A program made the translations under genes and the position numbers. The notes under the pieces were generated by a model, which was not told where the DNA came from, ran no database searches, and saw only the letters and a list, made by a program, of their open reading frames with translations. Positions 1 to 64,000 of a stretch of DNA of 64,000 bases are shown in pieces. Location: the NCBI GenBank assembly GCA_001315925.1, contig BBBF01000004.1, positions 1 through 64,000 of the forward strand, read 5' to 3'. Within the stretch, counting starts at the first letter, position 1. Every line of letters starts with the position of its first letter. Origin of the DNA: Thermocladium modestius JCM 10088. Lineage in GTDB: Archaea > Thermoproteota > Thermoprotei > Thermoproteales > Thermocladiaceae.

Positions 1-2
1 AA

Positions 3-512
3 GAGGAAATAAAGGCAATGCAAGAACAAATGATCAAGATGCGAGAAGAGATCAATGGGCTACGCGCGGCCGTGGGCGAGCTGAGGGAGACCATGAGGGC
101 TAACACGGAAGAGATAAAGTCGCTTAAGGCAGATGTGTCGTTCCTGAAGAGGCAGGGATCGGAGACTCGATCCCTTCTTGGGTCGCTCACCGAGGCCGTT
201 TTCCAGGATAAGGCTTTGAGGAGGTTAGAATCCATCATGAGCTCCGCCGGGGGGGAGTCCGTGGTGGATATCAGGTACAACGCCGCTATTGACGACAAGG
301 AATTCGACCTATTAATAATAGGGTCAAGGACTGTGTATGCGGTGGAGGTGAAGGTACGGCACAGGAGGCAGGACGTGGATTACTTGCTCAGCAAACTGGG
401 TTTGGCGGAGAAGGAGTTTAAGGGTAAGAAGGTGATTGGCGTGCTGGCCGGGATAAGAATGACTAGGGCCGTCAAATCCTATGCCCGTGGCCTGGGCATG
501 CTCGTCATTTGA
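3..512 (+). CDS. PDDEXK-nuclease-like coiled-coil protein, 5' end outside window
   Basis: The frame is open to the left edge, so the protein probably starts upstream; the first ATG inside the window is at 18. The N-terminal 60 or so residues are a charged heptad-rich coiled coil. The C-terminal 110 residues have the layout of the archaeal DUF3782/PDDEXK-like proteins: a helix, then IDDKEFDLLII with an acidic residue at the usual metal position, then VYAVEVKV, which supplies the E-x-K part of the fold. The family is thought to be nuclease-related but the substrate is unknown. It stands alone, with about 290 GC-rich bases after it in which I recognise nothing. The coiled coil suggests oligomerisation. 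Confidence 0.7.
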   Translation, partial: EEIKAMQEQMIKMREEINGLRAAVGELRETMRANTEEIKSLKADVSFLKRQGSETRSLLGSLTEAVFQDKALRRLESIMSSAGGESVVDIRYNAAIDDKEFDLLIIGSRTVYAVEVKVRHRRQDVDYLLSKLGLAEKEFKGKKVIGVLAGIRMTRAVKSYARGLGMLVI

Positions 513-803
513 GGACGCCCCCCCCTCATTAATCCCAGCCCGGCAGCATCGGGATTAGGAGAACAGTAGGGACGCATAGCTTGCAATGCCTGCTTCTAAT
601 CGCGTCGGGAATGAGGGAGGGGGCGATCACTTGCTCTCTTAGGATCAACTGCAAGGATAGAGCGCTGGGCGTAACGCAATACAGTGGCCCGGGAGAGCGA
701 TCCCCCCCTTGTCCCGCTCGTTCCCTGTAATGTGTGAGCCCGGTCGGGCGCGCACAATGGCGGGGGGGATCCGAGAAATAGGCTATATAGATATATAGAA
801 GGT

Positions 804-1553
804 TTATTTGGGCGTTCCAGGCTCACTTCCTAGAACGAGCGGTTTATCCGCCTCCGTATTTCTAATTATTACGACCAAGTTCTCCTCGTTTTCCTTTCTA
901 AGTATTATATCTATATCATCCCGCTCCACATATCCATTATCGTTGAATGGGCTATCGTGGCCCGGTATTATGTAGCTGGGCTTCAATGACTTTATCCGCT
1001 CAATGCTGGACTTAGCCGTGGCCGCGTCGAAGAAGATCAAATCAGGCATTCCCCTCCTGTACGCGCGGAGATTCGGGACAGCGTCGCCAGCTATTACTAC
1101 TCGATCCACCCCCCCCACCACCACTGAAATGTGGCCAGGCGTGTGGCCAGGCGTGTAAATTATGCTGGCGTTGGCCGATATGCGTTGATTATCGCTGACC
1201 AGCAGTAAATCCATGCCTTTCAGTAAATCCTTGAACTTAGGAGTCAAGCCATCCATGGAGCCAGAGAGCGAGCCCTTCTCCAGCTCGGCTGGGCTGATAA
1301 TTATCTTTGAGTCGTGAAATAGATCCACGTTTAGGCAATGATCCCAATTCAGATGAGTTAGAACCACAGCATCTATGTCCCTGGTCGTTAATCCATTACC
1401 GCTCAACCTAGCCATCAATTTATCCCTGCTGCCGAAGTGGCCCGTATCGACCAATACGTTTATATCATCCTGGATCAAGGTAACCGCTGCCGCCCCCATA
1501 GTACCTATGCTGCTCCTAATGCCGGCTCCCGGCAGCAACCTCACTATCTTCAC
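804..1553 (-). CDS. MBL-fold metallo-hydrolase (lactonase-like)
   Basis: A 249-residue metallo-beta-lactamase-fold hydrolase in one intact frame. Metal ligands are visible in HLNWDH (about residues 67-72), in the GHTPGH segment and in IIPGHD near the C-terminus. This spacing is typical of the N-acyl-homoserine-lactonase/glyoxalase-II side of the superfamily. The start is a GTG that overlaps the TGA of the upstream sugar-acid dehydratase (GTGA), so the two are translationally coupled. From that pairing I infer that it opens a sugar lactone or a related ester, but the substrate cannot be read from the sequence. Confidence 0.85.
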   Translation of the reverse strand: MKIVRLLPGAGIRSSIGTMGAAAVTLIQDDINVLVDTGHFGSRDKLMARLSGNGLTTRDIDAVVLTHLNWDHCLNVDLFHDSKIIISPAELEKGSLSGSMDGLTPKFKDLLKGMDLLLVSDNQRISANASIIYTPGHTPGHISVVVGGVDRVVIAGDAVPNLRAYRRGMPDLIFFDAATAKSSIERIKSLKPSYIIPGHDSPFNDNGYVERDDIDIILRKENEENLVVIIRNTEADKPLVLGSEPGTPK

Positions 1554-2696
1554 GCGGTATCACCGTAGTACTTGTAATCGCTGCTGAAGTACTCCAAGTG
1601 CATCTTCTTATATTGATACTTGGTCAACGCCTCCTCGTTAACCTCTATGCCGAGGCCGGGCTTACTGCTTGGGTGGAGATACCCATCGCTGATATCGAAG
1701 TATTCCTTGACTAGGCTACGCCTAACCGTTTGCGCGTCCAACCAATACTCCAATATTAGGGCATTCGGCACTGTTGATAAGGCATTGATGGAGGCAGCCG
1801 TGGCTATGGGTCCATTTGGATTATGGGGGGGCCACCGCCACGTTATTCACATCTGCCATTGCAGCCACGTGCTGAACGCCCTTATCCCACCCACGTGGCA
1901 AACATCTGGTTGAATTATATCAGCGGCATTGCTGGAGAGCAGGTCCCAGAAGCGACCAACCGAGGTAAGCCTCTCCCCCCCAGTGGCTATGGGCACCCTT
2001 GACGCTTGCTTTACTTCCCTCATGGATATTATGTTCTCCTCGGGCACAGGCTCCTCAAGCCAGAATGGGTTGAATTCCTCTATTGCGTGTGCTATATTTA
2101 TGGCAGTCCTAACGTTGAACCGGCCGTGGGCTTCTATCATTATATCGACGTTATCGCCAACCGCATTCCTCACCGCCTCTATTCTCTTAATGGCTGCTTT
2201 GAAATCCTCCGATGATATGGTAGGACCGGCTGCTCCGAATGGGTCGAACTTCAATGCTGTGAAGCCCTGCTTGACCACATCAACGGCCGCCTCGGCGAAT
2301 TTCTCGGGCTCCTGGGCGCCGGATATGAAGCATTCGCATACACCCTCAGCCTGTCAATGGATCGCCCGCCCAGCAATTCGTAGACGGGCTTCTTAAGGGA
2401 CTTACCAACGGCGTCCCACATTGCCTGCTCTATTGCGCTTATTGCGGTGGATAGTATTGGGCCGTGACGCCAGAAGAAGTTCCTGTTAAGGAAGTTGGTT
2501 ATTTTGTTTATCTCGATTTCCCTGCCTATAAGAAATGGAGCGAAATCATTGACGGCGGCAGCAATCGTCTTCTCGAAGTCACCCATGGTTCCCTCACCAT
2601 ACCCCCCACCACGCCCTCGTCGGTCTCAAGCCTGACTATTACAAAGTTACGCCACACCGCAGATACCAAGAAGGTATCTATTTTGGTTATCTTCAT
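1550..2696 (-). CDS. Enolase-superfamily sugar-acid dehydratase (frameshifted)
   Basis: Member of the mandelate racemase/muconate lactonizing family, closest by motif to archaeal gluconate/galactonate dehydratases, which convert an aldonate to its 2-keto-3-deoxy acid. Reconstructed order: VVGYGEG near residue 38, [22 protein letters not shown] and GGERL carrying the Mg ligands and base, [17 protein letters not shown] and the C-terminal KPGLGIEV. Four frame changes are needed: a run of 6 where 4 G are expected near 2605, one near 2335, one near 1880, and a run of 7 where 5 C are expected near 1835. ATG 2696 is chosen because a TATA box lies 26 bases before it. It is followed by the overlapping MBL hydrolase, with aldehyde dehydrogenase upstream on the same strand. 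Confidence 0.85.
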
Positions 2697-2720
2697 ATTC
2701 GCCTGGAAAAGTTATAAAAT

Positions 2721-2728
2721 TATTTATA
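2721..2728 (-). promoter_or_regulatory. TATA box for sugar-acid dehydratase
   Basis: TATAAATA on the minus strand, centred about 28 bases before ATG 2696, so the transcript should be nearly leaderless. It fixes the start 110 bases upstream of the longest uninterrupted frame. Confidence 0.65.
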
Positions 2729-2817
2729 CTTTTCCGAATACGCACAATTAGGTGCCAACTCCAATTAATGCATGACGAATTCCATGTATTCCATGATCAT
2801 CAACGTCACTGGCAAAA

Positions 2818-4237
2818 TTAATGATTGATCAATGATTGAATTATAACCTTAGTCTCAGTCATCTCCCTCATAGTATCCCTGACGCTCTCCCTTCCAATAC
2901 CTGACTTCTTATATCCACCGAAGGGCAGGTTATCGAACCTAAGCCTGGTGGTGTCGTTTATGAACACGGACCCGGCCTTTATCTTAGAGGCCAACCTATA
3001 GGCCCGTGCAAAATCCCTGGTGAATATGGACGCATCAAGCCCATACTCCACCGAGTTCGCTACCCTAACCGCGTCCTCGTCGTCCTTTATCCTAACCACG
3101 GGGAGGACGGGGGGCCAAATACTTCCTCGCGAAGCACCCTTGCATCACGCGTGGCCTCAATTATGGTGGGAGGATAATAGAAACCCTTGCTGGGCACTTC
3201 CTTGTACCTAAATAGTACCTTGCCTCCCTTATCCAATGCATCCTTCACGAATAAATCCATCAATTTCACTGCATCCCTGGATATGAGGGGGCCGAGATCA
3301 ACGTCTTCCCTTAATGGATCCCCAACGCGTAAGTTAAACGCCATATCGCTAGCATGCCAACGAACTTATCAAACACCTCATCCCTTACAAGTAACCTCTT
3401 AGTTGCGTTGCAGAATTGACCAGCATAGTCGAACCTACCTATTATTGCTGCTTGAGCGGCCCTGCTTAGATCCGCATCTTCGAGGACTATCATTGCATCG
3501 CTGCCTCCCAACTCCATTATTACCTTCTTTCCTTGAGCAACCGCCCGCCCAGCTAGGCTTAAGCCGACGGAGCTGGATCCCGTGAAGGTTATTAGGGATA
3601 CCTTGGGGGGGTTATCCACGAATTCATCTCCTATTTCCTTCGCATCGCCCGTCACCACGTTTATGGCATCCTGCGGAAATCCTGTTTGCTTTATTATGTT
3701 AACTATCCTAGTTATGGTAAGCGGGGGGGCATACGAGCTCGGCTTTATTACTACTGAGTTCCCAGCGGCGAGGGCTGGAGCCACCTTGTGCGCCATGCTG
3801 TCCGGTGGGAAGTTAAACGGCGTGATCGCTCCCACTAGGCCGACTGGCTCCCTGACCACGAATGCGATCCTATTCTCATTGCCCGGGGGGTAATCGTATA
3901 GATCGAGCGGCACGAACTCGCCGCTGAAGACGTGGCTTATCTCTTGGGCGGCTAATTCATAGATGCTGGCCGTCCTCTCTATTATTAACTTGGTGCTTCG
4001 TATGGGTCGACCGATCTCGGCCGTGAGCAATCTAGCCAGCTCATCAGATTGATCCCTCAATGCCCTGGCCACTTCCTTGAGAAGCTTGGATCTCTTATAT
4101 GCAGGAATGGCCATCACTTCGCTGCTCGCGTCATACGTTCTACCTATTATCTCCCTAATGGTCTCGCGGCTCATCATGGGAACCCTAGCTATTATTTCCT
4201 CTGTAGCCGGGTTGTAAACAGGTATTTCACTCGTCAT
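2818..4237 (-). CDS. Aldehyde dehydrogenase (frameshifted)
   Basis: NAD(P)-dependent aldehyde dehydrogenase of about 470 residues. The N-terminal part reads well, with TPFNFP, FTGSSSVG for cofactor binding and ELGGSDAMIVLEDADL carrying the general-base region; GQFCNATKR carries the catalytic cysteine. The C-terminal part has EEVFGP and PFGGYKKSGIGRE. The gene is split near 3340 and again near 3110, where six bases of a C run stand in place of four in FGPVLPVV. Motifs resemble the lactaldehyde/non-phosphorylating glyceraldehyde group, but the substrate is not determined. With the dehydratase and MBL hydrolase downstream it fits a non-phosphorylating sugar oxidation route. Confidence 0.9.
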
Positions 4238-4257
4238 GCGTTATTAGATCGGCGGCA

Positions 4258-4265
4258 ATTTATAT
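4258..4265 (-). promoter_or_regulatory. TATA box for aldehyde dehydrogenase
   Basis: ATATAAAT on the minus strand centred 26 bases before ATG 4237; leaderless start. Confidence 0.65.
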
Positions 4266-4388
4266 CGATTTGTATCCCTTCCGATACACAATTTTTACGA
4301 TAATCAATGCCATACGTCGGAAACTATTTCAGCGACCCATTGTTGAATCGAGATCCAGCGCTAGATATATCATTCTCCTTTTGGTTGA

Positions 4389-5525
4389 TTATTCAGTTAT
4401 CTTCTCCTTCCTGGGCTTAAGCCTTATGAATAGGAAAACCCCCCATCAATATCAACGGAAGTATTGGCAGAACCACGGTGGAACCAACCATTATGCTCAT
4501 CAAGTAGAGTTCCGTCAAGGATGATAATATCCTAGTTGTGTTTAGGAATATCTGCCTATTGACTAGGTAATAAATCATCTTGTCCCGCTTCATGTAATTC
4601 CACGTGAATACATCTATTATTGGATAGATCAATGGCGAGGTCAGCGAGAATGAATATAGGTATATCAACGGCGAGACCCACATAAATGGAATCGAGATGG
4701 CCAAGGCCAGAGCCGCCAGCATTGGTAGCCTCACGGGATTCAGCTTCTTCACCAATTTATCCCTTACTATATACACCGATAGCATGGAGACTATGGATAA
4801 TGAATAATTGATTATGCTGAACGTGGTGTAATCGCCCTGGGCGTACTTATACAATATTATTGAATTTATATTTCCCAGTATATAATTAGCCCCCCCAGCT
4901 ATAAGGGATAAGGCGATGGTCGATAAACCGTACGATTTATCCACCACGTGCATTTTTATTGCCTTATTCATGTCGAATTTCTCGCTGGTGAAAGGCACGT
5001 TCTTAACCACGAAGAGAATTGATGTCAATATTGCAGTAGATGCCATGAAGAGGACCACATATCCATATCCGCGAAGCAGCGAGAGGATCGCTCCATAAAT
5101 CGCTGGCGAGGCTATTGAAGATATAACTCCCAAATACGCCGATCTGTTGAAGAATTTAAGCTTGTTATCCGTGTTGAAGAATATTATGTCCCAACCAGCC
5201 CAGTAGAATCCCTGCGCGATTCCGTAAACCGCCGCCAATTCGTACACGAACTCGAATGCCGACTTGTTCAATATGGCCAGGAGAAGGTAGAATAGTACAT
5301 ATAGGGAGATGCCTATCCTGTAATAAATCATGGACTCCTTTATTCTGCTGGAAATGAAGCCCACCATTAAATAGCCTACCAATATGAAAAATGAATTCAG
5401 AACCAAGAATATCAATGAATAGTAGATAGTAGATGAAACGTAGATGAACAACGCTATCAAGGGGGGGAGGAAATGCTATTCCCAAAGCCAAACAACCACG
5501 ATGCCAGCAAGAACCTATTATTCAT
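4389..5525 (-). CDS. MFS-type polytopic transporter (frameshifted)
   Basis: Hydrophobic protein of about 378 residues with 10 to 12 predicted membrane segments, organised as two halves with a cytoplasmic loop (VPFTSEKFDMNKAIKMH) in the middle, as in the major facilitator superfamily. Restoring one frame change at the G/C run near 5462 adds an N-terminal segment beginning MNNRFLLASWLFGFGNSISS at ATG 5525. Restoring another near 4440 gives a short charged tail ending at TAA 4389. The substrate is unknown. It sits between the aldehyde dehydrogenase and the first GH116 glycosidase on the same strand, so a sugar or sugar acid is plausible. Confidence 0.8.
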
Positions 5526-5645
5526 TTCCCATATCTTTGAATCAGTTGGTTAAACCCATTAATAAGCTTTATCTATATTCGTTGAAACAAATAATATGCT
5601 TCAAATAGCTCTATCTAGGCTCAAAATATAAATAAATATTTATCA

Positions 5646-8413
5646 TTACAACTCCATGGTAATGGAGTCGCCGCTTCCCAACGTGATGGGTTCATCGAGC
5701 AATATGCTTCATCTTTGCCATAACTAAACTTAACCGGCTTTCCGTTGATTGAAATGGAGGTTACCTTCGCATTAAAGACATTCACGGCATTTATTCTCAA
5801 CGACCCTAACACGCCGCTAATGGATATGGATCTCCCACTTGATATTAATGATCCCACGAAGCCAGGCGCTAATACTGGTCCTTTCAGGTCCTGGAGCCGC
5901 GGCTTGATTAGCACCAATCCAAGCGAACCCACATACCTGAATCCAGCCAATGCATTTGGTATATCCATCGATACTAATGGCCTGAAGTAATGACCATCAC
6001 ACTCTATGTGGTTCCAATAAATGCCGTAGTGAAGATATCTTTCATGGACGTTCCTCAATATTTCCAGGCCCTCCTTAATCATGCCCTCCCACATCATGTG
6101 CTCCGCAACCTGTATTTCCACGCCGGTCCATGGAGTATCCATTTGGCTGCTTATCCTGTATGGTATTCCAAGTCCGTTGAAGTACTTCATATCGCCGCTC
6201 AACGACGGCCTGGGCTTCCCAGGATAGGTCGCATTCAATAATCCTTCATTCTCCTTGTAATTATACTCATAAATTGCACGGAGCATGGATATCACCTTAT
6301 CCCTATCTATGCTGTAGCCGATCCCAAGCAATTGATTCAGGTACCACTCGCCGGTCAATCCTGCAGTCATGCATGCCTCATCCCGTAACCCAGTGACGGG
6401 GGGGTCACGCCATAGATCGAAGTACTTGCCATTCCAAAGCAGCTTGACCATGTTCGAAACTGCCCTATCGTATATTTCATCTACCGTTTTGCTCAGCGAT
6501 TCATCTCCAGCCTCGGTCCCAATTTCCCTGATGGCCCGCAATGCTGCCAGCCAAAGATCCGACGTAAACAATGCAATTCCGAAGAGGCTCATCGCGTCGA
6601 ATGTATTCACGGTGGTGGGGGGGAAGTACATGGGCCCGCTCATCAATTGCCTCAACAAGTCCGCCTCCCGTTGATTGCGTCCAATCATTCCAGCCACTTG
6701 AGAGTAACCCTCATATCCCGAGGGCAATGTATGATAGGGAAGCCCCCCCGTTTTGGCATCATCATGCTGCCTAAGCATTGCATTCATTACTATGCCTATG
6801 CTGGGCCATATGCTCCTCAGGTAATCGCGATCCCCCCCGGTCCAACGATAGCTGAGCAATGACAACAATATGTATTCCGGCATCAAATCGTTTCTATCAT
6901 AGGAGTCAATCTCGCTCGAGCCCCCCCTAAATGCGTGAGGAACCCTACCGCTTGGATCTACTCCCTTTTCAGCTATTGATCTAATCACACTCATTAACTT
7001 GTCCCGATCATGCTGTATAGATGGATCGCTGCGCAGGGCCTCCCTGTACATATTCATGTTGCTTGGGAACGCCAACGTGAACAGCTCATATTGGGGGGGA
7101 GATTCCTCGGGAGTCAATATGTGTCTTGAGAATTCAATCACGATTCGCTTAGCCAAGTCGGGAAACAATAAATTGACCCCCCCAACCGAACCCCCCCACA
7201 GCGCCACGTCCAAGGTAGAGATGCCGCAGCAACCGGGTCCTCCCTCCCATATTCCGAAAAAGCCGTTCTTTGTGAACCAAGATGATTTTGCAAACGTGGT
7301 TAGCTGGGACATCGCAAGATCTATTATCCATTCATCATAGTTTATATTGTATATATTATCGACGAATTTCCGCACATCCGCATATAGCGAATCATGGTTT
7401 GCAGCGACGTAATCCAAAACATCCGATAAGTTACTGAACATGTTCTCATAGTAGTGGCCAACGCGTTGCCCGTGATCTATGTGATTAGGATAGAACCAGG
7501 CAATTATTGCCACCAGCGTTTTCTCCTCGCCGGGCTTTAACCTAATTAGCCTTGTAAGCATTGAATATAAATCATAGCCCGTCGCCTCGGCATCAATCGA
7601 GCCATTTATCAATCCATCTCCCCCCCTGAAATCCACGAATATGGATCTTAGGCTCAACACCAGGCTTTCCCTATCTTTTCTATCTAGTTCGAAAGAGGCG
7701 CCGGAGTCCACGCCATCCACGTAGACCAGCCCCCCCAATTCTCCTCCATGCATTCCATGGCTGGTCGGCAAATTGACCCCCCCATTCATGGCTACTCCAG
7801 AGTAACGTGGGCTGGATATCGCCCTATTCCTGGTCATTGTTTGATCATTTATATTATGGGGGGGATTGCGCATAATGCCCATTAAAGACAGTGATAACTC
7901 CTTGCTGCCTTTATTCCTGAACCTGAACCTCAATATAATGCTTGGAATAGATGACCTGACAACATCGCCCACCACGAATGGACTGAATGCCTCCATCGAC
8001 ACCTCCAGGCCATATCTATCGAATGACGAATCGTTAAATCGAAGAATCGCCATGGGGGGGCCTTCCATCGTAATCTATGGAGTTAACAGGCCTAAGCCAA
8101 GGCATGTGATATGGATCCAGTATGGCATGAGGCCCGCATCCTCCATATGTTAAATCCTGGTCATTCTCTATCCAGAAGCCAGTTCTAAGAAGCCGCACTG
8201 GGGGGGGTCCTCTATATCGTCGCCGCCGACCCTTAATGCAAAGGCCAGATCCGCATCCGACACGTAGAACTCGTTCTGTCCATGCATTGTCCACCGCTTG
8301 TTATTGAATATAAGCCATTCCCTAAAAGTTCCATCGGGCCACAACTCTATGGAGCCCGTGCCCAATCCTCCCAACACTACCCCGGAGGAGGATTTAGCGC
8401 TGGATATTCTCAT
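5646..8413 (-). CDS. GH116 family glycosidase (GBA2/DUF608 type, frameshifted)
   Basis: About 920 residues, comparable to GBA2-type beta-glucosidases. The N-terminal beta domain opens with GGLGTGSIELWPDG, the GH116 signature. The C-terminal alpha/alpha domain contains LWLAALRAIREIG and GIYWNHIECDGHYFRP, where the Glu and Arg correspond to residues that hold the sugar in characterised GH116 enzymes. Known members cleave beta-glucosides and beta-xylosides. Frame changes lie near 8200 and 8060, and one near 5700 restores a C-terminus ending GSGDSITMEL at TAA 5646. No signal peptide is visible, so it is probably cytoplasmic and acts on imported oligosaccharides. It is the largest and most canonical of three DUF608 genes here. 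Confidence 0.85.
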
Positions 8414-8433
8414 ACTGGGAAAACCCCTATTGC

Positions 8434-8440
8434 TATTTAA
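8434..8440 (-). promoter_or_regulatory. TATA box for GH116 glycosidase
   Basis: TTAAATA on the minus strand, about 24 bases before ATG 8413. Confidence 0.6.
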
Positions 8441-8490
8441 GAATTATACTATTTATTTCATGTAAGTTGATACCTATTGATATATTCCAA

Positions 8491-8500
8491 AGTAATTTAA
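8491..8500 (+). promoter_or_regulatory. TATA-like box for hypothetical gene at 8522
   Basis: AGTAATTTAA centred 26 bases before ATG 8522; it selects this ATG over an out-of-frame one at 8511. Confidence 0.5.
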
Positions 8501-8521
8501 CCCACAACTTAATGAACGCAT

Positions 8522-9031
8522 ATGCTTCCGCTTTACAGGGTGGGAAAGAAGCTGTGGATAGAGGCCCACTTAATGGGCTTAGTGAACCCCATAAACAGGA
8601 TCTGGCTAGTGATGCCTTTTCAAGAGGATTGTCTAGTTGATGAGCCGCGCGAGGCTGTATTGCCCTACGATGAGGTGAAACGATTGTTCGCCGAGGTGAA
8701 ACTGGATGAATTGATAAGAAACGAGAAAAACGAGACACGGCTTACTTCGCTGGAGCACATGTACATACCGTTATACAATCCTGGACGATACATGGCCAGA
8801 ATAGGCGGTCAATTATCCGCGGTAACGAGACTTACCATAATGAAGAAAATACAAGAGGAAGTGCTACGCATGATGCCTAGTCATGTTCCTCCCCCCCTAA
8901 AGTGGGTACAGCTATCCATAGTAGGTAATGATGTGATCACGTGCGGCAGCAAAAACCCGAACCTAACATATATATTTAACAATGATGATAAAGCTAGAAT
9001 GGAAATAAAAAAGCTGATTTTTAAGCGATAA
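8522..9031 (+). CDS. Conserved-looking hypothetical protein
   Basis: A 169-residue protein I do not recognise. It is mixed alpha/beta, without membrane segments or cysteine clusters, and basic at both ends. The frame is intact through a C run at 8891-8897, so length there may still be off by one codon. A TATA-like box 26 bases upstream supports the start. It lies on the opposite strand between the GH116 gene and the solute-binding protein and converges with the latter, 15 bases between stops. No functional inference is justified beyond its location inside the sugar-use region. Confidence 0.6.
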   Translation: MLPLYRVGKKLWIEAHLMGLVNPINRIWLVMPFQEDCLVDEPREAVLPYDEVKRLFAEVKLDELIRNEKNETRLTSLEHMYIPLYNPGRYMARIGGQLSAVTRLTIMKKIQEEVLRMMPSHVPPPLKWVQLSIVGNDVITCGSKNPNLTYIFNNDDKARMEIKKLIFKR

Positions 9032-9046
9032 ATTAGCCTATTTCAC

Positions 9047-11209
9047 TCACCTACGACGCATCAACAATGCGACCACTGCCGCTATTATCACTATTACAAC
9101 TATTATTATGACGGCTATCGTAGTAGTGCTGGTGGTGGTTGGAGGCGGCACCGTAGTTGTGGTCGGCACGGTTGTAGTTGCAGTGGTGGTTGCAGTTGTA
9201 GTAGCTGTAGTAGTTGCAGTGACGGTAACCGTTGCCGGTGATGTTGTGGTGGTTGGAGGAGGCGTAGTGGTAGTAGTTACAGTAACGGGCTGGACGCTGG
9301 TCAACAGGGACCAATATGTTGGGCCGCTTATCTCTATCCCAGGTGACTCTGTCCAGACCCAGCTATTGCTGGGCGGGAAGCTGAAGTACTTCGTGTTGTA
9401 CCATATCTGGTCATACGGCGTGTCTAAGCTTATGAACCATGGATCGTGATTGGCCTCCCAGCCCCCCCACGTATAGACACAGTCCAGTATCTGGGGAACA
9501 GTGACCGCAGATGGAGGGCATATGCCGGGTTGACTGAATAGGAACCTAACGGTTCCGTTAGGCAGGGTGACCGCCCCCCCGTTCCAGTGAGTGACGTTTA
9601 TTGGATCTCCCTCGAAGTAACCGTTGACGGGGAAGAGGTCCGGTATTATTATGGAGAAGCCGGGTGGGCCGTAATTGTAGCCCAATGCATAATCATGTTC
9701 CTCGGTGTGCCATGCGGTTGGGAATTCGCTGGACGGCAATATGTTTATGGAGGTGGATATCCCGAACGAATTCAATTGAGACTCTATGTTCGTAAGCATG
9801 GCCATTAATTGAGGATTGGAGGCGGCACCGCTGTTTATCAATATAGTCAACGTAAACGGAGTACCTGATGGCGTGTACCACTGCCCGCTCTTCTCAGTGA
9901 AGCCCGCGGATTCAAGCAATTGTGCAGCCTTCGTCGTGTTGTACGTGTAGTAAATCAATGGATACCCCCCCTGTGCCTGCCAATACTCTATCATTCTCTG
10001 ATAGGAGTGGGGATTAACCGTTGGGTACACTATTGCATTATATGGAGTGGGCGGGCCATATGGTGGACCCGCTATGTCTACTGCCTCGGTGAAGTTTATT
10101 GCATATATCAATGCCTGCCTCACCGCGGTATCGTTTATGTATGGCCATAAGAAGTTGAAGTATAGAGTATCGCCCGGCGCGCCCGCGGTTAATGCGAAGT
10201 GCATGTTTGGATTCTGCTCCACCTTGGATGCTATGCTTGGTGGCAGGTTGCCGGAATAGAAGGATAACTGTCCAGTCTCGAGCGCCGGGTATAGTTGTGA
10301 GGTAGATGAGTATTGATATATCACTACGTAATCCACGTGTATATTATTTGCGTCCCAGTAGTATGGATTCTTAGCAAGTATTATCTCGGATGGAGTTATG
10401 TCAAACACGTAAAACGGGCCGTTCTGTGGAGGCGGGAACGTGAATTGAGGTATGTAGCTCTTGAACTTGGCGAACTCGACCTTTATGAATGAGCTGCCAT
10501 TGCTCTGCTCCTGGCTGGTGCCGTATCCGAAGTTAGCCGCATAGAGTATGTTCCAGTACTTAGTCAAGTTATCTACTAGTGGCTTCCATAATTGATAATT
10601 GATGAACATTCCCAATCCTCCATCGCTTGGGTAGTAGTAGGTCATGACGTTATAGTTCAATGACGTGGCATTATTTAGGACGGTTGCGTCCGGCGGAATC
10701 CATAGAATGCACGTGTAATTATTGACTATGGTCACATTTCCCAATGCATCGTAGAAGAGAGCTTGAATTATATTTTGAGCATATATGTCATAACAAGTAA
10801 AGGGCTGGCCATTACTCCAGCCGCTCTTCCTTAGATTTATGGTTATTTTAGCCCATCCAGCCAATGAGCCGTTTGTTATGTATTGCATGGTCCAATTCTG
10901 GGCCAGGTCAGGTATCCATGTTCCACTGCTCGCATTATATAAAGTTAGATATGCATAATTCAAGCCATACTGATGGGACCACGTATTGGCAAATACGTTT
11001 GGATTAAATGAGGAATTCCCAGTCAATGGAACTGTGGTTATTATAGCTGTGTATAATGTATTGGATGGAGACATTGGAGGCAATCCATTTGCTTGAGCCA
11101 TCGCTAATTGAGCCAGAAGCATCAACCCCCCCATAGCTATTATTGCCGCGGCGATTATAGAGGCACGCATTTCATTGCCATTTATGTGAATACTTTTGTG
11201 GATGCGCAT
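9047..11209 (-). CDS. ABC transporter solute-binding protein, family 5, membrane-anchored
   Basis: Intact 720-residue extracellular binding protein of the dipeptide/oligosaccharide (family 5) class. An N-terminal signal sequence (about residues 14-40) is followed by the two-lobed binding domain. Then comes a Thr/Pro/Val-rich linker of about 50 residues, likely O-glycosylated, and one C-terminal membrane helix ending in RRR. This anchor-plus-stalk layout is typical of crenarchaeal sugar and peptide binders. In several crenarchaea such systems import cello- or other oligosaccharides rather than peptides, which fits the glycosidases around it. It has its own promoter directly downstream of the permease/ATPase operon, so it can be made in excess over the other subunits. 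Confidence 0.92.
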   Translation of the reverse strand: MRIHKSIHINGNEMRASIIAAAIIAMGGLMLLAQLAMAQANGLPPMSPSNTLYTAIITTVPLTGNSSFNPNVFANTWSHQYGLNYAYLTLYNASSGTWIPDLAQNWTMQYITNGSLAGWAKITINLRKSGWSNGQPFTCYDIYAQNIIQALFYDALGNVTIVNNYTCILWIPPDATVLNNATSLNYNVMTYYYPSDGGLGMFINYQLWKPLVDNLTKYWNILYAANFGYGTSQEQSNGSSFIKVEFAKFKSYIPQFTFPPPQNGPFYVFDITPSEIILAKNPYYWDANNIHVDYVVIYQYSSTSQLYPALETGQLSFYSGNLPPSIASKVEQNPNMHFALTAGAPGDTLYFNFLWPYINDTAVRQALIYAINFTEAVDIAGPPYGPPTPYNAIVYPTVNPHSYQRMIEYWQAQGGYPLIYYTYNTTKAAQLLESAGFTEKSGQWYTPSGTPFTLTILINSGAASNPQLMAMLTNIESQLNSFGISTSINILPSSEFPTAWHTEEHDYALGYNYGPPGFSIIIPDLFPVNGYFEGDPINVTHWNGGAVTLPNGTVRFLFSQPGICPPSAVTVPQILDCVYTWGGWEANHDPWFISLDTPYDQIWYNTKYFSFPPSNSWVWTESPGIEISGPTYWSLLTSVQPVTVTTTTTPPPTTTTSPATVTVTATTTATTTATTTATTTVPTTTTVPPPTTTSTTTIAVIIIVVIVIIAAVVALLMRRR

Positions 11210-11230
11210 CGGAATAGATTACAGAAGGGC

Positions 11231-11238
11231 TATTTAAG
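11231..11238 (-). promoter_or_regulatory. TATA box for solute-binding protein
   Basis: CTTAAATA on the minus strand, 26 bases before ATG 11209. This supports the first Met rather than the internal Met 13 residues later. Confidence 0.65.
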
Positions 11239-11295
11239 TTTTTATATAAATATTCCATAAGAAGATAATATATAGGTTTATTCACTAATGGATGG

Positions 11296-12094
11296 TCATA
11301 ATATCTTTGGTGCTGCGTTTATCAACTTCACCGTGTACTCCGATCTGGGATGCTGTATAACGTCGTCTATAGGCCCATCCTCCACTATGTTTCCTCTATA
11401 CATAACTACGACTCGCCCTGAGCCTACCTTGAGCAGAAATAGACGGGCAAGCGCCATATCGTGGGTAATGAATGCAACGCTAACATTTAGTTGCCTTACT
11501 AACCTCGTCAAAACATTTATTATCATTAATCTCAACGTGGAGTCAATCATGGTAGCCGGTTCATCTGCAACTATTAGAAGTGGGTCGGGGGGCTAATGCC
11601 CTCGCTATGGAAACTCTCTGGCGCTGACCCCCCCGCTCAGCTGATGGGGGGGGTATTTGTTCAAGTATTCACTGGGTGGAGTCAGTCCAACCATGTTGAG
11701 CAATTGATTCGCCTTTTCTATCTTGGCATCGTTGAACCACCTTCGTATGGGCGACATCAATTGATCCTTTATGGTAAGCGATGGATCCAGCGAGGAATAC
11801 GGATCCTGTGGAACCCATTGAACGCTTCTCCTGAACTCCCAATACCTATGCTTTATTCTATACACATCTGTTCCCTTGAATAAAACCCTGCCGGTGGTCG
11901 GTCTCTGAAGCCCTAATATAACCCTTCCAAGCGTTGTCTTCCCGGCGCCGCTCTCCCCAACTATTGCTACGGCCTCCCCCCTGCCGTATTTCCAGGTTAA
12001 CGGAATCCAGCGCCTTTATTATCCTGCTCCCGAATAATCCCTTTCGTTCGGAGAAATAAACGCCAACGTTTTCCAGCTTAATTAGTTCGCTCAT
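11296..12094 (-). CDS. ABC transporter ATPase, OppF/DppF-like (frameshifted)
   Basis: Second ATPase of the importer, about 265 residues when repaired. Walker A, reconstructed as VGESGAGKTT, is destroyed by frame changes near 11970-11990. The Q-loop region (VQWVPQDPYSSLDPS) is intact. The signature motif YPHQLSGGQRQR is spoiled by two over-long runs: 7 C for 5 in the Tyr-Pro-His codons and 7 G for 5 in the Gly-Gly codons near 11635. Walker B is DEPATMID and the switch His is in FITHDMA. The ATG overlaps the 3' end of the partner ATPase by 17 bases, so both are translated together. It couples ATP hydrolysis to transport at the inner face. Confidence 0.9.
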
Positions 12095-13068
12095 ACAAGT
12101 GACACCTCACCGAGGTATTATTTACCATCACGTAGTTTGGAACCTCGTATTTGCACCTGTCCATGCGATGAGGACAGCGAGGCCAGAAACTACACCCAGT
12201 TATGTTCTCCCCTATCTGAGCTATTTCATGTAATTCCACTATATCGCTGAGCTTCGTATTCATGGTTGGCGTCGACGATATCAACGACATCGTATATGGA
12301 TGTTTTGGTTCATGAATCACATCGGTCATCGGCCCATATTCAACTATATTTCCATCATACATAACTGCTATTTTATTTGCTACTCTTGGCACCACCGTTA
12401 TGTCATGGGTTATAAATAACACAGTCAATCCTAGCTTCCTATTGAGCTCCTTTATAGTATCCAATATGCTGGACTGAGTGACCACATCCAATGCGGAGGT
12501 TGGCTCGTCCATAATCACTATCTCCGGGTCCAACAAGATCGCCAACGCTATCATTATCCTTTGCTTCATTCCCCCCCCACTCAGTTGATGGGGGGGGTAG
12601 AGCCTTAACGTTCTATGCGGATCCAACCGCATGAGCGATAATAATTCCTCCGCCTTCTTGATAACCTCGCCCTTATCTGCTATGCCGTGGGCCTTAGCGG
12701 TATCTATGAAGTGATCCGCTATCCTCATCGTGGGATTCAATACGTTCTGGCTGGCCTGTGGTACCATGGATAGCTTCACCCACCTATACCTCTTGTTGAA
12801 TTCCGAGAGGGGCATTTTCATTATATCGTCGTCCATTATTATGGATCCCTTAACAATGGATGGGGGGCTTTATCATCCTCATCATGGCCATTGCAAGCGT
12901 GGTTTTGCCCGACCCGCTTTCCCCCCCCACTATTCCGATTACATCTCCCTTGCTCACGCTGAGCGTTACTCCCTTTAATGCTTTGACCTTTATATTATTG
13001 GGCATTACATACTCCACTTCTAGATCTTTCACATCCATAATTGACATAATCTTAGCTCCTATAAGCAA
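12078..13068 (-). CDS. ABC transporter ATPase, OppD/DppD-like (frameshifted)
   Basis: First ATPase of the importer, about 330 residues. Walker A reads GIVGGESGSGKTT with one Gly too many because of an 8-base G run. The signature reads YPPHQLSGGGMKQR with one extra Pro and one extra Gly, again from over-long runs that happened to keep frame. Walker B is IVIMDEPTSALD, followed by FITHDITVV. The C-terminal third has the Cys-containing oligopeptide-transporter extension (FWPRCPHRMDRCKYEVPN), which often binds an iron-sulphur cluster. One frame change lies near 12865. Alternative starts are 13068 and 13047; the purine-rich GGAG before 13047 favours the second. Confidence 0.9.
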
Positions 13069-13108
13069 TGATTTGTATTAATAAGCCTTACTCAATATAA
13101 CTAACGAA

Positions 13109-13300
13109 CTATGATCTACGTGCATCCATTATTATATATATTATAAATACAGATAACATAGCTATGACCAATAGATCCATATAGAGGGAAGAACTATTTC
13201 CTATGTCAAATGGAAGGACCAATAACGCTAGCACTAAGAAAATGACCGATAAAGTATAGGCAACCCTAGATATTGATGGACTTATCCTGACGCGAAGCAA
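13109..13300 (-). CDS. Small two-helix membrane protein in ABC operon
   Basis: Candidate of 63 residues with two hydrophobic helices (about residues 14-30 and 38-56) and a basic tail ending ARRS. A TTG start lies 6 bases after the permease stop codon and the frame ends before the OppD-like gene, so it fits the operon spacing. I do not recognise a family. It could be an accessory subunit of the permease or a detached extra helix pair. The rare start codon and short length leave doubt. Confidence 0.45.
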   Translation of the reverse strand: MLRVRISPSISRVAYTLSVIFLVLALLVLPFDIGNSSSLYMDLLVIAMLSVFIIYIIMDARRS

Positions 13301-13306
13301 CGTGGA

Positions 13307-14207
13307 TCACACCTTTCTCAGCCTTGGATTAACCACCTCATCTATTCCATATGCTAACTCTATCAGTCCTACCATAAATAACGTAACGAATAGCGTCGGA
13401 AATATGAAGTACCATATCGCATTGGTCCCATACGCCGCACCAAGGGATAGCGCATTGCTTATCATGAATCCCCCAATTATTGGATGTATATGGCATTAAT
13501 CCAAGATAGAATAATCCAACCGTGGCATATATCGCACCCTCCACATTTAATATTAGATTGATCCATACAAACGGTATCAGCTGGGGGGGCATCACTTCCT
13601 TGAACATTATGTAGCTCCAACCCAAGCCAAGGACCTTAGACACCTCTATGTACGGCAATTGCTTTATTGAGAGGACTTGGGATCTGACCGCCCTAGCCAA
13701 TCCAGTCCAACCCGTTATGCTGAGGACCCCCCCCGCCAGGACGAGTGGATTTGTAGTCTTTATCATTGTGGCTATCATTATCACCAACAAGAGACTGGGA
13801 AGCGTTAGCAAAGTATCGTTTATCCACATTATTATGTTATCAGCTATTCCCCCAATATAACCTGATACCAATCCAACTATCAATCCTATCACCGTGGTGT
13901 AGATGCCCGCCAAGAAGCTGGTCTCCAATATAAATGGAGCGCCCCCTATTATATCGGCCAACGTGCTTTGCCCCACGTAATCGGTTCCAAACCAGTAAGC
14001 CGGAGGCCAAAGCCTGGGAGGCCTGAGCACGTTGATGGGAGACTCCCTAAGCGTTATCAACGGAAGCACAAACTGAATCACTGTAGCGAGCAGTATGTAA
14101 AAAATGGTAACCCATAATCCAAACGCGGCGGATTTATTCTTGGTGAAGGACTTATATGCATCTATCAACGATTTAATTCTATTCCTAGTCCCAAGTCGCA
14201 CCTCCAT
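13307..14207 (-). CDS. ABC transporter permease, DppC-like (frameshifted)
   Basis: Inner-membrane permease of about 300 residues with six predicted helices. The cytoplasmic coupling region contains GWTGLARAVRSQVLSIKQLP, matching the EAA loop of family-5 permeases. One extra G near 13475 hides the true C-terminus, which continues NNWGFMISNALSLGAAYG and ends NPRLRKV at TGA 13307. The ATG directly abuts the TGA of the DppB-like gene (TGAATG), so the two permeases are translated in tandem. It forms the transport channel with that partner. Confidence 0.9.
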
Positions 14208-15255
14208 TCAATGCCTCACCCTGGGATCAAGCAGTGAATACGTTAAGTCAGCAATTATCATCCCAATAACTATCGCAAATACTATTATTATTAGTATGCC
14301 CATTGCCAATGGCCAATCATTATTCGACAAAGCCGTGGTGTAAAGCTCCCCAATGCCTGGATACGAGAACGTGGTCTCTACAAACACGGTGCCTCCAAAA
14401 GAAAAACCGAGCGCTATAATAATGGATGTATATAATGGCAGGAGCGAATTGCGTCCAACATAATTATGCGCTATCCAACCGCTGGGCAATCCCCTCATTT
14501 CTGCATATGAGACATAGTCCTCGCCCAATTGAGATATGGTGTTTCCCCGCATAGATAATGCCCAATGCCCAAATGTCGCAAACGTTAACGTGAAAATGGG
14601 CAGGAATGCATGATATAACACGCTCGCTATGAATGGCAGGTTAAACCCGATCACAACGCCGGCGGAGTAAGCTCCGGCCACTGGGAACCAATGCAGGTAA
14701 AAGCCCAAGAACAGCAAGAAAATGGCAGCATACACATATATCGGTATTGATCGTTTGACCGTGATGAATTGAGTCACTATTTGATCAATGGGCTTACCCC
14801 CTATTATACGCCATGAGTTGTCCTAGATATATACCTATCAAAAAGCTCAATATGTTTGCCGTAACCACGATGAAGAGGGTCCACGGGAGTCTCTCCGCTA
14901 TCAGCTTGGTGACTGGCTCGGAATAGAGAATCGATATCCCCCATGTTTCCGTGGAACATATTATCAATATACATGAATACCTCTATCAATGGATTGCCAT
15001 GAGGCATTATCGAGTTAACATACATTAGTAACTCCTTATACTCCTGCGTGGATAGGGACGACGGTATCACCGTGGACGCAGCCCTGCTTCCACCTATTCC
15101 AACCCCAGATGTCGGCATCAATCCAAACGATTGCATTATGTAATTGACGGGAGATAGGGGGGGGATAATTCGAAAAGCAAGTAACTTATCACCAATGCAA
15201 AGAGTATTGTTGATATTGCTATTCCTATTCTTCTGGCCAAATATGGAACCTTCAT
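14208..15255 (-). CDS. ABC transporter permease, DppB-like (frameshifted)
   Basis: First gene of the importer operon, about 345 residues. The N-terminus MKVPYLARRIGIAI is typical of DppB proteins and starts at ATG 15255 right below a TATA box. The frame changes at the run near 15162, near 14940 and near 14795 are all short indels. The periplasmic insertion between helices 1 and 2 is long (about 120 residues), as in archaeal dipeptide-class permeases. The coupling loop YAEMRGLPSGWIAHNYVGR is intact. Confidence 0.9.
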
Positions 15256-15277
15256 GTAATATTTAATTTCATTGAAA

Positions 15278-15288
15278 TATAAAAATCT
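15278..15288 (-). promoter_or_regulatory. TATA box for ABC importer operon
   Basis: GATTTTTATAT on the minus strand, centred 28 bases before ATG 15255. Confidence 0.65.
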
Positions 15289-15324
15289 TGTCCTATTTAT
15301 ATAATGCTAAAATTGAACTCCAAA

Positions 15325-15498
15325 TTACATTACTAACAATGAATATTGATCTAAAAAGCCAATGGGCAGGATTTCTTCCCAAATACTCCTGACTTGTGCA
15401 TCCTTAAGATAACTATTCCACAATTTAGACCCATTTCCAGCTCTAAGAAGATGAGGTCCATTGACGATATCAAGCCGTTTAGCTACTTCATAGGGCAT
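15325..15498 (-). CDS. Small 57-residue protein, possibly a remnant
   Basis: A short complete frame in the 327-base gap between the importer operon and the alpha-mannosidase. It begins MPYEVAKRLDIVNGPHLL and its middle reads GSKLWNSYLKDAQVRSIWEE. That middle recalls the C-terminal W-x-x-Y/F-L-x-D/E motif of P-loop sulfotransferases, so it may be a shortened relative, but this is only a motif resemblance. A well-placed TATA box 26 bases before ATG argues that it is transcribed. No G/C run interrupts it. Confidence 0.5.
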   Translation of the reverse strand: MPYEVAKRLDIVNGPHLLRAGNGSKLWNSYLKDAQVRSIWEEILPIGFLDQYSLLVM

Positions 15499-15518
15499 GC
15501 TAAAAATATAATTGCAGA

Positions 15519-15528
15519 TATTTATTCT
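15519..15528 (-). promoter_or_regulatory. TATA box for 57-residue ORF
   Basis: GAATAAATAT on the minus strand, centre 26 bases from ATG 15498. Confidence 0.5.
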
Positions 15529-15551
15529 ACGACATGGGAAATTTATAATAT

Positions 15552-15560
15552 CATTTAAAA
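15552..15560 (+). promoter_or_regulatory. TATA box for GH38 alpha-mannosidase
   Basis: CATTTAAAA centred 27 bases before ATG 15583; it is divergent from, and only 25 bases away from, the opposite-strand box. Confidence 0.6.
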
Positions 15561-15582
15561 ACCAAATATACGTAGGGCCTTC

Positions 15583-18533
15583 ATGCGTGACGTAAATGAA
15601 TTAAGCAGTAGGCTGGCATTCATATTCGCCAATTCCTTGTCAAGCATTAAATACCTTAAATGGAATGAATCAAGCCAGGCTAATACATACACTATATCAA
15701 TCACATCCGGCGATCAAGATGAACTGGCCGTCATTGGGTATTCGGGATCTGCATTGGTAAGGCTAAATGGACGGCCGTACTTTGCACTGGATGGATACCA
15801 TAATGAAATACCATTGCCGCCGGGCAACAACGAGATAACGGCCGAGTTTCAACCATATCAAGCATTCGGCGAGCGCGTGAAAATAGACCCAGGAACCCCA
15901 GTGTTGATTCATGTTAATAGGACGGCCCGTGAGCTGTGGAGCTACGGAAACGTACTACTGGAGCTGGCCAACGGCGTGGATGATGCGTATATAAAGGAGA
16001 GAATCCTAAACTTACTGGGCAATGCCCTCAGCATAAGTAGATTCCAAGGCATTACTCGGGATCAATTATTGGTGGCAGCGGGCCTCAACAAGAAATTCCC
16101 CCAGCACTTAACCAGCTTCATAGATGGGTACGACCTACAGACCAAGATAGATGAAGGAAGGTTCGAGGAGGCGCTAAATTACTTGAGGAATGGACTCAAG
16201 TCGCTGCGAGAGGAAATAGGCAAGCGGGGGGGACAGGTTGTGGGCGTGGGGGGGCATGCCACATAGATGCTGCATGGCTTTGGAGCTTCGACGAGACGAA
16301 GCGGAAAATAGCTAGGACGTTCTCCACCGTAGTGAAGTTGATGAAGGAGCACGACTTTCACTTCATACAGAGCTCCGCCATGTATTATAAGTGGTTACAC
16401 GACTATTATCCAGCTCTCTTCAATGAGGTGAAGAGACTGGTGGAGGAGGCAGGTGGGAATTAGGAGCTGGATGGATCGAGTTCGATGCTAACATAACCTC
16501 TGGGGAGTCAATTGTCCGCCAGCTATTGTACTCCCAGCGGTACTTCCTGGAAACATTCGGAAAAATCGCCGAAGTGCTGTGGTTGCCCGACACGTTCGGT
16601 TTCTCGGCTCAATTGCCTCAATTGATGAGGCTTGCCGGAATTAAATTATTCGCGACCCATAAGGTGTTTTGGAACGACACGAATAAGTTCCCGTACTCCC
16701 TGTTTGAGTGGGTCGGCATAGATGGATCGTCGATACCATCCATAGCGTTCGGAAATGGAGGGGGGGGAGGATACGGCTCCACGTTCAACGTCAATGAATT
16801 GCTGCAGCAATGGAGGGAGTGGAGGGACAAGGATAAACCAATGCTCTACGCCTTCGGGTACGGGGATGGAGGGGGGAGGACCGACTGATGAGATGCTTAT
16901 CAGGGCCAAGGCAGTCGACGAAGCCCCCCCGCTCCTGCCGCGGGTCAGCCTGGGCGGGATCACTGAAGCCATTAAGCATGCAAGCCCAGTCAATAGGTGG
17001 AGAGGAGAGCTGTACTTGGAGAATCACAGGGGGGGGTCTATACGTCCCACTCCAAGATGAAGTACCTACACCGCAGGGCCGAGTTTTCCTTGAGGGATGC
17101 GGAGATTTGGTCGACGTTGGCCGAGTCCTATGATGGGGGGGAAACGATAAAGAGTCTGTGGATGACAATCATGAAGAACGAGTTCCACGATGTGCTGCCG
17201 GGCTCCGCCATAAACGATGTATATAGGGAGGTGTATCCGGAGATCGAGAAGGTGATAAAGGACGCGGAGGCCATGGCTAGGAGCGCCATTATGAAAATAG
17301 CGGGCGATGGGGGGGCCGGCTGCATTGCATTTAATTCGCTTTCATGGGATAGGGAGGACTATGCCGTGGTCGAGGAGGAGCTGCCCGGCTCGCAGAAGGT
17401 GATGGAGGGTTACCTGGTTAGGTTGAGGGCGCCGTCCATGGGATATGCCGAGTGCGTGCCCCTCGATCCAGGCGGGGGGGGAGTCGCTGCGCATAGGATG
17501 GGGGGGGATCGCTTTGTGCTGGAAAACAGGTATCTGAGGGCAGTGATAAATGATAAAGGCATGCTTGAGTCGTTGTTCGATAAGGAGAACGGCGTGGAGT
17601 CGCTTCGGAACGCCAGTAATAGAATAATTGCATACGAGAACATACCTGGATGGGCCGATGCTTGGAACATAGAGCCATCATTTGAGGAGACCTACATGGA
17701 AATACATGGAAGCAATGGAGGGATAAGCGAGGATGGCCCGCTTAGGGCTTGCGTTGATTTTGATATGAATTTTGGAAACTCCGTAATGAAGCAATCAATC
17801 TGCATGTACGCCGGCAAGCGAAGGATTGACTTTAAGACAACGCTTAGGCTGGTGGACAGGGAGCTATTGCTTAAGTCGTGGTTCGACTTCAACCTAAACA
17901 CGGATGCCGCGACGTTCGAGATACCGTATGGTGTGTTGCGGAGGGAAACCACGACTAACACCACGTGGAATAGGGCCATGTTTGAGGTGCCCATGCAGAA
18001 GTGGCTGGATGTTTCTCAGGACGATTATGGAGTTGCCGTGCTAAATGATAGTAAGTACGGCGCGACGGTCAGGGAGTCCAAGGTAGGTTTATCGCTGGCG
18101 AAGTCACCCCCCCTGTACCCAGACCCATTGACTGACATGGAGTATAATACCTTCACGTACTCCATCTACCCCACCCAGGCGATTGGTTTAGCTCGGGAGT
18201 ATTCAGGGCGGCATACGAATTGAATTCCCCCCTCAAAATAATCAAGGGAAGAGCTGGGAGGAGGTCGTTCGTGGAAGTGAGCAATAGCGAATTAATAGTG
18301 GAGTCCATTAAGGCATCAGAGGAGGGGGGGGCAATGTCGTGGTCAGGCTATATAATGTGAGGAATAGCAGGGGGGGAAGGGGGGGGTGGGTGAAGCTGTG
18401 GTTCAATCCCCGCTCCGCTAGGGCCGTTGATATATTGGAAATGAATGATGTCGGGAAACCCATCGATATATCAGGCGATAAGGTAGTGTTCGATTATGGA
18501 CCTCATGAAATAATCACTCTATTATTGAATTGA
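15583..18533 (+). CDS. GH38 alpha-mannosidase (frameshifted)
   Basis: About 980 residues, the usual size of Sulfolobus-type class II alpha-mannosidases, which release mannose from alpha-mannosides. N-terminal beta domain (residues 1-220), then the Zn-binding motif reconstructed as GHAHIDAAWLW near 16250, the nucleophile Asp in LPDTFGFSAQLPQL, the second metal segment in KNEFHDVLPGSA, and the long C-terminal beta domain ending FDYGPHEIITLLLN. At least five frame changes are needed: near 16250, 16465, 16880, 17035 and between 18225 and 18340. No signal peptide, so it acts in the cytoplasm. It ends 12 bases inside the convergent GH36 gene. Mannosidase plus galactosidase suggests galactomannan or glycoprotein-derived glycans as food. 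Confidence 0.92.
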
Positions 18534-20604
18534 ACTGTTAACCAAGTCCTCGACGCGGATGGGTTCTCCGCTCTTCACATAATGCCTCCTAAGTTTGAGG
18601 TGGCTATCTATTACCAATAGTGAACCGCTTGCCTTCGAGGTCAGGCAATAATTGCCACAGTCATGTACAGTCAACGGATAGGGGGGGGCAATAGATAGCC
18701 GTCAATTCCCACTACGGCAGCTCCATTTCTCATCTTGGGGAGCACTATTATCTCAGCATCCAGGTTTTTCAACTTAATGTTAAATTTACCGTTATCTGCA
18801 ACCCCCCCGTACTTCCCGCCGAACACTGTATAGTAAATAATTCCGCCATTGCTGGGCATGCCCATGCTGGATAGATCTATCTCGTCCTCTATTTCAATTC
18901 CATTTTTATTCAAATTCATCACCGCCATCACGGGAACACCATTAACAGTAGATGAGACCTTAAGCAGCACCTCCTCATTATATGGATCCTTGAATAGAAC
19001 ATCCCTTGTTGGAAGGGCCGGCTCATCCACTCTGACCACCTCTCCGCTCGGCATAACCATCATGCTCAACAATTCAATACTCGATCTATTTGGATCCCTA
19101 TCCGTTATATATATTGGGCCGCCGCTGAATACCCTGGCCACCGCGCTTATCTTTGCCCATGGATCATACGTCACCCACATATCGAAATCGGGGTAACCCA
19201 CCTTGCTATATACAATTGAATTGTAAAAGCTCCAGATTATATGTAACCTAGCATCACCAATCCACATTGGAACATAATCCTGAGACACCCTGAGGGAATT
19301 GCTGACCAAATAATTGCTATAATTCTCAGGCAACATAGACATGCAGTTAAGTATGTCCATTCCATGCATGGCAGACGCCACTTGAAGCCCCAGCTCTACA
19401 TTTCTAGCGGCATCTCCAATGCTGGATATATCCCTATACGTGTTGCGCAGACTGCATTGATTGTCTACCTTAATGAACTCAAACCCACTCGCCTTAATAC
19501 GGCCTATGAATTTTTGAAATAACTCCAGCGATTCCTCCAGCTTTGGACTTGGAACCCAGTGCCCATCGCTTGACTTCACCGCAGGAGCGCCTAATTCCTT
19601 CAGGAAACCATCCGTGAGGCCCCCCCTCCAATACATATTTATCGTGAACCATAGGCCCACACGCTTCACACCGATTGATTTCAACTCACTGATCAACTGA
19701 CCAAAGCCGTGTGGAAATTTATCTGGATGCGGGTCAATCTTGTCCATTTCGCCATTAACTAAGAATTGCCACCCATCATCTATTAGCACCCATGAGATGG
19801 GAACCCCCCCTCGTCTTATCAAGTCGCCCACAATTGTGGTTACCCTTTCATGGCTTAGATCCACTCCCAGCAATGCATTCCATGAACACCATCCAAGCCC
19901 TTCCATGAAGGAAGGAACTGCCTTCTTTTTTCTATGCTTCGATGGAGTCACTTCAAATAATGAATCAACTACCTTATTTATTGCATCGTATGGATCGCTC
20001 TGATCCATTGATGACAAGAGAAAAACTCCGTTAACATGATTACCTTTCCTCCCCGTGTAGAGCTGCACAGCGGGACCCCCGAATATAGAGCTGGCTATAT
20101 TGCCATTTGATAACGCAAGCAACGATGAGTATTTGCCGTTCTTTCTCACCAATAGGAACAGAGTGTATGGATATATATCCATTGGCGACCTCAATATAAC
20201 TGGGTAACTCCAGCAATCAATGCTGCCCGAATCGGTGGATTTAGGGGGGGCTGGGTATTCAGGCTCGCTTGGGGGGGTTGCGGGGTTGTTGGTTTTCTAT
20301 CTATATATAAATTATTATAATAGCCGTAGGGCTTTCCAAGCAGACTAGTTACTTGCCCAGACGATGTTAGGGATAAGGCATCATCCATTTCCACGCCGCT
20401 TATTTCCAACAATAATGGCGTTGAGCTCAGCATTACATTTCCAACTGTGGATGCATTAATCTCAAAGGCATATGCTTCTCCTAATTCCCTTCTAATTATT
20501 CTGCCTTGAATGCATGAATTAATTGACCCATCGCTTGATACGTCGGCGGAGCAGATTGACCCATCGTCAAAAAACACCCTTGCCTTCGCTATTCTCAGAT
20601 CCAT
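18522..20604 (-). CDS. GH36 alpha-galactosidase-like enzyme (frameshifted)
   Basis: About 690 residues, in the archaeal alpha-galactosidase / plant raffinose-synthase-like branch of GH36. An N-terminal beta-sandwich of 200 residues precedes the TIM barrel with GWCSWNAL, WVLIDDGWQ, the nucleophile Asp in IKVDNQCS and the probable acid/base Asp in SQDYVPMW. Frame breaks lie at the runs near 20245-20275 and 18683. Repairing the second adds a tail containing DCGNYCLTSKASGS and ending at TAA 18522. The tail overlaps the mannosidase 3' end on the other strand. Galactosidase activity is inferred from family and motifs; transglycosylation is also known in the group. Confidence 0.9.
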
Positions 20605-20624
20605 CTAGGATCGCCGCTACATGA

Positions 20625-20635
20625 GATTAATAAAG
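20625..20635 (-). promoter_or_regulatory. TATA box for GH36 gene
   Basis: CTTTATTAATC on the minus strand, centred 26 bases before ATG 20604. Confidence 0.6.
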
Positions 20636-20743
20636 CTATCATATATAAGCTGCGGTTTATATATTGATCAATATAGTTGATATATAATATTACGCCGAAT
20701 ATACGGAGCAAAGTATTTCCGGCAGGCCAATGGATTGCAAGCG

Positions 20744-21729
20744 ATGAATTACATTGGAATAGATATAGGGGGCCACCAACATCAGAATAGGCATCATTGA
20801 TGAGAATCAAGAACTGATCGCCAAGCAAAAGCTCTTCAAGCCACAAATACGAAATGAATACGATGTTGCAAATATAATTCTGGACTCAATTAATAAAATA
20901 GACGCCGGCAATTTGGGGGGAGTAGGCATAGGAGCGGCTGGCTTGTTGGACCTAGAGAGCGGCGATGTTTCGTTCTCATCGAACATGCCCATTCATAGAA
21001 TAAAGCTGGCAGAGCCCTTGATAAGGAGCCTTCATCTACCGGTTGTTGTATTAAACGATGCATCGGCAGCCGCATACGGCGAATATCTAGCTAGGAAGGA
21101 TGACGTGCAAGACCTTGCCTATATAAGCATAGGCACAGGAATAGGCGCTGGAATAATAATAGACGGCGACATATTGATGGGACGGAATGGTAATGCACAT
21201 GAGGCGGGATGCATTATAGTAGACTTTAATTCAAAGGCAAGGTGTAGCTGCGGCGGATTGGGTCATTGGGAAGCATTTGCATCGGGAACCAATATGCCCA
21301 AGATATTCAGGGAGTACGTATCGTCTCGGAAAGCTGATCAATCAGCCAATCGATTGCTCATCTCAATGGATGAATCCAAGATAAGTGCCGAGGATATATT
21401 CGGTTTGGCCGCCAATGGCGACGCAATTGCCAGTGATTTCATAGATTATATAATGAAGATTAATACAGCGGGACTGGCATCCATAATAAATCTATTCGAT
21501 CCTCAATTGATCGTGCTGGGGGGGGCTCCGTTGCTCTGAATAATAGGGACGCATTCATTAGGGGGGCATAAACAAATACATCAATTCATTTGTTACAGTG
21601 CATGAATATCGCATAGATTTTGCTAAGTATGGCGATGACGCGGGAATTATAGGAGCCGCCGCCGCAATTCGATCGCCAAGTCCAAGGCTTTCCAAATTAA
21701 TCAATAAATACATGGAAAAGTATGGTTGA
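20744..21729 (+). CDS. ROK family sugar kinase (frameshifted)
   Basis: About 328 residues. The N-terminal phosphate loop reads YIGIDIGATNIRIG after removing one extra G near 20768. The catalytic Asp is in LNDASAAAYGE, the adenine-side loop is GTGIGAGII, and the Zn-binding ROK signature is CSCGGLGHWEAFASG. The C-terminal VLGGAVALNN is broken by runs near 21520 and 21565. ROK kinases phosphorylate glucose, N-acetylglucosamine or N-acetylmannosamine. Immediately convergent with the GlmS-like gene and near MupG-like, LmbE-like and nagA genes, it is most likely an amino-sugar kinase, though glucokinase is not excluded. Confidence 0.92.
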
Positions 21730-21737
21730 TTCCAGGC

Positions 21738-23543
21738 TCACGCCGTCACTACTTTGGCTAAGTTCCTTGGATTATCCACGTCGATGTCCCGTGCAACGCC
21801 CAATCTATACGCTATTAGTTGTATTACGGGCGAGTAAATTATGGGTATCAATAGCTTATTCACGTTTTGCTTTACCAATATTAAATGATCGCTCGTCCCT
21901 CTAACCTTGTTTGACTGGGAAATAGTTATCACGTACCCACCGCGATGCCACACCTCGCTGAGCACGGGGGGGCCCATATCCTCATCCACCTCGCCCCCCC
22001 CGGCATTATGGCAAGAACGGGGGGGAACTTGCCCGATATCAGAGTCATAGGTCCATGCTTGAACTCCCTGAAGCTCATGGATTCAGAGTGTATTTGAGCT
22101 GCTTCCTTGAATTTTAGCGCAGCCTCCATGGCAAGCGGCAATCCTATTGGTCCTCCTGATATTACGTACATGTCGGAGAAACCGGCCACATCCTTCGCTA
22201 TATTCTTTATCTTATCTACATTATCATTTAGCTGAGTTGAGATGATCTCGCTGGCTTTCTTCAATTCTGATCTGGCCCAATCCAATTCCTCCCTCGACAT
22301 TGCTGCCATCTGAAGAAGCACAGCCAATGATGCAGTGAATGACTTGGTGGCCGGCACGGCTATCTCTGGGCCAGCGCCTATTGGAAGGTATACGTTTGAT
22401 TCCCTCATCAATGTCGATCCCAGCCTATTAACTATGCCAAGTATCACCGCGCCCCCTTCTCTTGGCTGCCCTGATGGATCGTATTATGTCCGCGGATTCC
22501 CCCCCGGACTGACTTATGGCTATTATCAAGGTCCCTGGTTCCACGTCGTTTATTTCCTCGTAGAGGAACTCGCCCGCGGGGACGCTCTCCGAATGAAGCC
22601 TAGCCAATGTACTTAAGTAATACTTACCTATGAGGGCTGAGTGATAGGACGTGCCTGACCCCCCCAACAGCATTATATTGTGGGCCTTGCTGATCAATAA
22701 CCAAGCATCGTTCAAATACTCCTCCTGCAATGCATTCACTGCCCTGGCCAGCGACTCCGGTATATCGTATATCTCCTTCAACATGAAGTGCCTGAATGAT
22801 CCTTTATTGAGCTCCGTGTTAGTGATGATTGCCTTATGCGGCTTTAGTTCGACCTTGCTTAAATTGGAGGCATTCACGAATTGCAGTTCATCCATGCCTA
22901 GCACCGCTATTTGGCCAGTGGATAGGGAATACAGTTGCAATTGATCCATTGGTAGCGCTTGTTCCTCTGATGAAATGAATTTCTCAGTGTCGTTGATGGC
23001 TATTATGAGTGGGTTTCCCATGCTTAATGCGTATATTTTCTTTTCAGTTCTATTTATTAACGAAATAGTGTAATAACCCGATATTGATTGTAATGACTGT
23101 AATGCGCCTATCATGTCCTTACCAGCGTTCAATTCGTTCTCTATTAAGTGAACAATCAACTCCGCGTCCGTCCTCGATGAAAAGCTGTGGGTATCCTCAA
23201 GCTCTTTTCTAAGCTCGTAATAATTGGAGATTACGCCATCCATCACCAATGCCAAATTACCCGTGCAATCTATGAAGGGATGGGTGTTCTCGTAAACGGG
23301 CCTTCCATGTGTGGCCGACCTAACGTGACCCAGACCTATGTAGCCTGGCATATCATCTATGCTTGACTTATCCATTAATTGATCGACGCGAACTGCGTCT
23401 TTCCTAACTATGAATTCATTATTATCCAGCGTAACTATCCCAGTTCCATCAATTCCCCCCCTATGAACCAACCTCTCCAGTCCAGCCCTTATTATCGGTG
23501 CAACAGGCCTAGTGCTCGAAATGAGGCCAAAGATCCCGCCCAT
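21738..23543 (-). CDS. GlmS-like SIS protein with degenerate glutaminase domain (frameshifted)
   Basis: About 600 residues in the order of glutamine:fructose-6-phosphate aminotransferase: an N-terminal Ntn glutaminase-like domain, then two SIS sugar-phosphate domains, ending DNPRNLAKVVTA. The glutaminase site is altered. The protein starts MGGIFG instead of MCGIFG, so the nucleophilic Cys is Gly. The canonical HTRWATHG reads HVRSATHG, and the oxyanion HNG reads MDG. The SIS half keeps GSGTSYHSALIGKY and ISQSGGESADI. I infer an ammonia-producing glucosamine-6-phosphate deaminase/isomerase rather than a synthetic enzyme, consistent with nagA in the region. A TATA box places transcription exactly at ATG 23543. 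Frame changes lie near 22445 and 21970. Confidence 0.88.
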
Positions 23544-23563
23544 TGGCCTATTCTCCTCTTTCT

Positions 23564-23573
23564 TCTTAAAATA
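23564..23573 (-). promoter_or_regulatory. TATA box for GlmS-like gene
   Basis: TATTTTAAGA on the minus strand; the 26-base spacing to ATG 23543 rules out the in-frame Met 39 bases further upstream. Confidence 0.6.
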
Positions 23574-23687
23574 CTTGCGCAAAATACTTGATGTAATAAT
23601 CTATTTACTTTTTAGACATGTAATTAAAAATGATCCTTAATGGCACGTGAATGACTATTGCTGCATCGAGATCTATTTATATAAATG

Positions 23688-23696
23688 TTTTTAATA
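23688..23696 (+). promoter_or_regulatory. TATA box for MupG-like gene
   Basis: TTTTTAATA centred 27 bases before ATG 23719. A second AT-rich block, TTTATATAAA, lies at 23676-23685. Confidence 0.5.
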
Positions 23697-23718
23697 CTTG
23701 GATAAAAAGGGTCAATTA

Positions 23719-24794
23719 ATGAAAAAACAAGTAGGCCTTATAGCTCAACCATGGCGCAAAGATAAAATAGATGAGTTCAAGCACATATTAAAGGAGGCAA
23801 GCGAGTTGGGCTTCACTGAGCTTTGGTCCGGAATAGATAAGGACTCCGTGAATGAGGTTAAGGCATTGGCGGCCACCGCCAATGAGCTTGGATATTACTA
23901 TTTCGTGGACATAAACCCGGTAGTCCTGAGAAACCTGGACGCAAGCCCGACTGATCTATCTATCTTCAAGAAAATCGGGGGGGTACAAGGCGTGCGGGCA
24001 GATTATGGCTTCAACCTGGAGCAATTGGCAGCCATGGCTAATAACGACTTGGGGGGGTTGAAGGTTGAGCTGAACGCAAGCGTTTTTCCAATAGATGACT
24101 TGGATGACTTGCTTAAGATGATCAAAAACACAGAAAATCTATTGGCAAGCCATGATTTTTATCCATGGCAGCACACTGGGATAGCCCTCGACGATGCGAT
24201 TAAGAAATCCAAGGCATTTCATGATAGAGGCATGCCCGTTGCTATTTTCGTATCCGTCAAGAACGGCGAGAGGACCACGGTGGAACATCTAAGATACTTG
24301 GATATAGGGGGTATCAGCGAACATAATTTTCAATACGCGGGTAATAGATAGGGTTTTGATCGGGGGACCCATTGCCTCCGCTGGATGATATGAAGAAAGT
24401 GGCCGAGGCCAAGAAGCACACCAAGATAAGGGTAAAGGCTTATCCTGGATTAACCGAGGAGGAGGCGAAGGTATTTAATAGGGATTTCCATGATGTTAGA
24501 GTCAAGGAGACTACGGTCGGGTTAACGGCCGGAGGCTCAAACAACATCACGCCCAGGAACATTGTAAGGCGTGTAAGGGGATCGGTTACCGTGATAAACA
24601 AAAACCCGGATTACATACAAGTATGGGTATTCAAAGATGATGCCCCGCCTGATCAGCGGTTCAACGTAATAGGCGAGGTGGTGGAGGAGGACATGGAAAT
24701 TGTGGATAGAATAGCTGAGAGGACCAGGGGGGGCACCTTTGCATCACTCAATAGAGAGGACCTGCCGCCGGTCGTATTTGAATTGATTAATTGA
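23719..24794 (+). CDS. MupG/DUF871-like TIM-barrel protein (frameshifted)
   Basis: About 355 residues matching the DUF871 family, whose characterised bacterial member MupG is a 6-phospho-N-acetylmuramidase. Seen here: YYFVDINPVVLRNL, GVRADYGF, LKVELNASV, LASHDFYPWQHTGI, AIFVSVKNGERTTVEH and a C-terminal small domain with SVTVINKNPDYIQVW. The FYP-x-x-x-TG segment and the downstream domain are typical. Indels lie between 24347 and 24371. Archaea have no murein, so the substrate may be a phosphorylated amino-sugar disaccharide scavenged from bacteria, or something else entirely. The neighbours (ROK kinase and glutaminase-dead GlmS-like protein, divergent) support an amino-sugar role. Confidence 0.82.
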
Positions 24795-24842
24795 ATTGAT
24801 CAAGCGAATAACAATACTATTTTTATTTGGCTTTTTATGCAT

Positions 24843-25600
24843 TCATATAATTCCTTGCGAGATCTCGGTTGGATCTTGTCTCCTCATTATGAGGCGACCG
24901 CCGTCGATTACTATGATATTGCCGGTCATGAATGTATTATCATCTGACGATAGAAATGCCAGTAATTTGGCTACCTCTATTGCTCTACCCATTCTGCCCA
25001 ACGCCGTGGCCGCTCGTCTATCTAAGTCCTGGGGCGGCTCGCCCTCAGTATATATGGGGCCCGGCAACACTGTGATGACTTGAATGCCGTATCTGCCCAA
25101 GTCCACCGCCATGCTCTTAGTCATTGATATTAATCCACCTTTAACTGTTGCATAGGGAAAGGAGGACTCTAGGGGGCATTATTGCTGGATCGCGCTTATG
25201 TTTATTATTTTGCCCCCCCTAGTCCCCCCCTCCTTATCATGCTCTTGGCCGCTGCCTTTGATAACAAGAATGGCGCCGTGAGGTTCAGGGCTATCATGTA
25301 ATTCCACTCGTCTAGTTCCGTATCTATCACGCTGAACCTGGAATTCCTGGACGCGTTATTTATCAATACATCGACATCCATTTTCTCTATATCGGTTGAT
25401 ATTTTTTGTACCTGGTTTGAATCGGCTAGATCGACGTGCATGAAATCAATGCCGTATCTCCGGGTGAGACCTATTGCAGCCGCATCATCCTTGTCCAATA
25501 TTAAGACCTTTGCGCCCATTGATGAGAATAACTTGGCGGTCTCCGCTCCTATTCCATTAGCTCCACCGGTTATCACGATTTGCTTGCCATTAATTCCCAT
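24843..25600 (-). CDS. Short-chain dehydrogenase/reductase (frameshifted)
   Basis: About 250 residues of the classical SDR type: [10 protein letters not shown] for NAD(P) binding, [11 protein letters not shown] in the middle, catalytic Tyr/Lys in the reconstructed YATVKGG near 25145, and the C-terminal [13 protein letters not shown] short stretch around 25150-25240 is scrambled by several C runs. It oxidises or reduces a sugar or alcohol with a nicotinamide cofactor; the acidic Asp after the second strand (LILDKDD) suggests NAD(H) preference. Neighbours are the MupG-like gene and a GH116-like glycosidase. Confidence 0.88.
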
Positions 25601-25623
25601 AAGACGGACTAAGTAGAATAGCT

Positions 25624-25633
25624 AATTAATATT
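25624..25633 (-). promoter_or_regulatory. TATA box for SDR gene
   Basis: AATATTAATT on the minus strand, centred about 28 bases before ATG 25600. Confidence 0.5.
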
Positions 25634-25759
25634 TGCCCAGTAAAATATCCCGCCCTAGTGGGGGGGTCTCTGGCTGATTGATGAATTTTAATGAATTGCC
25701 CTCACCATAGATAAGAACTATCATGTATTCTTTGTATAAAAGATAAAGCGATTATATGA

Positions 25760-27754
25760 TCATTTCGTTTTATTAACTAAGTTCAAGGCATGCATCACTA
25801 AATAAATCGACGCGCTTCCTATATAGTAGGGCAGGCCGAAATGAGAACCGTTAAATGCATCTATCTTGGATGGTTGATTCCATGGATACCTCTCGGATAT
25901 CGTCTGCCACTCCTTCTTGGCCACGCTCAAGCCCTCATCAACCAAGCCCTCCAATATCATGTGGGCCGCCACTGCAAAGGATACCCGTGGCCAGCATGAT
26001 TTCATTTGATCCGTGGTCATATCAATGGTTCCATCAGGGTTAACGGAGTTGACTAGACAATACTTAGATGCATTGCCGTTTAGTTCGTAGATGCTTCTCA
26101 ATGCCATCCTTATCCTTGATTTATCCACAACATTATCGAGCCCCAGTAAATCGCACCAAAGCTCCCCTATTAGTTGGGATGTCAAGCAAGTATCCCGTCG
26201 TTCCTTGTCGCTCTTCCATGAGATGAAGTACCGACCATTCCATAATGACTCAAGGGTTGACCTGGTCTTCTCCAAGCGCCTCTCATACATGCTTGCATCA
26301 ATGCCAAGCCTGCGCGATGAATCGATGAATGCTCTCAATGCGCATGCAAAGAGCGATCCTATATATGATGATGCGCCATACATATATGTACCGTCATATG
26401 AGTTATCGAACCCGCCCCGCGAGTCCGGTATGCCGTCTCCATCCTCATCCTTGCTCAACAACCAATCTATTACCATTTTCATCTTTTGGTAATTCCGCCT
26501 AAGCAGGTCCACATCATCGGTATACCTATAGTCCCTGTAAATCATGAGAATCCATGTAGGTCCTAGATCATTCCATGAGTATGGGTATGATGCGCCATAA
26601 ATGGGGTCCTCAATGCTTTCCTCCCCCCCTATATCGTGGGGAATCTCTCCTTTGTTAAGAAATAATGAGAAGTATTCGTCCATTTTCTTGGTTAATTCAG
26701 GGAAGTACTCCAGCAATGGGAATGAAATGGAGTCCCAAGTCATTGAGCCGATGGTATTCATCAACAACGATATCTCGGGGGGGTCCTCATATATGGCGAG
26801 CCTGCCATCCTTGGTGAGCCAACTACTCGTCAATACGTAGAGGCTGTTCCTATACGCATCGTTCAACCAATTCCCATTATCGGGTAACTCCACGTGCGGT
26901 TTCTCCGAGTCAACGTATTCGGCGACATCTATTGCATCGCTGAACCAATTCTCGTAGTAGTGGCCATATGGATAATGATGCGGCCTTCCGTTGAAGAACC
27001 ATGTTAAATAGAACGATTCTTCCCCCCCATCTATCTCTTTCCAAACGATTCCCCCCCCAACTCCTCCCTAGCGAACTGCTTTATGTGATACTCGTATTCC
27101 CCCCCCATCCTCTATGCTGGATCCATCAAATACCGATGCATCCTCTACCATGCTTTCCTCCGCTCTATCTGGGACCCAATATTCATAGTCTATTTTACTT
27201 TTGCAACCGCTGCAACCAATGAAGATCTCTCCATATCTGGGATCGGATTGAGAGGCCCGTAGGTTAGTCATTAAAACCCCCCCATTAACCCGCCCCCCCT
27301 CCACTCTATAATTAGTGCGTCCCCCCCACCTCCTGGTCCCAACTATATTGGGAAACGATAAAGCGATCACACCCCCCCTACCCCCCCTTATATCAAATAT
27401 TATGGCCGGCAACGATGAATTCTTCAAGTCCCTTGGCACGAATGGAGAATAAATCCTAACCTCGAAATTAGGACTGGTGATCTTATAGCGGGCTTCCGGG
27501 AACAATGCATCTGCCATTATCGAGCCGGGGGGGGTTTTATTCCTAGTCTTTATCTTATAATCCCTGGCAGGGTTACCTTGTAGAAACGTATTCGTTGCCA
27601 GGTCCACTAAGTGAAAACCCCCCCTTATATGCCTTAATGGATTGGACCAATTATTCATTATTGTTATGTTATCTATAGTTAGGTCCGAGAAGAAATCTAT
27701 CTTACCTGAACCCAAAGAGCCTATTGGCACCCCTTGATTCTTCGGAAATATCAC
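25760..27754 (-). CDS. GH116 (DUF608)-like glycosidase, second copy (frameshifted)
   Basis: About 660 residues. The N-terminus GVPIGSLGSGKIDFFSD is the DUF608 opening. The helical domain has the acidic motif KDEDGDGIPDSRGGFDNSYD, with the Asp expected of the catalytic acid in the last part, followed by SSYIGSLFACALRA. In place of the E-x-x-x-HY-x-R clamp of the 5.6-kb gene it reads IDAFNGSHFGLPYYIG, so the sugar-holding residues differ. Frame breaks lie between 26890 and 27110 at several C runs. A GTG start overlaps the malA stop (GTGA), so the two are co-translated. The two glycosidases probably act on the same imported glycan. Confidence 0.8.
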
Positions 27755-29832
27755 TCCATCCTCACCTCATTAACCACGCCGTTTATATCTATTATTATAG
27801 CATCCCCCCCGCTACTGGCGAAGCCCGTTTCCTTCCCATCTACATACACGCGTTCCGCAGAACCAATGAAAGTTATTTTCCCTACTTTGTATGGCTTGGA
27901 GAAAAACAACCCATTGGGATCACTTTTTATTATGGCATCCTTGTGCCTCACCTCCCCCCCCGCTTCCATTAATTATGAAGTCGCCGCCGGAGAGGGGGGG
28001 CACTATGGAGTTGGACCTTATGTATATGGGCAAGTCATTGCTCGATTCCACTGTTCCCGACACGACCTTATTTGTCCAGTAATCCACCCACTTCTCATTC
28101 CCAGGCAGAAACACCAATCTCCTATTTTCCTGCGGATAAACTATCGGCGCGAAGAGCACGTGTTTTCCAACCATATATTCATCCTCTATCCTATATGTAT
28201 CCTCATCGCTCGGAAATTCATAGAAGAGCGGCCTAATAATCGGGTGGCCCAATTCATGTGCCTCAACCGCAGTATCGTATAGGTAAGGCATGAATTTATA
28301 CCTCAAATTAATGGCTTCCCTCACCTTGTCCTTGTAGTACCTAGCAGGTATATTGGCTCCGTATCTATGCCGTCAGTCGCCTTGTGGGTCCTATAGAGCG
28401 GAAAGAAAAGCGCTGCCTGGTAATACCTCATCAATAGCTCCATGGAGTTATCGATGAAGGGCCTACCCCTCCCCTGGAACCCGCCTATATCAATGCCGAC
28501 TAGTGGAACCCCTGAAATCGATAACCCCAACACCAATTGCAACTGAAGCCTTAATTGATCCCATGAAGGCGTACCGTCAGCGGTCCACACGAAGGCGTAC
28601 CGCTGTATCCCAGCGTATCCGGATCTACTTAATATGAATGGCTCCACGTTCGCTTTCCTCAAGCCCTCAAACGTGGCCATTGCTTGATAAAAGGGGGGGT
28701 ATGCATTCCTAACCAAGGAGTGGCTGATCCGTTGATTTCCGACTCTATGCATCACATCATCGGGGGGGAAGGCCGTCCAATAACGATCGTCCTTCAACTC
28801 AAACGGAGACTCGCCCAATGTATTCCTGACCTCGCTTACCTTGGTGAAGTCCGTGGGTTCATTCATGTCCAGCCATATTCCATCCACTCCCTGCGAAACC
28901 CATTTCCCTATCAAATCGCTCCACCACCTCCTGGCATTCTCATCGAAGAAGTCAGGGTACACAGAGCTGCCGGGCCACATCCTGCCCACGAATAGTCCTC
29001 CATCCTTGGTTTCGCAGTATTTTCCCAATCCATCGATGAACACGCTATAGTTCTGGTCCGCCTTAACGCTGTGATCAACTATGGTTATTAACTTAACGCC
29101 GCGGGAGTGAAGCTCGTTTATTAACTTGCTGGATCGCTGAACCGCTCCTTATGCCACGTGAATATCTTGAATGAGTCCATGAAGTCTATGTCGAGGAATA
29201 CGGCTGTGACCCTAAATCCATCGCTAGCTAATAGGTCTAATAATTCTATTATTTTGTCCTGCGGATAATAGGTGTACCTGGATATCATATAACCGAACGC
29301 CCATTCCGGCGGCAGGAACGGCAATCCCGTCAATTTGGAGTACTGCTCCATTACGTTCTCTATCGTTGGTCCATCGAACACGAATAGCTCCACTCCATTA
29401 TCGGGCACGTATATCTTTATCTTTCCATAATCCTCAAAACCAACGTCTATTACCAACTTCGACGCGGAATTGATGAAGTATCCCCCTAGCCCTTCCCGCC
29501 TCGACTGTTATAAGGAATGGTATGTTAACGTAAAGCGGGTCCTGGAAGCGCTGGTAGACCCCGCAGTCGAGGTTCCACATCACGTACCTCTTCCTCTTCC
29601 TATCTAATTCCACCGCTTTCTCCCCCCCCAGGCCGAGCACGTGCTCTCTGAGCCCCCCCAGCCCCCCCTTCTCTATTACTACCTTGCCATCACTGCTCGA
29701 GATGCCCAGCCCCCCCAAGTCATTGATTTTCTTGCTGGATTCGCGGCCGTCGAACTCAAAGGTAACTGGAATGATGGGTTCCCCAGCCAATACTCTATAG
29801 GTATTTCCATCTTCGTATATATGTATATTCAT
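27751..29832 (-). CDS. malA: GH31 alpha-glucosidase, MalA-like (frameshifted)
   Basis: About 690 residues, colinear with Sulfolobus MalA, which releases glucose from maltose and malto-oligosaccharides. Visible blocks: [29 protein letters not shown], nucleophile Asp in [27 protein letters not shown], the acid/base region [25 protein letters not shown]-like [13 protein letters not shown] and the proximal domain [20 protein letters not shown] choose ATG 29832 ([14 protein letters not shown]) because a TATA box is 25 bases upstream and MalA starts the same way; an earlier in-frame ATG is upstream of that transcription start. Frame breaks occur near 29450, 29130, 28690, 28325, 28000 and 27955. It is the first gene of a two-gene operon with the GH116-like gene. 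Confidence 0.92.
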
Positions 29833-29851
29833 TGAACGCATTAATCTGAGT

Positions 29852-29861
29852 CGATTTAAAG
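29852..29861 (-). promoter_or_regulatory. TATA box for malA operon
   Basis: CTTTAAATCG on the minus strand; the spacing selects ATG 29832 rather than the longer frame start at 29871. Confidence 0.65.
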
Positions 29862-29912
29862 CATTTTTCAATATATATAAAGGTATAATCCTCCAAAGGG
29901 AAAATAGCTTAA

Positions 29913-29922
29913 TCTAAATAAA
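29913..29922 (+). promoter_or_regulatory. TATA box for third GH116-like gene
   Basis: TCTAAATAAA centred 27 bases before ATG 29945; divergent from the malA promoter. Confidence 0.6.
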
Positions 29923-29944
29923 GCGGAGATATTATTGATTTTAA

Positions 29945-32011
29945 ATGGTAACTTACAAATCCGATGACCCGATTGCAAATGGGGGGGTTCCCCTGGGCGG
30001 AATAGGGGGGCGGGAAAGGTGGAGATAAACAATAAGGGAAAGATGGTGAATATAACCATAGCAAATAATTGGTCATTTCCAATAAAGGAGATGCAGGGTT
30101 TCCACATATTCATAAAGCCAGACGATGCGGATCCGTTTTTCTTGCAGGATGAATTGAATTTCATTAATTTGAATAAATTTTCCACCAAGTTGATATTCGA
30201 GGGCAGATATCCGTTTGTGAGAATTAGAGGGGGGGCACCGTTAATGCTATGATGGAGGCTTTTTCTCCAATAATACCCTCCGACGTAGTTAATTCGTCGC
30301 TGCCCGCGATTGGTATTTCCATACGGGTTAGCGGAAGCCGAGGCGGGATAGTTGGCATTTCCTTTTCTAACATATGCGGCATAAGCAAGATAGGCAGATA
30401 CAACGAGCAGGTAAGAAATGGGATAAGAGCCAAGAACGCCAAGAGTAACGAATACGATCCCTACAATGGAGAGATAACCCTGATAGCAGAATCGCCCAGC
30501 AACATAGTGGCCCAGTATAACTTCCAAGTGGATAGAAAGCTTGAAAAGGCGTTAAACCTGCATAGGGTTATAGAGGATGAAAGGCCGTGGATGGCGATAA
30601 TTGAGGGAAGGGAATTAAGGGCGGATTCAGGTGAATCCAGGGGGGGATCCTATTATTCCCCCCCGGCGGGCATGGTGTTGAGCAGGTATGAGGGAGGGGG
30701 GGATGACGTTAAATTCGTCTTCTCGTGGTTCTTCAACAGACCTTGGGTTTATTATCCGTATAGGCATTACTACTCGAATTACTTTTCGAGCTCCATGGAG
30801 GTGGCGGATTACTTCATGGATAACTTCGACGAATTTAGAAGAAAGACCTTGAACTGGCAGGAAAACCTCATAGATCCAAGCCTTCCGGAGTGGTTAAGGG
30901 ATGCAGTGATAAATAGCACGTATATTCTCTCCTCTAGCACATGGTTGGATGAAAAAGGAAGATTCTCCCTCTATGAAGCGCCGGAGGTGGGGGGGCCCAT
31001 GCTAGGCACTATAGGTGGGGTCACCTACGAGGCCGGTTCATTGCCGGTAGTATTGATGTTCCCGGAGCTGGAGAAATCATTTCTTAAAATGCTGGCCGCC
31101 AACATGAGGGAGAACGGGTATATACCGCATGATCTTGGAACGTTCTCGCTGGATGCGCCCTCGGATGGAACAACTGCGCCCCCGGAGTGGAAGGATACAA
31201 ACACAACATTCATTTTATTAATATATAGATATTACCTTAGAACCAAGGACTTGGATTTCTTGAAGGAAATGTACCCATATATGTTGAAGGCAATGCAGTG
31301 GATCTCAAGCCAAGATAGGGATGGAGATGGATTGCCTGAATTAGATGGATCATGCGATACAGGATATGATTGTGTCCCCCCCATGGAAGGCAATTCAAGC
31401 TATACTTCGTCTCTTTTCATTGCGGCAGCTCTAGCCTGATCGACGTATCGAAGATACTAAACGATGATAAAACTACGGAGGAGTTATCGGCGTTACTGGT
31501 TAGGGCAAGGGATTCATTTCGTCGCCTATTCGATGGGAGAAAATTCATCGCTTGGACTGGAAAGCCTCAACATCATAATGCATCATTTGCCGCCCAGATA
31601 TTCGGGGAGTGGTGGGCGTTTATATTAGGAATGGAGGATATAGTAGAACGAAGCAAGATAAGCCTTGCCCTGGATACGATACGGGAAGTAAATGGTAATT
31701 CCTCAACGTACTGCACACCCAACATGGCTAGGGAGGATGGAGGGCCAGTCGACATAGATAGTCAGCTGACGTCATCATGGCCAAGGCTGGTCTTCAGTCT
31801 ATCTGCATTGGCATATTCTATGGGAAAGACGGAGTGGCTCAACATAGCGAAGAAGGAATGGGATAACTTGGTGAGGCTTGGTCTGGCGTGGAACCATCCT
31901 TCCATAATACATGGAGACGATGGACAACCGGATAAGCCGTTCCTGGATCACTACATAGGAAGCGCTGCATTATGGAGCTTCACGTATAAATACGCCAGCG
32001 AAAGAACATGA
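29945..32011 (+). CDS. GH116 (DUF608)-like glycosidase, third copy (frameshifted)
   Basis: About 680 residues, most like the 25.8-kb copy. The N-terminus repairs to GVPLGGIGAGKVEINN; the beta domain contains VVNSSLPAIGISIRVSG; the helical domain has SQDRDGDGLPELDGSCDTGYD and SSYTSSLFIAAALA. The terminal block reads HGDDGQPDKPFLDHYIGSAA, again without the Glu/Arg clamp of canonical GH116. Frame breaks lie near 29980-30010, 30235, and 31380-31440. Its TGA overlaps the ATG of the LmbE-like deacetylase (ATGA). It is divergent from malA. Confidence 0.8.
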
Positions 32012-32700
32012 AGATACTGTACGTTTCTCCGCATCCGGATGATGAATGCGATAACGCCGGCGGCACGTTGACCATGTTATCAAGGCATAACGATATATAT
32101 GTTTTTTACCTAACCGATGGACGGCTTGGATCCCCAAACCCGGCGGAGAGGGGGGGCGATGAACTGGCGCGCATTAGGAAGGATGAAGCCTTGAAAGGGT
32201 TAACGGTTCTCGGCATCGATCAAAGCAATGCATATTTCTTCAATTACCCAGACGGCGCGCTCAGCAAGTTCATCTATGATGGAGTGAAAACCATAATGCC
32301 AGTTCTAAAGCGGATCTCCCCGGATATAGTTTTTTATCCCTCAACGCTGGATATCCACCCGGATCACTGGGCTGCTGGAAAGATAATTGTCGCTGCCATC
32401 GGCAAATCAAGGCTAAATCCGGGCCAGTTATCCTACCTGAATTGGGAGCCCAGACCATCCATTGATGTCGGCATCATGTTGAAGTACATAAAATGGAAGA
32501 CGCTCCGCAAAAAAGCAATTTATGTAAGGGTGACTGATTTCAAGGATATAAAATTCAAATGCATGGAGAAACACGAATCACAGCTGAGATATCTTAACGA
32601 GAGCTATATCGATCGATTCTTCAATGCGGATTACGAGAGGTTTTACATAGAAAGGAAGACTCCCAATATGGATCTGCTGGCATCCCTGCTCCATGCATAG
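32008..32700 (+). CDS. LmbE/PIG-L family N-deacetylase
   Basis: Intact 230-residue protein. The Zn motif is SPHPDDECDNAGG at residues 6-18, the RxxE-like helix follows (ARIRKDEALKGL), and the third metal ligand is in DIHPDHWAAGK. Family members remove N-acetyl groups from GlcNAc-containing molecules such as GlcNAc-PI, diacetylchitobiose or mycothiol precursors. The overlap with the GH116-like gene upstream means the two are translationally coupled, so a deacetylase acting on the same acetylated glycan is likely. The exact substrate is open. Confidence 0.9.
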   Translation: MKILYVSPHPDDECDNAGGTLTMLSRHNDIYVFYLTDGRLGSPNPAERGGDELARIRKDEALKGLTVLGIDQSNAYFFNYPDGALSKFIYDGVKTIMPVLKRISPDIVFYPSTLDIHPDHWAAGKIIVAAIGKSRLNPGQLSYLNWEPRPSIDVGIMLKYIKWKTLRKKAIYVRVTDFKDIKFKCMEKHESQLRYLNESYIDRFFNADYERFYIERKTPNMDLLASLLHA

Positions 32701-32726
32701 CGAAGCCCAGGTAATATAGGTAATCT

Positions 32727-32912
32727 CTACATGCCTAAAATCACTTCTAATCTATGCATCTCCATCAAGGGATCACTTGCTCTACCTACCAACGTGAATT
32801 GCACTGGATGCATTTCGCGCAATTGATTAAAATTCATCCCTGCATGAAACGGCAATGCATTATTGGACCCATGAAGAACGAGCGGTCGAATTTCCTTAAC
32901 GCTGTATCCTGC
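32727..32912 (-). CDS. Possible small ORF, start unclear
   Basis: The minus strand of this gap has an open frame of about 60 residues whose last part reads QLREMHPVQFTLVGRASD and ends EVILGM. It has no convincing start codon at the expected distance from the only AT-rich element (32911-32920). It could be a decayed gene or chance. I do not recognise it. Confidence 0.25.
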   Translation of the reverse strand, partial: AGYSVKEIRPLVLHGSNNALPFHAGMNFNQLREMHPVQFTLVGRASDPLMEMHRLEVILGM

Positions 32913-32929
32913 CTTTTAATGCCGGGACT

Positions 32930-32938
32930 GTTTTAAAC
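32930..32938 (+). promoter_or_regulatory. TATA box for M42 peptidase
   Basis: GTTTTAAAC-like palindromic AT block centred 26 bases before ATG 32959. Confidence 0.55.
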
Positions 32939-32958
32939 TGCATAGTTAGGCCCTAGGC

Positions 32959-34024
32959 ATGGATCTAGGCCTACTCAAAGCATTATCGGACGAGTTCGGT
33001 CCCTCCGGCTTCGAGGATCGAGTTAGAAAAATAATATCGGCCAACATAAATGGAAGCATCATCGATGCCATGGGTAACTTAATCGGGCAAGTCGGTGAAT
33101 CGGGCCCCCCCGGGTCTTGATCAGTGCCCACATGGATGAGGTGGGATTCATGGTGACGCACGTGGATCAAAGGGGGGGCTTCCTGCGCATAGCCCCGCTT
33201 GGCGGGCTCGATGCTTGGACTATGCTGGGCCAGGAAGTAATGCTTAGGAATAAGGAGGGAGAGTTGGTGAGGGGGGGAGTGGTGGGAGTAGATCCTCCCC
33301 CCACCTCAGGAGGGACAGGCCGCCCAGCAAGTTCGAGGAGTTGTACGTGGATGCTGGCTTCTCCTCCAGGGAGGATGCTGCCAGGGCTGGAGTAATGCCG
33401 GGAACGCCGGGAACCTTCTCCGCATCACTCGTTGCGCTCGGAAACGCAGTAATGGGGGGGAAGGCGCTTGACGATAGGGTGGGGGGGCCTACGCGTTGAT
33501 CGAGGCCATGAGGCGGACACGCGACTCAAACGCATCCCTCTTCTTCGCTTGGAACACGCAGGAGGAGGTGGGGGGGTTGAGGGGGGGAATACAGGCCGTG
33601 GTGAATAGGGTGAATCCCGACTTGGCGATAGTGGTGGAGACGACTACGGCTGCCGACGTGCCGGGCAATCCCGAGGAGCAATGGATAACTGCGCTGTGCG
33701 GGGGGGGAGCAGCCGTGAGGGCAATGGATAGATCAATGATAACGAACCCAGTGCTCCTATCCAAGTCGCTGGAGGCGTTGGAGGCACGCAGGGTCAAGTA
33801 TCAAGTGCAGGTAAACCCCCTACGGCGGGACCGATGCTGGGGGGGCAGTTCACATTCATGGAACCGGAGTGCCGACCCTTGTCATATCGACCCCCCCCGC
33901 CAGGTACATTCACTCACCTAGATCCGTGGCATGCATTGATGACATAGAGCAAGTGGTGAACGCATTAATGGCCGTTCTTTCCAGCGTGGACACATTAATG
34001 GATTCCATCGCCAGGAGAGATTAG
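32959..34024 (+). CDS. M42 family metallo-aminopeptidase (frameshifted)
   Basis: About 345 residues. Metal ligands and catalytic residues: SAHMDEVGFMV (His, Asp), KALDDRVG (bridging Asp), NTQEEVG (catalytic and metal Glu), VETTTAADVPG, and IHSP near the C-terminus. M42 enzymes form tetrahedral dodecamers that remove N-terminal residues from peptides; some relatives were named endoglucanases (FrvX/CelM), so in a glycan region the older label may surface in databases. Frame breaks occur at nearly every G run (33105, 33170, 33270-33300, 33480, 33570, 33700, 33845, 33890). Confidence 0.9.
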
Positions 34025-34095
34025 CATTGATCAATTTTCATTTCAATAAATATGTTCATTAATATCCCCCCCTTAGCTCTATTTTACATTAATAT

Positions 34096-34261
34096 GTTAT
34101 TCCATCCAAACTAAAGGCACAGTTAGATGACTTGTTCAAACCGAGGAAGATGAAAATTAAGGGGGGGAACTCCTCGATATGGGGGGGATCTAGATAACGG
34201 TGAGGATGATGTAAACGACAAGGAGGAGATTTTACCTGCCCTTTTAAAGAAAAGGCAATAA
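34096..34261 (+). CDS. Possible small acidic protein (frameshifted)
   Basis: Removing two extra bases at each of two 7-base G runs gives a frame of about 52 residues containing LFKPRKMKIKGN and GEDDVNDKEEILPALLKKRQ, ending at TAA 34261. No ATG is in frame at the upstream end and no TATA box is at the standard distance. It ends 12 bases before the convergent nagA stop. Unrecognised. Confidence 0.3.
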
Positions 34262-34273
34262 TCAATAAATTAA

Positions 34274-35439
34274 CTACGTGGCGGAATACACGTTCTCCCC
34301 CCCATTTATGAATGAGCGGACCACCCTGTACTTATCATCCAGCGCCACGAAATCAGCCGCACAGCCCGGTCTCAAGCATCCCACTTCCCGAAGCCCAAGC
34401 GAGAGCTGGTACCGCGGTTGCCATGCTAATCGCCGTGGTGGGCTTGATTCCCAAAGAGATCATGTTCCGCACAGCCCTATCCAGCGTTAACGTGCTGCCG
34501 GCAAGCGTTCCATCCGGTAAGGTGGCCCTGCCATTGGCAACCGTCACCCTCAACCCTCCCAATTCGTACTCCCCATCGCCGAGTCCAGCGGCGGCTATCG
34601 CATCTGTGACCAAGACAATCCTATGAGAACCAGCGTACCTCACAGCGAATAGCACTGCCTCTGGCCTCAAGTGGATTAAGTCCACTATTAGCTCCAGGTA
34701 CACGTTCTCGTTATCCATCAACGCCATGACAGTGCCCGGGTCCCTGTGATGTATCCCCTTCATGGCGTCGAAAAGATGAGTGGCCCGGCTTGCTCCAAGG
34801 GCTACGGCCCTAGTCGTGGTTTCATAATCCGCGTTGGTGTGGCCCACGCTGACGACGACGCCCTGCGAGACAGCGTACTGTATCAACTCCATCGCACCTT
34901 TCAACTCAGGAGCAACATGCACGAGAAGAGGCATGTCGCCCGCCAAGGCCAAGTACTGCTTGAGCTCGTCCAAGTTGGGAACGCGTATGACCTCTGGATT
35001 CTGGGCACCTCGCCGCTCCGGGTTTATGTACGGGCCCTCCAATCCAATTCCCACAGCCTTGGCGCCCCGCAGCTCCCTTCGGCCACTGATTATCAGGCCA
35101 AGAACTCTAAGTATGTTCTCATGCCGCGCGGAGACTAGGGTGGGCACGAATGAGGTCACCCCCCCGAACCTAGCCAAGTTGACTGATATCTCATTCAACT
35201 CCTTCACGCTCGCGGACCTAGTCACATCGAACCCGCAACAGCCATGTATGTGGGTATCAATGTATCCAGGCGCAATGGATAAACCCCCTCAAATCCACGT
35301 CGCTGGGCATCCCTCCGGCATCGCGCACCTCCGCTATTACTCCACGATGGATGATGATGGATACATCATGAATTGATTGATAGGGAGTGTAAATCGTGTC
35401 TACCTGACTACCTTCTCGGCCATACGTATTAATGATCAC
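34274..35439 (-). CDS. nagA: N-acetylglucosamine-6-phosphate deacetylase (frameshifted)
   Basis: About 388 residues. Reconstructed APGYIDTHIHG supplies the metal His pair; LEGPYINPERRGAQ has the metal Glu; VSVGHTNADY, THLFDAMKG and the catalytic Asp in LVTDAIAAAG follow, with GTLAGSTLTLDRAV near the end. The enzyme hydrolyses GlcNAc-6-phosphate to glucosamine-6-phosphate and acetate. Frame breaks lie near 35265 and 34383. A GTG start at 35439 lies about 22 bases below a TATA box. With the ROK kinase (GlcNAc to GlcNAc-6-P) and GlmS-like protein (GlcN-6-P to Fru-6-P) it completes an amino-sugar catabolic set. Confidence 0.92.
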
Positions 35440-35455
35440 GGCCTAATAAATACTA

Positions 35456-35466
35456 ATTTATATAAA
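35456..35466 (-). promoter_or_regulatory. TATA box for nagA
   Basis: TTTATATAAAT on the minus strand, about 22 bases before GTG 35439. Confidence 0.55.
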
Positions 35467-35576
35467 AATTCATCTATGAGATCATAGATCCCCCCCTCCC
35501 CCCCTGCCCAGATCCGACTTACTGGAGGGAGGCTTGCCTCTCCCTTCGTCAATGAATTAATCGCCCCCCCAAAAAG

Positions 35577-35586
35577 GTTTATATAG
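35577..35586 (+). promoter_or_regulatory. TATA box for thioredoxin-reductase-like gene
   Basis: GTTTATATAG centred 26 bases before ATG 35608. Confidence 0.65.
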
Positions 35587-35607
35587 AGTTTTTTTCTCGT
35601 TAAGGCC

Positions 35608-36651
35608 ATGTCATTATCCCTCGGCAGTCTAGAGCTTGCGGGAGATGTGGTTGATGAGCTTAAATCCAAGCTGCTGGACGTAATAATAGTAGGCGGGGGG
35701 GGACCAGCAGGCCTAAATGCCGCTTTATACGCTGCCCGCTATAAGCTCTCTACCGCCGTGATAAGCGAGGACGTGGGGGGGGCCAGGTGGGGGGGAAGGC
35801 CGGGTGGGTTGAGAACTACCTAGGCTATGAGAGGATAATGGGGGGGCCCGACCTGGTCAGCAAGTTCGAGCAACACGTGAAGAGCTACGGAGTGCCGTTT
35901 CTCCTGGACTCCGTGGTGGCGGTGAGGAGGGATGGGGGGGATTCCTTCGTTGTTACAACGTCATCCGGCGATGACTTAAGGAGCAGGACCGTGATACTGG
36001 CGGTGGGGGGGGAGAGGAGAAGGAAGCTGAATGTGAAGGGGGGGGAGAAGGAGTTCGATGGGAAGGGCGTGTCCTACTGCGCACCGTGCGATGCCCCCCC
36101 GCTCTTCAAGGACAAGGTGGTGGCCGTGGTGGGGGGGGCGGGGGGGACGCCGCCGCCAGCGCATCGCTCCTATTGACGGAGTACGCCAAGAAGGTCTACA
36201 TAATACATAGACGCGATAAGCTGAGGGCCGAGCCCACTTACCAGGACATGCTGAGGCGAAACCCCAAGATAGAGATACTGTGGAACACGGTGGTGAAGGA
36301 ATTGAGGGGGGGAGACAAGCTCCTGCGCTCCGCCGTCCTGCAAAGAACAGATACGGGGGGGCAGGAGTACGGCCTCTCCATAGACGGCATATTCGTGGAG
36401 ATAGGGGGGCCGAGCCCCCCGTGGAGTTGTTCAGGGGGGGAATCGGGTTGAAGACCGATGAGCGCGGGTACGTCGTTGTGAATAACTTGATGGAGACAAG
36501 CGAGCCCGGCATTTACGCCGCCGGCGATGCCGTTAACATAACCCCCCCGCTGGACTTCAGGCAAATAACGGTGGCGGCCGGTCAAGGCGCGTTGGCCGCC
36601 TACTCGGCCTATAACTACATCCTGAAGAGGTACGGCCAGGGAAGGCAATGA
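35608..36651 (+). CDS. trxB: Thioredoxin reductase-like FAD/NAD(P) disulfide oxidoreductase (frameshifted)
   Basis: About 340 residues. FAD fold VIIVGGGPAGLNAALYAARY, the redox-active CxxC in SYCAPCDAP, the NAD(P) fold reconstructed as VAVVGGGDAAASAS followed by VYIIHRRDKLRAEP, and the C-terminal IYAAGDAVNI that closes over FAD. It should reduce thioredoxin or protein disulfides in the cytoplasm. The HRRD motif suggests NADPH use. It is one of the worst-affected genes: breaks at 35780-35795, 35935, 36005-36045, 36135, 36305, 36355, 36405-36435. Its TGA overlaps the next ATG. Confidence 0.9.
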
Positions 36652-37103
36652 TACGGGTAGTGAGGAACCCAGCCGAGGCGGAGGTCAAGTTCGAGTGCAC
36701 CATGTGCGGGGGGGAGTGCTGCTTGGGAACCAGCATGGAGCTGTTGACGGATGACATGGAGAGAATCGTTGGGCTTGGGTATGGATTGGATCAATTCGCG
36801 GCAAGGGGGGTCGGATGGCGTGTGGAGGCTGAGGAACGTGGATGGGCACTGCGTCTTCTACGATCCCGACTCCAAGCGTTGCAGGATATATGAGAGCAGG
36901 CCAATTGGCTGCAGGCTCTATCCCCCCCTCAACTACGATGACGAGGAGGGGGCCGTGGTGGATAAGGCATGCCCCCCCGCTTGGAGAACCGTCCCCCCCC
37001 ATCAGAGAAGAAACGGCTGGGCCGCTTGCTTCAACTATTCGTGGAGGAAACACAGCGCACCGACGACGAGGTAAGGCTGCTCAGGCTAATGGGTAAGCTA
37101 TAG
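36648..37103 (+). CDS. YkgJ-type Cys-rich metal-cluster protein (frameshifted)
   Basis: About 145 residues. The YkgJ/UPF0153 cysteine pattern is visible: CTMCGECC after repair near residue 18, [22 protein letters not shown] and a late Cys in ACFNYSW-like sequence. Such proteins are thought to bind an Fe-S or Zn cluster; the biochemical role is unknown. It is translationally coupled to the thioredoxin-reductase-like gene (ATGA), hinting that it is a redox partner. The repaired C-terminus ends RLLRLMGKL at TAG 37103. Confidence 0.85.
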
Positions 37104-37183
37104 CTCAAGTTACCTAGATTGAATTTCCTCACGTGCACAGTACCTAGGGAAACGCCGATTTAGGCCAGGCCGTGAGCAGAATC

Positions 37184-37978
37184 ATGCAGTCAAAGCAACC
37201 GATTCAATCGAAGTCCCGCTCACCTCACGTGGACAGCGGGGGGGCGTTCTCCGCAATCATGATAACCTACGCGTTGGCGTTGTCCACCGCCGTTGAGTTG
37301 GGCGGCTTGAACCCAGTTAGGGTCGTCCTGGTGACCCTCTTGGTCGCCGCCAATGTGGCCAGCCTGGTGAGGGTTCACCTTAGATTGGTGTCTAGGCCGA
37401 GGAAGTCCGATTACGCATTATTCCTAATCAACGTCGCGCCGTACCTCTACGTCCTATACGTCGCGCCCCCCCAGCCATGGCTGGCCCTATCCGTGATTCC
37501 CCCCCTGGCCGTGTTTTTATGGGAGGCATTTCATGGAAGAGGGAGGGGGGGCCGTGGCCAACGTTGCCGGGACCGCGCTGCTCGCATCGGCTTACCTGCT
37601 TGGCTAGCCATGATGGGGGGAAAGCCTTCCCTGGCCGTCATAAATGCCGCATCCATATGGCTGGCATACCACGTGTTCTCGGCGATATACGTGGAGGGAA
37701 AGCTTCCCTTTAGAACCATCAAGCCGTGGGCCGCGTCCATATGGTGGTTATCAGTGCTTCCGCCGCTGGCCTACGCATCCCTGGGCACCGGTCTTTACCT
37801 GGCTCTCGTGGAGCCAACTATTAGGGCCATCTACTCCCTCAGGGAGGGGAAGGTGGATCGCCGCGGATTGCGAGATAGAGTGAGGAGAATCGGCATCGCG
37901 TTACTTTTGGAATCAATAATAATGGCAGTACTATTGTCGGCATTGCTCATGATCGGCGGATTCAAATCATTTCCCTGA
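37184..37978 (+). CDS. Polytopic membrane protein (frameshifted)
   Basis: About 260 residues with seven or eight hydrophobic helices. After repairing the run near 37550 the middle reads AVANVAGTALLASAYLAWLA. The layout (short loops, a positively charged inner loop VHLRLVSRPRKSDYA, tail SLREGKVDRRGLRDRVRR) resembles YwiC-like membrane proteins, but I am not certain of the family. ATG 37184 is preferred to GTG 37172 because the AT-rich GATTTAGG lies about 25 bases before it. Transport or membrane-enzyme role not determined. Confidence 0.65.
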   Translation: MQSKQPIQSKSRSPHVDSGGAFSAIMITYALALSTAVELGGLNPVRVVLVTLLVAANVASLVRVHLRLVSRPRKSDYALFLINVAPYLYVLYVAPPQPWLALSVIPPLAVFLWEAFHGRGRGGRGQRCRDRAARIGLPAWLAMMGGKPSLAVINAASIWLAYHVFSAIYVEGKLPFRTIKPWAASIWWLSVLPPLAYASLGTGLYLALVEPTIRAIYSLREGKVDRRGLRDRVRRIGIALLLESIIMAVLLSALLMIGGFKSFP

Positions 37979-38080
37979 GGAGCACCTTACATTCAGATTT
38001 TCTTGATACTTAGACGGCGTATCCCTTGGGAGCGATGGGATTAATTGCGTGTCCAATTTTTGGTAACGCATTTTGCTTGT

Positions 38081-38271
38081 ATGATCATAAAGGCAATACT
38101 GGGCATCGAGAATATTTCTGTGCTCAACTATACAACGAAAGTTGCAACGGATATTGAATATCCCTTACTGCGGTGGGGGGGTTAATCGAGGCATGGCTTT
38201 TGAATTCCGCGCTCCGCGGCCGGCGCGTGATCTGCTTATTAATGCCGTTCCCTCCAGCGTTTCGTGATTAA
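38081..38271 (+). CDS. Possible small ORF overlapping the NicO-like start
   Basis: An ATG-initiated frame runs into a 7-base G run. Dropping two bases there continues it as WGLIEAWLLNSALRGRR to a TAA at 38271, overlapping the GTG start of the transporter by eight bases. About 62 residues, no family recognised. The NicO-like gene has its own TATA box inside this frame, so the ORF may be coincidental. Confidence 0.25.
38234..38243 (+). promoter_or_regulatory. TATA box for NicO-like transporter
   Basis: GCTTATTAAT centred 26 bases before GTG 38264. Confidence 0.6.
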
Positions 38272-38921
38272 TTTATATATAATCGTCGCGGGACTATTGC
38301 TGGGCGTTGCCCACGGAGTTGAGCCCGATCACTTGGCCTCAATATCTCTATCTAAGAGGGGGGGGCGATGGGCGGTCTCCACTTTGGGCTCGGCCATGGC
38401 TTGGGCTTTCTCATTATCGCCCTCCCCCCCCTGGTTCTGGCCATGCGCTCCCTGCCCTACAAGGCGGCTGTCGACGATGCTGCTCTGGCTGTATCCCTAG
38501 CCATTGCCTGCGTGGCTGTCTACTCGGCGGCGAGGGGGGATTGACTTAGAGCTTGGGCCCGGGGGGGCGCGCAGGGCTTGGAGTGCTTCAGGGCGCCCTA
38601 GCCTTGACGCCGACCAAGGTGTTAGTCATTGCTCTCGCCGCGGCCGCTGATGTGTATGTCGGCATTGCAGCACTGGCCGCGTTCACGCTGGGGGGGTCCG
38701 TGGCCGTGATGACGGCGTATGGGCGCGCCAGGGCGGCTATCCCCCCCAGCGGGTTAGATAGAGTTATTACCATCGCGGTATCCCTGGCATCCATATTGTA
38801 CGCCGCGTTGGGGGTTGCTTGGGCTGGCGTATCTTGGCTAGACCCTTCACTTTATGGCTCCGCGAAGCTTGCTCCATTGCTCCTTGAACTCCAGAGAGGA
38901 GAATATCACCAGGGCAGCTAG
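38264..38921 (+). CDS. NicO/UreH-like metal transporter (frameshifted)
   Basis: About 215 residues with six predicted helices. The first helix contains GVAHGVEPDHLASISLSKRG, which has the H-x(4)-D-H arrangement that binds Ni/Co in NiCoT and NicO permeases. Helix IV (ALTPTKVLVIALAAAADVYV) is followed by AFTLGGSVAVMTAYGRA. GTG start is chosen from the TATA spacing. Frame breaks lie near 38365-38425, 38535 and 38745. The 3' end overlaps the convergent regulator by about 75 bases, so the last 25 residues are uncertain. Probably a cytoplasmic-membrane metal importer or exporter. Confidence 0.7.
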
Positions 38922-39274
38922 GGGGGGTATGGCCGCCATTGGGTCCAACGCTATTGCCTTCATGGCCACGGCCACGGCGTAGGACGCCGCCAGCGAGGCG
39001 CTGAAGCCCAGGTAAAACGCCGCTCTCGGCAGGGCCTTGCTGCCGATTATGATCAATCCCTCAACCACTCCATTCCTCCTAACAGCGACGTACCCGCCCT
39101 CCTCCTTCACGGCCAACCCAAGCTCCTGAGCCGCTCCAGGTGGTGATAGGCGACGCCGGGGGGGCTGGACAGAGAGAGGGATCTCTGGACCTCCCTAATG
39201 CTCATCGGCCTGCCCTCGCTCACCAACAATAGGTAAACCCTAAGCGCTGTGTCCCCCAGCTCGTTACCCACGTC
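38847..39274 (-). CDS. Winged-helix regulator with two C-terminal membrane helices (frameshifted)
   Basis: About 142 residues. The N-terminal 60 residues form a winged helix (ALRVYLLLVSEGRPMSIREV then SLSSPGVAYHHLERL after repair). The C-terminal half has two hydrophobic segments (AAFYLGFSASLAASYAVAVA and AAIPPLAALVIFSSLE). This membrane-tethered MarR/ArsR-like architecture recurs in Thermoproteales and Sulfolobales and is unusual for a transcription factor. GTG 39274 is chosen because the TATA box is 26 bases upstream; the longer TTG start at 39289 would lie above the transcription start. It is convergent with the NicO-like gene. Frame breaks lie at 39159 and near 39113. Confidence 0.75.
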
Positions 39275-39292
39275 GTTGCGCCGATTCAACTA

Positions 39293-39302
39293 CTTAAAAA
39301 AC
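39293..39302 (-). promoter_or_regulatory. TATA box for membrane-anchored regulator
   Basis: GTTTTTTAAG on the minus strand; it fixes the start at GTG 39274. Confidence 0.55.
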
Positions 39303-39379
39303 TAGCCGCTCGACCTTCACGTACCAGTCCCTGGAATGCCGAGCGAAACTCGCCCAGCCGAGGCGCGCGGGGGGGATTA

Positions 39380-39389
39380 GTAATATTTA
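39380..39389 (+). promoter_or_regulatory. TATA box for exported protein
   Basis: GTAATATTTA, centre about 29 bases before ATG 39414. Confidence 0.55.
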
Positions 39390-39413
39390 GGGGGGGAGCG
39401 GCGGTTCCCAATC

Positions 39414-40570
39414 ATGAATTCAACGGAGCTCGCCCGCTTGATGGGCATCATGGTTGCCCTCGTGGTGATGTCAATGGCATGGATGGCGCGCGCCGCATCA
39501 CAGACAGGCCCCCCCTCATCAAGTCGATGGAGCCACCGCGATAGCCGATTACTACGTGATCAATCCCTACTCCAACGGCACCCGGATGTCTGCCGGCAAT
39601 GAGACGCTGATAAACGTTCAATCCATTGCTTATCCGGGGGGGAACCACACGATCTACATGGCCTCGCTGCTCAACTCAAGCGGTTGGCTGGATGGGTACG
39701 CCGTGTACATCCCCCCCAACCTCCGCGGCGCAGTCTTGATGGTTAAGGCGCCCAGCATCGAGCCGGGTCTACCGTACCTATTAGTTGTGTACGAGGCTAA
39801 CTCCACGTCGACTTACCTGGGCTACGCCTGGCTGCCGGGCGGCGAGGCGTTGAGTTTAATCAACGACGGTTCTGCTTGGACGAGGGCGGTCACCATGCTC
39901 CCCCCCTAAGCGATTATGCGAGGGGCAACGTTAAGGTGAGGGTCATGCTTCCCTCCGGCCCCCCCGCCGGCAATGGCACCGTATGCGCGATACCCCCCCA
40001 TGGAGCTCATCCCAATGCCGCCCATTGAGGGCTTGAGCTTGCGACCCAGCAGTGCAGCGACGTGTCAAGCGGCGCGGCAATCATAGACGGCATCCCCCCC
40101 TTGATTCCGTACGTAATGATTTACAGTTACTCCGTCAACGTCGATCAACTGCTCGGCGTTTCAGGAACAAACGAGTCAAGCATATACAACGAGACAATCC
40201 ACGTGCTGGGCGTCGACGTGAACGTGACTGTGAGGAAGATAGTCTACTACGAGTCGAGCCCCGGCGTAATAGAGGCAACCGGGCGTGGGTTATTCGTTCC
40301 AGGCCAGGCCGCCGAGATAAACGCGTCGATAATCGAGTACCCAGCGCCGCTCCCGCCTTACATGATCTACGCGCCGGCAGCGGTCGTGGAGCCCATCAAT
40401 AAATACGAGACGCCATCAGCCTCAATGAATCCAGCGCAGCGCGACCGCGTGGGTACTTCAACTACGGTTATGCCGCCGCCATGGTCGTGATAGCGATAGC
40501 CGTGGGCACTGCTGCCGCAGTTGCAGTGGGCAGGCGGGTCGACTCAATTAATGGTGAGGGGGGGCAATAG
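39414..40570 (+). CDS. Exported membrane-anchored protein, function unknown (frameshifted)
   Basis: About 380 residues. The N-terminal signal (LMGIMVALVVMSMAWMARA) is followed by an extracellular beta-rich domain with many N-x-S/T sequons (for example SNGT, NSTS, NESS, NETI, NVTV), then a C-terminal helix (AAMVVIAIAVGTAAAVAVG) and a short charged tail. This suggests a glycosylated surface protein with a single C-terminal anchor. Frame breaks lie at 39511, 39637, 39715, 39905-40000 and 40440. No family recognised; no enzymatic motif is evident. Confidence 0.75.
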
Positions 40571-40657
40571 GTCTCGGCGGGGGGGAGATTCTCCTCGCTG
40601 CCAAGCGATTCATGTCGTTGTTGAAGGACTCATAAATGCCGCCCATAATGGCTTGAT

Positions 40658-40732
40658 GCGGCCGCCGGGATTTGAACCCGGGATCTGCGACGTGGCAGGC
40701 CGCCGTCCTGATCCAAACTAGACTACGGCCGC
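40658..40732 (-). tRNA. tRNA-Gly (GCC), no intron, CCA not encoded
   Basis: Seventy-five bases folding as a complete cloverleaf. The acceptor stem GCGGCCG/CGGCCGC pairs perfectly, followed by a 3-bp D stem GTC/GAC. The anticodon stem GCGGC pairs with GTCGC (one G-U) around loop CTGCCAC, giving anticodon GCC. The variable loop is AGATC, and the T arm is CCGGG TTCAAAT CCCGG. The discriminator base is A and the next bases are not CCA, so the tail is added after transcription. No G/C over-run disturbs it. Confidence 0.95.
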
Positions 40733-40755
40733 TCGGCTTTTGGGTTGGATGGCTG

Positions 40756-40765
40756 GATTTTTAAG
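40756..40765 (-). promoter_or_regulatory. TATA box for tRNA-Gly
   Basis: CCTTAAAAATC on the minus strand, centred 29 bases before the first tRNA base. Confidence 0.6.
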
Positions 40766-40830
40766 GTTTCCCCCCCGGAGGCATTCCATGACCCGGCCGG
40801 CGCCTCATGGCTAGGCGACGCTCGGATGCA

Positions 40831-40840
40831 TGTTTTTAAT
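40831..40840 (+). promoter_or_regulatory. TATA box for HPP protein
   Basis: TGTTTTTAAT centred 26 bases before GTG 40862; it argues against the longer in-frame starts at 40745 and 40826. Confidence 0.5.
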
Positions 40841-40861
40841 GGCCGGCAAACGCTGCCGAGC

Positions 40862-41307
40862 GTGAGGAGTAGATTCCTATACTTCGCGGAGTACATGGCC
40901 GCCGTCTCCGCGATATTGGCCATGAGCGCCAACAACAAGGTATTCCTGCTGGCCCCCCCGCCCTACGCGGTATCCGCCTACCTGGTCCTCTTCGAGAGGA
41001 ATACAAAGTTCTCCAAGCCGAGCGGGTTGCAGTTTCGTATGGCTTCGCCATAGCATCCTCGGAGGCCCTCCACGCGTTGCTGGGCCCCTCCATAGCTTCG
41101 ATGACAATCAACGTATTCGCTGTCTCGGCATTCATTATGTTGACCGAGTACTCTCACCCGCCAGCCATAGCCTTAACCATATTCTCGTACCTTAGGTTCA
41201 GCGACGTGCTATTCGTGACCAGCTCGCTCGCTGCGCTGGGCATAATAATTTTGATTTACGCGATCGATTCAGCACTAATCAGGGCTGGGAAGTTGAGCCG
41301 CGTCTAG
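40862..41307 (+). CDS. HPP family membrane protein (frameshifted)
   Basis: About 148 residues with four hydrophobic helices. LLAPPYAVSAYLVLF in the first half and TEYSHPPAIALTIFSYL in the second match the HPP family, whose His-Pro-Pro signature gives the name. Plastid and cyanobacterial members transport nitrite; function in archaea is unknown. The start is placed at GTG from the TATA spacing. One break between 41030 and 41050 rejoins to SYGFAIASSEALHALLGPS. Confidence 0.75.
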
Positions 41308-41330
41308 GCTTGCCAGGGTCATCGACGGAA

Positions 41331-41340
41331 TCAAATTAAA
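41331..41340 (+). promoter_or_regulatory. TATA box for Nudix gene
   Basis: TCAAATTAAA centred 26 bases before ATG 41362. Confidence 0.55.
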
Positions 41341-41361
41341 GGCTTGGATAGACTGTAGGCC

Positions 41362-41848
41362 ATGGTTTTCCTCGAGGTGTTGGTCTACATAATCCGCGGG
41401 GGGGGCGAGGTCCTCCTAATAGAGAAGAAGAGGGGGGGGCTTGGGGGGGGCGGGTTACATAAATGGAGTGGGGGGGGCAAGGTGGAGCCTGGCGAGGGGG
41501 GGTCTGCGACGCGGCGGTGAGGGAGACCAGGGAGGAGGTGGGGGGGCTCACCCCCCTCGGCCTCAGGTGGAGGGGGGGACTGCTAGAGTTCTGGAACTGG
41601 GAGTCGGGGGGGAGCGTGGAGTCCGTTCACTTCGTTCACCTATTCACGGCGTCCGGGTTCGAGGGAGCCCCCTCGGAGAGCGATGAGGCGAGGCCAGCTT
41701 GGTTTAAGCTGAGCGAGATCCCCTACGGCAGGATGTGGGAGGACGATAAGTTATGGTTCCCGCTAATGCTGGGGGGGGAGGAGCCCCCCATATACGGCAG
41801 GTTCGTGTTCGAGGGGGGGTGGAGGCTGAGGCGGCATCAATTGATTAG
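41362..41848 (+). CDS. Nudix hydrolase, MutT/MTH1-like (frameshifted)
   Basis: About 155 residues. The Nudix box is reconstructed as GGKVEPGEGVCDAAVRETRE followed by EVG, with metal-binding Glu residues intact. MTH1-like layout: FWNWESGSVESVHFVHLFTA and EIPYGRMWEDDKLWFPLM. It probably hydrolyses oxidised or unusual nucleoside triphosphates. The C-terminus is ambiguous: if the run at 41812 is shortened, the frame ends at TAG 41848. Otherwise it continues to about 42003 over the convergent aminotransferase. I prefer the short form. Breaks occur at nearly every G run. Confidence 0.85.
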
Positions 41849-41918
41849 GCTGGATGCGGTAGATGAGGGATTCAATGCATGCGCGGAGCCTGAGTCGAGG
41901 ACCGGCTCACTGGCTCGC

Positions 41919-43160
41919 TCATTCACTCACGCCGTCCAGGATTGCCTTTCCAAGATGCAGCGGCCTCCCCCCCAGCCTCCTGGCCCCCCCTCCTCCAGCC
42001 TGTGAGCGGTTCCCAGACGAAGGATGCCCTCACGGCTTGCTTGTACCTATCGCTGAAGTAGCTTCCCGGCACCACGGCCACCCCCCCGTGCTTCTCCAGG
42101 GCGTGCTCGGCGAAGGAGTCCCCCCCATCATCAATGTACTTTCCCAGGTCCATGAAGACGAACATGGAGCCGTGGGGCACTTGGAACTTCGCCTCGGGCA
42201 GGAATCGCTTGATGGCTTGCATTAAGGCATCCCTCCTCGCCCTGTACTCCTCCACCACCCGCCTCACGTGGGCCTCCCTCTCCCTGGACCTTAGGTAGAG
42301 GAGAGCCAGTCTCTGGGATATGGATGGTGGGCAGTACGTCATCTCCTCGCCGGCCAGCTTTATCCTGCCAATCAACTCGCGCGGCCCGTAGACGAAGCCG
42401 AGCCTCCACCCAGCATGCCGGGGTCCTTCGAGAACGTGTTTATGGATATCACCCTATCCGGGGGGGCGTACGTGTACGGATAGGCGTGGCTTCCCTCGTA
42501 TATCAACATTCTGTAGGCCTCGTCAGAAACTATCCAGAAGTCGCGGTCCACGGCCAAGTCCGCCACCGCCTTCACCTCGTTCACCCCCCCAATCACCGAC
42601 CCAGTGGGGGTTGTCCGGGCTCACCAGCACCACTGCCTTCGTCCTGGGCCCCCCCACCTTCTCCTTCAACGCCTCCACGTCCAGCTTGAACCCGTCATCC
42701 ATGTCGAGCCCCCCCACCCTAACTATCCTGGCCCCCCCGAAGTACTCCAGTATCGGCTTATAGCGAAGTAGGTTGGATCCATGAGTATCACCTCGTCCCC
42801 CCCGGGATTCAGTATGGTCATGAACGTGGCGAACATGGCCTCCTGCCCCCCCCAGCGGTCACGGTCAAGTCATCTGGATCCACCTCAACGCCCCCCCCTG
42901 TCCGCCTCAAGTCATCCGATATGGCCTCCCGAAGCTCCCTCCTTCCCTGGCTGGGCGTGTACGCGAATAGCTCCATGTCATCCCCCCAGAAGCTCCTCGC
43001 CCAACGCCATGCGCACATCCCTGGGCGGCGGCACGCTGGGTTGACCGGCGGAGAGCACTATGACGTCCCGCCGCTCCCGCTTTAACCGCTCCCTTATCGC
43101 ATCTATCCTCCTAGTGGGCGATTCCCTGAATGCATCTATGGACTTGGATATGCCCGGCAT
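41919..43160 (-). CDS. Class I/II PLP-dependent aminotransferase (frameshifted)
   Basis: About 400 residues of the aspartate-aminotransferase I-gamma type. The substrate-binding N-terminus RRIDAIRERLKRE and LSAGQPSVPPP; TVTAGGQEAMFATF; the cofactor Asn in VSPDNPTGSV; IVSDEAYRMLIYEG with the pyridine-binding Asp; the Schiff-base Lys in NTFSKDPGMLGWRLGF; and the C-terminal SMFVFMDLGKYI. It moves an amino group between an amino acid and a 2-oxo acid. ATG 43160 matches the promoter. Breaks are at 42985, 42885, 42850, 42735, 42640-42605, 42465, 42415 and 42120. The C-terminus, near 41919-41923, is uncertain. Confidence 0.88.
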
Positions 43161-43176
43161 GGCCGTGGTTGACCGG

Positions 43177-43186
43177 ATAATATATA
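43177..43186 (-). promoter_or_regulatory. TATA box for aminotransferase
   Basis: TATATATTAT on the minus strand, 22-26 bases before ATG 43160. Confidence 0.55.
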
Positions 43187-43387
43187 CGCATTATTCACTA
43201 TTAGATCAATACATACCGTAATTAATAGTTAAAGGTACCATTATTATTCGAACACATAAGTCGAATTAACTTAAAATCACGTTGAATTATAGTATATTTT
43301 TATGATGAGTAGCAATCCTTTGGGTTTAATCGATCTCCTTAATTAATCTTCTTCCTTTGATTTTTTGTTATCCCGTTGAAGTATGAA

Positions 43388-43407
43388 TATATAAGTACGG
43401 TTTAATG
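43388..43407 (+). promoter_or_regulatory. Promoter region for bd oxidase operon
   Basis: Two AT blocks, ATATATAAG (43388-43396) and GTTTAATG (43400-43407); the second has the standard leaderless spacing to ATG 43425. The 180 bases upstream are strongly AT-rich with no gene. Confidence 0.5.
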
Positions 43408-43424
43408 CTAGATTTGGGATAAAT

Positions 43425-45101
43425 ATGGGGGAATTGTCCACGAACTCCTCCCTAGCTTCCATATACGTCCACACCCAGAACGTAGACGCCGCCCTAGCGA
43501 TGAGCACGTACGGAATATACCTGCACGCGGTTTTCCTATCCCTGACCCTGGGGGATCCCGCTGGCCATAACTGCCTGGCTAATCCAATGGAGGCGAACCG
43601 GGATGGGGATTACTTGAGGTACGCAAAGACGTTGAGCGTTGTCCTAGCCATAAACTTCTCCCTTGGGGTCGTGACGGGAACCCTAGTGGAGTTCGGACTC
43701 CTGGACATATGGCCCACAAGCATGGTTCTCTTCGCTGCCCCCCCCGGCTTCCTCCCCCCCCTGGCGTTCGAGGCGACCATAGCGTTCATAGGGGAGGCCG
43801 CGCTGCTCACGCTATACCTAGCCACGCTGGGCAAATGGAGCGCGTACAGGAGCGCGGCTGTTTTAATGGCTAACTGGGCCCTGGGGTCGCTGTCCGGCTA
43901 CTTCATCCTCACGGTGACGCTGGATGAACGTGCCCTGGGGAGCCGGGACCGTGCCGCAGGCCCTATACCCCCCCTTCCTGCCAAGTTATGGCCCACAAGC
44001 GTTGAATGAGACGGGCGCGCTGAACTTGATGGCGGTTTTGATGCACTACGCGGCGTCCAGTCCATCCGGATCGCTGGCCGTGACGAACGTGGGATTCACC
44101 TCAATGGTGGGCAGGCTATTCGACGATGCTTGGCTACCCCCTCATGAATCCCGACGCATTGGTCACCACCCTGCACACGCTGCTGGCGGCGTACGCGGTG
44201 GGCCTCGGCACGGTGGCGGCTATCCTGGCATTCAAGCACGCGAGAAGCCGTGATCCAAAGTACATGAAGCTGTTGAAGCCCATTCTCTGGATATTGGTCG
44301 TGGTTCTCCTGGTGCAGCCCACGCTGGGCGGCCACTTGATGGGCGACGCCGTGGTGAAGTACCAGCCACTAAGTTCACGGCCATGGTTGCGTTGACGGGC
44401 GGCAGTGGAGTTTACGGCACCGAGTTCCTGGACCCATTGAGGCCTTGTTCGCGTACGGCGACCCGTACCACCCCATACATGGATTTCAATACTATATAGA
44501 TCAATGCAGCGAACTGGGGAACACGACGTTTGGAGAGCTCTATTCCACGATGGACCCGAGGATGCTGGGGTACGTGGCGCCCATTGCCAACACCACCCTG
44601 GCAGACAACTGCGTGGATGCCGTTAAATCCATAGAATCCCTGGCCCCCCCACTGGTGAGCGGATTCTACTACTCCATGATAGTCGCGGGAATAGTGGCTG
44701 GGCTCGCTTCGCTTCTCGCGTTGTTCACGTTCCTCTGGAGGGCCCCCCCGGCCATCAGTCGACTAAGCGATGCGATTAACTATGGCGTGATTGGGCGGGT
44801 GGTTGGCAGGGATAGGGTGTTGCCCTTGCTGGTGCTGGCCATGGCGATCGCCGCCGATGTGGCGTCCACCGCCGGCTGGGCGGCCAGGGAGGTGGGGGGG
44901 CGGCAGCCATGGACTGTGTACGGCATGATAACGACGAACGAGGTGGTCACGCCCGTTACCATATCGCCCGCCTTCGAGGCAATCGTGTTCCTAGTGTTCA
45001 CCGCCGTGGCGATAGGCGGGGGGGGCGTCGCCATGATATATGCCGCAAAGAGGCCGGAGCTGCTTGATAGGCTGAGGAGAGCGGTGGGTGGTGGTCAATG
45101 A
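43425..45101 (+). CDS. cydA: Cytochrome bd-type quinol oxidase subunit I (frameshifted)
   Basis: About 550 residues with nine predicted helices. Heme-ligand candidates: His in YGIYLHAVFLSLTLG, the Glu pair in FEATIAFIGEAALL, His in LVTTLHTLLAAYAVG, Met in FYYSMIVAGIV. The diagnostic GRQPW reads GWAAREVGRQPWTVYG. The extracellular region between helices VI and VII (QPLKF to ESLAPP) takes the place of the quinol loop. It reduces oxygen to water with quinol electrons. Breaks include 43550-43610, 43740-43760, 43920-43940, 44140, 44370 and 44435. The stop overlaps the next ATG (ATGA). Confidence 0.9.
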
Positions 45102-46222
45102 ATATGGTCATGTTCTCCTTCGTCTTGCTGGGCTTCACGTTGTTAATGCATTTGGTGTTCGTCAATGTCATAATAGGAGCCGCCGCGTTGACCGTGGTGA
45201 TGAGGTACGTGGCTTACCGGAGGGGGGGTGATGCGGGGGCTGGAGTTGCTGGCCAGGAGGGCATTCAGGATATTGGTTGTCTCGGACTTGTTCGGCGGGG
45301 TTTGGGCAACGATACTCACGGTGTTGATGGCTGGACTGTACCCCCCCAGCATGACTGCCATATTCACGTATGATTATTTCTATCCCGTCGCCATTTCCAT
45401 CACTGGAATAATGGTGAGCATTCCATTAATAGCAATATACTGGCACCTGTGGGGGAGGATTAACCCGAGACTGCATAGCCTCCTCGGCCTGCCCCCTCCT
45501 GGCGTCGATTCTCTTGGTTCCCATGGGCTTCAGGTACTTCTTCGCAGGGATGACGTACGCCGACCCCCCCAGCTCCGCGTTGGCTAATCCAGTGTACCCG
45601 CCCCCCCTCATAATTCATACATTGATAGGCGCCACGGACATAGGCGCGTTCGTGATCGCCGCCGTTCTGGCAACCAAGGGCAATCTTGACGTGAGGGGGG
45701 GAGTGAGGATATCGCTGGGAACTGGGCTGGCGCTTCTTCCGGCCCAGGCCGCGGCCGGGGGGGGTATTACTATGCGGTGCTGACGAGGTACTCTCCCTAC
45801 GTCGCAGGCAACGTGGGCGGTCCATTGCTCGGCTACCCCAACGGCAGCCCAATGGTTTATCCAGCATTCTACTCTGGGGGGGTGGCGCTGGCGGCCGTGC
45901 TTGGAGCGGTCGCCGTGTACGCCTTCTATGCATCGCTTAGGGGGGGCGAGGTGAGGCGGTGGGCCGTCATTGCGTCGGGCGTCCTGTCCGAGGCGGTCAT
46001 GTTATTGATGGAGTACGCCAACGACATGGCCAGGTACCCCTACATATTCGTCGAGGGAAGCGGGGGGGAGTGGCGGCGTCCAACCTGCTCGATAGCTTGA
46101 TGCCGATCCCGTTGGGCGCGATTTACATCATGCTGGCCTCATCCATTTTCTTCGTGGGCGTGTTCAGCGCGGCATTCTACTATGCCATATTGAGGCGATT
46201 CATTCCTGAGACCGAGGAGTAG
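45098..46222 (+). CDS. bd oxidase second subunit, CydA'-like (frameshifted)
   Basis: About 370 residues, eight or nine helices. It looks like a diverged CydA rather than a CydB: LLMHLVFVNVIIGAAAL parallels the first heme-binding helix of CydA, IIHTLIGATDIGAFVIAAVL parallels the His-containing helix V, and MEYANDMARYPYIFVEG sits where CydA has GRQPW. This is the CydAA' arrangement described in archaea such as Caldivirga. Coupled to the upstream subunit by a 4-base overlap, so they form one membrane complex. Breaks are at 45225, 45340, 45485, 45600, 45700, 45765 and 46065. Confidence 0.8.
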
Positions 46223-46288
46223 CGGGTCTTGGGCTTTCCTGTAATTATACATTTAAATGAATATCGTAAAATTTTATTTGTAACCGGA

Positions 46289-46298
46289 ATTTTTATAA
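46289..46298 (+). promoter_or_regulatory. TATA box for nucleosidase-like gene
   Basis: ATTTTTATAA about 28 bases before ATG 46324. Confidence 0.55.
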
Positions 46299-46323
46299 GA
46301 ACCAAATTAAGATAGATATTTAT

Positions 46324-47684
46324 ATGATACAGAACAAGCCCCCCCGCTCGAGGTGGACGTGGATAGCAATAGCCCTACTAACCATCATGGCCGCCGCGGC
46401 CGCGGCGGTGGCCGTCTATGAATACGAAGCGGCGCACGGCTACGCGCAGCACGTGGACTCGCTCCTATTGGGCGGAGTGAGGATTACCGCCGTCAACGGC
46501 AGCCCAGTGACGCCGGCGGAGGCGATTGCATTGCTCGAGGCGCCCCCCCGCATAGGCATAGTGACTCCCATGGCGATGGAGGAGGCGCCCATACTGGCAG
46601 CGATGAAGGTGAACGCGGTGGCGGAGATAGGGGGGGGATACACGTTCTACCTGGGCACCATAGGCAATAGATCCGTGGTGCTGGTGAGGAGCGGTGAGAA
46701 GGAGTACGCGGCGGAGCTGGCTACGTATATAATGGATACGCACTTCCACGTGGTGGCGGCCATACTCAGCGGAACCGCTGGCTCCAGGAACCCCAACGTG
46801 CGCGTCGGCGATGTGGTGGTGGGGGGGGCGTTCGCCGTGGATAAATCATCAATTCACTACCACGACAGGGGGGGATTCCAGAGCGATTACACGGGCGTCG
46901 AGATGGTGATCACCAATGAGTCGCTCATCGGCGAGCAATTCATAACCACCCACGGGGGGGAGGTCGGGCCAAGCCCCCCAGAACGCCTCCGCGTATGGGT
47001 ACGGGCCGGGCACTCCCAGCCCCCCCAACTACATCTACGTGGCGGTCCTACCGGCCTCGCTGGGCTTGGTCGAGGCTGCGGAGGGGGCCAGCGGCGTGCT
47101 TGGGAACACGTCCCTGGCCGACGTGACCGGCATGAATGTTTCCGGCTCAATACCGGCCCGGCTAATAGTTGGCGTGATAGGCTCCGCCAATCAATGGACC
47201 GAGCCCCCCTCTCGTGGATGGAGGCCCAGAACGCCTTGTACGAGACCGATGCTGGGGGGGAGAACGAGGGATCCGGGTTCGCGTACGCAAACTCCCAGCT
47301 GGGGGGGGTGCCGTGGGTCATAATAAGGGGGGGTATATCGGACTCGCCTTGGTACCCGACGACCTACCACGGAGTGCTGGCGGCGGATAGGGCGGCCGCC
47401 GTGACTATATACGTGGTGACCCACTTCCCGTCAAGCGACCTGGACACCCCCCCAGCCACACCATCGATTCTATCGCCTCTCTCCAACGCGGCGATGCATG
47501 GATACATAGTGGCCGAGAGGGCGTACTACAACGTCACGCCTGTCACCGAGGTTCAATACATGGCCTCCAACGGATCCACGGTGACGACGACGGGCTGGCC
47601 GGGGGGGAGTACTCGTACCCCCCCAGCGGAGCCGCAGTGGGGGGGTACAGTAACTACACGGATCAATTGATATACGTTGGATAG
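46324..47684 (+). CDS. Membrane-anchored nucleoside phosphorylase/nucleosidase-like protein (frameshifted)
   Basis: About 440 residues. The N-terminal helix (WIAIALLTIMAAAAAAVAVY) is preceded by positive residues, then a PNP/UDP-family domain: GIVTPMAMEEAPILAAM, AILSGTAGSRNPNVRVGDVVV, a family-typical acidic region reconstructed as DAGENEGSGFAYANSQLG, and VPWVIIRGISDSPW. The last is the expected place of the base-binding Asp. Known family members cleave nucleosides in the cytoplasm; here the anchor and abundant N-x-S/T sites suggest an outward-facing domain. It may recover bases or ribose from external nucleosides. Frame breaks are at 46973, 47020, 47208, 47260, 47327, 47453 and 47605-47640. 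Confidence 0.8.
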
Positions 47685-47754
47685 GATAAGTGGAACCGGT
47701 TACTTGCTTAAAATCAATGCGTTTCTCCACGGTTCTCCGCGTCGGCATGGCAAT

Positions 47755-47763
47755 GCTTTAAAG
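47755..47763 (+). promoter_or_regulatory. TATA box for acryloyl-CoA-reductase-like gene
   Basis: GCTTTAAAG centred 25 bases before ATG 47784. Confidence 0.6.
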
Positions 47764-47783
47764 TTCCCGAGGATCCTCGATCC

Positions 47784-48811
47784 ATGAAGGCTGTCGTGGT
47801 TAAGGGAGGATGGATTACTCCGTGGTGGCCGACGCCGCCAACCCAACTGCCGCGCCGGGCAGGGCAGTGCTGTCGATAAGCTACGCGTCCCTGTGCTATA
47901 GGGACTTGCTGGAGTTGATGGGGGGGTATTACCCCAGGATGCGGTACCCAGTGGTGCTGGGCCACGAGGCGGTGGGCGTGGTGGAGGAGTCAATGGATCC
48001 CAGGTACAGGCCGGGCGATAGGGTGGTTCCCATGCTTTACGAGCCGGATGGGACGTGCGACATGTGCTTGAGGGGGGGCGAGGAGGTTTACTGCAGGTCC
48101 AGGAGGAGCTATGGGGGGGGAGGACGTGGATGGGTTCTTCGCGGAGAGGGCCGCCGTGGCGGCAACGCGCTGGTAAAGGTGCCTACGTGGGTCAACGACG
48201 AGTTGGCGGTCCTGGTTCCCTGCGTCATAGCTATGATATACAAGGGGGGGCTGCGGCGGGCATCCCTCTCCCAGGGAGAGACGGTGCTGGTGACCGGGGG
48301 GGCTGGGGGGGGAGGGGGGGTTGGCATACATGCAGTTCAATTGGCCAAGGCCATGGGGGGGCGAGGGTCATCGGCGTGACGAGCCGCGAGGATAAGGCCG
48401 GGGGGGGCGGTGGCTAAGTACGCCGATGAGGTCGTGATAGGCTCCAAGTTCGGGGGGGATGAGGTGAAGAAGAGGGCGGGCGAGGTCGACGTGGTGGTGG
48501 AGAACGTGGGCACCCCAACGCTGGGCGAGTCCCTGAGGAGCTTGAGGATGGGCGGGCGGTTGGTGCTAATAGGTAACGTAAAGCCAGATGAGGCGTACGA
48601 GCTTCGCTTGGGCTACGCCATAATGAAGGATATAGCGTGATAGGAAACGTGGCCGCCAATAGGGGGGGGATATATGGAGAACGTTTGAGTTGATGAGGGT
48701 CAAGACCATCGAGCCTATTGTGACCAAGTACTCCCTGGAGGAGTTCGAGGCAGCGCTGGATCAATTGAGGAGGGGGGGGATAAGGTGGGCAAGATCTTGT
48801 TAAAGCCATAG
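47784..48811 (+). CDS. Zn-type MDR oxidoreductase, acryloyl-CoA reductase-like (frameshifted)
   Basis: About 332 residues. Closely follows the Sulfolobales acryloyl-CoA reductase: LCYRDLLELMGYYPRMRYP, VLGHEAVGVVEE, structural-Zn cysteines in DGTCDMCLRGEEVYC, LVPCVIAMIYKG, the NADP loop VLVTGAGGGVGIHAVQLAKA, and SLRMGGRLVLIGNV. In the 3-hydroxypropionate/4-hydroxybutyrate pathway that enzyme converts acryloyl-CoA to propionyl-CoA with NADPH. Other alcohol or enoyl substrates are possible. Breaks are at 47810, 47925, 48078, 48118, 48150, 48300, 48360, 48405, 48640, 48670 and 48780. Confidence 0.88.
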
Positions 48812-48812
48812 G

Positions 48813-49719
48813 GTGAACGCGTTGCGGCCTAGGCTGGGAGTTGGGGGGGCAGCGATTTCCCGCGCCATCAACCTAGCCTCGTTCCTGCTCCTTCCCCCCC
48901 TAGCCATAAAGGAGGCCGGCCTGCCGACGCCGCTTTTCCTCTTAACAGTGCTGACTTACTGCGTGGGGATTCCCTTGATGGGTCGGGTGAAGGTCAAGTC
49001 GCCGCACTTGGTGGGTCCCCCCCTCATCAACATAGTCTGGGCCTGGATATACGCTGCGATATTCATTCTGGAATACATGGGGGCATCGAAGTGGTTCATC
49101 CTGCTCCAACGACCTTCGCCGGCCTCGCCATGGGGATCGGGGATGGGGCGTACCTATCCATTAGGCCGCGGGAGCTGGGCCATTGCTGGGGGGGCCTCCT
49201 CGTCGCTCCTCCTCTCAATCATCAAGGGGTACTGGTTCCCTCTGGCGGCGTCAATAGCGTCGTACTCGGCGGCCATCGCCGCCGCGCTGCTCATGAGGGG
49301 GGGGCAGAGCCTCCCCCCCGGGCCGGCGAGTGGGGGGTTCTCCACGTTAGGCGCGGTCGGCTCCGGCCTCTCCATAGGGGGGGCCGCGGCGCTGTTCGCG
49401 GGACAGTTCCCGTTCTACTTAACCGCGTTGATATCGCCTCTCCTCCTAAGAAGGAGAGCATGGGCAGCGGTGCTCCTCCTCACGGCCTTCTCAGTAGCAT
49501 TGATGCCCCGCCCCGAGATAGGGGGGGCCGCGGCAGCGGGGGCAGCGGCCTGGGCATACACGGGCTGGACGGAGGGGCGGGCGGGGGGGGTGGGCGCGTC
49601 CGTCGCCTGCTTGATGATCGCCGCCGCGGCCGCCGCGTACCCCGGCCAGCGGGGGGGCCGTCCTTAGCTTCATAACATTGATTTACTTGGCTGTTAGGAG
49701 CATTAGGGGGGGGAGTTAA
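48813..49719 (+). CDS. Polytopic membrane protein, Ala/Gly-rich (frameshifted)
   Basis: About 300 residues, eight to ten hydrophobic segments, very few charged loops (MGRVKVKS, SIRPRELG, TGWTEGRA). A GTG start follows the previous stop by one base, so it is in the same operon as the acryloyl-CoA-reductase-like gene. After repair around 49110-49190 the middle reads TFAGLAMGIGDGAYLSIRP. The layout suggests an integral membrane enzyme or carrier; no family recognised. The repaired end is LAVRSIRGGS at TAA 49719, two bases from the convergent stop. Confidence 0.7.
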
Positions 49720-49720
49720 T

Positions 49721-50196
49721 TTAGATCGTGTACGTCTGCTGCGGCTTGCGCTCCGGCTGGTCCTTCGCGGTCCTCACCTTGTCCCTCAGCTTCTCGAATT
49801 TCTTTCCAACCATGAGTATCTTTACGCCGTCAAGGGATGCTGACCTGTTGGTTAAATTAATGGTGTACTGCTTCGTTATCAGTACCCCGCCGTACATGTC
49901 TATTATGTAGAGGGGGGGCGATATGAATTTGGTGGATCCCTGCTCGTATTGAACCGTGATCGGGGGGGGTGATCGTAGGCCTCGTTGGAGTCGTTCAGGT
50001 ACATGGCCTCCACGAGCTTCATGTCTCCGCCGTCCATGAATTGGCCCACCATCACGTTGAGGGGCTTCTTCAGCTCATCCATGTACTCCACGTCTATGTG
50101 GACGTCGAATTTCCTGTACCTAGCCAGCTCATCCATCAACACGTTCTCTATGTTGTCGAGGGGCTCCAGCCTCTTGACGAGCGGTATGGGAAGCAT
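49721..50196 (-). CDS. Hypothetical protein divergent from herA (frameshifted)
   Basis: About 157 residues, soluble, mixed alpha/beta, beginning MLPIPLVKRLEPLDNIENV and ending KPQQTYTI. After repair at 49975 and 49915 the middle reads EQGSTKFISPLYIIDMYG. The start is set by a TATA box 28 bases upstream; a longer in-frame ATG at about 50297 lies above that box and is rejected. I do not recognise the family. Being divergent from herA and back-to-back with a repair operon, it may belong to DNA metabolism, but nothing in the sequence shows this. Confidence 0.65.
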
Positions 50197-50220
50197 CGAC
50201 TCGATCTCTATTCCCCCCCT

Positions 50221-50228
50221 ATAAAAGC
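50221..50228 (-). promoter_or_regulatory. TATA box for hypothetical gene 49721-50196
   Basis: CTTTTATA on the minus strand, centre 28 bases before ATG 50196. Confidence 0.5.
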
Positions 50229-50448
50229 TTTGCAGGTGAGCGCCGTGGATGGGAGTAAGCGGAGCGATTGAGGCGATCGCGTGATTGCGGAGAATCATCG
50301 CTGGTCTTCGTTGAGACCCCCCCTCACGACAGCGGCGTCCGGCCCCCCCGTCCTTGCCCTCCTCAATCCAGTTAATTGTCGTGGGTGTTTCGCGCCGATT
50401 GGAGATAATACTTTCGATTAGTACTGCCTCAATTAAAATATATGTCAT

Positions 50449-50458
50449 GTTTATATAG
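50449..50458 (+). promoter_or_regulatory. TATA box for herA operon
   Basis: GTTTATATAG centred 26 bases before ATG 50479. Confidence 0.65.
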
Positions 50459-50478
50459 ATGGACAGCGCCATTCCGGC

Positions 50479-51992
50479 ATGGATGTTGAGTCAATGCTGG
50501 ACAAGTGCTGCGTGGAGGTTGGGATAACCGTCAGCGGGGGGGCCTCCTCCCTGGCCATACCCATACAGTTCTATAGGAGGATGGAGGATAACGCGGTGGA
50601 GGAGCAGTTGGCGTTGGTTAGGGACCCGTCCCTGAAGGGGCGGTTGTTCTTCGGGGGGGTGGTGAGGAGGATAACGAAGCTGGAGCCCCCCCTCGTGAGG
50701 GATAGGGTTAGGAATCCATTCGTGGATAGGCCGGAGATAATGGATCAATCAATACTGATGCCCTTCACCAACGGAATTGTTAGGCTGTACGGAATGATAG
50801 GGCCCGGAGGCCTATCCACGGAGGTCAGCCACGTGGCCACTCCTGGATCCAAGGTGTTCCTGGTGAGGGACGGCACTGTCCTCAATGAGTACGCCGGGAG
50901 CGGGGGGGCGGCATTCACGTGGGGGGGATCATAAGTACAGTAATTGGTCGATCAGGCTGGATCACTCATTCGTGAATTACCACATGGGCGTGTTCGGCGC
51001 CACTGGGGGGGGTGGGCAAGTCGAGGTTGATAAGGGGGGGATTGATAGGGGGGGAGCTGAGGAGGGTTGGGGTATAGGGCCGTGGTGTTCGACCACAGCG
51101 GGGGGGTGGATTACGTTCCCCACATGAAGGAGCACGCCATATCCTCCAAGCAGATAAGGATAAGCCTCCGACCATAGCCTCCGTCATAGCGAGCAAGGCC
51201 AGGCTGGGGGGGTGGCAGAGTTATGGGGGGGAGTACATGGAGGTCGCCACGATAACGTACACCATGCCGGAGGAGCCCAAGAGGAGGGGGGGACGCTGCT
51301 GGAGGAGCCCGTGCCTCGGGAGGTCAAGTGGAGCAAGCAAGGCTTCATAAAGCACCTGGTGGAGAAGATGCGGGAGGTAGGCGCGAGGGACTCCTCCGTG
51401 GAGAAGGCGAAGCTATTCATAGAGTACTTCGTCGACGACTCGTTCTTCGACGAGCTGAACAGGAGGAGCCTGGAGCCGGGCGACGTGGTTAGGAGGGCCG
51501 CAAGCGATGGGTTGGCCGTGATAGACCTGAGCGCCGACACGGACCTCACAGTGAAGCAAGCCATAATAGCGGACATCATAGAGGCGGCTTGGGATATGGT
51601 TAAGAGGGGAACCATTGAGATACCTGCCAACCTGGTCTTCGTTATAGACGAGGCGCAGAACTACGTTCCGGAGGATGAGTGGACGATCTGCAAGGACCCC
51701 CCCATAGAGACCACGGTGAGGGAGGGAAGGAAGTGGGGCCTCTCACTACTGCTGGCAAGCCAGAGAATAGCGAGGGACATAAAGTCCAGCGTCAGGGCTA
51801 ACCTGGGCACGGTCTTCTTCTCGCGACTCTCCGCCCAGGCGGATCTGAAGGAGATAGGCGCGTACCTGGACATAGCGGACATAAGCGAGGGCACCCTGTC
51901 ACAGCTGGGGGGGACGAGGGAGTTCTTCGTCGCCGGCCTGATGAATCCCCTTAGGAAGCCCCCTCCTGCTCAAGGTCAGGGAGGTGGAGTGA
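50479..51992 (+). CDS. herA: HerA DNA-translocating ATPase (frameshifted)
   Basis: About 500 residues. The N-terminal HAS barrel, then Walker A reconstructed as GVFGATGGGKSRL near 51000, the Walker B region LVFVIDEAQNYVPED, the sensor segment SLLLASQRIARD and the arginine-finger region SSVRANLGTVFFSRL, as in archaeal bipolar helicase/translocase HerA, which works with NurA in end resection. Removing one C near 51962 ends the protein as RKPLLLKVREVE at TGA 51992. Other breaks are 50655-50690, 50905, 50925, 51007-51050, 51105, 51225 and 51290. The catalytic core is otherwise canonical. Confidence 0.92.
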
Positions 51993-52153
51993 AGGTGGAG
52001 GAGGATTACTCAATTGATTTCTGGATAGACCCGCCGCTCCTCCTATCCATAGTGGCCGACGTTAAGGAGATCGTGAAGAAATTGAATAAGGCTGAATCAT
52101 CGAAGATAGTGGAGGAGGTCAAGGCAGCCCTGGGAGCAGGGCCAGGAGGATAG
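51989..52153 (+). CDS. Small helical protein between herA and nurA
   Basis: A GTG start overlaps the repaired herA stop (GTGA) and opens a 54-residue frame beginning MKVEEDYSIDFWIDPPLL, then a charged amphipathic helix (VKEIVKKLNKAE). If the C run at 51958-51962 is correct as written, this segment would instead be the C-terminal tail of HerA. Conserved HerA C-termini end with a V-R-E-V motif, which favours two genes. No family recognised; it could be a small HerA/NurA cofactor. Confidence 0.5.
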   Translation: MKVEEDYSIDFWIDPPLLLSIVADVKEIVKKLNKAESSKIVEEVKAALGAGPGG

Positions 52154-52170
52154 GGGGGGAGGCAGGCGAG

Positions 52171-53168
52171 TTGAGGGCGTACGCCATAGACTCCAGCTAC
52201 GCGGATCCAGCGCTCGAGTTGGTGGGCGGGGGGGTGCTCACCGTGGTGGCTTACGGCTACGTGGGGGGGAACGGGGGGGGAGGCGAGTCGGATAAGTTCG
52301 TGACGGGCACGGTCTTCTTCGAGGACACCAACGAGGTCGACAGGAACGTATCCATCTACTCGTCCATCAAGGAGCGCGAGCTAGCCATAAAGCTGCTGGG
52401 GGGGGAGAAGAGGAGGGGGGGGAAGAGGAGGGTCGATTTAATAGTGCTGGACGGTGACATAGCGCTGCACCCCCCCCTCCCCCCCTACAACCTGCCCAGC
52501 AGGAGGAGCGAGCGGAGCTTGGTGGAGAAGACAATGAAGCGGCTCCTCAAGGAGGCGGAGGCCACGGGCACCACGCTGGTGGGGTGGTGAAGAGGGTTAG
52601 GTCCAGGTACGTGTCCGCCGTGATGGATAAATGCCTCCCCCCGTCAACGATAAGCTGCTCATGAGCATGGTGCTGGGTAGGGGGGGGAGTACCTGGAGCT
52701 CGGCACATTCGGGGGGGAGCTACTGCCCAAGTGGGTCGACGTGAACTACGTGAAGTGCTGGGACGAGGAGGAGCACGTTAAGAGGAGGAGGGCAGAGGAG
52801 GGGGGGAGGAGCAACCTGGAGGCGGTGTTCAACTCGGAGCTGAGATCGCTCAGGGACGTGGTGGTCGCGTTCTATAAGGCGTTCAACTCATCAATAGCCA
52901 CAAAGGTGGAGGTGCTCGACTTCGGGGGGGGACTCGGCGTGGATAGGGTGGTGGGGGGGGTTCCTGGCTGGGCAGACCACAGACACTGGCTACCCATACA
53001 TACTGGACACAGTCGATACTGTGGTGAGGATAGACTCGCGGCTCCTCGACTACGTGAGGACGCTCCTAATAAAGAACGCAAACGAGGTGAGCAGCGACTT
53101 GATAAACGCATTGCTTCAATTAACTAACCCCCCAGAAGGCGTACCTGTACAAGCAATTAGAGGCGTAG
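52171..53168 (+). CDS. nurA: NurA 5'-3' nuclease (frameshifted)
   Basis: About 325 residues. The NurA opening AYAIDSSYADPALELVGG carries the catalytic Asp, and DLIVLDGDIAL supplies the second acidic residue; a basic helix KTMKRLLKEAEATGTTLVGV and late YPYILDTVDTVVRIDSRLL complete the RNase-H-like fold. TTG start 18 bases after the small ORF. NurA is the nuclease partner of HerA in processing DNA breaks; no mre11 or rad50 is present in the window. Breaks are at 52232, 52270, 52405, 52475, 52590, 52640, 52685, 52715, 52803, 52930 and 52965. Confidence 0.88.
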
Positions 53169-53217
53169 GCCTCAGTTGAGGCAGGGAGCGGAAAGGGGGG
53201 GAGCGGGGGGGGCGGGC

Positions 53218-53229
53218 AATATTTTTAAG
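53218..53229 (+). promoter_or_regulatory. TATA box for ileS
   Basis: AATATTTTTAAG centred 29 bases before GTG 53253. Confidence 0.6.
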
Positions 53230-53252
53230 TCCATTTTACGGACTCAGCGGCG

Positions 53253-56246
53253 GTGTCCGTTATTGATTTTGGACTGGACGGGTCGTTCAACTCAAAATCC
53301 ATAGAGGGCAAGGTACTTGAGTATTGGAGGGCAAATAAGGTGAAGCGAAAGTGGCTCGACGCCGCCGGCCCCAGGGGGGGGAGGTTCACCTTCCTCGAGG
53401 GACCGCCCACGGTGAATGGCTTTCCCCCCCACGTTGGGCACGCGAGGGGGGGGCGGACGTATAAGGACGTCGTGCTCCGCTTCAAGCACATGACTGGGTA
53501 CTCCCTGTGGGCCCAGGGGGGGTGGGACGAGCAGGGACTGCCCGTTGAGCTGGAGGCGGAGAAGGCGCTCGGAATATCCAGTAAGAAGGAGATAGAGCAG
53601 GTCGGGCTGGATAAGTTCTCCGATAAGTGCAATGAGTTGGTGGATTACTACCTGAGCCGGTGGGTGGAGGTTGGCACGGACAGGCTTGGCGTGTGGCTGG
53701 ACACCGAGAACGCCTACGAGACGCGTAGGCCGCAGTACATAGAGCACGTGTGGTCCCTCGTGAAGAAGGCGTGGGAGCGGGGGGGGCTCCTCTTCGAGGA
53801 TTACAGGGTACTGCCGTTCTGCCCCCAGATGCGAAACCGCGCTGAGCGATGCCGAGGTGGATCAGGGATATAAGGAGAGGAGGGACCCAGCCATATTCGT
53901 GAAGTTCAAGGTCATTGGCGAGGAGAACACGTACTTGGTGATATGGACCACGACGCCTGGACCTTGATAGACAACGAGGCCGTGGCCGTGAACCCCCCCT
54001 CATTCAAGTACGCCTACGTGGACGCTGGGAAGGAGGTGCTGGTGGTGGCCGAGAATCTCGTGGATCAACTCATGCACAAGTTCGGCGTGGGGAGCTACAG
54101 GGTATTGAGGAGCGTCAGCGGGAGGGAGCTGGAGGGGGGGCTTCAATACGAGCACGTGTACGACGGGAAGCCGCGCAGGGTGATAACGGCGGATTTCGTG
54201 ACCCTGGAGGACGGGTCCGGCCTCGTCCACGTGGCCCCCGGCCCACGGCCCTGAGGACTTCGAGGCCGCGAAGAGGCATGGAATACCGGTCACCAACACC
54301 GTAGAGATAAACGGCGTGTTCAGCTCAGGCCCGTTCAAGGGAAAGTACTTCCTGGACGTCAATTCCCTCGTGATAAAGGACCTTAAGACGAGGGGGGGCT
54401 TGCTTCTGCGTAGGGACGAGGTGTCCCACCAATACCCCACTGCTGGAGATGCGGCACCCCCCTCATCTACAGGGCGGACAAGCAGTGGTTCCTCGGCATA
54501 TCCTCGCTCAGGGATGCAATGTCGAGGGAGCTGAGCAAGGTGACTGTATACCCGGAGTCCCTGAGGAATAGGTTTGATGACTGGATAGCCAATATAAGGG
54601 ACTGGACGATATCCAGGTCAAGGGTGTGGGGGGGCACTCCCCTCCCCCATATGGCGGTGCAAGGGCGATCCGAGCAAGTTAATGGCTATTGGGTCCCTGG
54701 AGGAGCTGAGGAGAGTCGCCAAGCAACTGCCCGACGTGCCTCCCGAGAAGCTGGTTCACAGGCCCTGGATCGACATGGTTAGGATGGAGACGGAGTGCGG
54801 GGGGGAGTGGGTGAGGGAGCCTTCGTCATGGACGTCTGGCTGGACAGCGGGGGGGTCGCCTGGATAGCGGGGGGGCCCGACGGCTTGCGGAACCCCCCCG
54901 AGTGGGGGGGAGGGCTCTACCCATTCGATTGGGTGACGGAGGCCGTAGATCAAACCAGGGGGGGGTGGTTCTACTCCCTCCTCGCCACGTCAGTCCTGTG
55001 GATGGGCAAGGCGCCCTACAAGTCAATGCTGATCCAAGGACATATACTGGATAAGTACGGCCACAAGATGAGCAAGAGCAAGGGAAACGTGGTTTGGGTG
55101 AACGACATGCTGGAGAAGTACGGCGCCGACGCGCTGAGGCTTTACCTGCTGACCAAGGCCGCCCCCGGGGGGGACGCGTTGGCGTTCAACCCAGACGAGG
55201 TCAAGCTAACCCTAAACGCGTTGGGGGGGGTTCTGTGGAACTCCGTTAAATTCGCCAAGACCTACATGGAGCTGGACGGCTTCACCCCGGCCAAGGCGGT
55301 GAGGAACCCCCCCAGCTCCGCGAGGCCCGAGGATCTTTGGCTGATCTCCGCCGCCAACAAGATGATTAAGTCGGTGAGGGAGAGCATGGAAAGGATGGAG
55401 CTGCACCACGCCGCGAGGAAGTGGATGGATTTCGTCGTGGAGGACATCAGCCACAGATACATAAGGCTCATGAGGAGGAGGGCGTGGATGGAGGGGGGGA
55501 GAACGAGGACAAGCTGGCCGCCTATACGGCTCTCTACCACGCCCTCAGGGCGGCCATAGTGGTCGGCGCGATGTTCGTCCCCTTCACTGCCGAGTACCTC
55601 TACCAAGCCTTCCTGAGGAGCATGGAGGGAGGGCCCGAGAGCGTTCACTTAATGATGCTGCCCGAGCCGGATGAGCCGGCCATAAACGACGACTTGGAGG
55701 CGACGTTCGACTTGATATTCGAGATAGCATCCCAGGCGGCCAACATTAGGAACAAGGCGGGGGTGAAGCTGAGGTGGCCGCTCAGGGAGTTAGTTATCTC
55801 CGGCAGCGGCTCCGGTGCCTTGAGGCAGCACGAGGAGGTGCTGGCGTTCCTGGCCAACGTGAAGATCGTGAGGTTCACGGAGGAGGGGGGAGTGCGGGGA
55901 GGACCACGAGTCCGCCGAGGTTGGCGGGTTGAGGATATGCCTAAGCACGCGCATGGATGAGTCGCTGCTGCACGAGGCGCTCGCGCGGGAGTTGATACGC
56001 AGGATACAGGTGATGCGGAGCAAGTTGAACCTACAGATGGAGGAGAGGGCCAGGGTTAGGATAAGCACTAAGGACGAGGAGCTGCTGACCGCCATAACCA
56101 AGATGAGGGAGTACATAGAGGGCGAGACGCGGGCCGAGGTGTCGGTGGACCAGCCGAGCGGGACCGGCTTGTCGCAGGAGTGGGACATAGATGGAAAGAA
56201 GGTTGTGATAGAGCTGGCCAAGCAGGAAGCGAGCAGTACTCAATAA
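53253..56246 (+). CDS. ileS: Isoleucyl-tRNA synthetase (frameshifted)
   Basis: About 985 residues. Class I signature HVGHA in the reconstructed [30 protein letters not shown] typical of IleRS, editing-domain threonine-rich VIWTTTPWTLIDN, Zn-finger region reconstructed as [27 protein letters not shown], and [11 protein letters not shown] for ATP binding. The C-terminal anticodon-binding domain ends [17 protein letters not shown]. It charges tRNA-Ile. GTG start from TATA spacing. At least ten frame breaks occur at G/C runs (for example 53410, 53450, 53835, 54245, 54455, 54640, 54805, 54855, 55495, 55890). An essential single-copy enzyme cannot be broken this often, so the indels are not real. 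Confidence 0.95.
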
Positions 56247-56312
56247 ACGGCGACCCCCCCAGGAGATGAAACACTTCAATTCATTAATTAATATCTTTAG
56301 ATATTTTAGCGG

Positions 56313-57618
56313 TTAATCCTTACCGGGTCTCCAAGTCTCCCTGGATAGCGACACGCCCATCAGCATAGCGATTAATGAAGCGTATATGGATACCGCCCAA
56401 GCTGGGAGGAGGCCCATGGAGCCGCTCAGCGACAGTATAACGGACACTGCTGTGCTCCCCACTATAGCTCCCCCCCCGTTATAGGTGAAGCCAACCGCCG
56501 TGGCCCTGTACCGCTCGCTGAAGCTCTCCGCCAGGAAGGAGGGCAGCACTGAGAATATTGCCGCCTCCAGGAAGGCTTGAATGCTGAAGGCTATCAATAA
56601 CTGAACGGCACTCCCCCACGCTGGCCAGGTAAAGCAATGGACCCGCGGCCACGGTGAACACGGCACCGTAGAGGAGCATGCTCCTCCGCCTCCCGCCCAC
56701 GGCGTTTGACAGCGCGCCGCCGATCCACACGCCCGCCAGGGAGGCGAGGTTTATCACGGCCACGTAGGTCCCCCCCACCAAGTCGTTGGGGTACTTCTTG
56801 AGCTCCATGAATGCTGGATAGAAGCTGAGCGTGGCAGTGTTAACGAACAGGAGGCCAGTGGTTATGAGGAGGCCCACCGCCACGGTCCCCCCCGCCGACT
56901 CGCGGAGCATGGAGAGGAGGGGGGGTCTTCTCCACGGCCCGCCGCCTGAGCAGGCCCTCGAACGCTGGACTCTCGTAGGCCGCCCGCCTGATGAGGAAGG
57001 CAAGCGCGCCCGGTATGAAGAGGGTCAGGAAGAGAACCCTCCACCCACACGCCTGGAACTCGGGGCCGAATGCCGCGCCGAGGACGGCGAAAACGGCGGC
57101 AATCAGGAAGTAGCCCACGCCGAAGCCGCTTTGTATGAAGGAGCCAATGAAGGCCCTCCTCTCCGGGGGCACGCTCTCCATGGCCAGCGTCGTTCCCCCC
57201 CCGCCGTACTCCGCCCCCCCGGCGAACATTCCCTCGATGAATAGGAAGGCGTAGAGAAGCGCGGGGGGGGCCAGCAGGCCGACCTCACTGTACGTGGGGG
57301 GGAGAAGCCCCTTGGCGCCGCCGAAGATGGAGAAGCCGAGAACCGTGGTCGCCAGCATGTTCCTGCGACCGATCCTGTCCCCCCCAGGTAATTCCCGAAG
57401 ATTAGGGAGCCAATGGGCCTGGCCAGGGCCTCCACCGCGAAGCCGGCGAACGTCACCACCAGCCCCCCCAACCGCCCCCCCAGTCCGGCGGGGGGGAGGA
57501 ACGCCGAGCTTATGGTAACGCCAACCAACGCGTATGCTATTGTAGTGTAGCCGTCAAGCAACCACCCGGACCAGGCCGCGAGCACCTGCATCCACTGCCT
57601 CCCATCCAGTCCGTACAC
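56313..57618 (-). CDS. MFS metabolite:proton symporter (frameshifted)
   Basis: About 425 residues with 12 predicted helices. The first cytoplasmic loop has the MFS signature, reconstructed as GDRIGRRNMLATT; AYESPAFEGLLRRR is the middle loop, and GALSNAVGRRRSMLLYG is the repeated signature in the second half. Motifs fit the ShiA/benzoate-type symporter family (FAVEALARPIGSLIFG). GTG 57618 is chosen because the TATA box fits that codon and the frame above is a C-run artefact. Breaks are at 57490, 57385, 57300, 57275, 57215, 56915, 56770, 56690, 56610 and 56470. Substrate unknown, likely an organic acid. Confidence 0.85.
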
Positions 57619-57640
57619 GGAGGGGGGGAGGGGGGGAACC

Positions 57641-57652
57641 ATTTATTTAAAG
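57641..57652 (-). promoter_or_regulatory. TATA box for MFS gene 56313-57618
   Basis: CTTTAAATAAAT on the minus strand; 28 bases before GTG 57618, close behind the start of a divergent gene. Confidence 0.6.
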
Positions 57653-57703
57653 CCTTGCGGCGGCTTCGCTGGGCGGCCGGCGTCCTGGGCCTTTGACGCA
57701 ATG

Positions 57704-57713
57704 CCTTAAAAAA
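57704..57713 (+). promoter_or_regulatory. TATA box for pantoate kinase
   Basis: CCTTAAAAAA centred 25 bases before GTG 57733. Confidence 0.6.
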
Positions 57714-57732
57714 CGAATGACTGGGAACCGGC

Positions 57733-58672
57733 GTGTCAGCGGAGGTTTTCGCTCCGGCCGTCGTGTCGAGCATGTTCGAGGCATGCCTCAAGGATGGGGA
57801 GGGCAATCCAATAAGGGACCCGTTGAGGGTGGGCGCGCGGGGGGGCCGGCTTCGCCGTTAGCGCTGGAGTGAGGACTAGGGTTCGCCTGGCTGAGGGGCG
57901 GGCGTGAGGGTCTACATAAACGGGCGGCTGGAGGAGGCCAGGACCACGGTGAACGCTGTGAGGATAGCGGCTAGGCTGCTTGGGTACGCGGGGGGGGAGT
58001 TGAGGTGGAGCACGAGGTTGGCGTGCCGATAGGCTCTGGCTTCGGGACGAGCGCGTCCGGCGCGCTCGGAGCCGCCCTGGCCCTCTCGCTGGCCTTGAAC
58101 CGCCCCCCTCTCGCTCGTGGGCGCCGTCAGGGTAGCGCATGAGGCCGACGTGGTCAGCGGCACCGGGCTCGGCACGGCTGAGGGGGGGTTGCTGGCGGGG
58201 GGGCGTTGGGGGGGTCGTGATAGAGCCTGGGGGGGCGCCGTGGTTCGGCTCCATAGATAAGATACCGTTTAGCGAGGGCTTGGCTGTGGTCTCCGTCCAC
58301 TTCGGCGGGGGGGTGGAGAAGTCCTCAGTATTGTCATCCCAGGAAGCCCTCGCCCGGGTCAACGAGGCGGGGGGGAGGAAGGCCGTGGAGAGGGTTAGGG
58401 CTGACCCCACCGTTAAGACCCTGCTGAGAGAGGCCAGGAGGTTCGCGGAGGAGTCTGGGATTGGGGGGGACCCGGACCTCCTCAGGATGGCGGATGCATT
58501 GGTGGAGGCGGGCGCCATAGGTGCTTCTCAGAACATGATTGGGAAGGCAATACACGCCATAGTGAGAGGGGAGAGGCTGGGCGATGTGTTGAGGACGGCG
58601 CGAGGCTTCGGCGGTTCCCTCATAGTATCCTCGATATATGATGGAGGGCCCAAGGTGATCAACGCGCCTTAA
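57733..58672 (+). CDS. Pantoate kinase, GHMP family (frameshifted)
   Basis: About 305 residues. N-terminus MSAEVFAPAVVSSMFEACL, the glycine-rich phosphate loop VPIGSGFGTSASGALGAALA, VAHEADVVSGTGLGTAEG, and the C-terminal ARGFGGSLIVSSIYDGGPK. This is the archaeal COG1829 kinase that converts pantoate to 4-phosphopantoate, replacing bacterial PanC in coenzyme A synthesis together with phosphopantothenate synthetase. The partner gene is not in the window. Breaks are at 57845, 57998, 58110, 58190, 58215, 58235, 58308, 58372 and 58468. Confidence 0.88.
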
Positions 58673-58793
58673 CTGGATCCCCCCCTGCGGCGTCGTTCCT
58701 CATCGAGCATTCATGAGCCGCGATTTGGCATGGCCCCCCCGCCTCTCGACGCGCACAGCCCATGGCTGGTCAATGGGTGGCATTAAGGGGCAT

Positions 58794-58804
58794 TGCTTAA
58801 TAAA
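58794..58804 (+). promoter_or_regulatory. TATA box for MFS gene 58829-60054
   Basis: GCTTAATAAAG centred about 29 bases before GTG 58829. Confidence 0.55.
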
Positions 58805-58828
58805 GTATAGGGGGGGAATCGGCAAGCC

Positions 58829-60054
58829 GTGAATCACTCGGTGGAGGGGGGTGAGGGCTAGATCCATTGCCGGGGGGGCTTACCTGGGGGGGTGGGTTCT
58901 GGACGGCTACGACGCGCTGCTCGTGGTCCCCATAATGCCGCTGCTGGGTCGATTGTTCTTCCCCCGGCCCCCTACTCGCTGTTGGGCGGCTTATCCACGC
59001 TCGTTGCCACGCTGGTGGGTAGGCCCCTGGCGCGCCGTGATGGGGGGGTATGTGGGGGGGGATAGGTTTGGGGAGGCGGGTCGGCCTCCTGGCCACTGTT
59101 ACTGGGTACAGCTTCTCCGCGCTGGGCTTGGCATTAATGCCCACGTATGCCTCCATGGGAGCAGCCGCGCCCGCGTCGTTCCTATCATTGAGGTTCCTGC
59201 AGGGAGCGTTCCTGGGAGCGAGTTCGGGCCCGGCACGGCCATGATAATGGAATGGAGCAAGTGGAGGAGCGAGTTCGCATCGGCCTTCACGCAGAGCGGC
59301 TACCCCATAGGCGTCATAATGGCCACCCTCGTGAATGCGGCTTCGCCTCAATGATGGGGGGGCCCAGCTTCTACGCGGTGGGGGGGTGGAGGATCTACCT
59401 GGCGACGGGCGCCGTCGCGGCGTTGATAACGTTGATTGTCAGGAGCAGGCTGGCGGAGTCGCCCAAGTGGTCCCCGCCCCGGGTCAATCCATTAACCGCG
59501 CTGTTCAAGTCAGGCGGGGGGGCGCTGGTTTGGGGGGGGATCCTCTTCACGGGTGGTCTCTTGACCGTGTACTACTCGACTTACCTAGTATACCCGGACC
59601 TCCTAGCGTTCCTAGGACGGGCCTCGGAGATTCCTGGACTCACCCTCGCCGCTACTGTGGCCGCGACAGCGGCCGTGCTGCTGGCGGGCTCCTTGGCTGC
59701 GGGCGTGGGCAGTAAGCCATTGATTGTGGGCAGCCTGGTCGCGGCTGTGGTTCTCGCCCCCCTATTCGCTACTCATCAACCCAGCCCAGTCTCGCTCGTG
59801 GCGTTGGCGTTCGTGGAGAACTTCCCCCCCATGGGTCTCGTTCCGCACGTCCTGATCAACGAGTTCGGGCAGCATTATAGGGCCAGCGCGTTGGGCGTCT
59901 CGTATAATTGGGGGGGCCTCCTAATAGGGGGGGTGGGCGCCCATGCTGGTGGGCCTGGCGTCTCCCCCTTGGGCTCGGCATGCTGATGGGGGGGATGGCG
60001 GGCGGGGGGGCCGCGCTGGCCGTCGCGGGCCTAGTCGCGTTAACGCGCCGCTAA
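58829..60054 (+). CDS. MFS transporter (frameshifted)
   Basis: About 400 residues with 12 predicted helices. WVLDGYDALLVVPIMPLLG is the start of helix I as in sugar-acid/aromatic-acid symporters; the loop signature reconstructs as GYVGDRFGRRVGLLAT; LRFLQGAFLGAEFGPGTAMI matches helix IV of that family; RLAESPKW is the central loop. GTG 58829 is used instead of 58851 from TATA spacing and one repaired G run. Breaks are at 58870, 58890, 59045, 59058, 59345, 59517, 59538, 59826, 59915-59935 and 59992. The stop overlaps the convergent propeller gene stop by two bases. Confidence 0.85.
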
Positions 60055-61442
60055 CCGCTGAGCGTTGAGGCGGCGGGGGGGTGGGGGGGTCGCCTCCACA
60101 GCATTATAACCGCTATTAGTGCCAGGATGATCACCGCAATGGCCGCTATTAAGGCTATGCCTAACGGAGTGAACTCGATGCCGGTTGCCCCCCGGTTGAA
60201 GCCGGTTGCGAGGTGGTGGGTGACTGGGCCTTGTTGATAGGCGACGTTGTTGGGGGGGTGGGCGCGGTGGGGGGGAGGGGGGGGACGTGGAGGTGGTGGG
60301 TGGCTTCACCGCGTTGCTCTGCGTGGCTATCACTGAGACCATGTTTGAGCCGTAATCCGCGACGTATATGTACCATTCGAGGGATCGTAAACTAGATCGC
60401 CTGGATTCGCTCCAACAGTTATGTTGGCTATCACGGCGTTAATTGAGGGATCTATCACTGAGACGGCGTTGGAGCGTGATCGGTCACGTATAAGTATCCA
60501 TTGGATGGGTCATAGATCACGTCCACGGGCTCCCTTCCCACGGCTATCTCAGCTATTATTGAATCGGTGCTTGGATCTATGACGGATATCATGCTGGAGT
60601 TGCGGTTGATGACGTATAAGTGGCCGTTCGATGGATCATAGAAGATGTGGACCGGCTTCATGCTGTCCGCTATGTTGGCTATCACGGCGTCCGTGGAGGA
60701 ATTTATCACTGAGATCGAACCGGAGCCTGCGTTGGCGACGTATATTAAACCATTTGATGGGTCATAGAATATGTTGCCCGGGTAAGTACCCACGGTCACG
60801 TTGGTTATCACCGTGTTTGTTGATGAGTTTATGATGGATACCGCGGCGGAGCGTAATCCGCGACATACATATAGCCGTTTGAGGGATCGTAGGCAATGAC
60901 GATGGGCCACTTCCCCCCCACTGGGATGCTCGATATGACGGAGTTGTTCGAGGGATCTATGACGGAGACGGCGGCGGAGCCGTAATCCGCGACGTATATG
61001 TACCCGTTCGAGGGTCGTAGGCAATGGCGAGCGGGTACAACCCAACCCTCACGTGGGCCACCACGGCATTGGTGGATGGATCTACGACGGAGACCGCGTG
61101 GGAGCCAAAGCCGAAGGAGGCGTTGGTAACATATAAATAACCATTGGACGGGTCATAGAGGATTATGCCAGGCCATTTCCCCCCCACCGTTATGTTGGCC
61201 GTGACCGCATTGATGGATGGGGGGGTGATGACGGAAATCGTAATTGAGCCGAAGTTGGCCACGTATATGTAGCCGTTGGATGGGTCGTAGATCATCACAA
61301 ACGGATTTGTTCCCGTCTTTATGCTGGATACGACCTGGCCGGCATTGCTTTGGGCAATCATAGTGCCCGCGAGAGGTAGGAGGGCCAGGATTGAGAAAAA
61401 CGCCAATCCCATTATTGCGGCTCTGTAAGTTGACAATTGCAT
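60051..61442 (-). CDS. YVTN beta-propeller surface protein with C-terminal anchor (frameshifted)
   Basis: About 460 residues. An N-terminal signal helix (AAIMGLAFFSILALLPLAG) leads to about eight 42-residue blade repeats, each with a YDPSNGYIYVAN-like core, then a Pro/Thr/Ser-rich stalk and a membrane helix (ALIAAIAVIILALIAVIML) with basic tail. YVTN propellers are found in archaeal surface-layer proteins and usually bind ligands or partners; no enzymatic site is visible. The leaderless ATG agrees with the upstream TATA box. Short indels occur near 61010, 60855, 60475 and in the stalk. The TAG overlaps the convergent MFS stop. Confidence 0.88.
60375..61290 (-). repeat. Eight tandem coding repeats of about 126 bp (YVTN blades)
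   Basis: The minus strand repeats a unit coding D-P-S-N/T-G/A ... Y-V-A/T-N at about 61280, 61147, 61007, 60880, 60755, 60631, 60502 and 60378. Units are similar but not identical, typical of protein-domain repeats rather than of a DNA element. Confidence 0.8.
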
Positions 61443-61464
61443 AAATTATGAAGTATGCATTGGC

Positions 61465-61473
61465 AATATAAGG
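61465..61473 (-). promoter_or_regulatory. TATA box for propeller gene
   Basis: CCTTATATT on the minus strand, 27 bases before ATG 61442. Confidence 0.6.
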
Positions 61474-61582
61474 CTTTTGGCCTCGTAGAAATCCACATGG
61501 TTACGAACACGGCGGGCGCCGGGGCCGCGCCTAGCGAGTTAAGCCGTTAAAGCGCATGGCCATGAAGGACATGTGGAGGGCA

Positions 61583-61891
61583 TCATTGCTTTCCGCTCCT
61601 CAACTCCCTTAGACCTACCCTCATGAGGACCCGCGCCAAGTCCATCGGAGGAATCCTCCCCCCCTCAACTCCTCCCAAGCGCTCCTGCCCATGACGGCTA
61701 TGGCCCTCCCGGATCCCCCCCCGACCTCCAGCCACTTGATAACGGCCTCCCCCCCATCCCGTGCGTTCACCACAGGTATGACCCCCCCGGGCCCAGGCCC
61801 CCCTAATTATGGGCAGCCCCGTCTCTATCGCTCAACAGCATAGATATGCTCCCCACGTCCCGGTCCGCCACGACCACTATGAGGCATCCAC
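61583..61891 (-). CDS. Hidden small protein of about 100 residues (frameshifted)
   Basis: No single frame covers the 500-base gap, but joining frames at the C runs gives a coherent protein. It contains CLIVVVADRDVGSISMLLS, then TGLPIIRG, VIPVVNARDGGEAVIKWL, GRAIAVMGRSAWEEL and a basic end RIPPMDLARVLMRVGLREL, stopping at TGA 61583. A GTG at 61891 sits 29 bases below an AT block shared with the divergent MFS gene. Alternating beta strands and helices suggest a small alpha/beta domain. Family unknown. Confidence 0.4.
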
Positions 61892-61915
61892 GCCGGGTTA
61901 ACCGCGGGCCCCCCC

Positions 61916-61925
61916 GTTAAAAATC
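61916..61925. promoter_or_regulatory. Shared AT-rich promoter element
   Basis: GTTAAAAATC lies 26 to 31 bases from possible starts on both strands (TTG 61946 or GTG 61952 to the right, GTG 61891 to the left). Confidence 0.45.
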
Positions 61926-62858
61926 ATTACAGGCCATCGGGGGGGTTGCCCGTGAATCGTTCCCAACGGAGGCGGGGGGGCTCTAGGCATCCTTATAATA
62001 AGCACGCCAGGCCGCTTCGCATGGACAGGCGAGGCCCGGGGGGGCTCATCTTACTGACCACGTCGCTTGCCGCATTTCAAACCCCCCCCTTCAACTCCAC
62101 GGTGCTCTCCTTCGCGGTGCCCACCCTGGGGGGGAGGGAGTTCCACGCGTCCCTCTACTCGCTCGTCCTCGTGCCCATAGCGTACCCAGTACCGCTCCCC
62201 CCCGCTCATGATTCTGCTGGGGGGGCGGCTGGCCGACATCCACGGCAGGATAAAGGTATTCAGGGCAGGCTTCGTAGCGATGACGGCCGGGTCGCTGATC
62301 GGGGCGGCGGCCACCGGCCTCCCCACGCTAATCGCTGCCTCGCTGGTGATGGGGGGGCTTCGGCTCAGCGATACTGTCGCCCACCTCCACCGCCGTAGTT
62401 AGCCAAGTCTTCCCGCGGGGGGGGAGGAGGGGGCTTCGCCCTCGGCATCAACGCCATGTCGGTCTACCTGGGGCTCACGTCGGCCCCCTTCCTGGGCAGG
62501 GCATGATGCAATTCCTGGGCTGGCGATACGTCTTGCTGATGAGCGCGGCGTTGGCGGTGTTGGGCCTGGGGGGGGTCTCGCTGGAGTCAATGAGGGAGCT
62601 GGACCTGGGGGGGAGGCGGGGGGAGGCAATGGCTGCGGCGGGGGGGCCGTTACGTTTGGATCGGCGCTCCTATCAGCAGTGGCGTATATGGTGATGTCGG
62701 CCGTGTATGGATGGTCGAGGTTCATCTATCTGCCGGCCATTTCCATAGCCATGCTTGCCGCGTTCGCCGTCGTTGAGACTCGAACCGAGTTCCCCCCCAT
62801 GCTGGACCTGAACCTGTTCAGGCGAAACGCTCAATTTGGTGTTTATGGGGGGGAGGGA

Positions 62859-63056
62859 GGGGGGGAATTATGGCATAGGGATGTTGCGGCATTGTATAGT
62901 TTGAGGAAGGGAGCTGAGGATGTGAGTCCCGTGCCGTTGGGGGGGTCGAAGGAGTCCCATGACCCACCTATTATTAAGTTTGGTAGGTGGTTGAGGCTAA
63001 GTCCCTACACTCGATCATGATTGAATACAAAAAGAGTGAAATGAAAGCGTAGGGAC
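62859..63056 (+). mobile_element. IS200/IS605-family tnpB 3' remnant with possible right-end hairpin
   Basis: The frame ending at TGA 63020 reads WHRDVAALYSLRKGAEDVSP then PLGGSKESHDPP and RWLRLSPYTRS. W/x-H/D-R-D-V-x-A-L followed by a short PLG-rich, basic tail is the C-terminus of archaeal TnpB (IS605 OrfB) proteins; the RD carries the last RuvC acidic residue. No tnpA, no TnpB N-terminus and no left end remain. Directly after the stop comes an inverted repeat as in IS605 right ends. About 200 bases in total. Confidence 0.7.
63001..63056 (+). repeat. 8-bp inverted repeat at end of tnpB remnant
   Basis: GTCCCTAC at 63001-63008 and its exact complement GTAGGGAC at 63049-63056, separated by 40 bases that include the tnpB stop. 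The MFS coding sequence resumes two bases later, so this marks the right boundary. Confidence 0.7.
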
Positions 63057-63377
63057 AAACGGTGTTGGGCACGATGAGGTTCACTGGGCAATTGATGAGC
63101 ATAACTCTGGCCAGCGCAGTGCTAGTGGATAGGTTGGGCAGGTACGCGGCGCTCTACCTGCTGGCGGGGGTGGCTGCCCCAGGCGGCGGGGCGTACTCAT
63201 TATTCCTGGCCGGCCTCAAGACCGTGCTGGCCGCATCGGCGGGCCTCAGCTTCGCCGGCGCCCACGCATCCCTGCTGCGCGGCAGGGAGACGGGCAATGC
63301 GAGCAGTAAGAGAGCGTAATAATATACCTATGTATGCAAATAACAAATAAGTTGATATAATTGTAATATAACAGATA

Positions 63378-63387
63378 GGTATAATTA
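63378..63387 (+). promoter_or_regulatory. TATA box for gene at 63410
   Basis: GGTATAATTA centred 27 bases before ATG 63410. Confidence 0.55.
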
Positions 63388-63409
63388 CTGCTAGATGGAC
63401 TGGATAATT

Positions 63410-63767
63410 ATGAGCATTGGCATGGATTTAATAAGGTCGCTGGAAAACATGGAGCGCGTCTTCCCCCCCACGTCGTTAGGCTGGCGCTGGCCAGCCCGAA
63501 CGGGATCTACGTGCTGGACCTATCATTGAAGCGCGAGGTTGGTGCGCTGGCGTCTGTGCTTCAATCAGCGTCCTCGGTGGTTGGGTCCGTCCCCCAATTT
63601 GGTGTATGCGTACGCCAACCCGGGGGGGGAGGCAATGGGCAGGGCATTAATAATATACAGCGGGGGGGGGTAAGGAAAAGCTGAGGGAATTGGTGAGCGC
63701 CGTGGAGCGCGTGGGGGGGGCCATAATAATGAATGCCAGCTACGTGAGCGTTGAGAACATTAAGTAA
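63410..63767 (+). CDS. Small conserved-looking protein (frameshifted)
   Basis: About 115 residues after repair: MSIGMDLIRSLENMERVF, VVRLALASPNGIYVLDLSL, ASSVVGSVPNLVYAYANP, then GRALIIYSGGKEKLRELV and NASYVSVENIK. Alternating beta and alpha elements suggest a roadblock/profilin-like or ACT-like fold; I cannot assign it. Breaks are at the C run 63463-63469, the five-base run 63591-63595 (four expected), 63621-63628, 63662-63670 and 63713. Leaderless promoter supports the start. Confidence 0.65.
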
Positions 63768-63893
63768 AGCCATGCATTGGGAATCAATTACTGGAAATAG
63801 AATTAAAATTCATAAAAGCATGTTGTATAAGATAACATTCAATAAATCTAGCGCTTTAGTCGGGGGGGCTATTAGCACTTCTTTAGGTGCCTC

Positions 63894-63904
63894 ATTTATA
63901 TAAA
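63894..63904 (+). promoter_or_regulatory. TATA box near right edge
   Basis: ATTTATATAAA, 26-30 bases before GTG 63928. Confidence 0.5.
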
Positions 63905-63927
63905 CCTGCACTTCCATATTAATACCC

Positions 63928-64000
63928 GTGATGTTAATTCATAAATTACTTAACGGTAATTACTCATTAATAGTCAAATCACTATATTTTACTGCAACAT
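63928..64000 (+). CDS. Start of a gene cut by the window edge
   Basis: An open frame (GTG or ATG 63931) of 24 codons beginning MLIHKLLNGNYSLIVKSL runs out of the window. Only the promoter spacing supports it; too short to classify. Confidence 0.35.
   Translation, partial: MMLIHKLLNGNYSLIVKSLYFTAT

Follow-up and report, generated by a model that had tools for sequence, protein, structure and literature searches.

A GlmS-like clade of Thermoproteota with a dismantled glutaminase site and a probable role in glucosamine-6-phosphate deamination

The gene, its broken frame and its neighbours

The window, by which we mean the whole stretch of 64,000 nucleotides analysed from Thermocladium modestius JCM 10088, carries a GlmS-like gene whose glutaminase domain appears dead (Table 1); it is called the Gly2 gene here. 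An earlier, sequence-only reading of this DNA had placed the gene correctly without naming its strand, which is minus. Translation from position 23543 yields the motifs MGGIFG, HVRSATHG and MDG, and Pfam recognises GATase_6/GATase_7 and SIS domains in the product. Upstream of the gene lie TATTTTAA and an AGGAG motif. The SIS domains had been described as intact, which holds for their residues and fails for the frame, the gene being split into three open reading frames in the assembly. Because of the frame break, the fragments were scored separately against the GlmS model TIGR01135 (272 and 100 bits).

Table 1. Features of the Gly2 gene and its neighbours in the window
Feature	Coordinates	Strand	Basis
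GlmS-like gene with dead glutaminase domain (putative)	21738..23543	-	ORFs 22428-23582, 21929-22447, 21738-21989
Start codon and Gly2 (replaces GlmS nucleophile Cys1)	23538..23543	-	translation, alignment
HVRSATHG, residues 73-80 (Trp74 gate to Ser, Arg73 kept)	23304..23327	-	translation, alignment
MDG, residues 101-103 (oxyanion Asn98 to Asp)	23235..23243	-	translation, alignment
C-terminal tail NPRNLAKVVTA with Lys603 equivalent	21741..21773	-	ORF 21738-21989; invariant in clade
nagA, GlcNAc-6-P deacetylase, frame-broken	34353..35279	-	TIGR00221 232 bits, cut-off 226
MupG/GH170-like 6-phospho-glycosidase, frame-broken	23698..24794	+	PF19200 138 bits
ROK sugar kinase fragment	20913..21539	+	PF00480; closest NCBIfam model ATP-dependent glucokinase, below cut-off
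GH38 alpha-mannosidase, frame-broken	15583..18223	+	59% identical to L189 GH38
PIG-L/LmbE family deacetylase	32008..32700	+	PF02585 93 bits

The frame breaks of the gene lie close to runs of 7-8 G or C bases. Between positions 1 and 36000 of the window there are 122 G/C runs of 7-8 bases against 32 of 5-6 bases, and a stretch from a genome of the same genus has none of 7-8 bases. The stretched runs are an artefact of base calling or assembly and, since the breaks track this assembly-wide homopolymer artefact, they are not evidence of a pseudogene. The same pattern, with G/C runs stretched to 7-8 bases and few of 4-6, is seen over the whole window (1-64000) and at three other loci of the genome (L002, L003 and L005); most reading frames of the assembly are broken in this way, and apparent pseudogenes here call for caution. 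Additionally, G+C content changes from 0.476 (window 1-36000) to 0.596 (36000-64000), as in an island or a chimeric contig.

Six orthologues from the same family as the window's genome are intact (593-600 aa, 57-60% identity) and carry the same three substitutions. A local pseudogene or sequencing error was ruled out, since 48-49 sequences share the changes and the breaks follow the G/C runs. It is thus scarcely credible that the gene is an ordinary GlmS altered by sequencing error or local decay: its frame is indeed broken and intact orthologues do score above the GlmS model cut-off, but such orthologues are found in many genomes.

The Gly2 gene and the MupG/GH170-like gene share an intergenic region, and four Sulfolobaceae-like (f32) genomes have MupG-family genes at distances of 2.4-13 kb from their own Gly2 gene. 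We know of no murein in archaea. Positions 5621-32700 of the window form a glycan-degradation island, which contains GH116 genes, GH38, GH31 and a raffinose-synthase-like (GH36-type) gene, together with the PIG-L deacetylase, a family 5 solute-binding protein and ABC genes.

A clade with a replaced glutaminase site

A profile built from 15 members was searched in 398 Thermoproteota genomes, and its matches were clearly split, with 49 proteins at 755-956 bits and the next at 630 bits and lower. The alignment also holds 49 sequences; it omits G282, which is among the 49 matches, and adds G078 from an earlier search. Residues were counted in these 49 clade members and compared with 30 archaeal and 80 other GlmS sequences (more than half of the 30 come from clade-bearing genomes). 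Other phyla were covered by one scan for close relatives, the best 80 of which were canonical except for one bacterial sequence, whose F at position 1 probably reflects faulty trimming.

The three changes in glutaminase motifs claimed by the sequence-only reading are real and fixed across the clade. Numbered as in E. coli, the readable members all have Gly at position 1 (48/48), position 74 is Tyr, Ser or Phe in 49/49 and Trp in none, and position 98 is Asp in 49/49; in addition, position 400 is Pro in 49/49. Canonical archaeal GlmS proteins have Cys1, Trp74, Asn98 and Ala400 in 30/30. Orthologues with Cys2, named beforehand as the refuting outcome, were looked for, and Gly2 with Asp98 was found throughout the clade. 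With this degree of conservation in the alignment, chance is excluded as the source of the three changes. The best explanation of the substitutions is that the N-terminal domain cannot hydrolyse glutamine, as Cys1, Asn98 and the Trp74 gate are all gone.

The start of the protein was compared across the clade as well. We read Gly as residue 2 because all 48 readable members have ATG, GTG or TTG immediately ahead of Gly-Gly, and 34 of them have no upstream in-frame start; an upstream start giving another N-terminus was rejected by this comparison. A TATA box had been invoked to fix the start, and although Gly2 proved correct, that argument is unneeded and weak by itself.

The isomerase residues Ser347, Gln348, Ser349, Lys485, Glu488, His504 and Lys603 are invariant (49/49). 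Arg73, Gly99 and Asp123, which are glutamine ligands in E. coli GlmS structures, are likewise present in 49/49.

In a quick tree, the clade occupies one side of a single branch (SH-aLRT 100). In a tree of the SIS part, it pairs with canonical GlmS as its sister group (support 100/98) and is separate from SIS-only GlmD/NagB-II-like proteins, the SIS-only rows being archaeal relatives and not characterised enzymes. This placement contradicts the suggestion that the protein is an evolutionary intermediate leading to GlmD. A canonical GlmS copy with VCGI and HTRWATHG is also present in the window's genome, and nearly all clade genomes carry such a separate Cys-type GlmS; in G356 (L170), a genome said to be 97% complete, the Gly2 protein is present and the genome search found no canonical GlmS. 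On sequence comparison, these proteins make up an ancient GlmS-like clade of Thermoproteota, present in many thermophilic archaea, in which loss of the glutaminase site is fixed. Literature searches on archaeal GlmS paralogues, crenarchaeal deaminases and inactive glutaminase domains, with subscription papers mostly outside their coverage, returned nothing on the clade, and this silence is weak evidence of novelty.

The clade shares with GlmS (TIGR01135; E. coli 2j6h, 3ooj) the two-domain architecture, the SIS catalytic residues and the Lys603 tail. It differs from GlmS in the replacement of Cys1, Asn98 and Trp74, in forming a separate clade that coexists with canonical GlmS, and in its linkage to nagA. 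Two intact members score 495 bits (L118, 4730-6517) and 481 bits (L126, 9495-11324) on TIGR01135, for which the cut-off is 418, and full-length members score better on this model than on those of NagB-II or GlmD (for L118, 145 bits against a cut-off of 430 and 102 against 580, respectively). A structure search with a predicted model returned the GlmS fold, the best match being the C1A mutant of E. coli GlmS; the model places the domains relative to each other with little certainty (full-length TM about 0.5). NagB-II (NF046059, SO3506; 8eol) and GlmD (NF041128; 2cb0, 2dec) have no glutaminase domain, whereas the Gly2 protein has one. They use SIS chemistry without glutamine, as is presumed for the clade along with the same reaction, and NagB-II/GlmD-like SIS-only genes stand beside nagA in G157 and G076, as Gly2 genes do elsewhere. 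NagB-I (TIGR00502) belongs to an unrelated family that presumably acts at the same step after NagA. The clade should probably not be filed as GlmS, NagB-II or GlmD, its sequence being GlmS-like and its predicted action NagB-II-like. Identity with the Sulfolobus GlcN-6-P 4-epimerase, which we take to be ST2245, is unlikely to judge by the map of G228, where the Gly2 gene is found at 2.55 Mb and canonical GlmS at 2.19 Mb.

Linkage and co-occurrence with amino-sugar catabolism genes

By neighbour clustering and gap measurement, nagA is the immediate neighbour of the Gly2 gene in 16 of 49 loci, where the nagA products of L126 and L193 pass TIGR00221 and the remaining neighbours were assigned by sequence grouping. 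Six of these pairs are tandem (gaps 2-10 bp), seven divergent and three convergent, and they fall in five families (f5, f16, f25, f32 and f51). The neighbours of the Gly2 gene in family f5 also include PTS enzyme I together with IIA, IIB and IIC-IID of the mannose PTS family. In the L126 region (5426-17234), genes for PTS enzyme I and for mannose-family IIA, IIB and a fused IIC-IID accompany nagA, and an SIS_2 and a ceramidase-like protein are encoded there as well. In G002, which is of the same genus as the window, genes for PTS enzyme I and IID are found close to the Gly2 gene, as is nagA. A PTS has been noted in Thermofilum pendens (PMC2678158). BcrAD/BadFG-family GlcNAc-kinase-like genes adjoin the Gly2 gene in three loci, and one of them, run against NCBIfam, was below the kinase cut-off. 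Two loci of family f32 (L182 and L189) combine nagA, the Gly2 gene and a GH38 alpha-mannosidase. An amino-sugar catabolic setting, first proposed from the nagA and sugar kinase genes in the window, therefore extends far beyond it.

Linkage to glmM/glmU-type genes was not seen among the clade loci, where the linked genes are nagA, PTS genes and glycosidases. This bears on the proposal that the proteins are ammonia-dependent GlcN-6-P synthases, in which the SIS domain would carry out its chemistry in the direction of synthesis, using free NH4+ in place of glutamine. The isomerase residues are all kept, the reaction is reversible in principle and G356 shows no canonical GlmS, but the gene linkage and the canonical Cys-type GlmS in nearly all clade genomes argue against it, and we regard it as quite unlikely.

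A second alternative is a deaminase or isomerase for GalN-6-P or ManN-6-P, or a sugar-phosphate epimerase. Bacterial mannose-family PTS also carry galactosamine, as in the aga system, and the change of Ala400 to Pro, with further clade-specific SIS changes, could alter specificity. Its partner, however, is a NagA-type deacetylase above the TIGR00221 cut-off, and the sugar-contact residues match GlmS, so that another amino sugar is an improbable substrate, if slightly less so than ammonia-dependent synthesis is an improbable reaction.

nagA is also associated with the Gly2 gene across genomes, being present in 38/50 Gly2 genomes and 30/348 others (Fisher 4e-24, a value that ignores shared ancestry). 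No nagA was detectable in 12/50 Gly2 genomes. The contrast recurs inside families f1, f2 and f32, where nagA and the Gly2 gene occur together in some genera and are both missing from others. G383 is a nominal exception, yet a frame-split clade gene sits close to its nagA. On contig C5 of that genome (L237, 1-9000), a Gly2-type gene is split between two frames, and a pair of nagA copies and an SIS-only gene are nearby.

NagB (TIGR00502) was found in 0/50 Gly2 genomes searched, in a search whose bacterial controls did match, and scored above cut-off in seven archaeal genomes with NagA and no Gly2 protein. Either NagB or an SIS-only candidate, the latter classed by open-frame length, occurs in 11/38 genomes with both NagA and the Gly2 protein versus 21/26 with NagA only among those searched (Fisher 9e-5). 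Because alternatives are present in only 11 of the 38, about 27 genomes have the Gly2 protein as their sole visible candidate for the step after NagA. About 13 Gly2 genomes also hold SIS-only proteins able in principle to carry out deamination, and in G157 the SIS-only gene, not the Gly2 gene, directly adjoins nagA.

Proposed reaction and the retained glutaminase-like domain

Adjacency to nagA, the PTS and GlcNAc-kinase-like genes and the kept isomerase residues make a catabolic glucosamine-6-phosphate deaminase the best reading of the clade. We consider this function probable, the reaction, its direction and the exact sugar being drawn from gene context. In the proposed pathway, GlcNAc-6-P would be supplied either by the PTS during uptake or by a kinase once glycans have been hydrolysed, and NagA would deacetylate it to GlcN-6-P. 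The SIS domain would then open the ring (His504, Lys603) and isomerise the opened sugar (Glu488), and hydrolysis of the C2 imine would give Fru-6-P and free NH3. These steps, from ring opening through 1,2-isomerisation to imine hydrolysis, retrace the established chemistry of GlmS backwards. With the glutaminase domain dead, no ammonia would be delivered for synthesis, and the N-terminal domain would be retained as a structural or ligand-binding part.

Constraint on this domain was compared with that on the rest of the protein. From 42 columns near-invariant in canonical glutaminase domains, the clade keeps 14 and loses 5; in the rest of the protein it keeps 31 of 48 such columns and loses 4. 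Mean identity within the clade is 42% in the glutaminase-like domain versus 51% in the SIS part, and for the canonical copies of the same genomes the values are 59% and 57%. Omega for the dead domain is 0.07-0.09 between close clade pairs. These sequence measures indicate that one constraint on the domain is gone and that purifying selection is still acting on it.

Deamination alone does not explain why a dead domain of 240 residues is kept under selection. The domain may persist as a sensor or as a structural or ligand-binding part. One tentative possibility is an amino-acid sensor, which would bind glutamine or a related compound via Arg73 and Asp123 and couple nitrogen status to the deaminase; the pseudo-glutaminase might then conceivably be the allosteric domain of a catabolic enzyme. 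A related proposal drops catalysis altogether and makes the protein an idle regulator, which would combine an SIS part with amino-acid binding, respond to GlcN-6-P and glutamine and exert its effect on other proteins. The invariant glutamine ligands and the low omega of the dead domain would suit such a role, but a mere sensor would have no need of the invariant catalytic residues Lys485, Glu488, His504 and Lys603, and no DNA-binding domain is present, which makes it very unlikely.

Loss of the glutaminase domain was seen in only one of the clade cases, G011 (L135, 9845-10873), where the SIS region is open (342 aa) and shares 97.6% identity with the full-length protein of G017; this natural loss speaks for the deaminase reading. 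A search there for a remnant of the glutaminase domain found none. Its SIS part has an omega of 0.21, calculated from just 19 changes, a number that cannot establish constraint, and this SIS-only gene may be a decaying one.

Since the intact members tested score above the equivalog cut-off of TIGR01135, automated pipelines would label them GlmS, and genomes of the clade would appear to hold two synthases. If the deaminase reading is true, that label would be corrected, the GlcN-6-P deaminase would be identified for many Crenarchaeota that have nagA and lack NagB, and GlcN-6-P deamination, a central reaction, would have a third architecture, beside NagB and the SIS-only NagB-II/GlmD. The clade would also offer an uncomplicated example from nature of an amidotransferase that has kept a dead donor domain under selection, and the non-catalytic role of such a domain would thereby be open to direct test.
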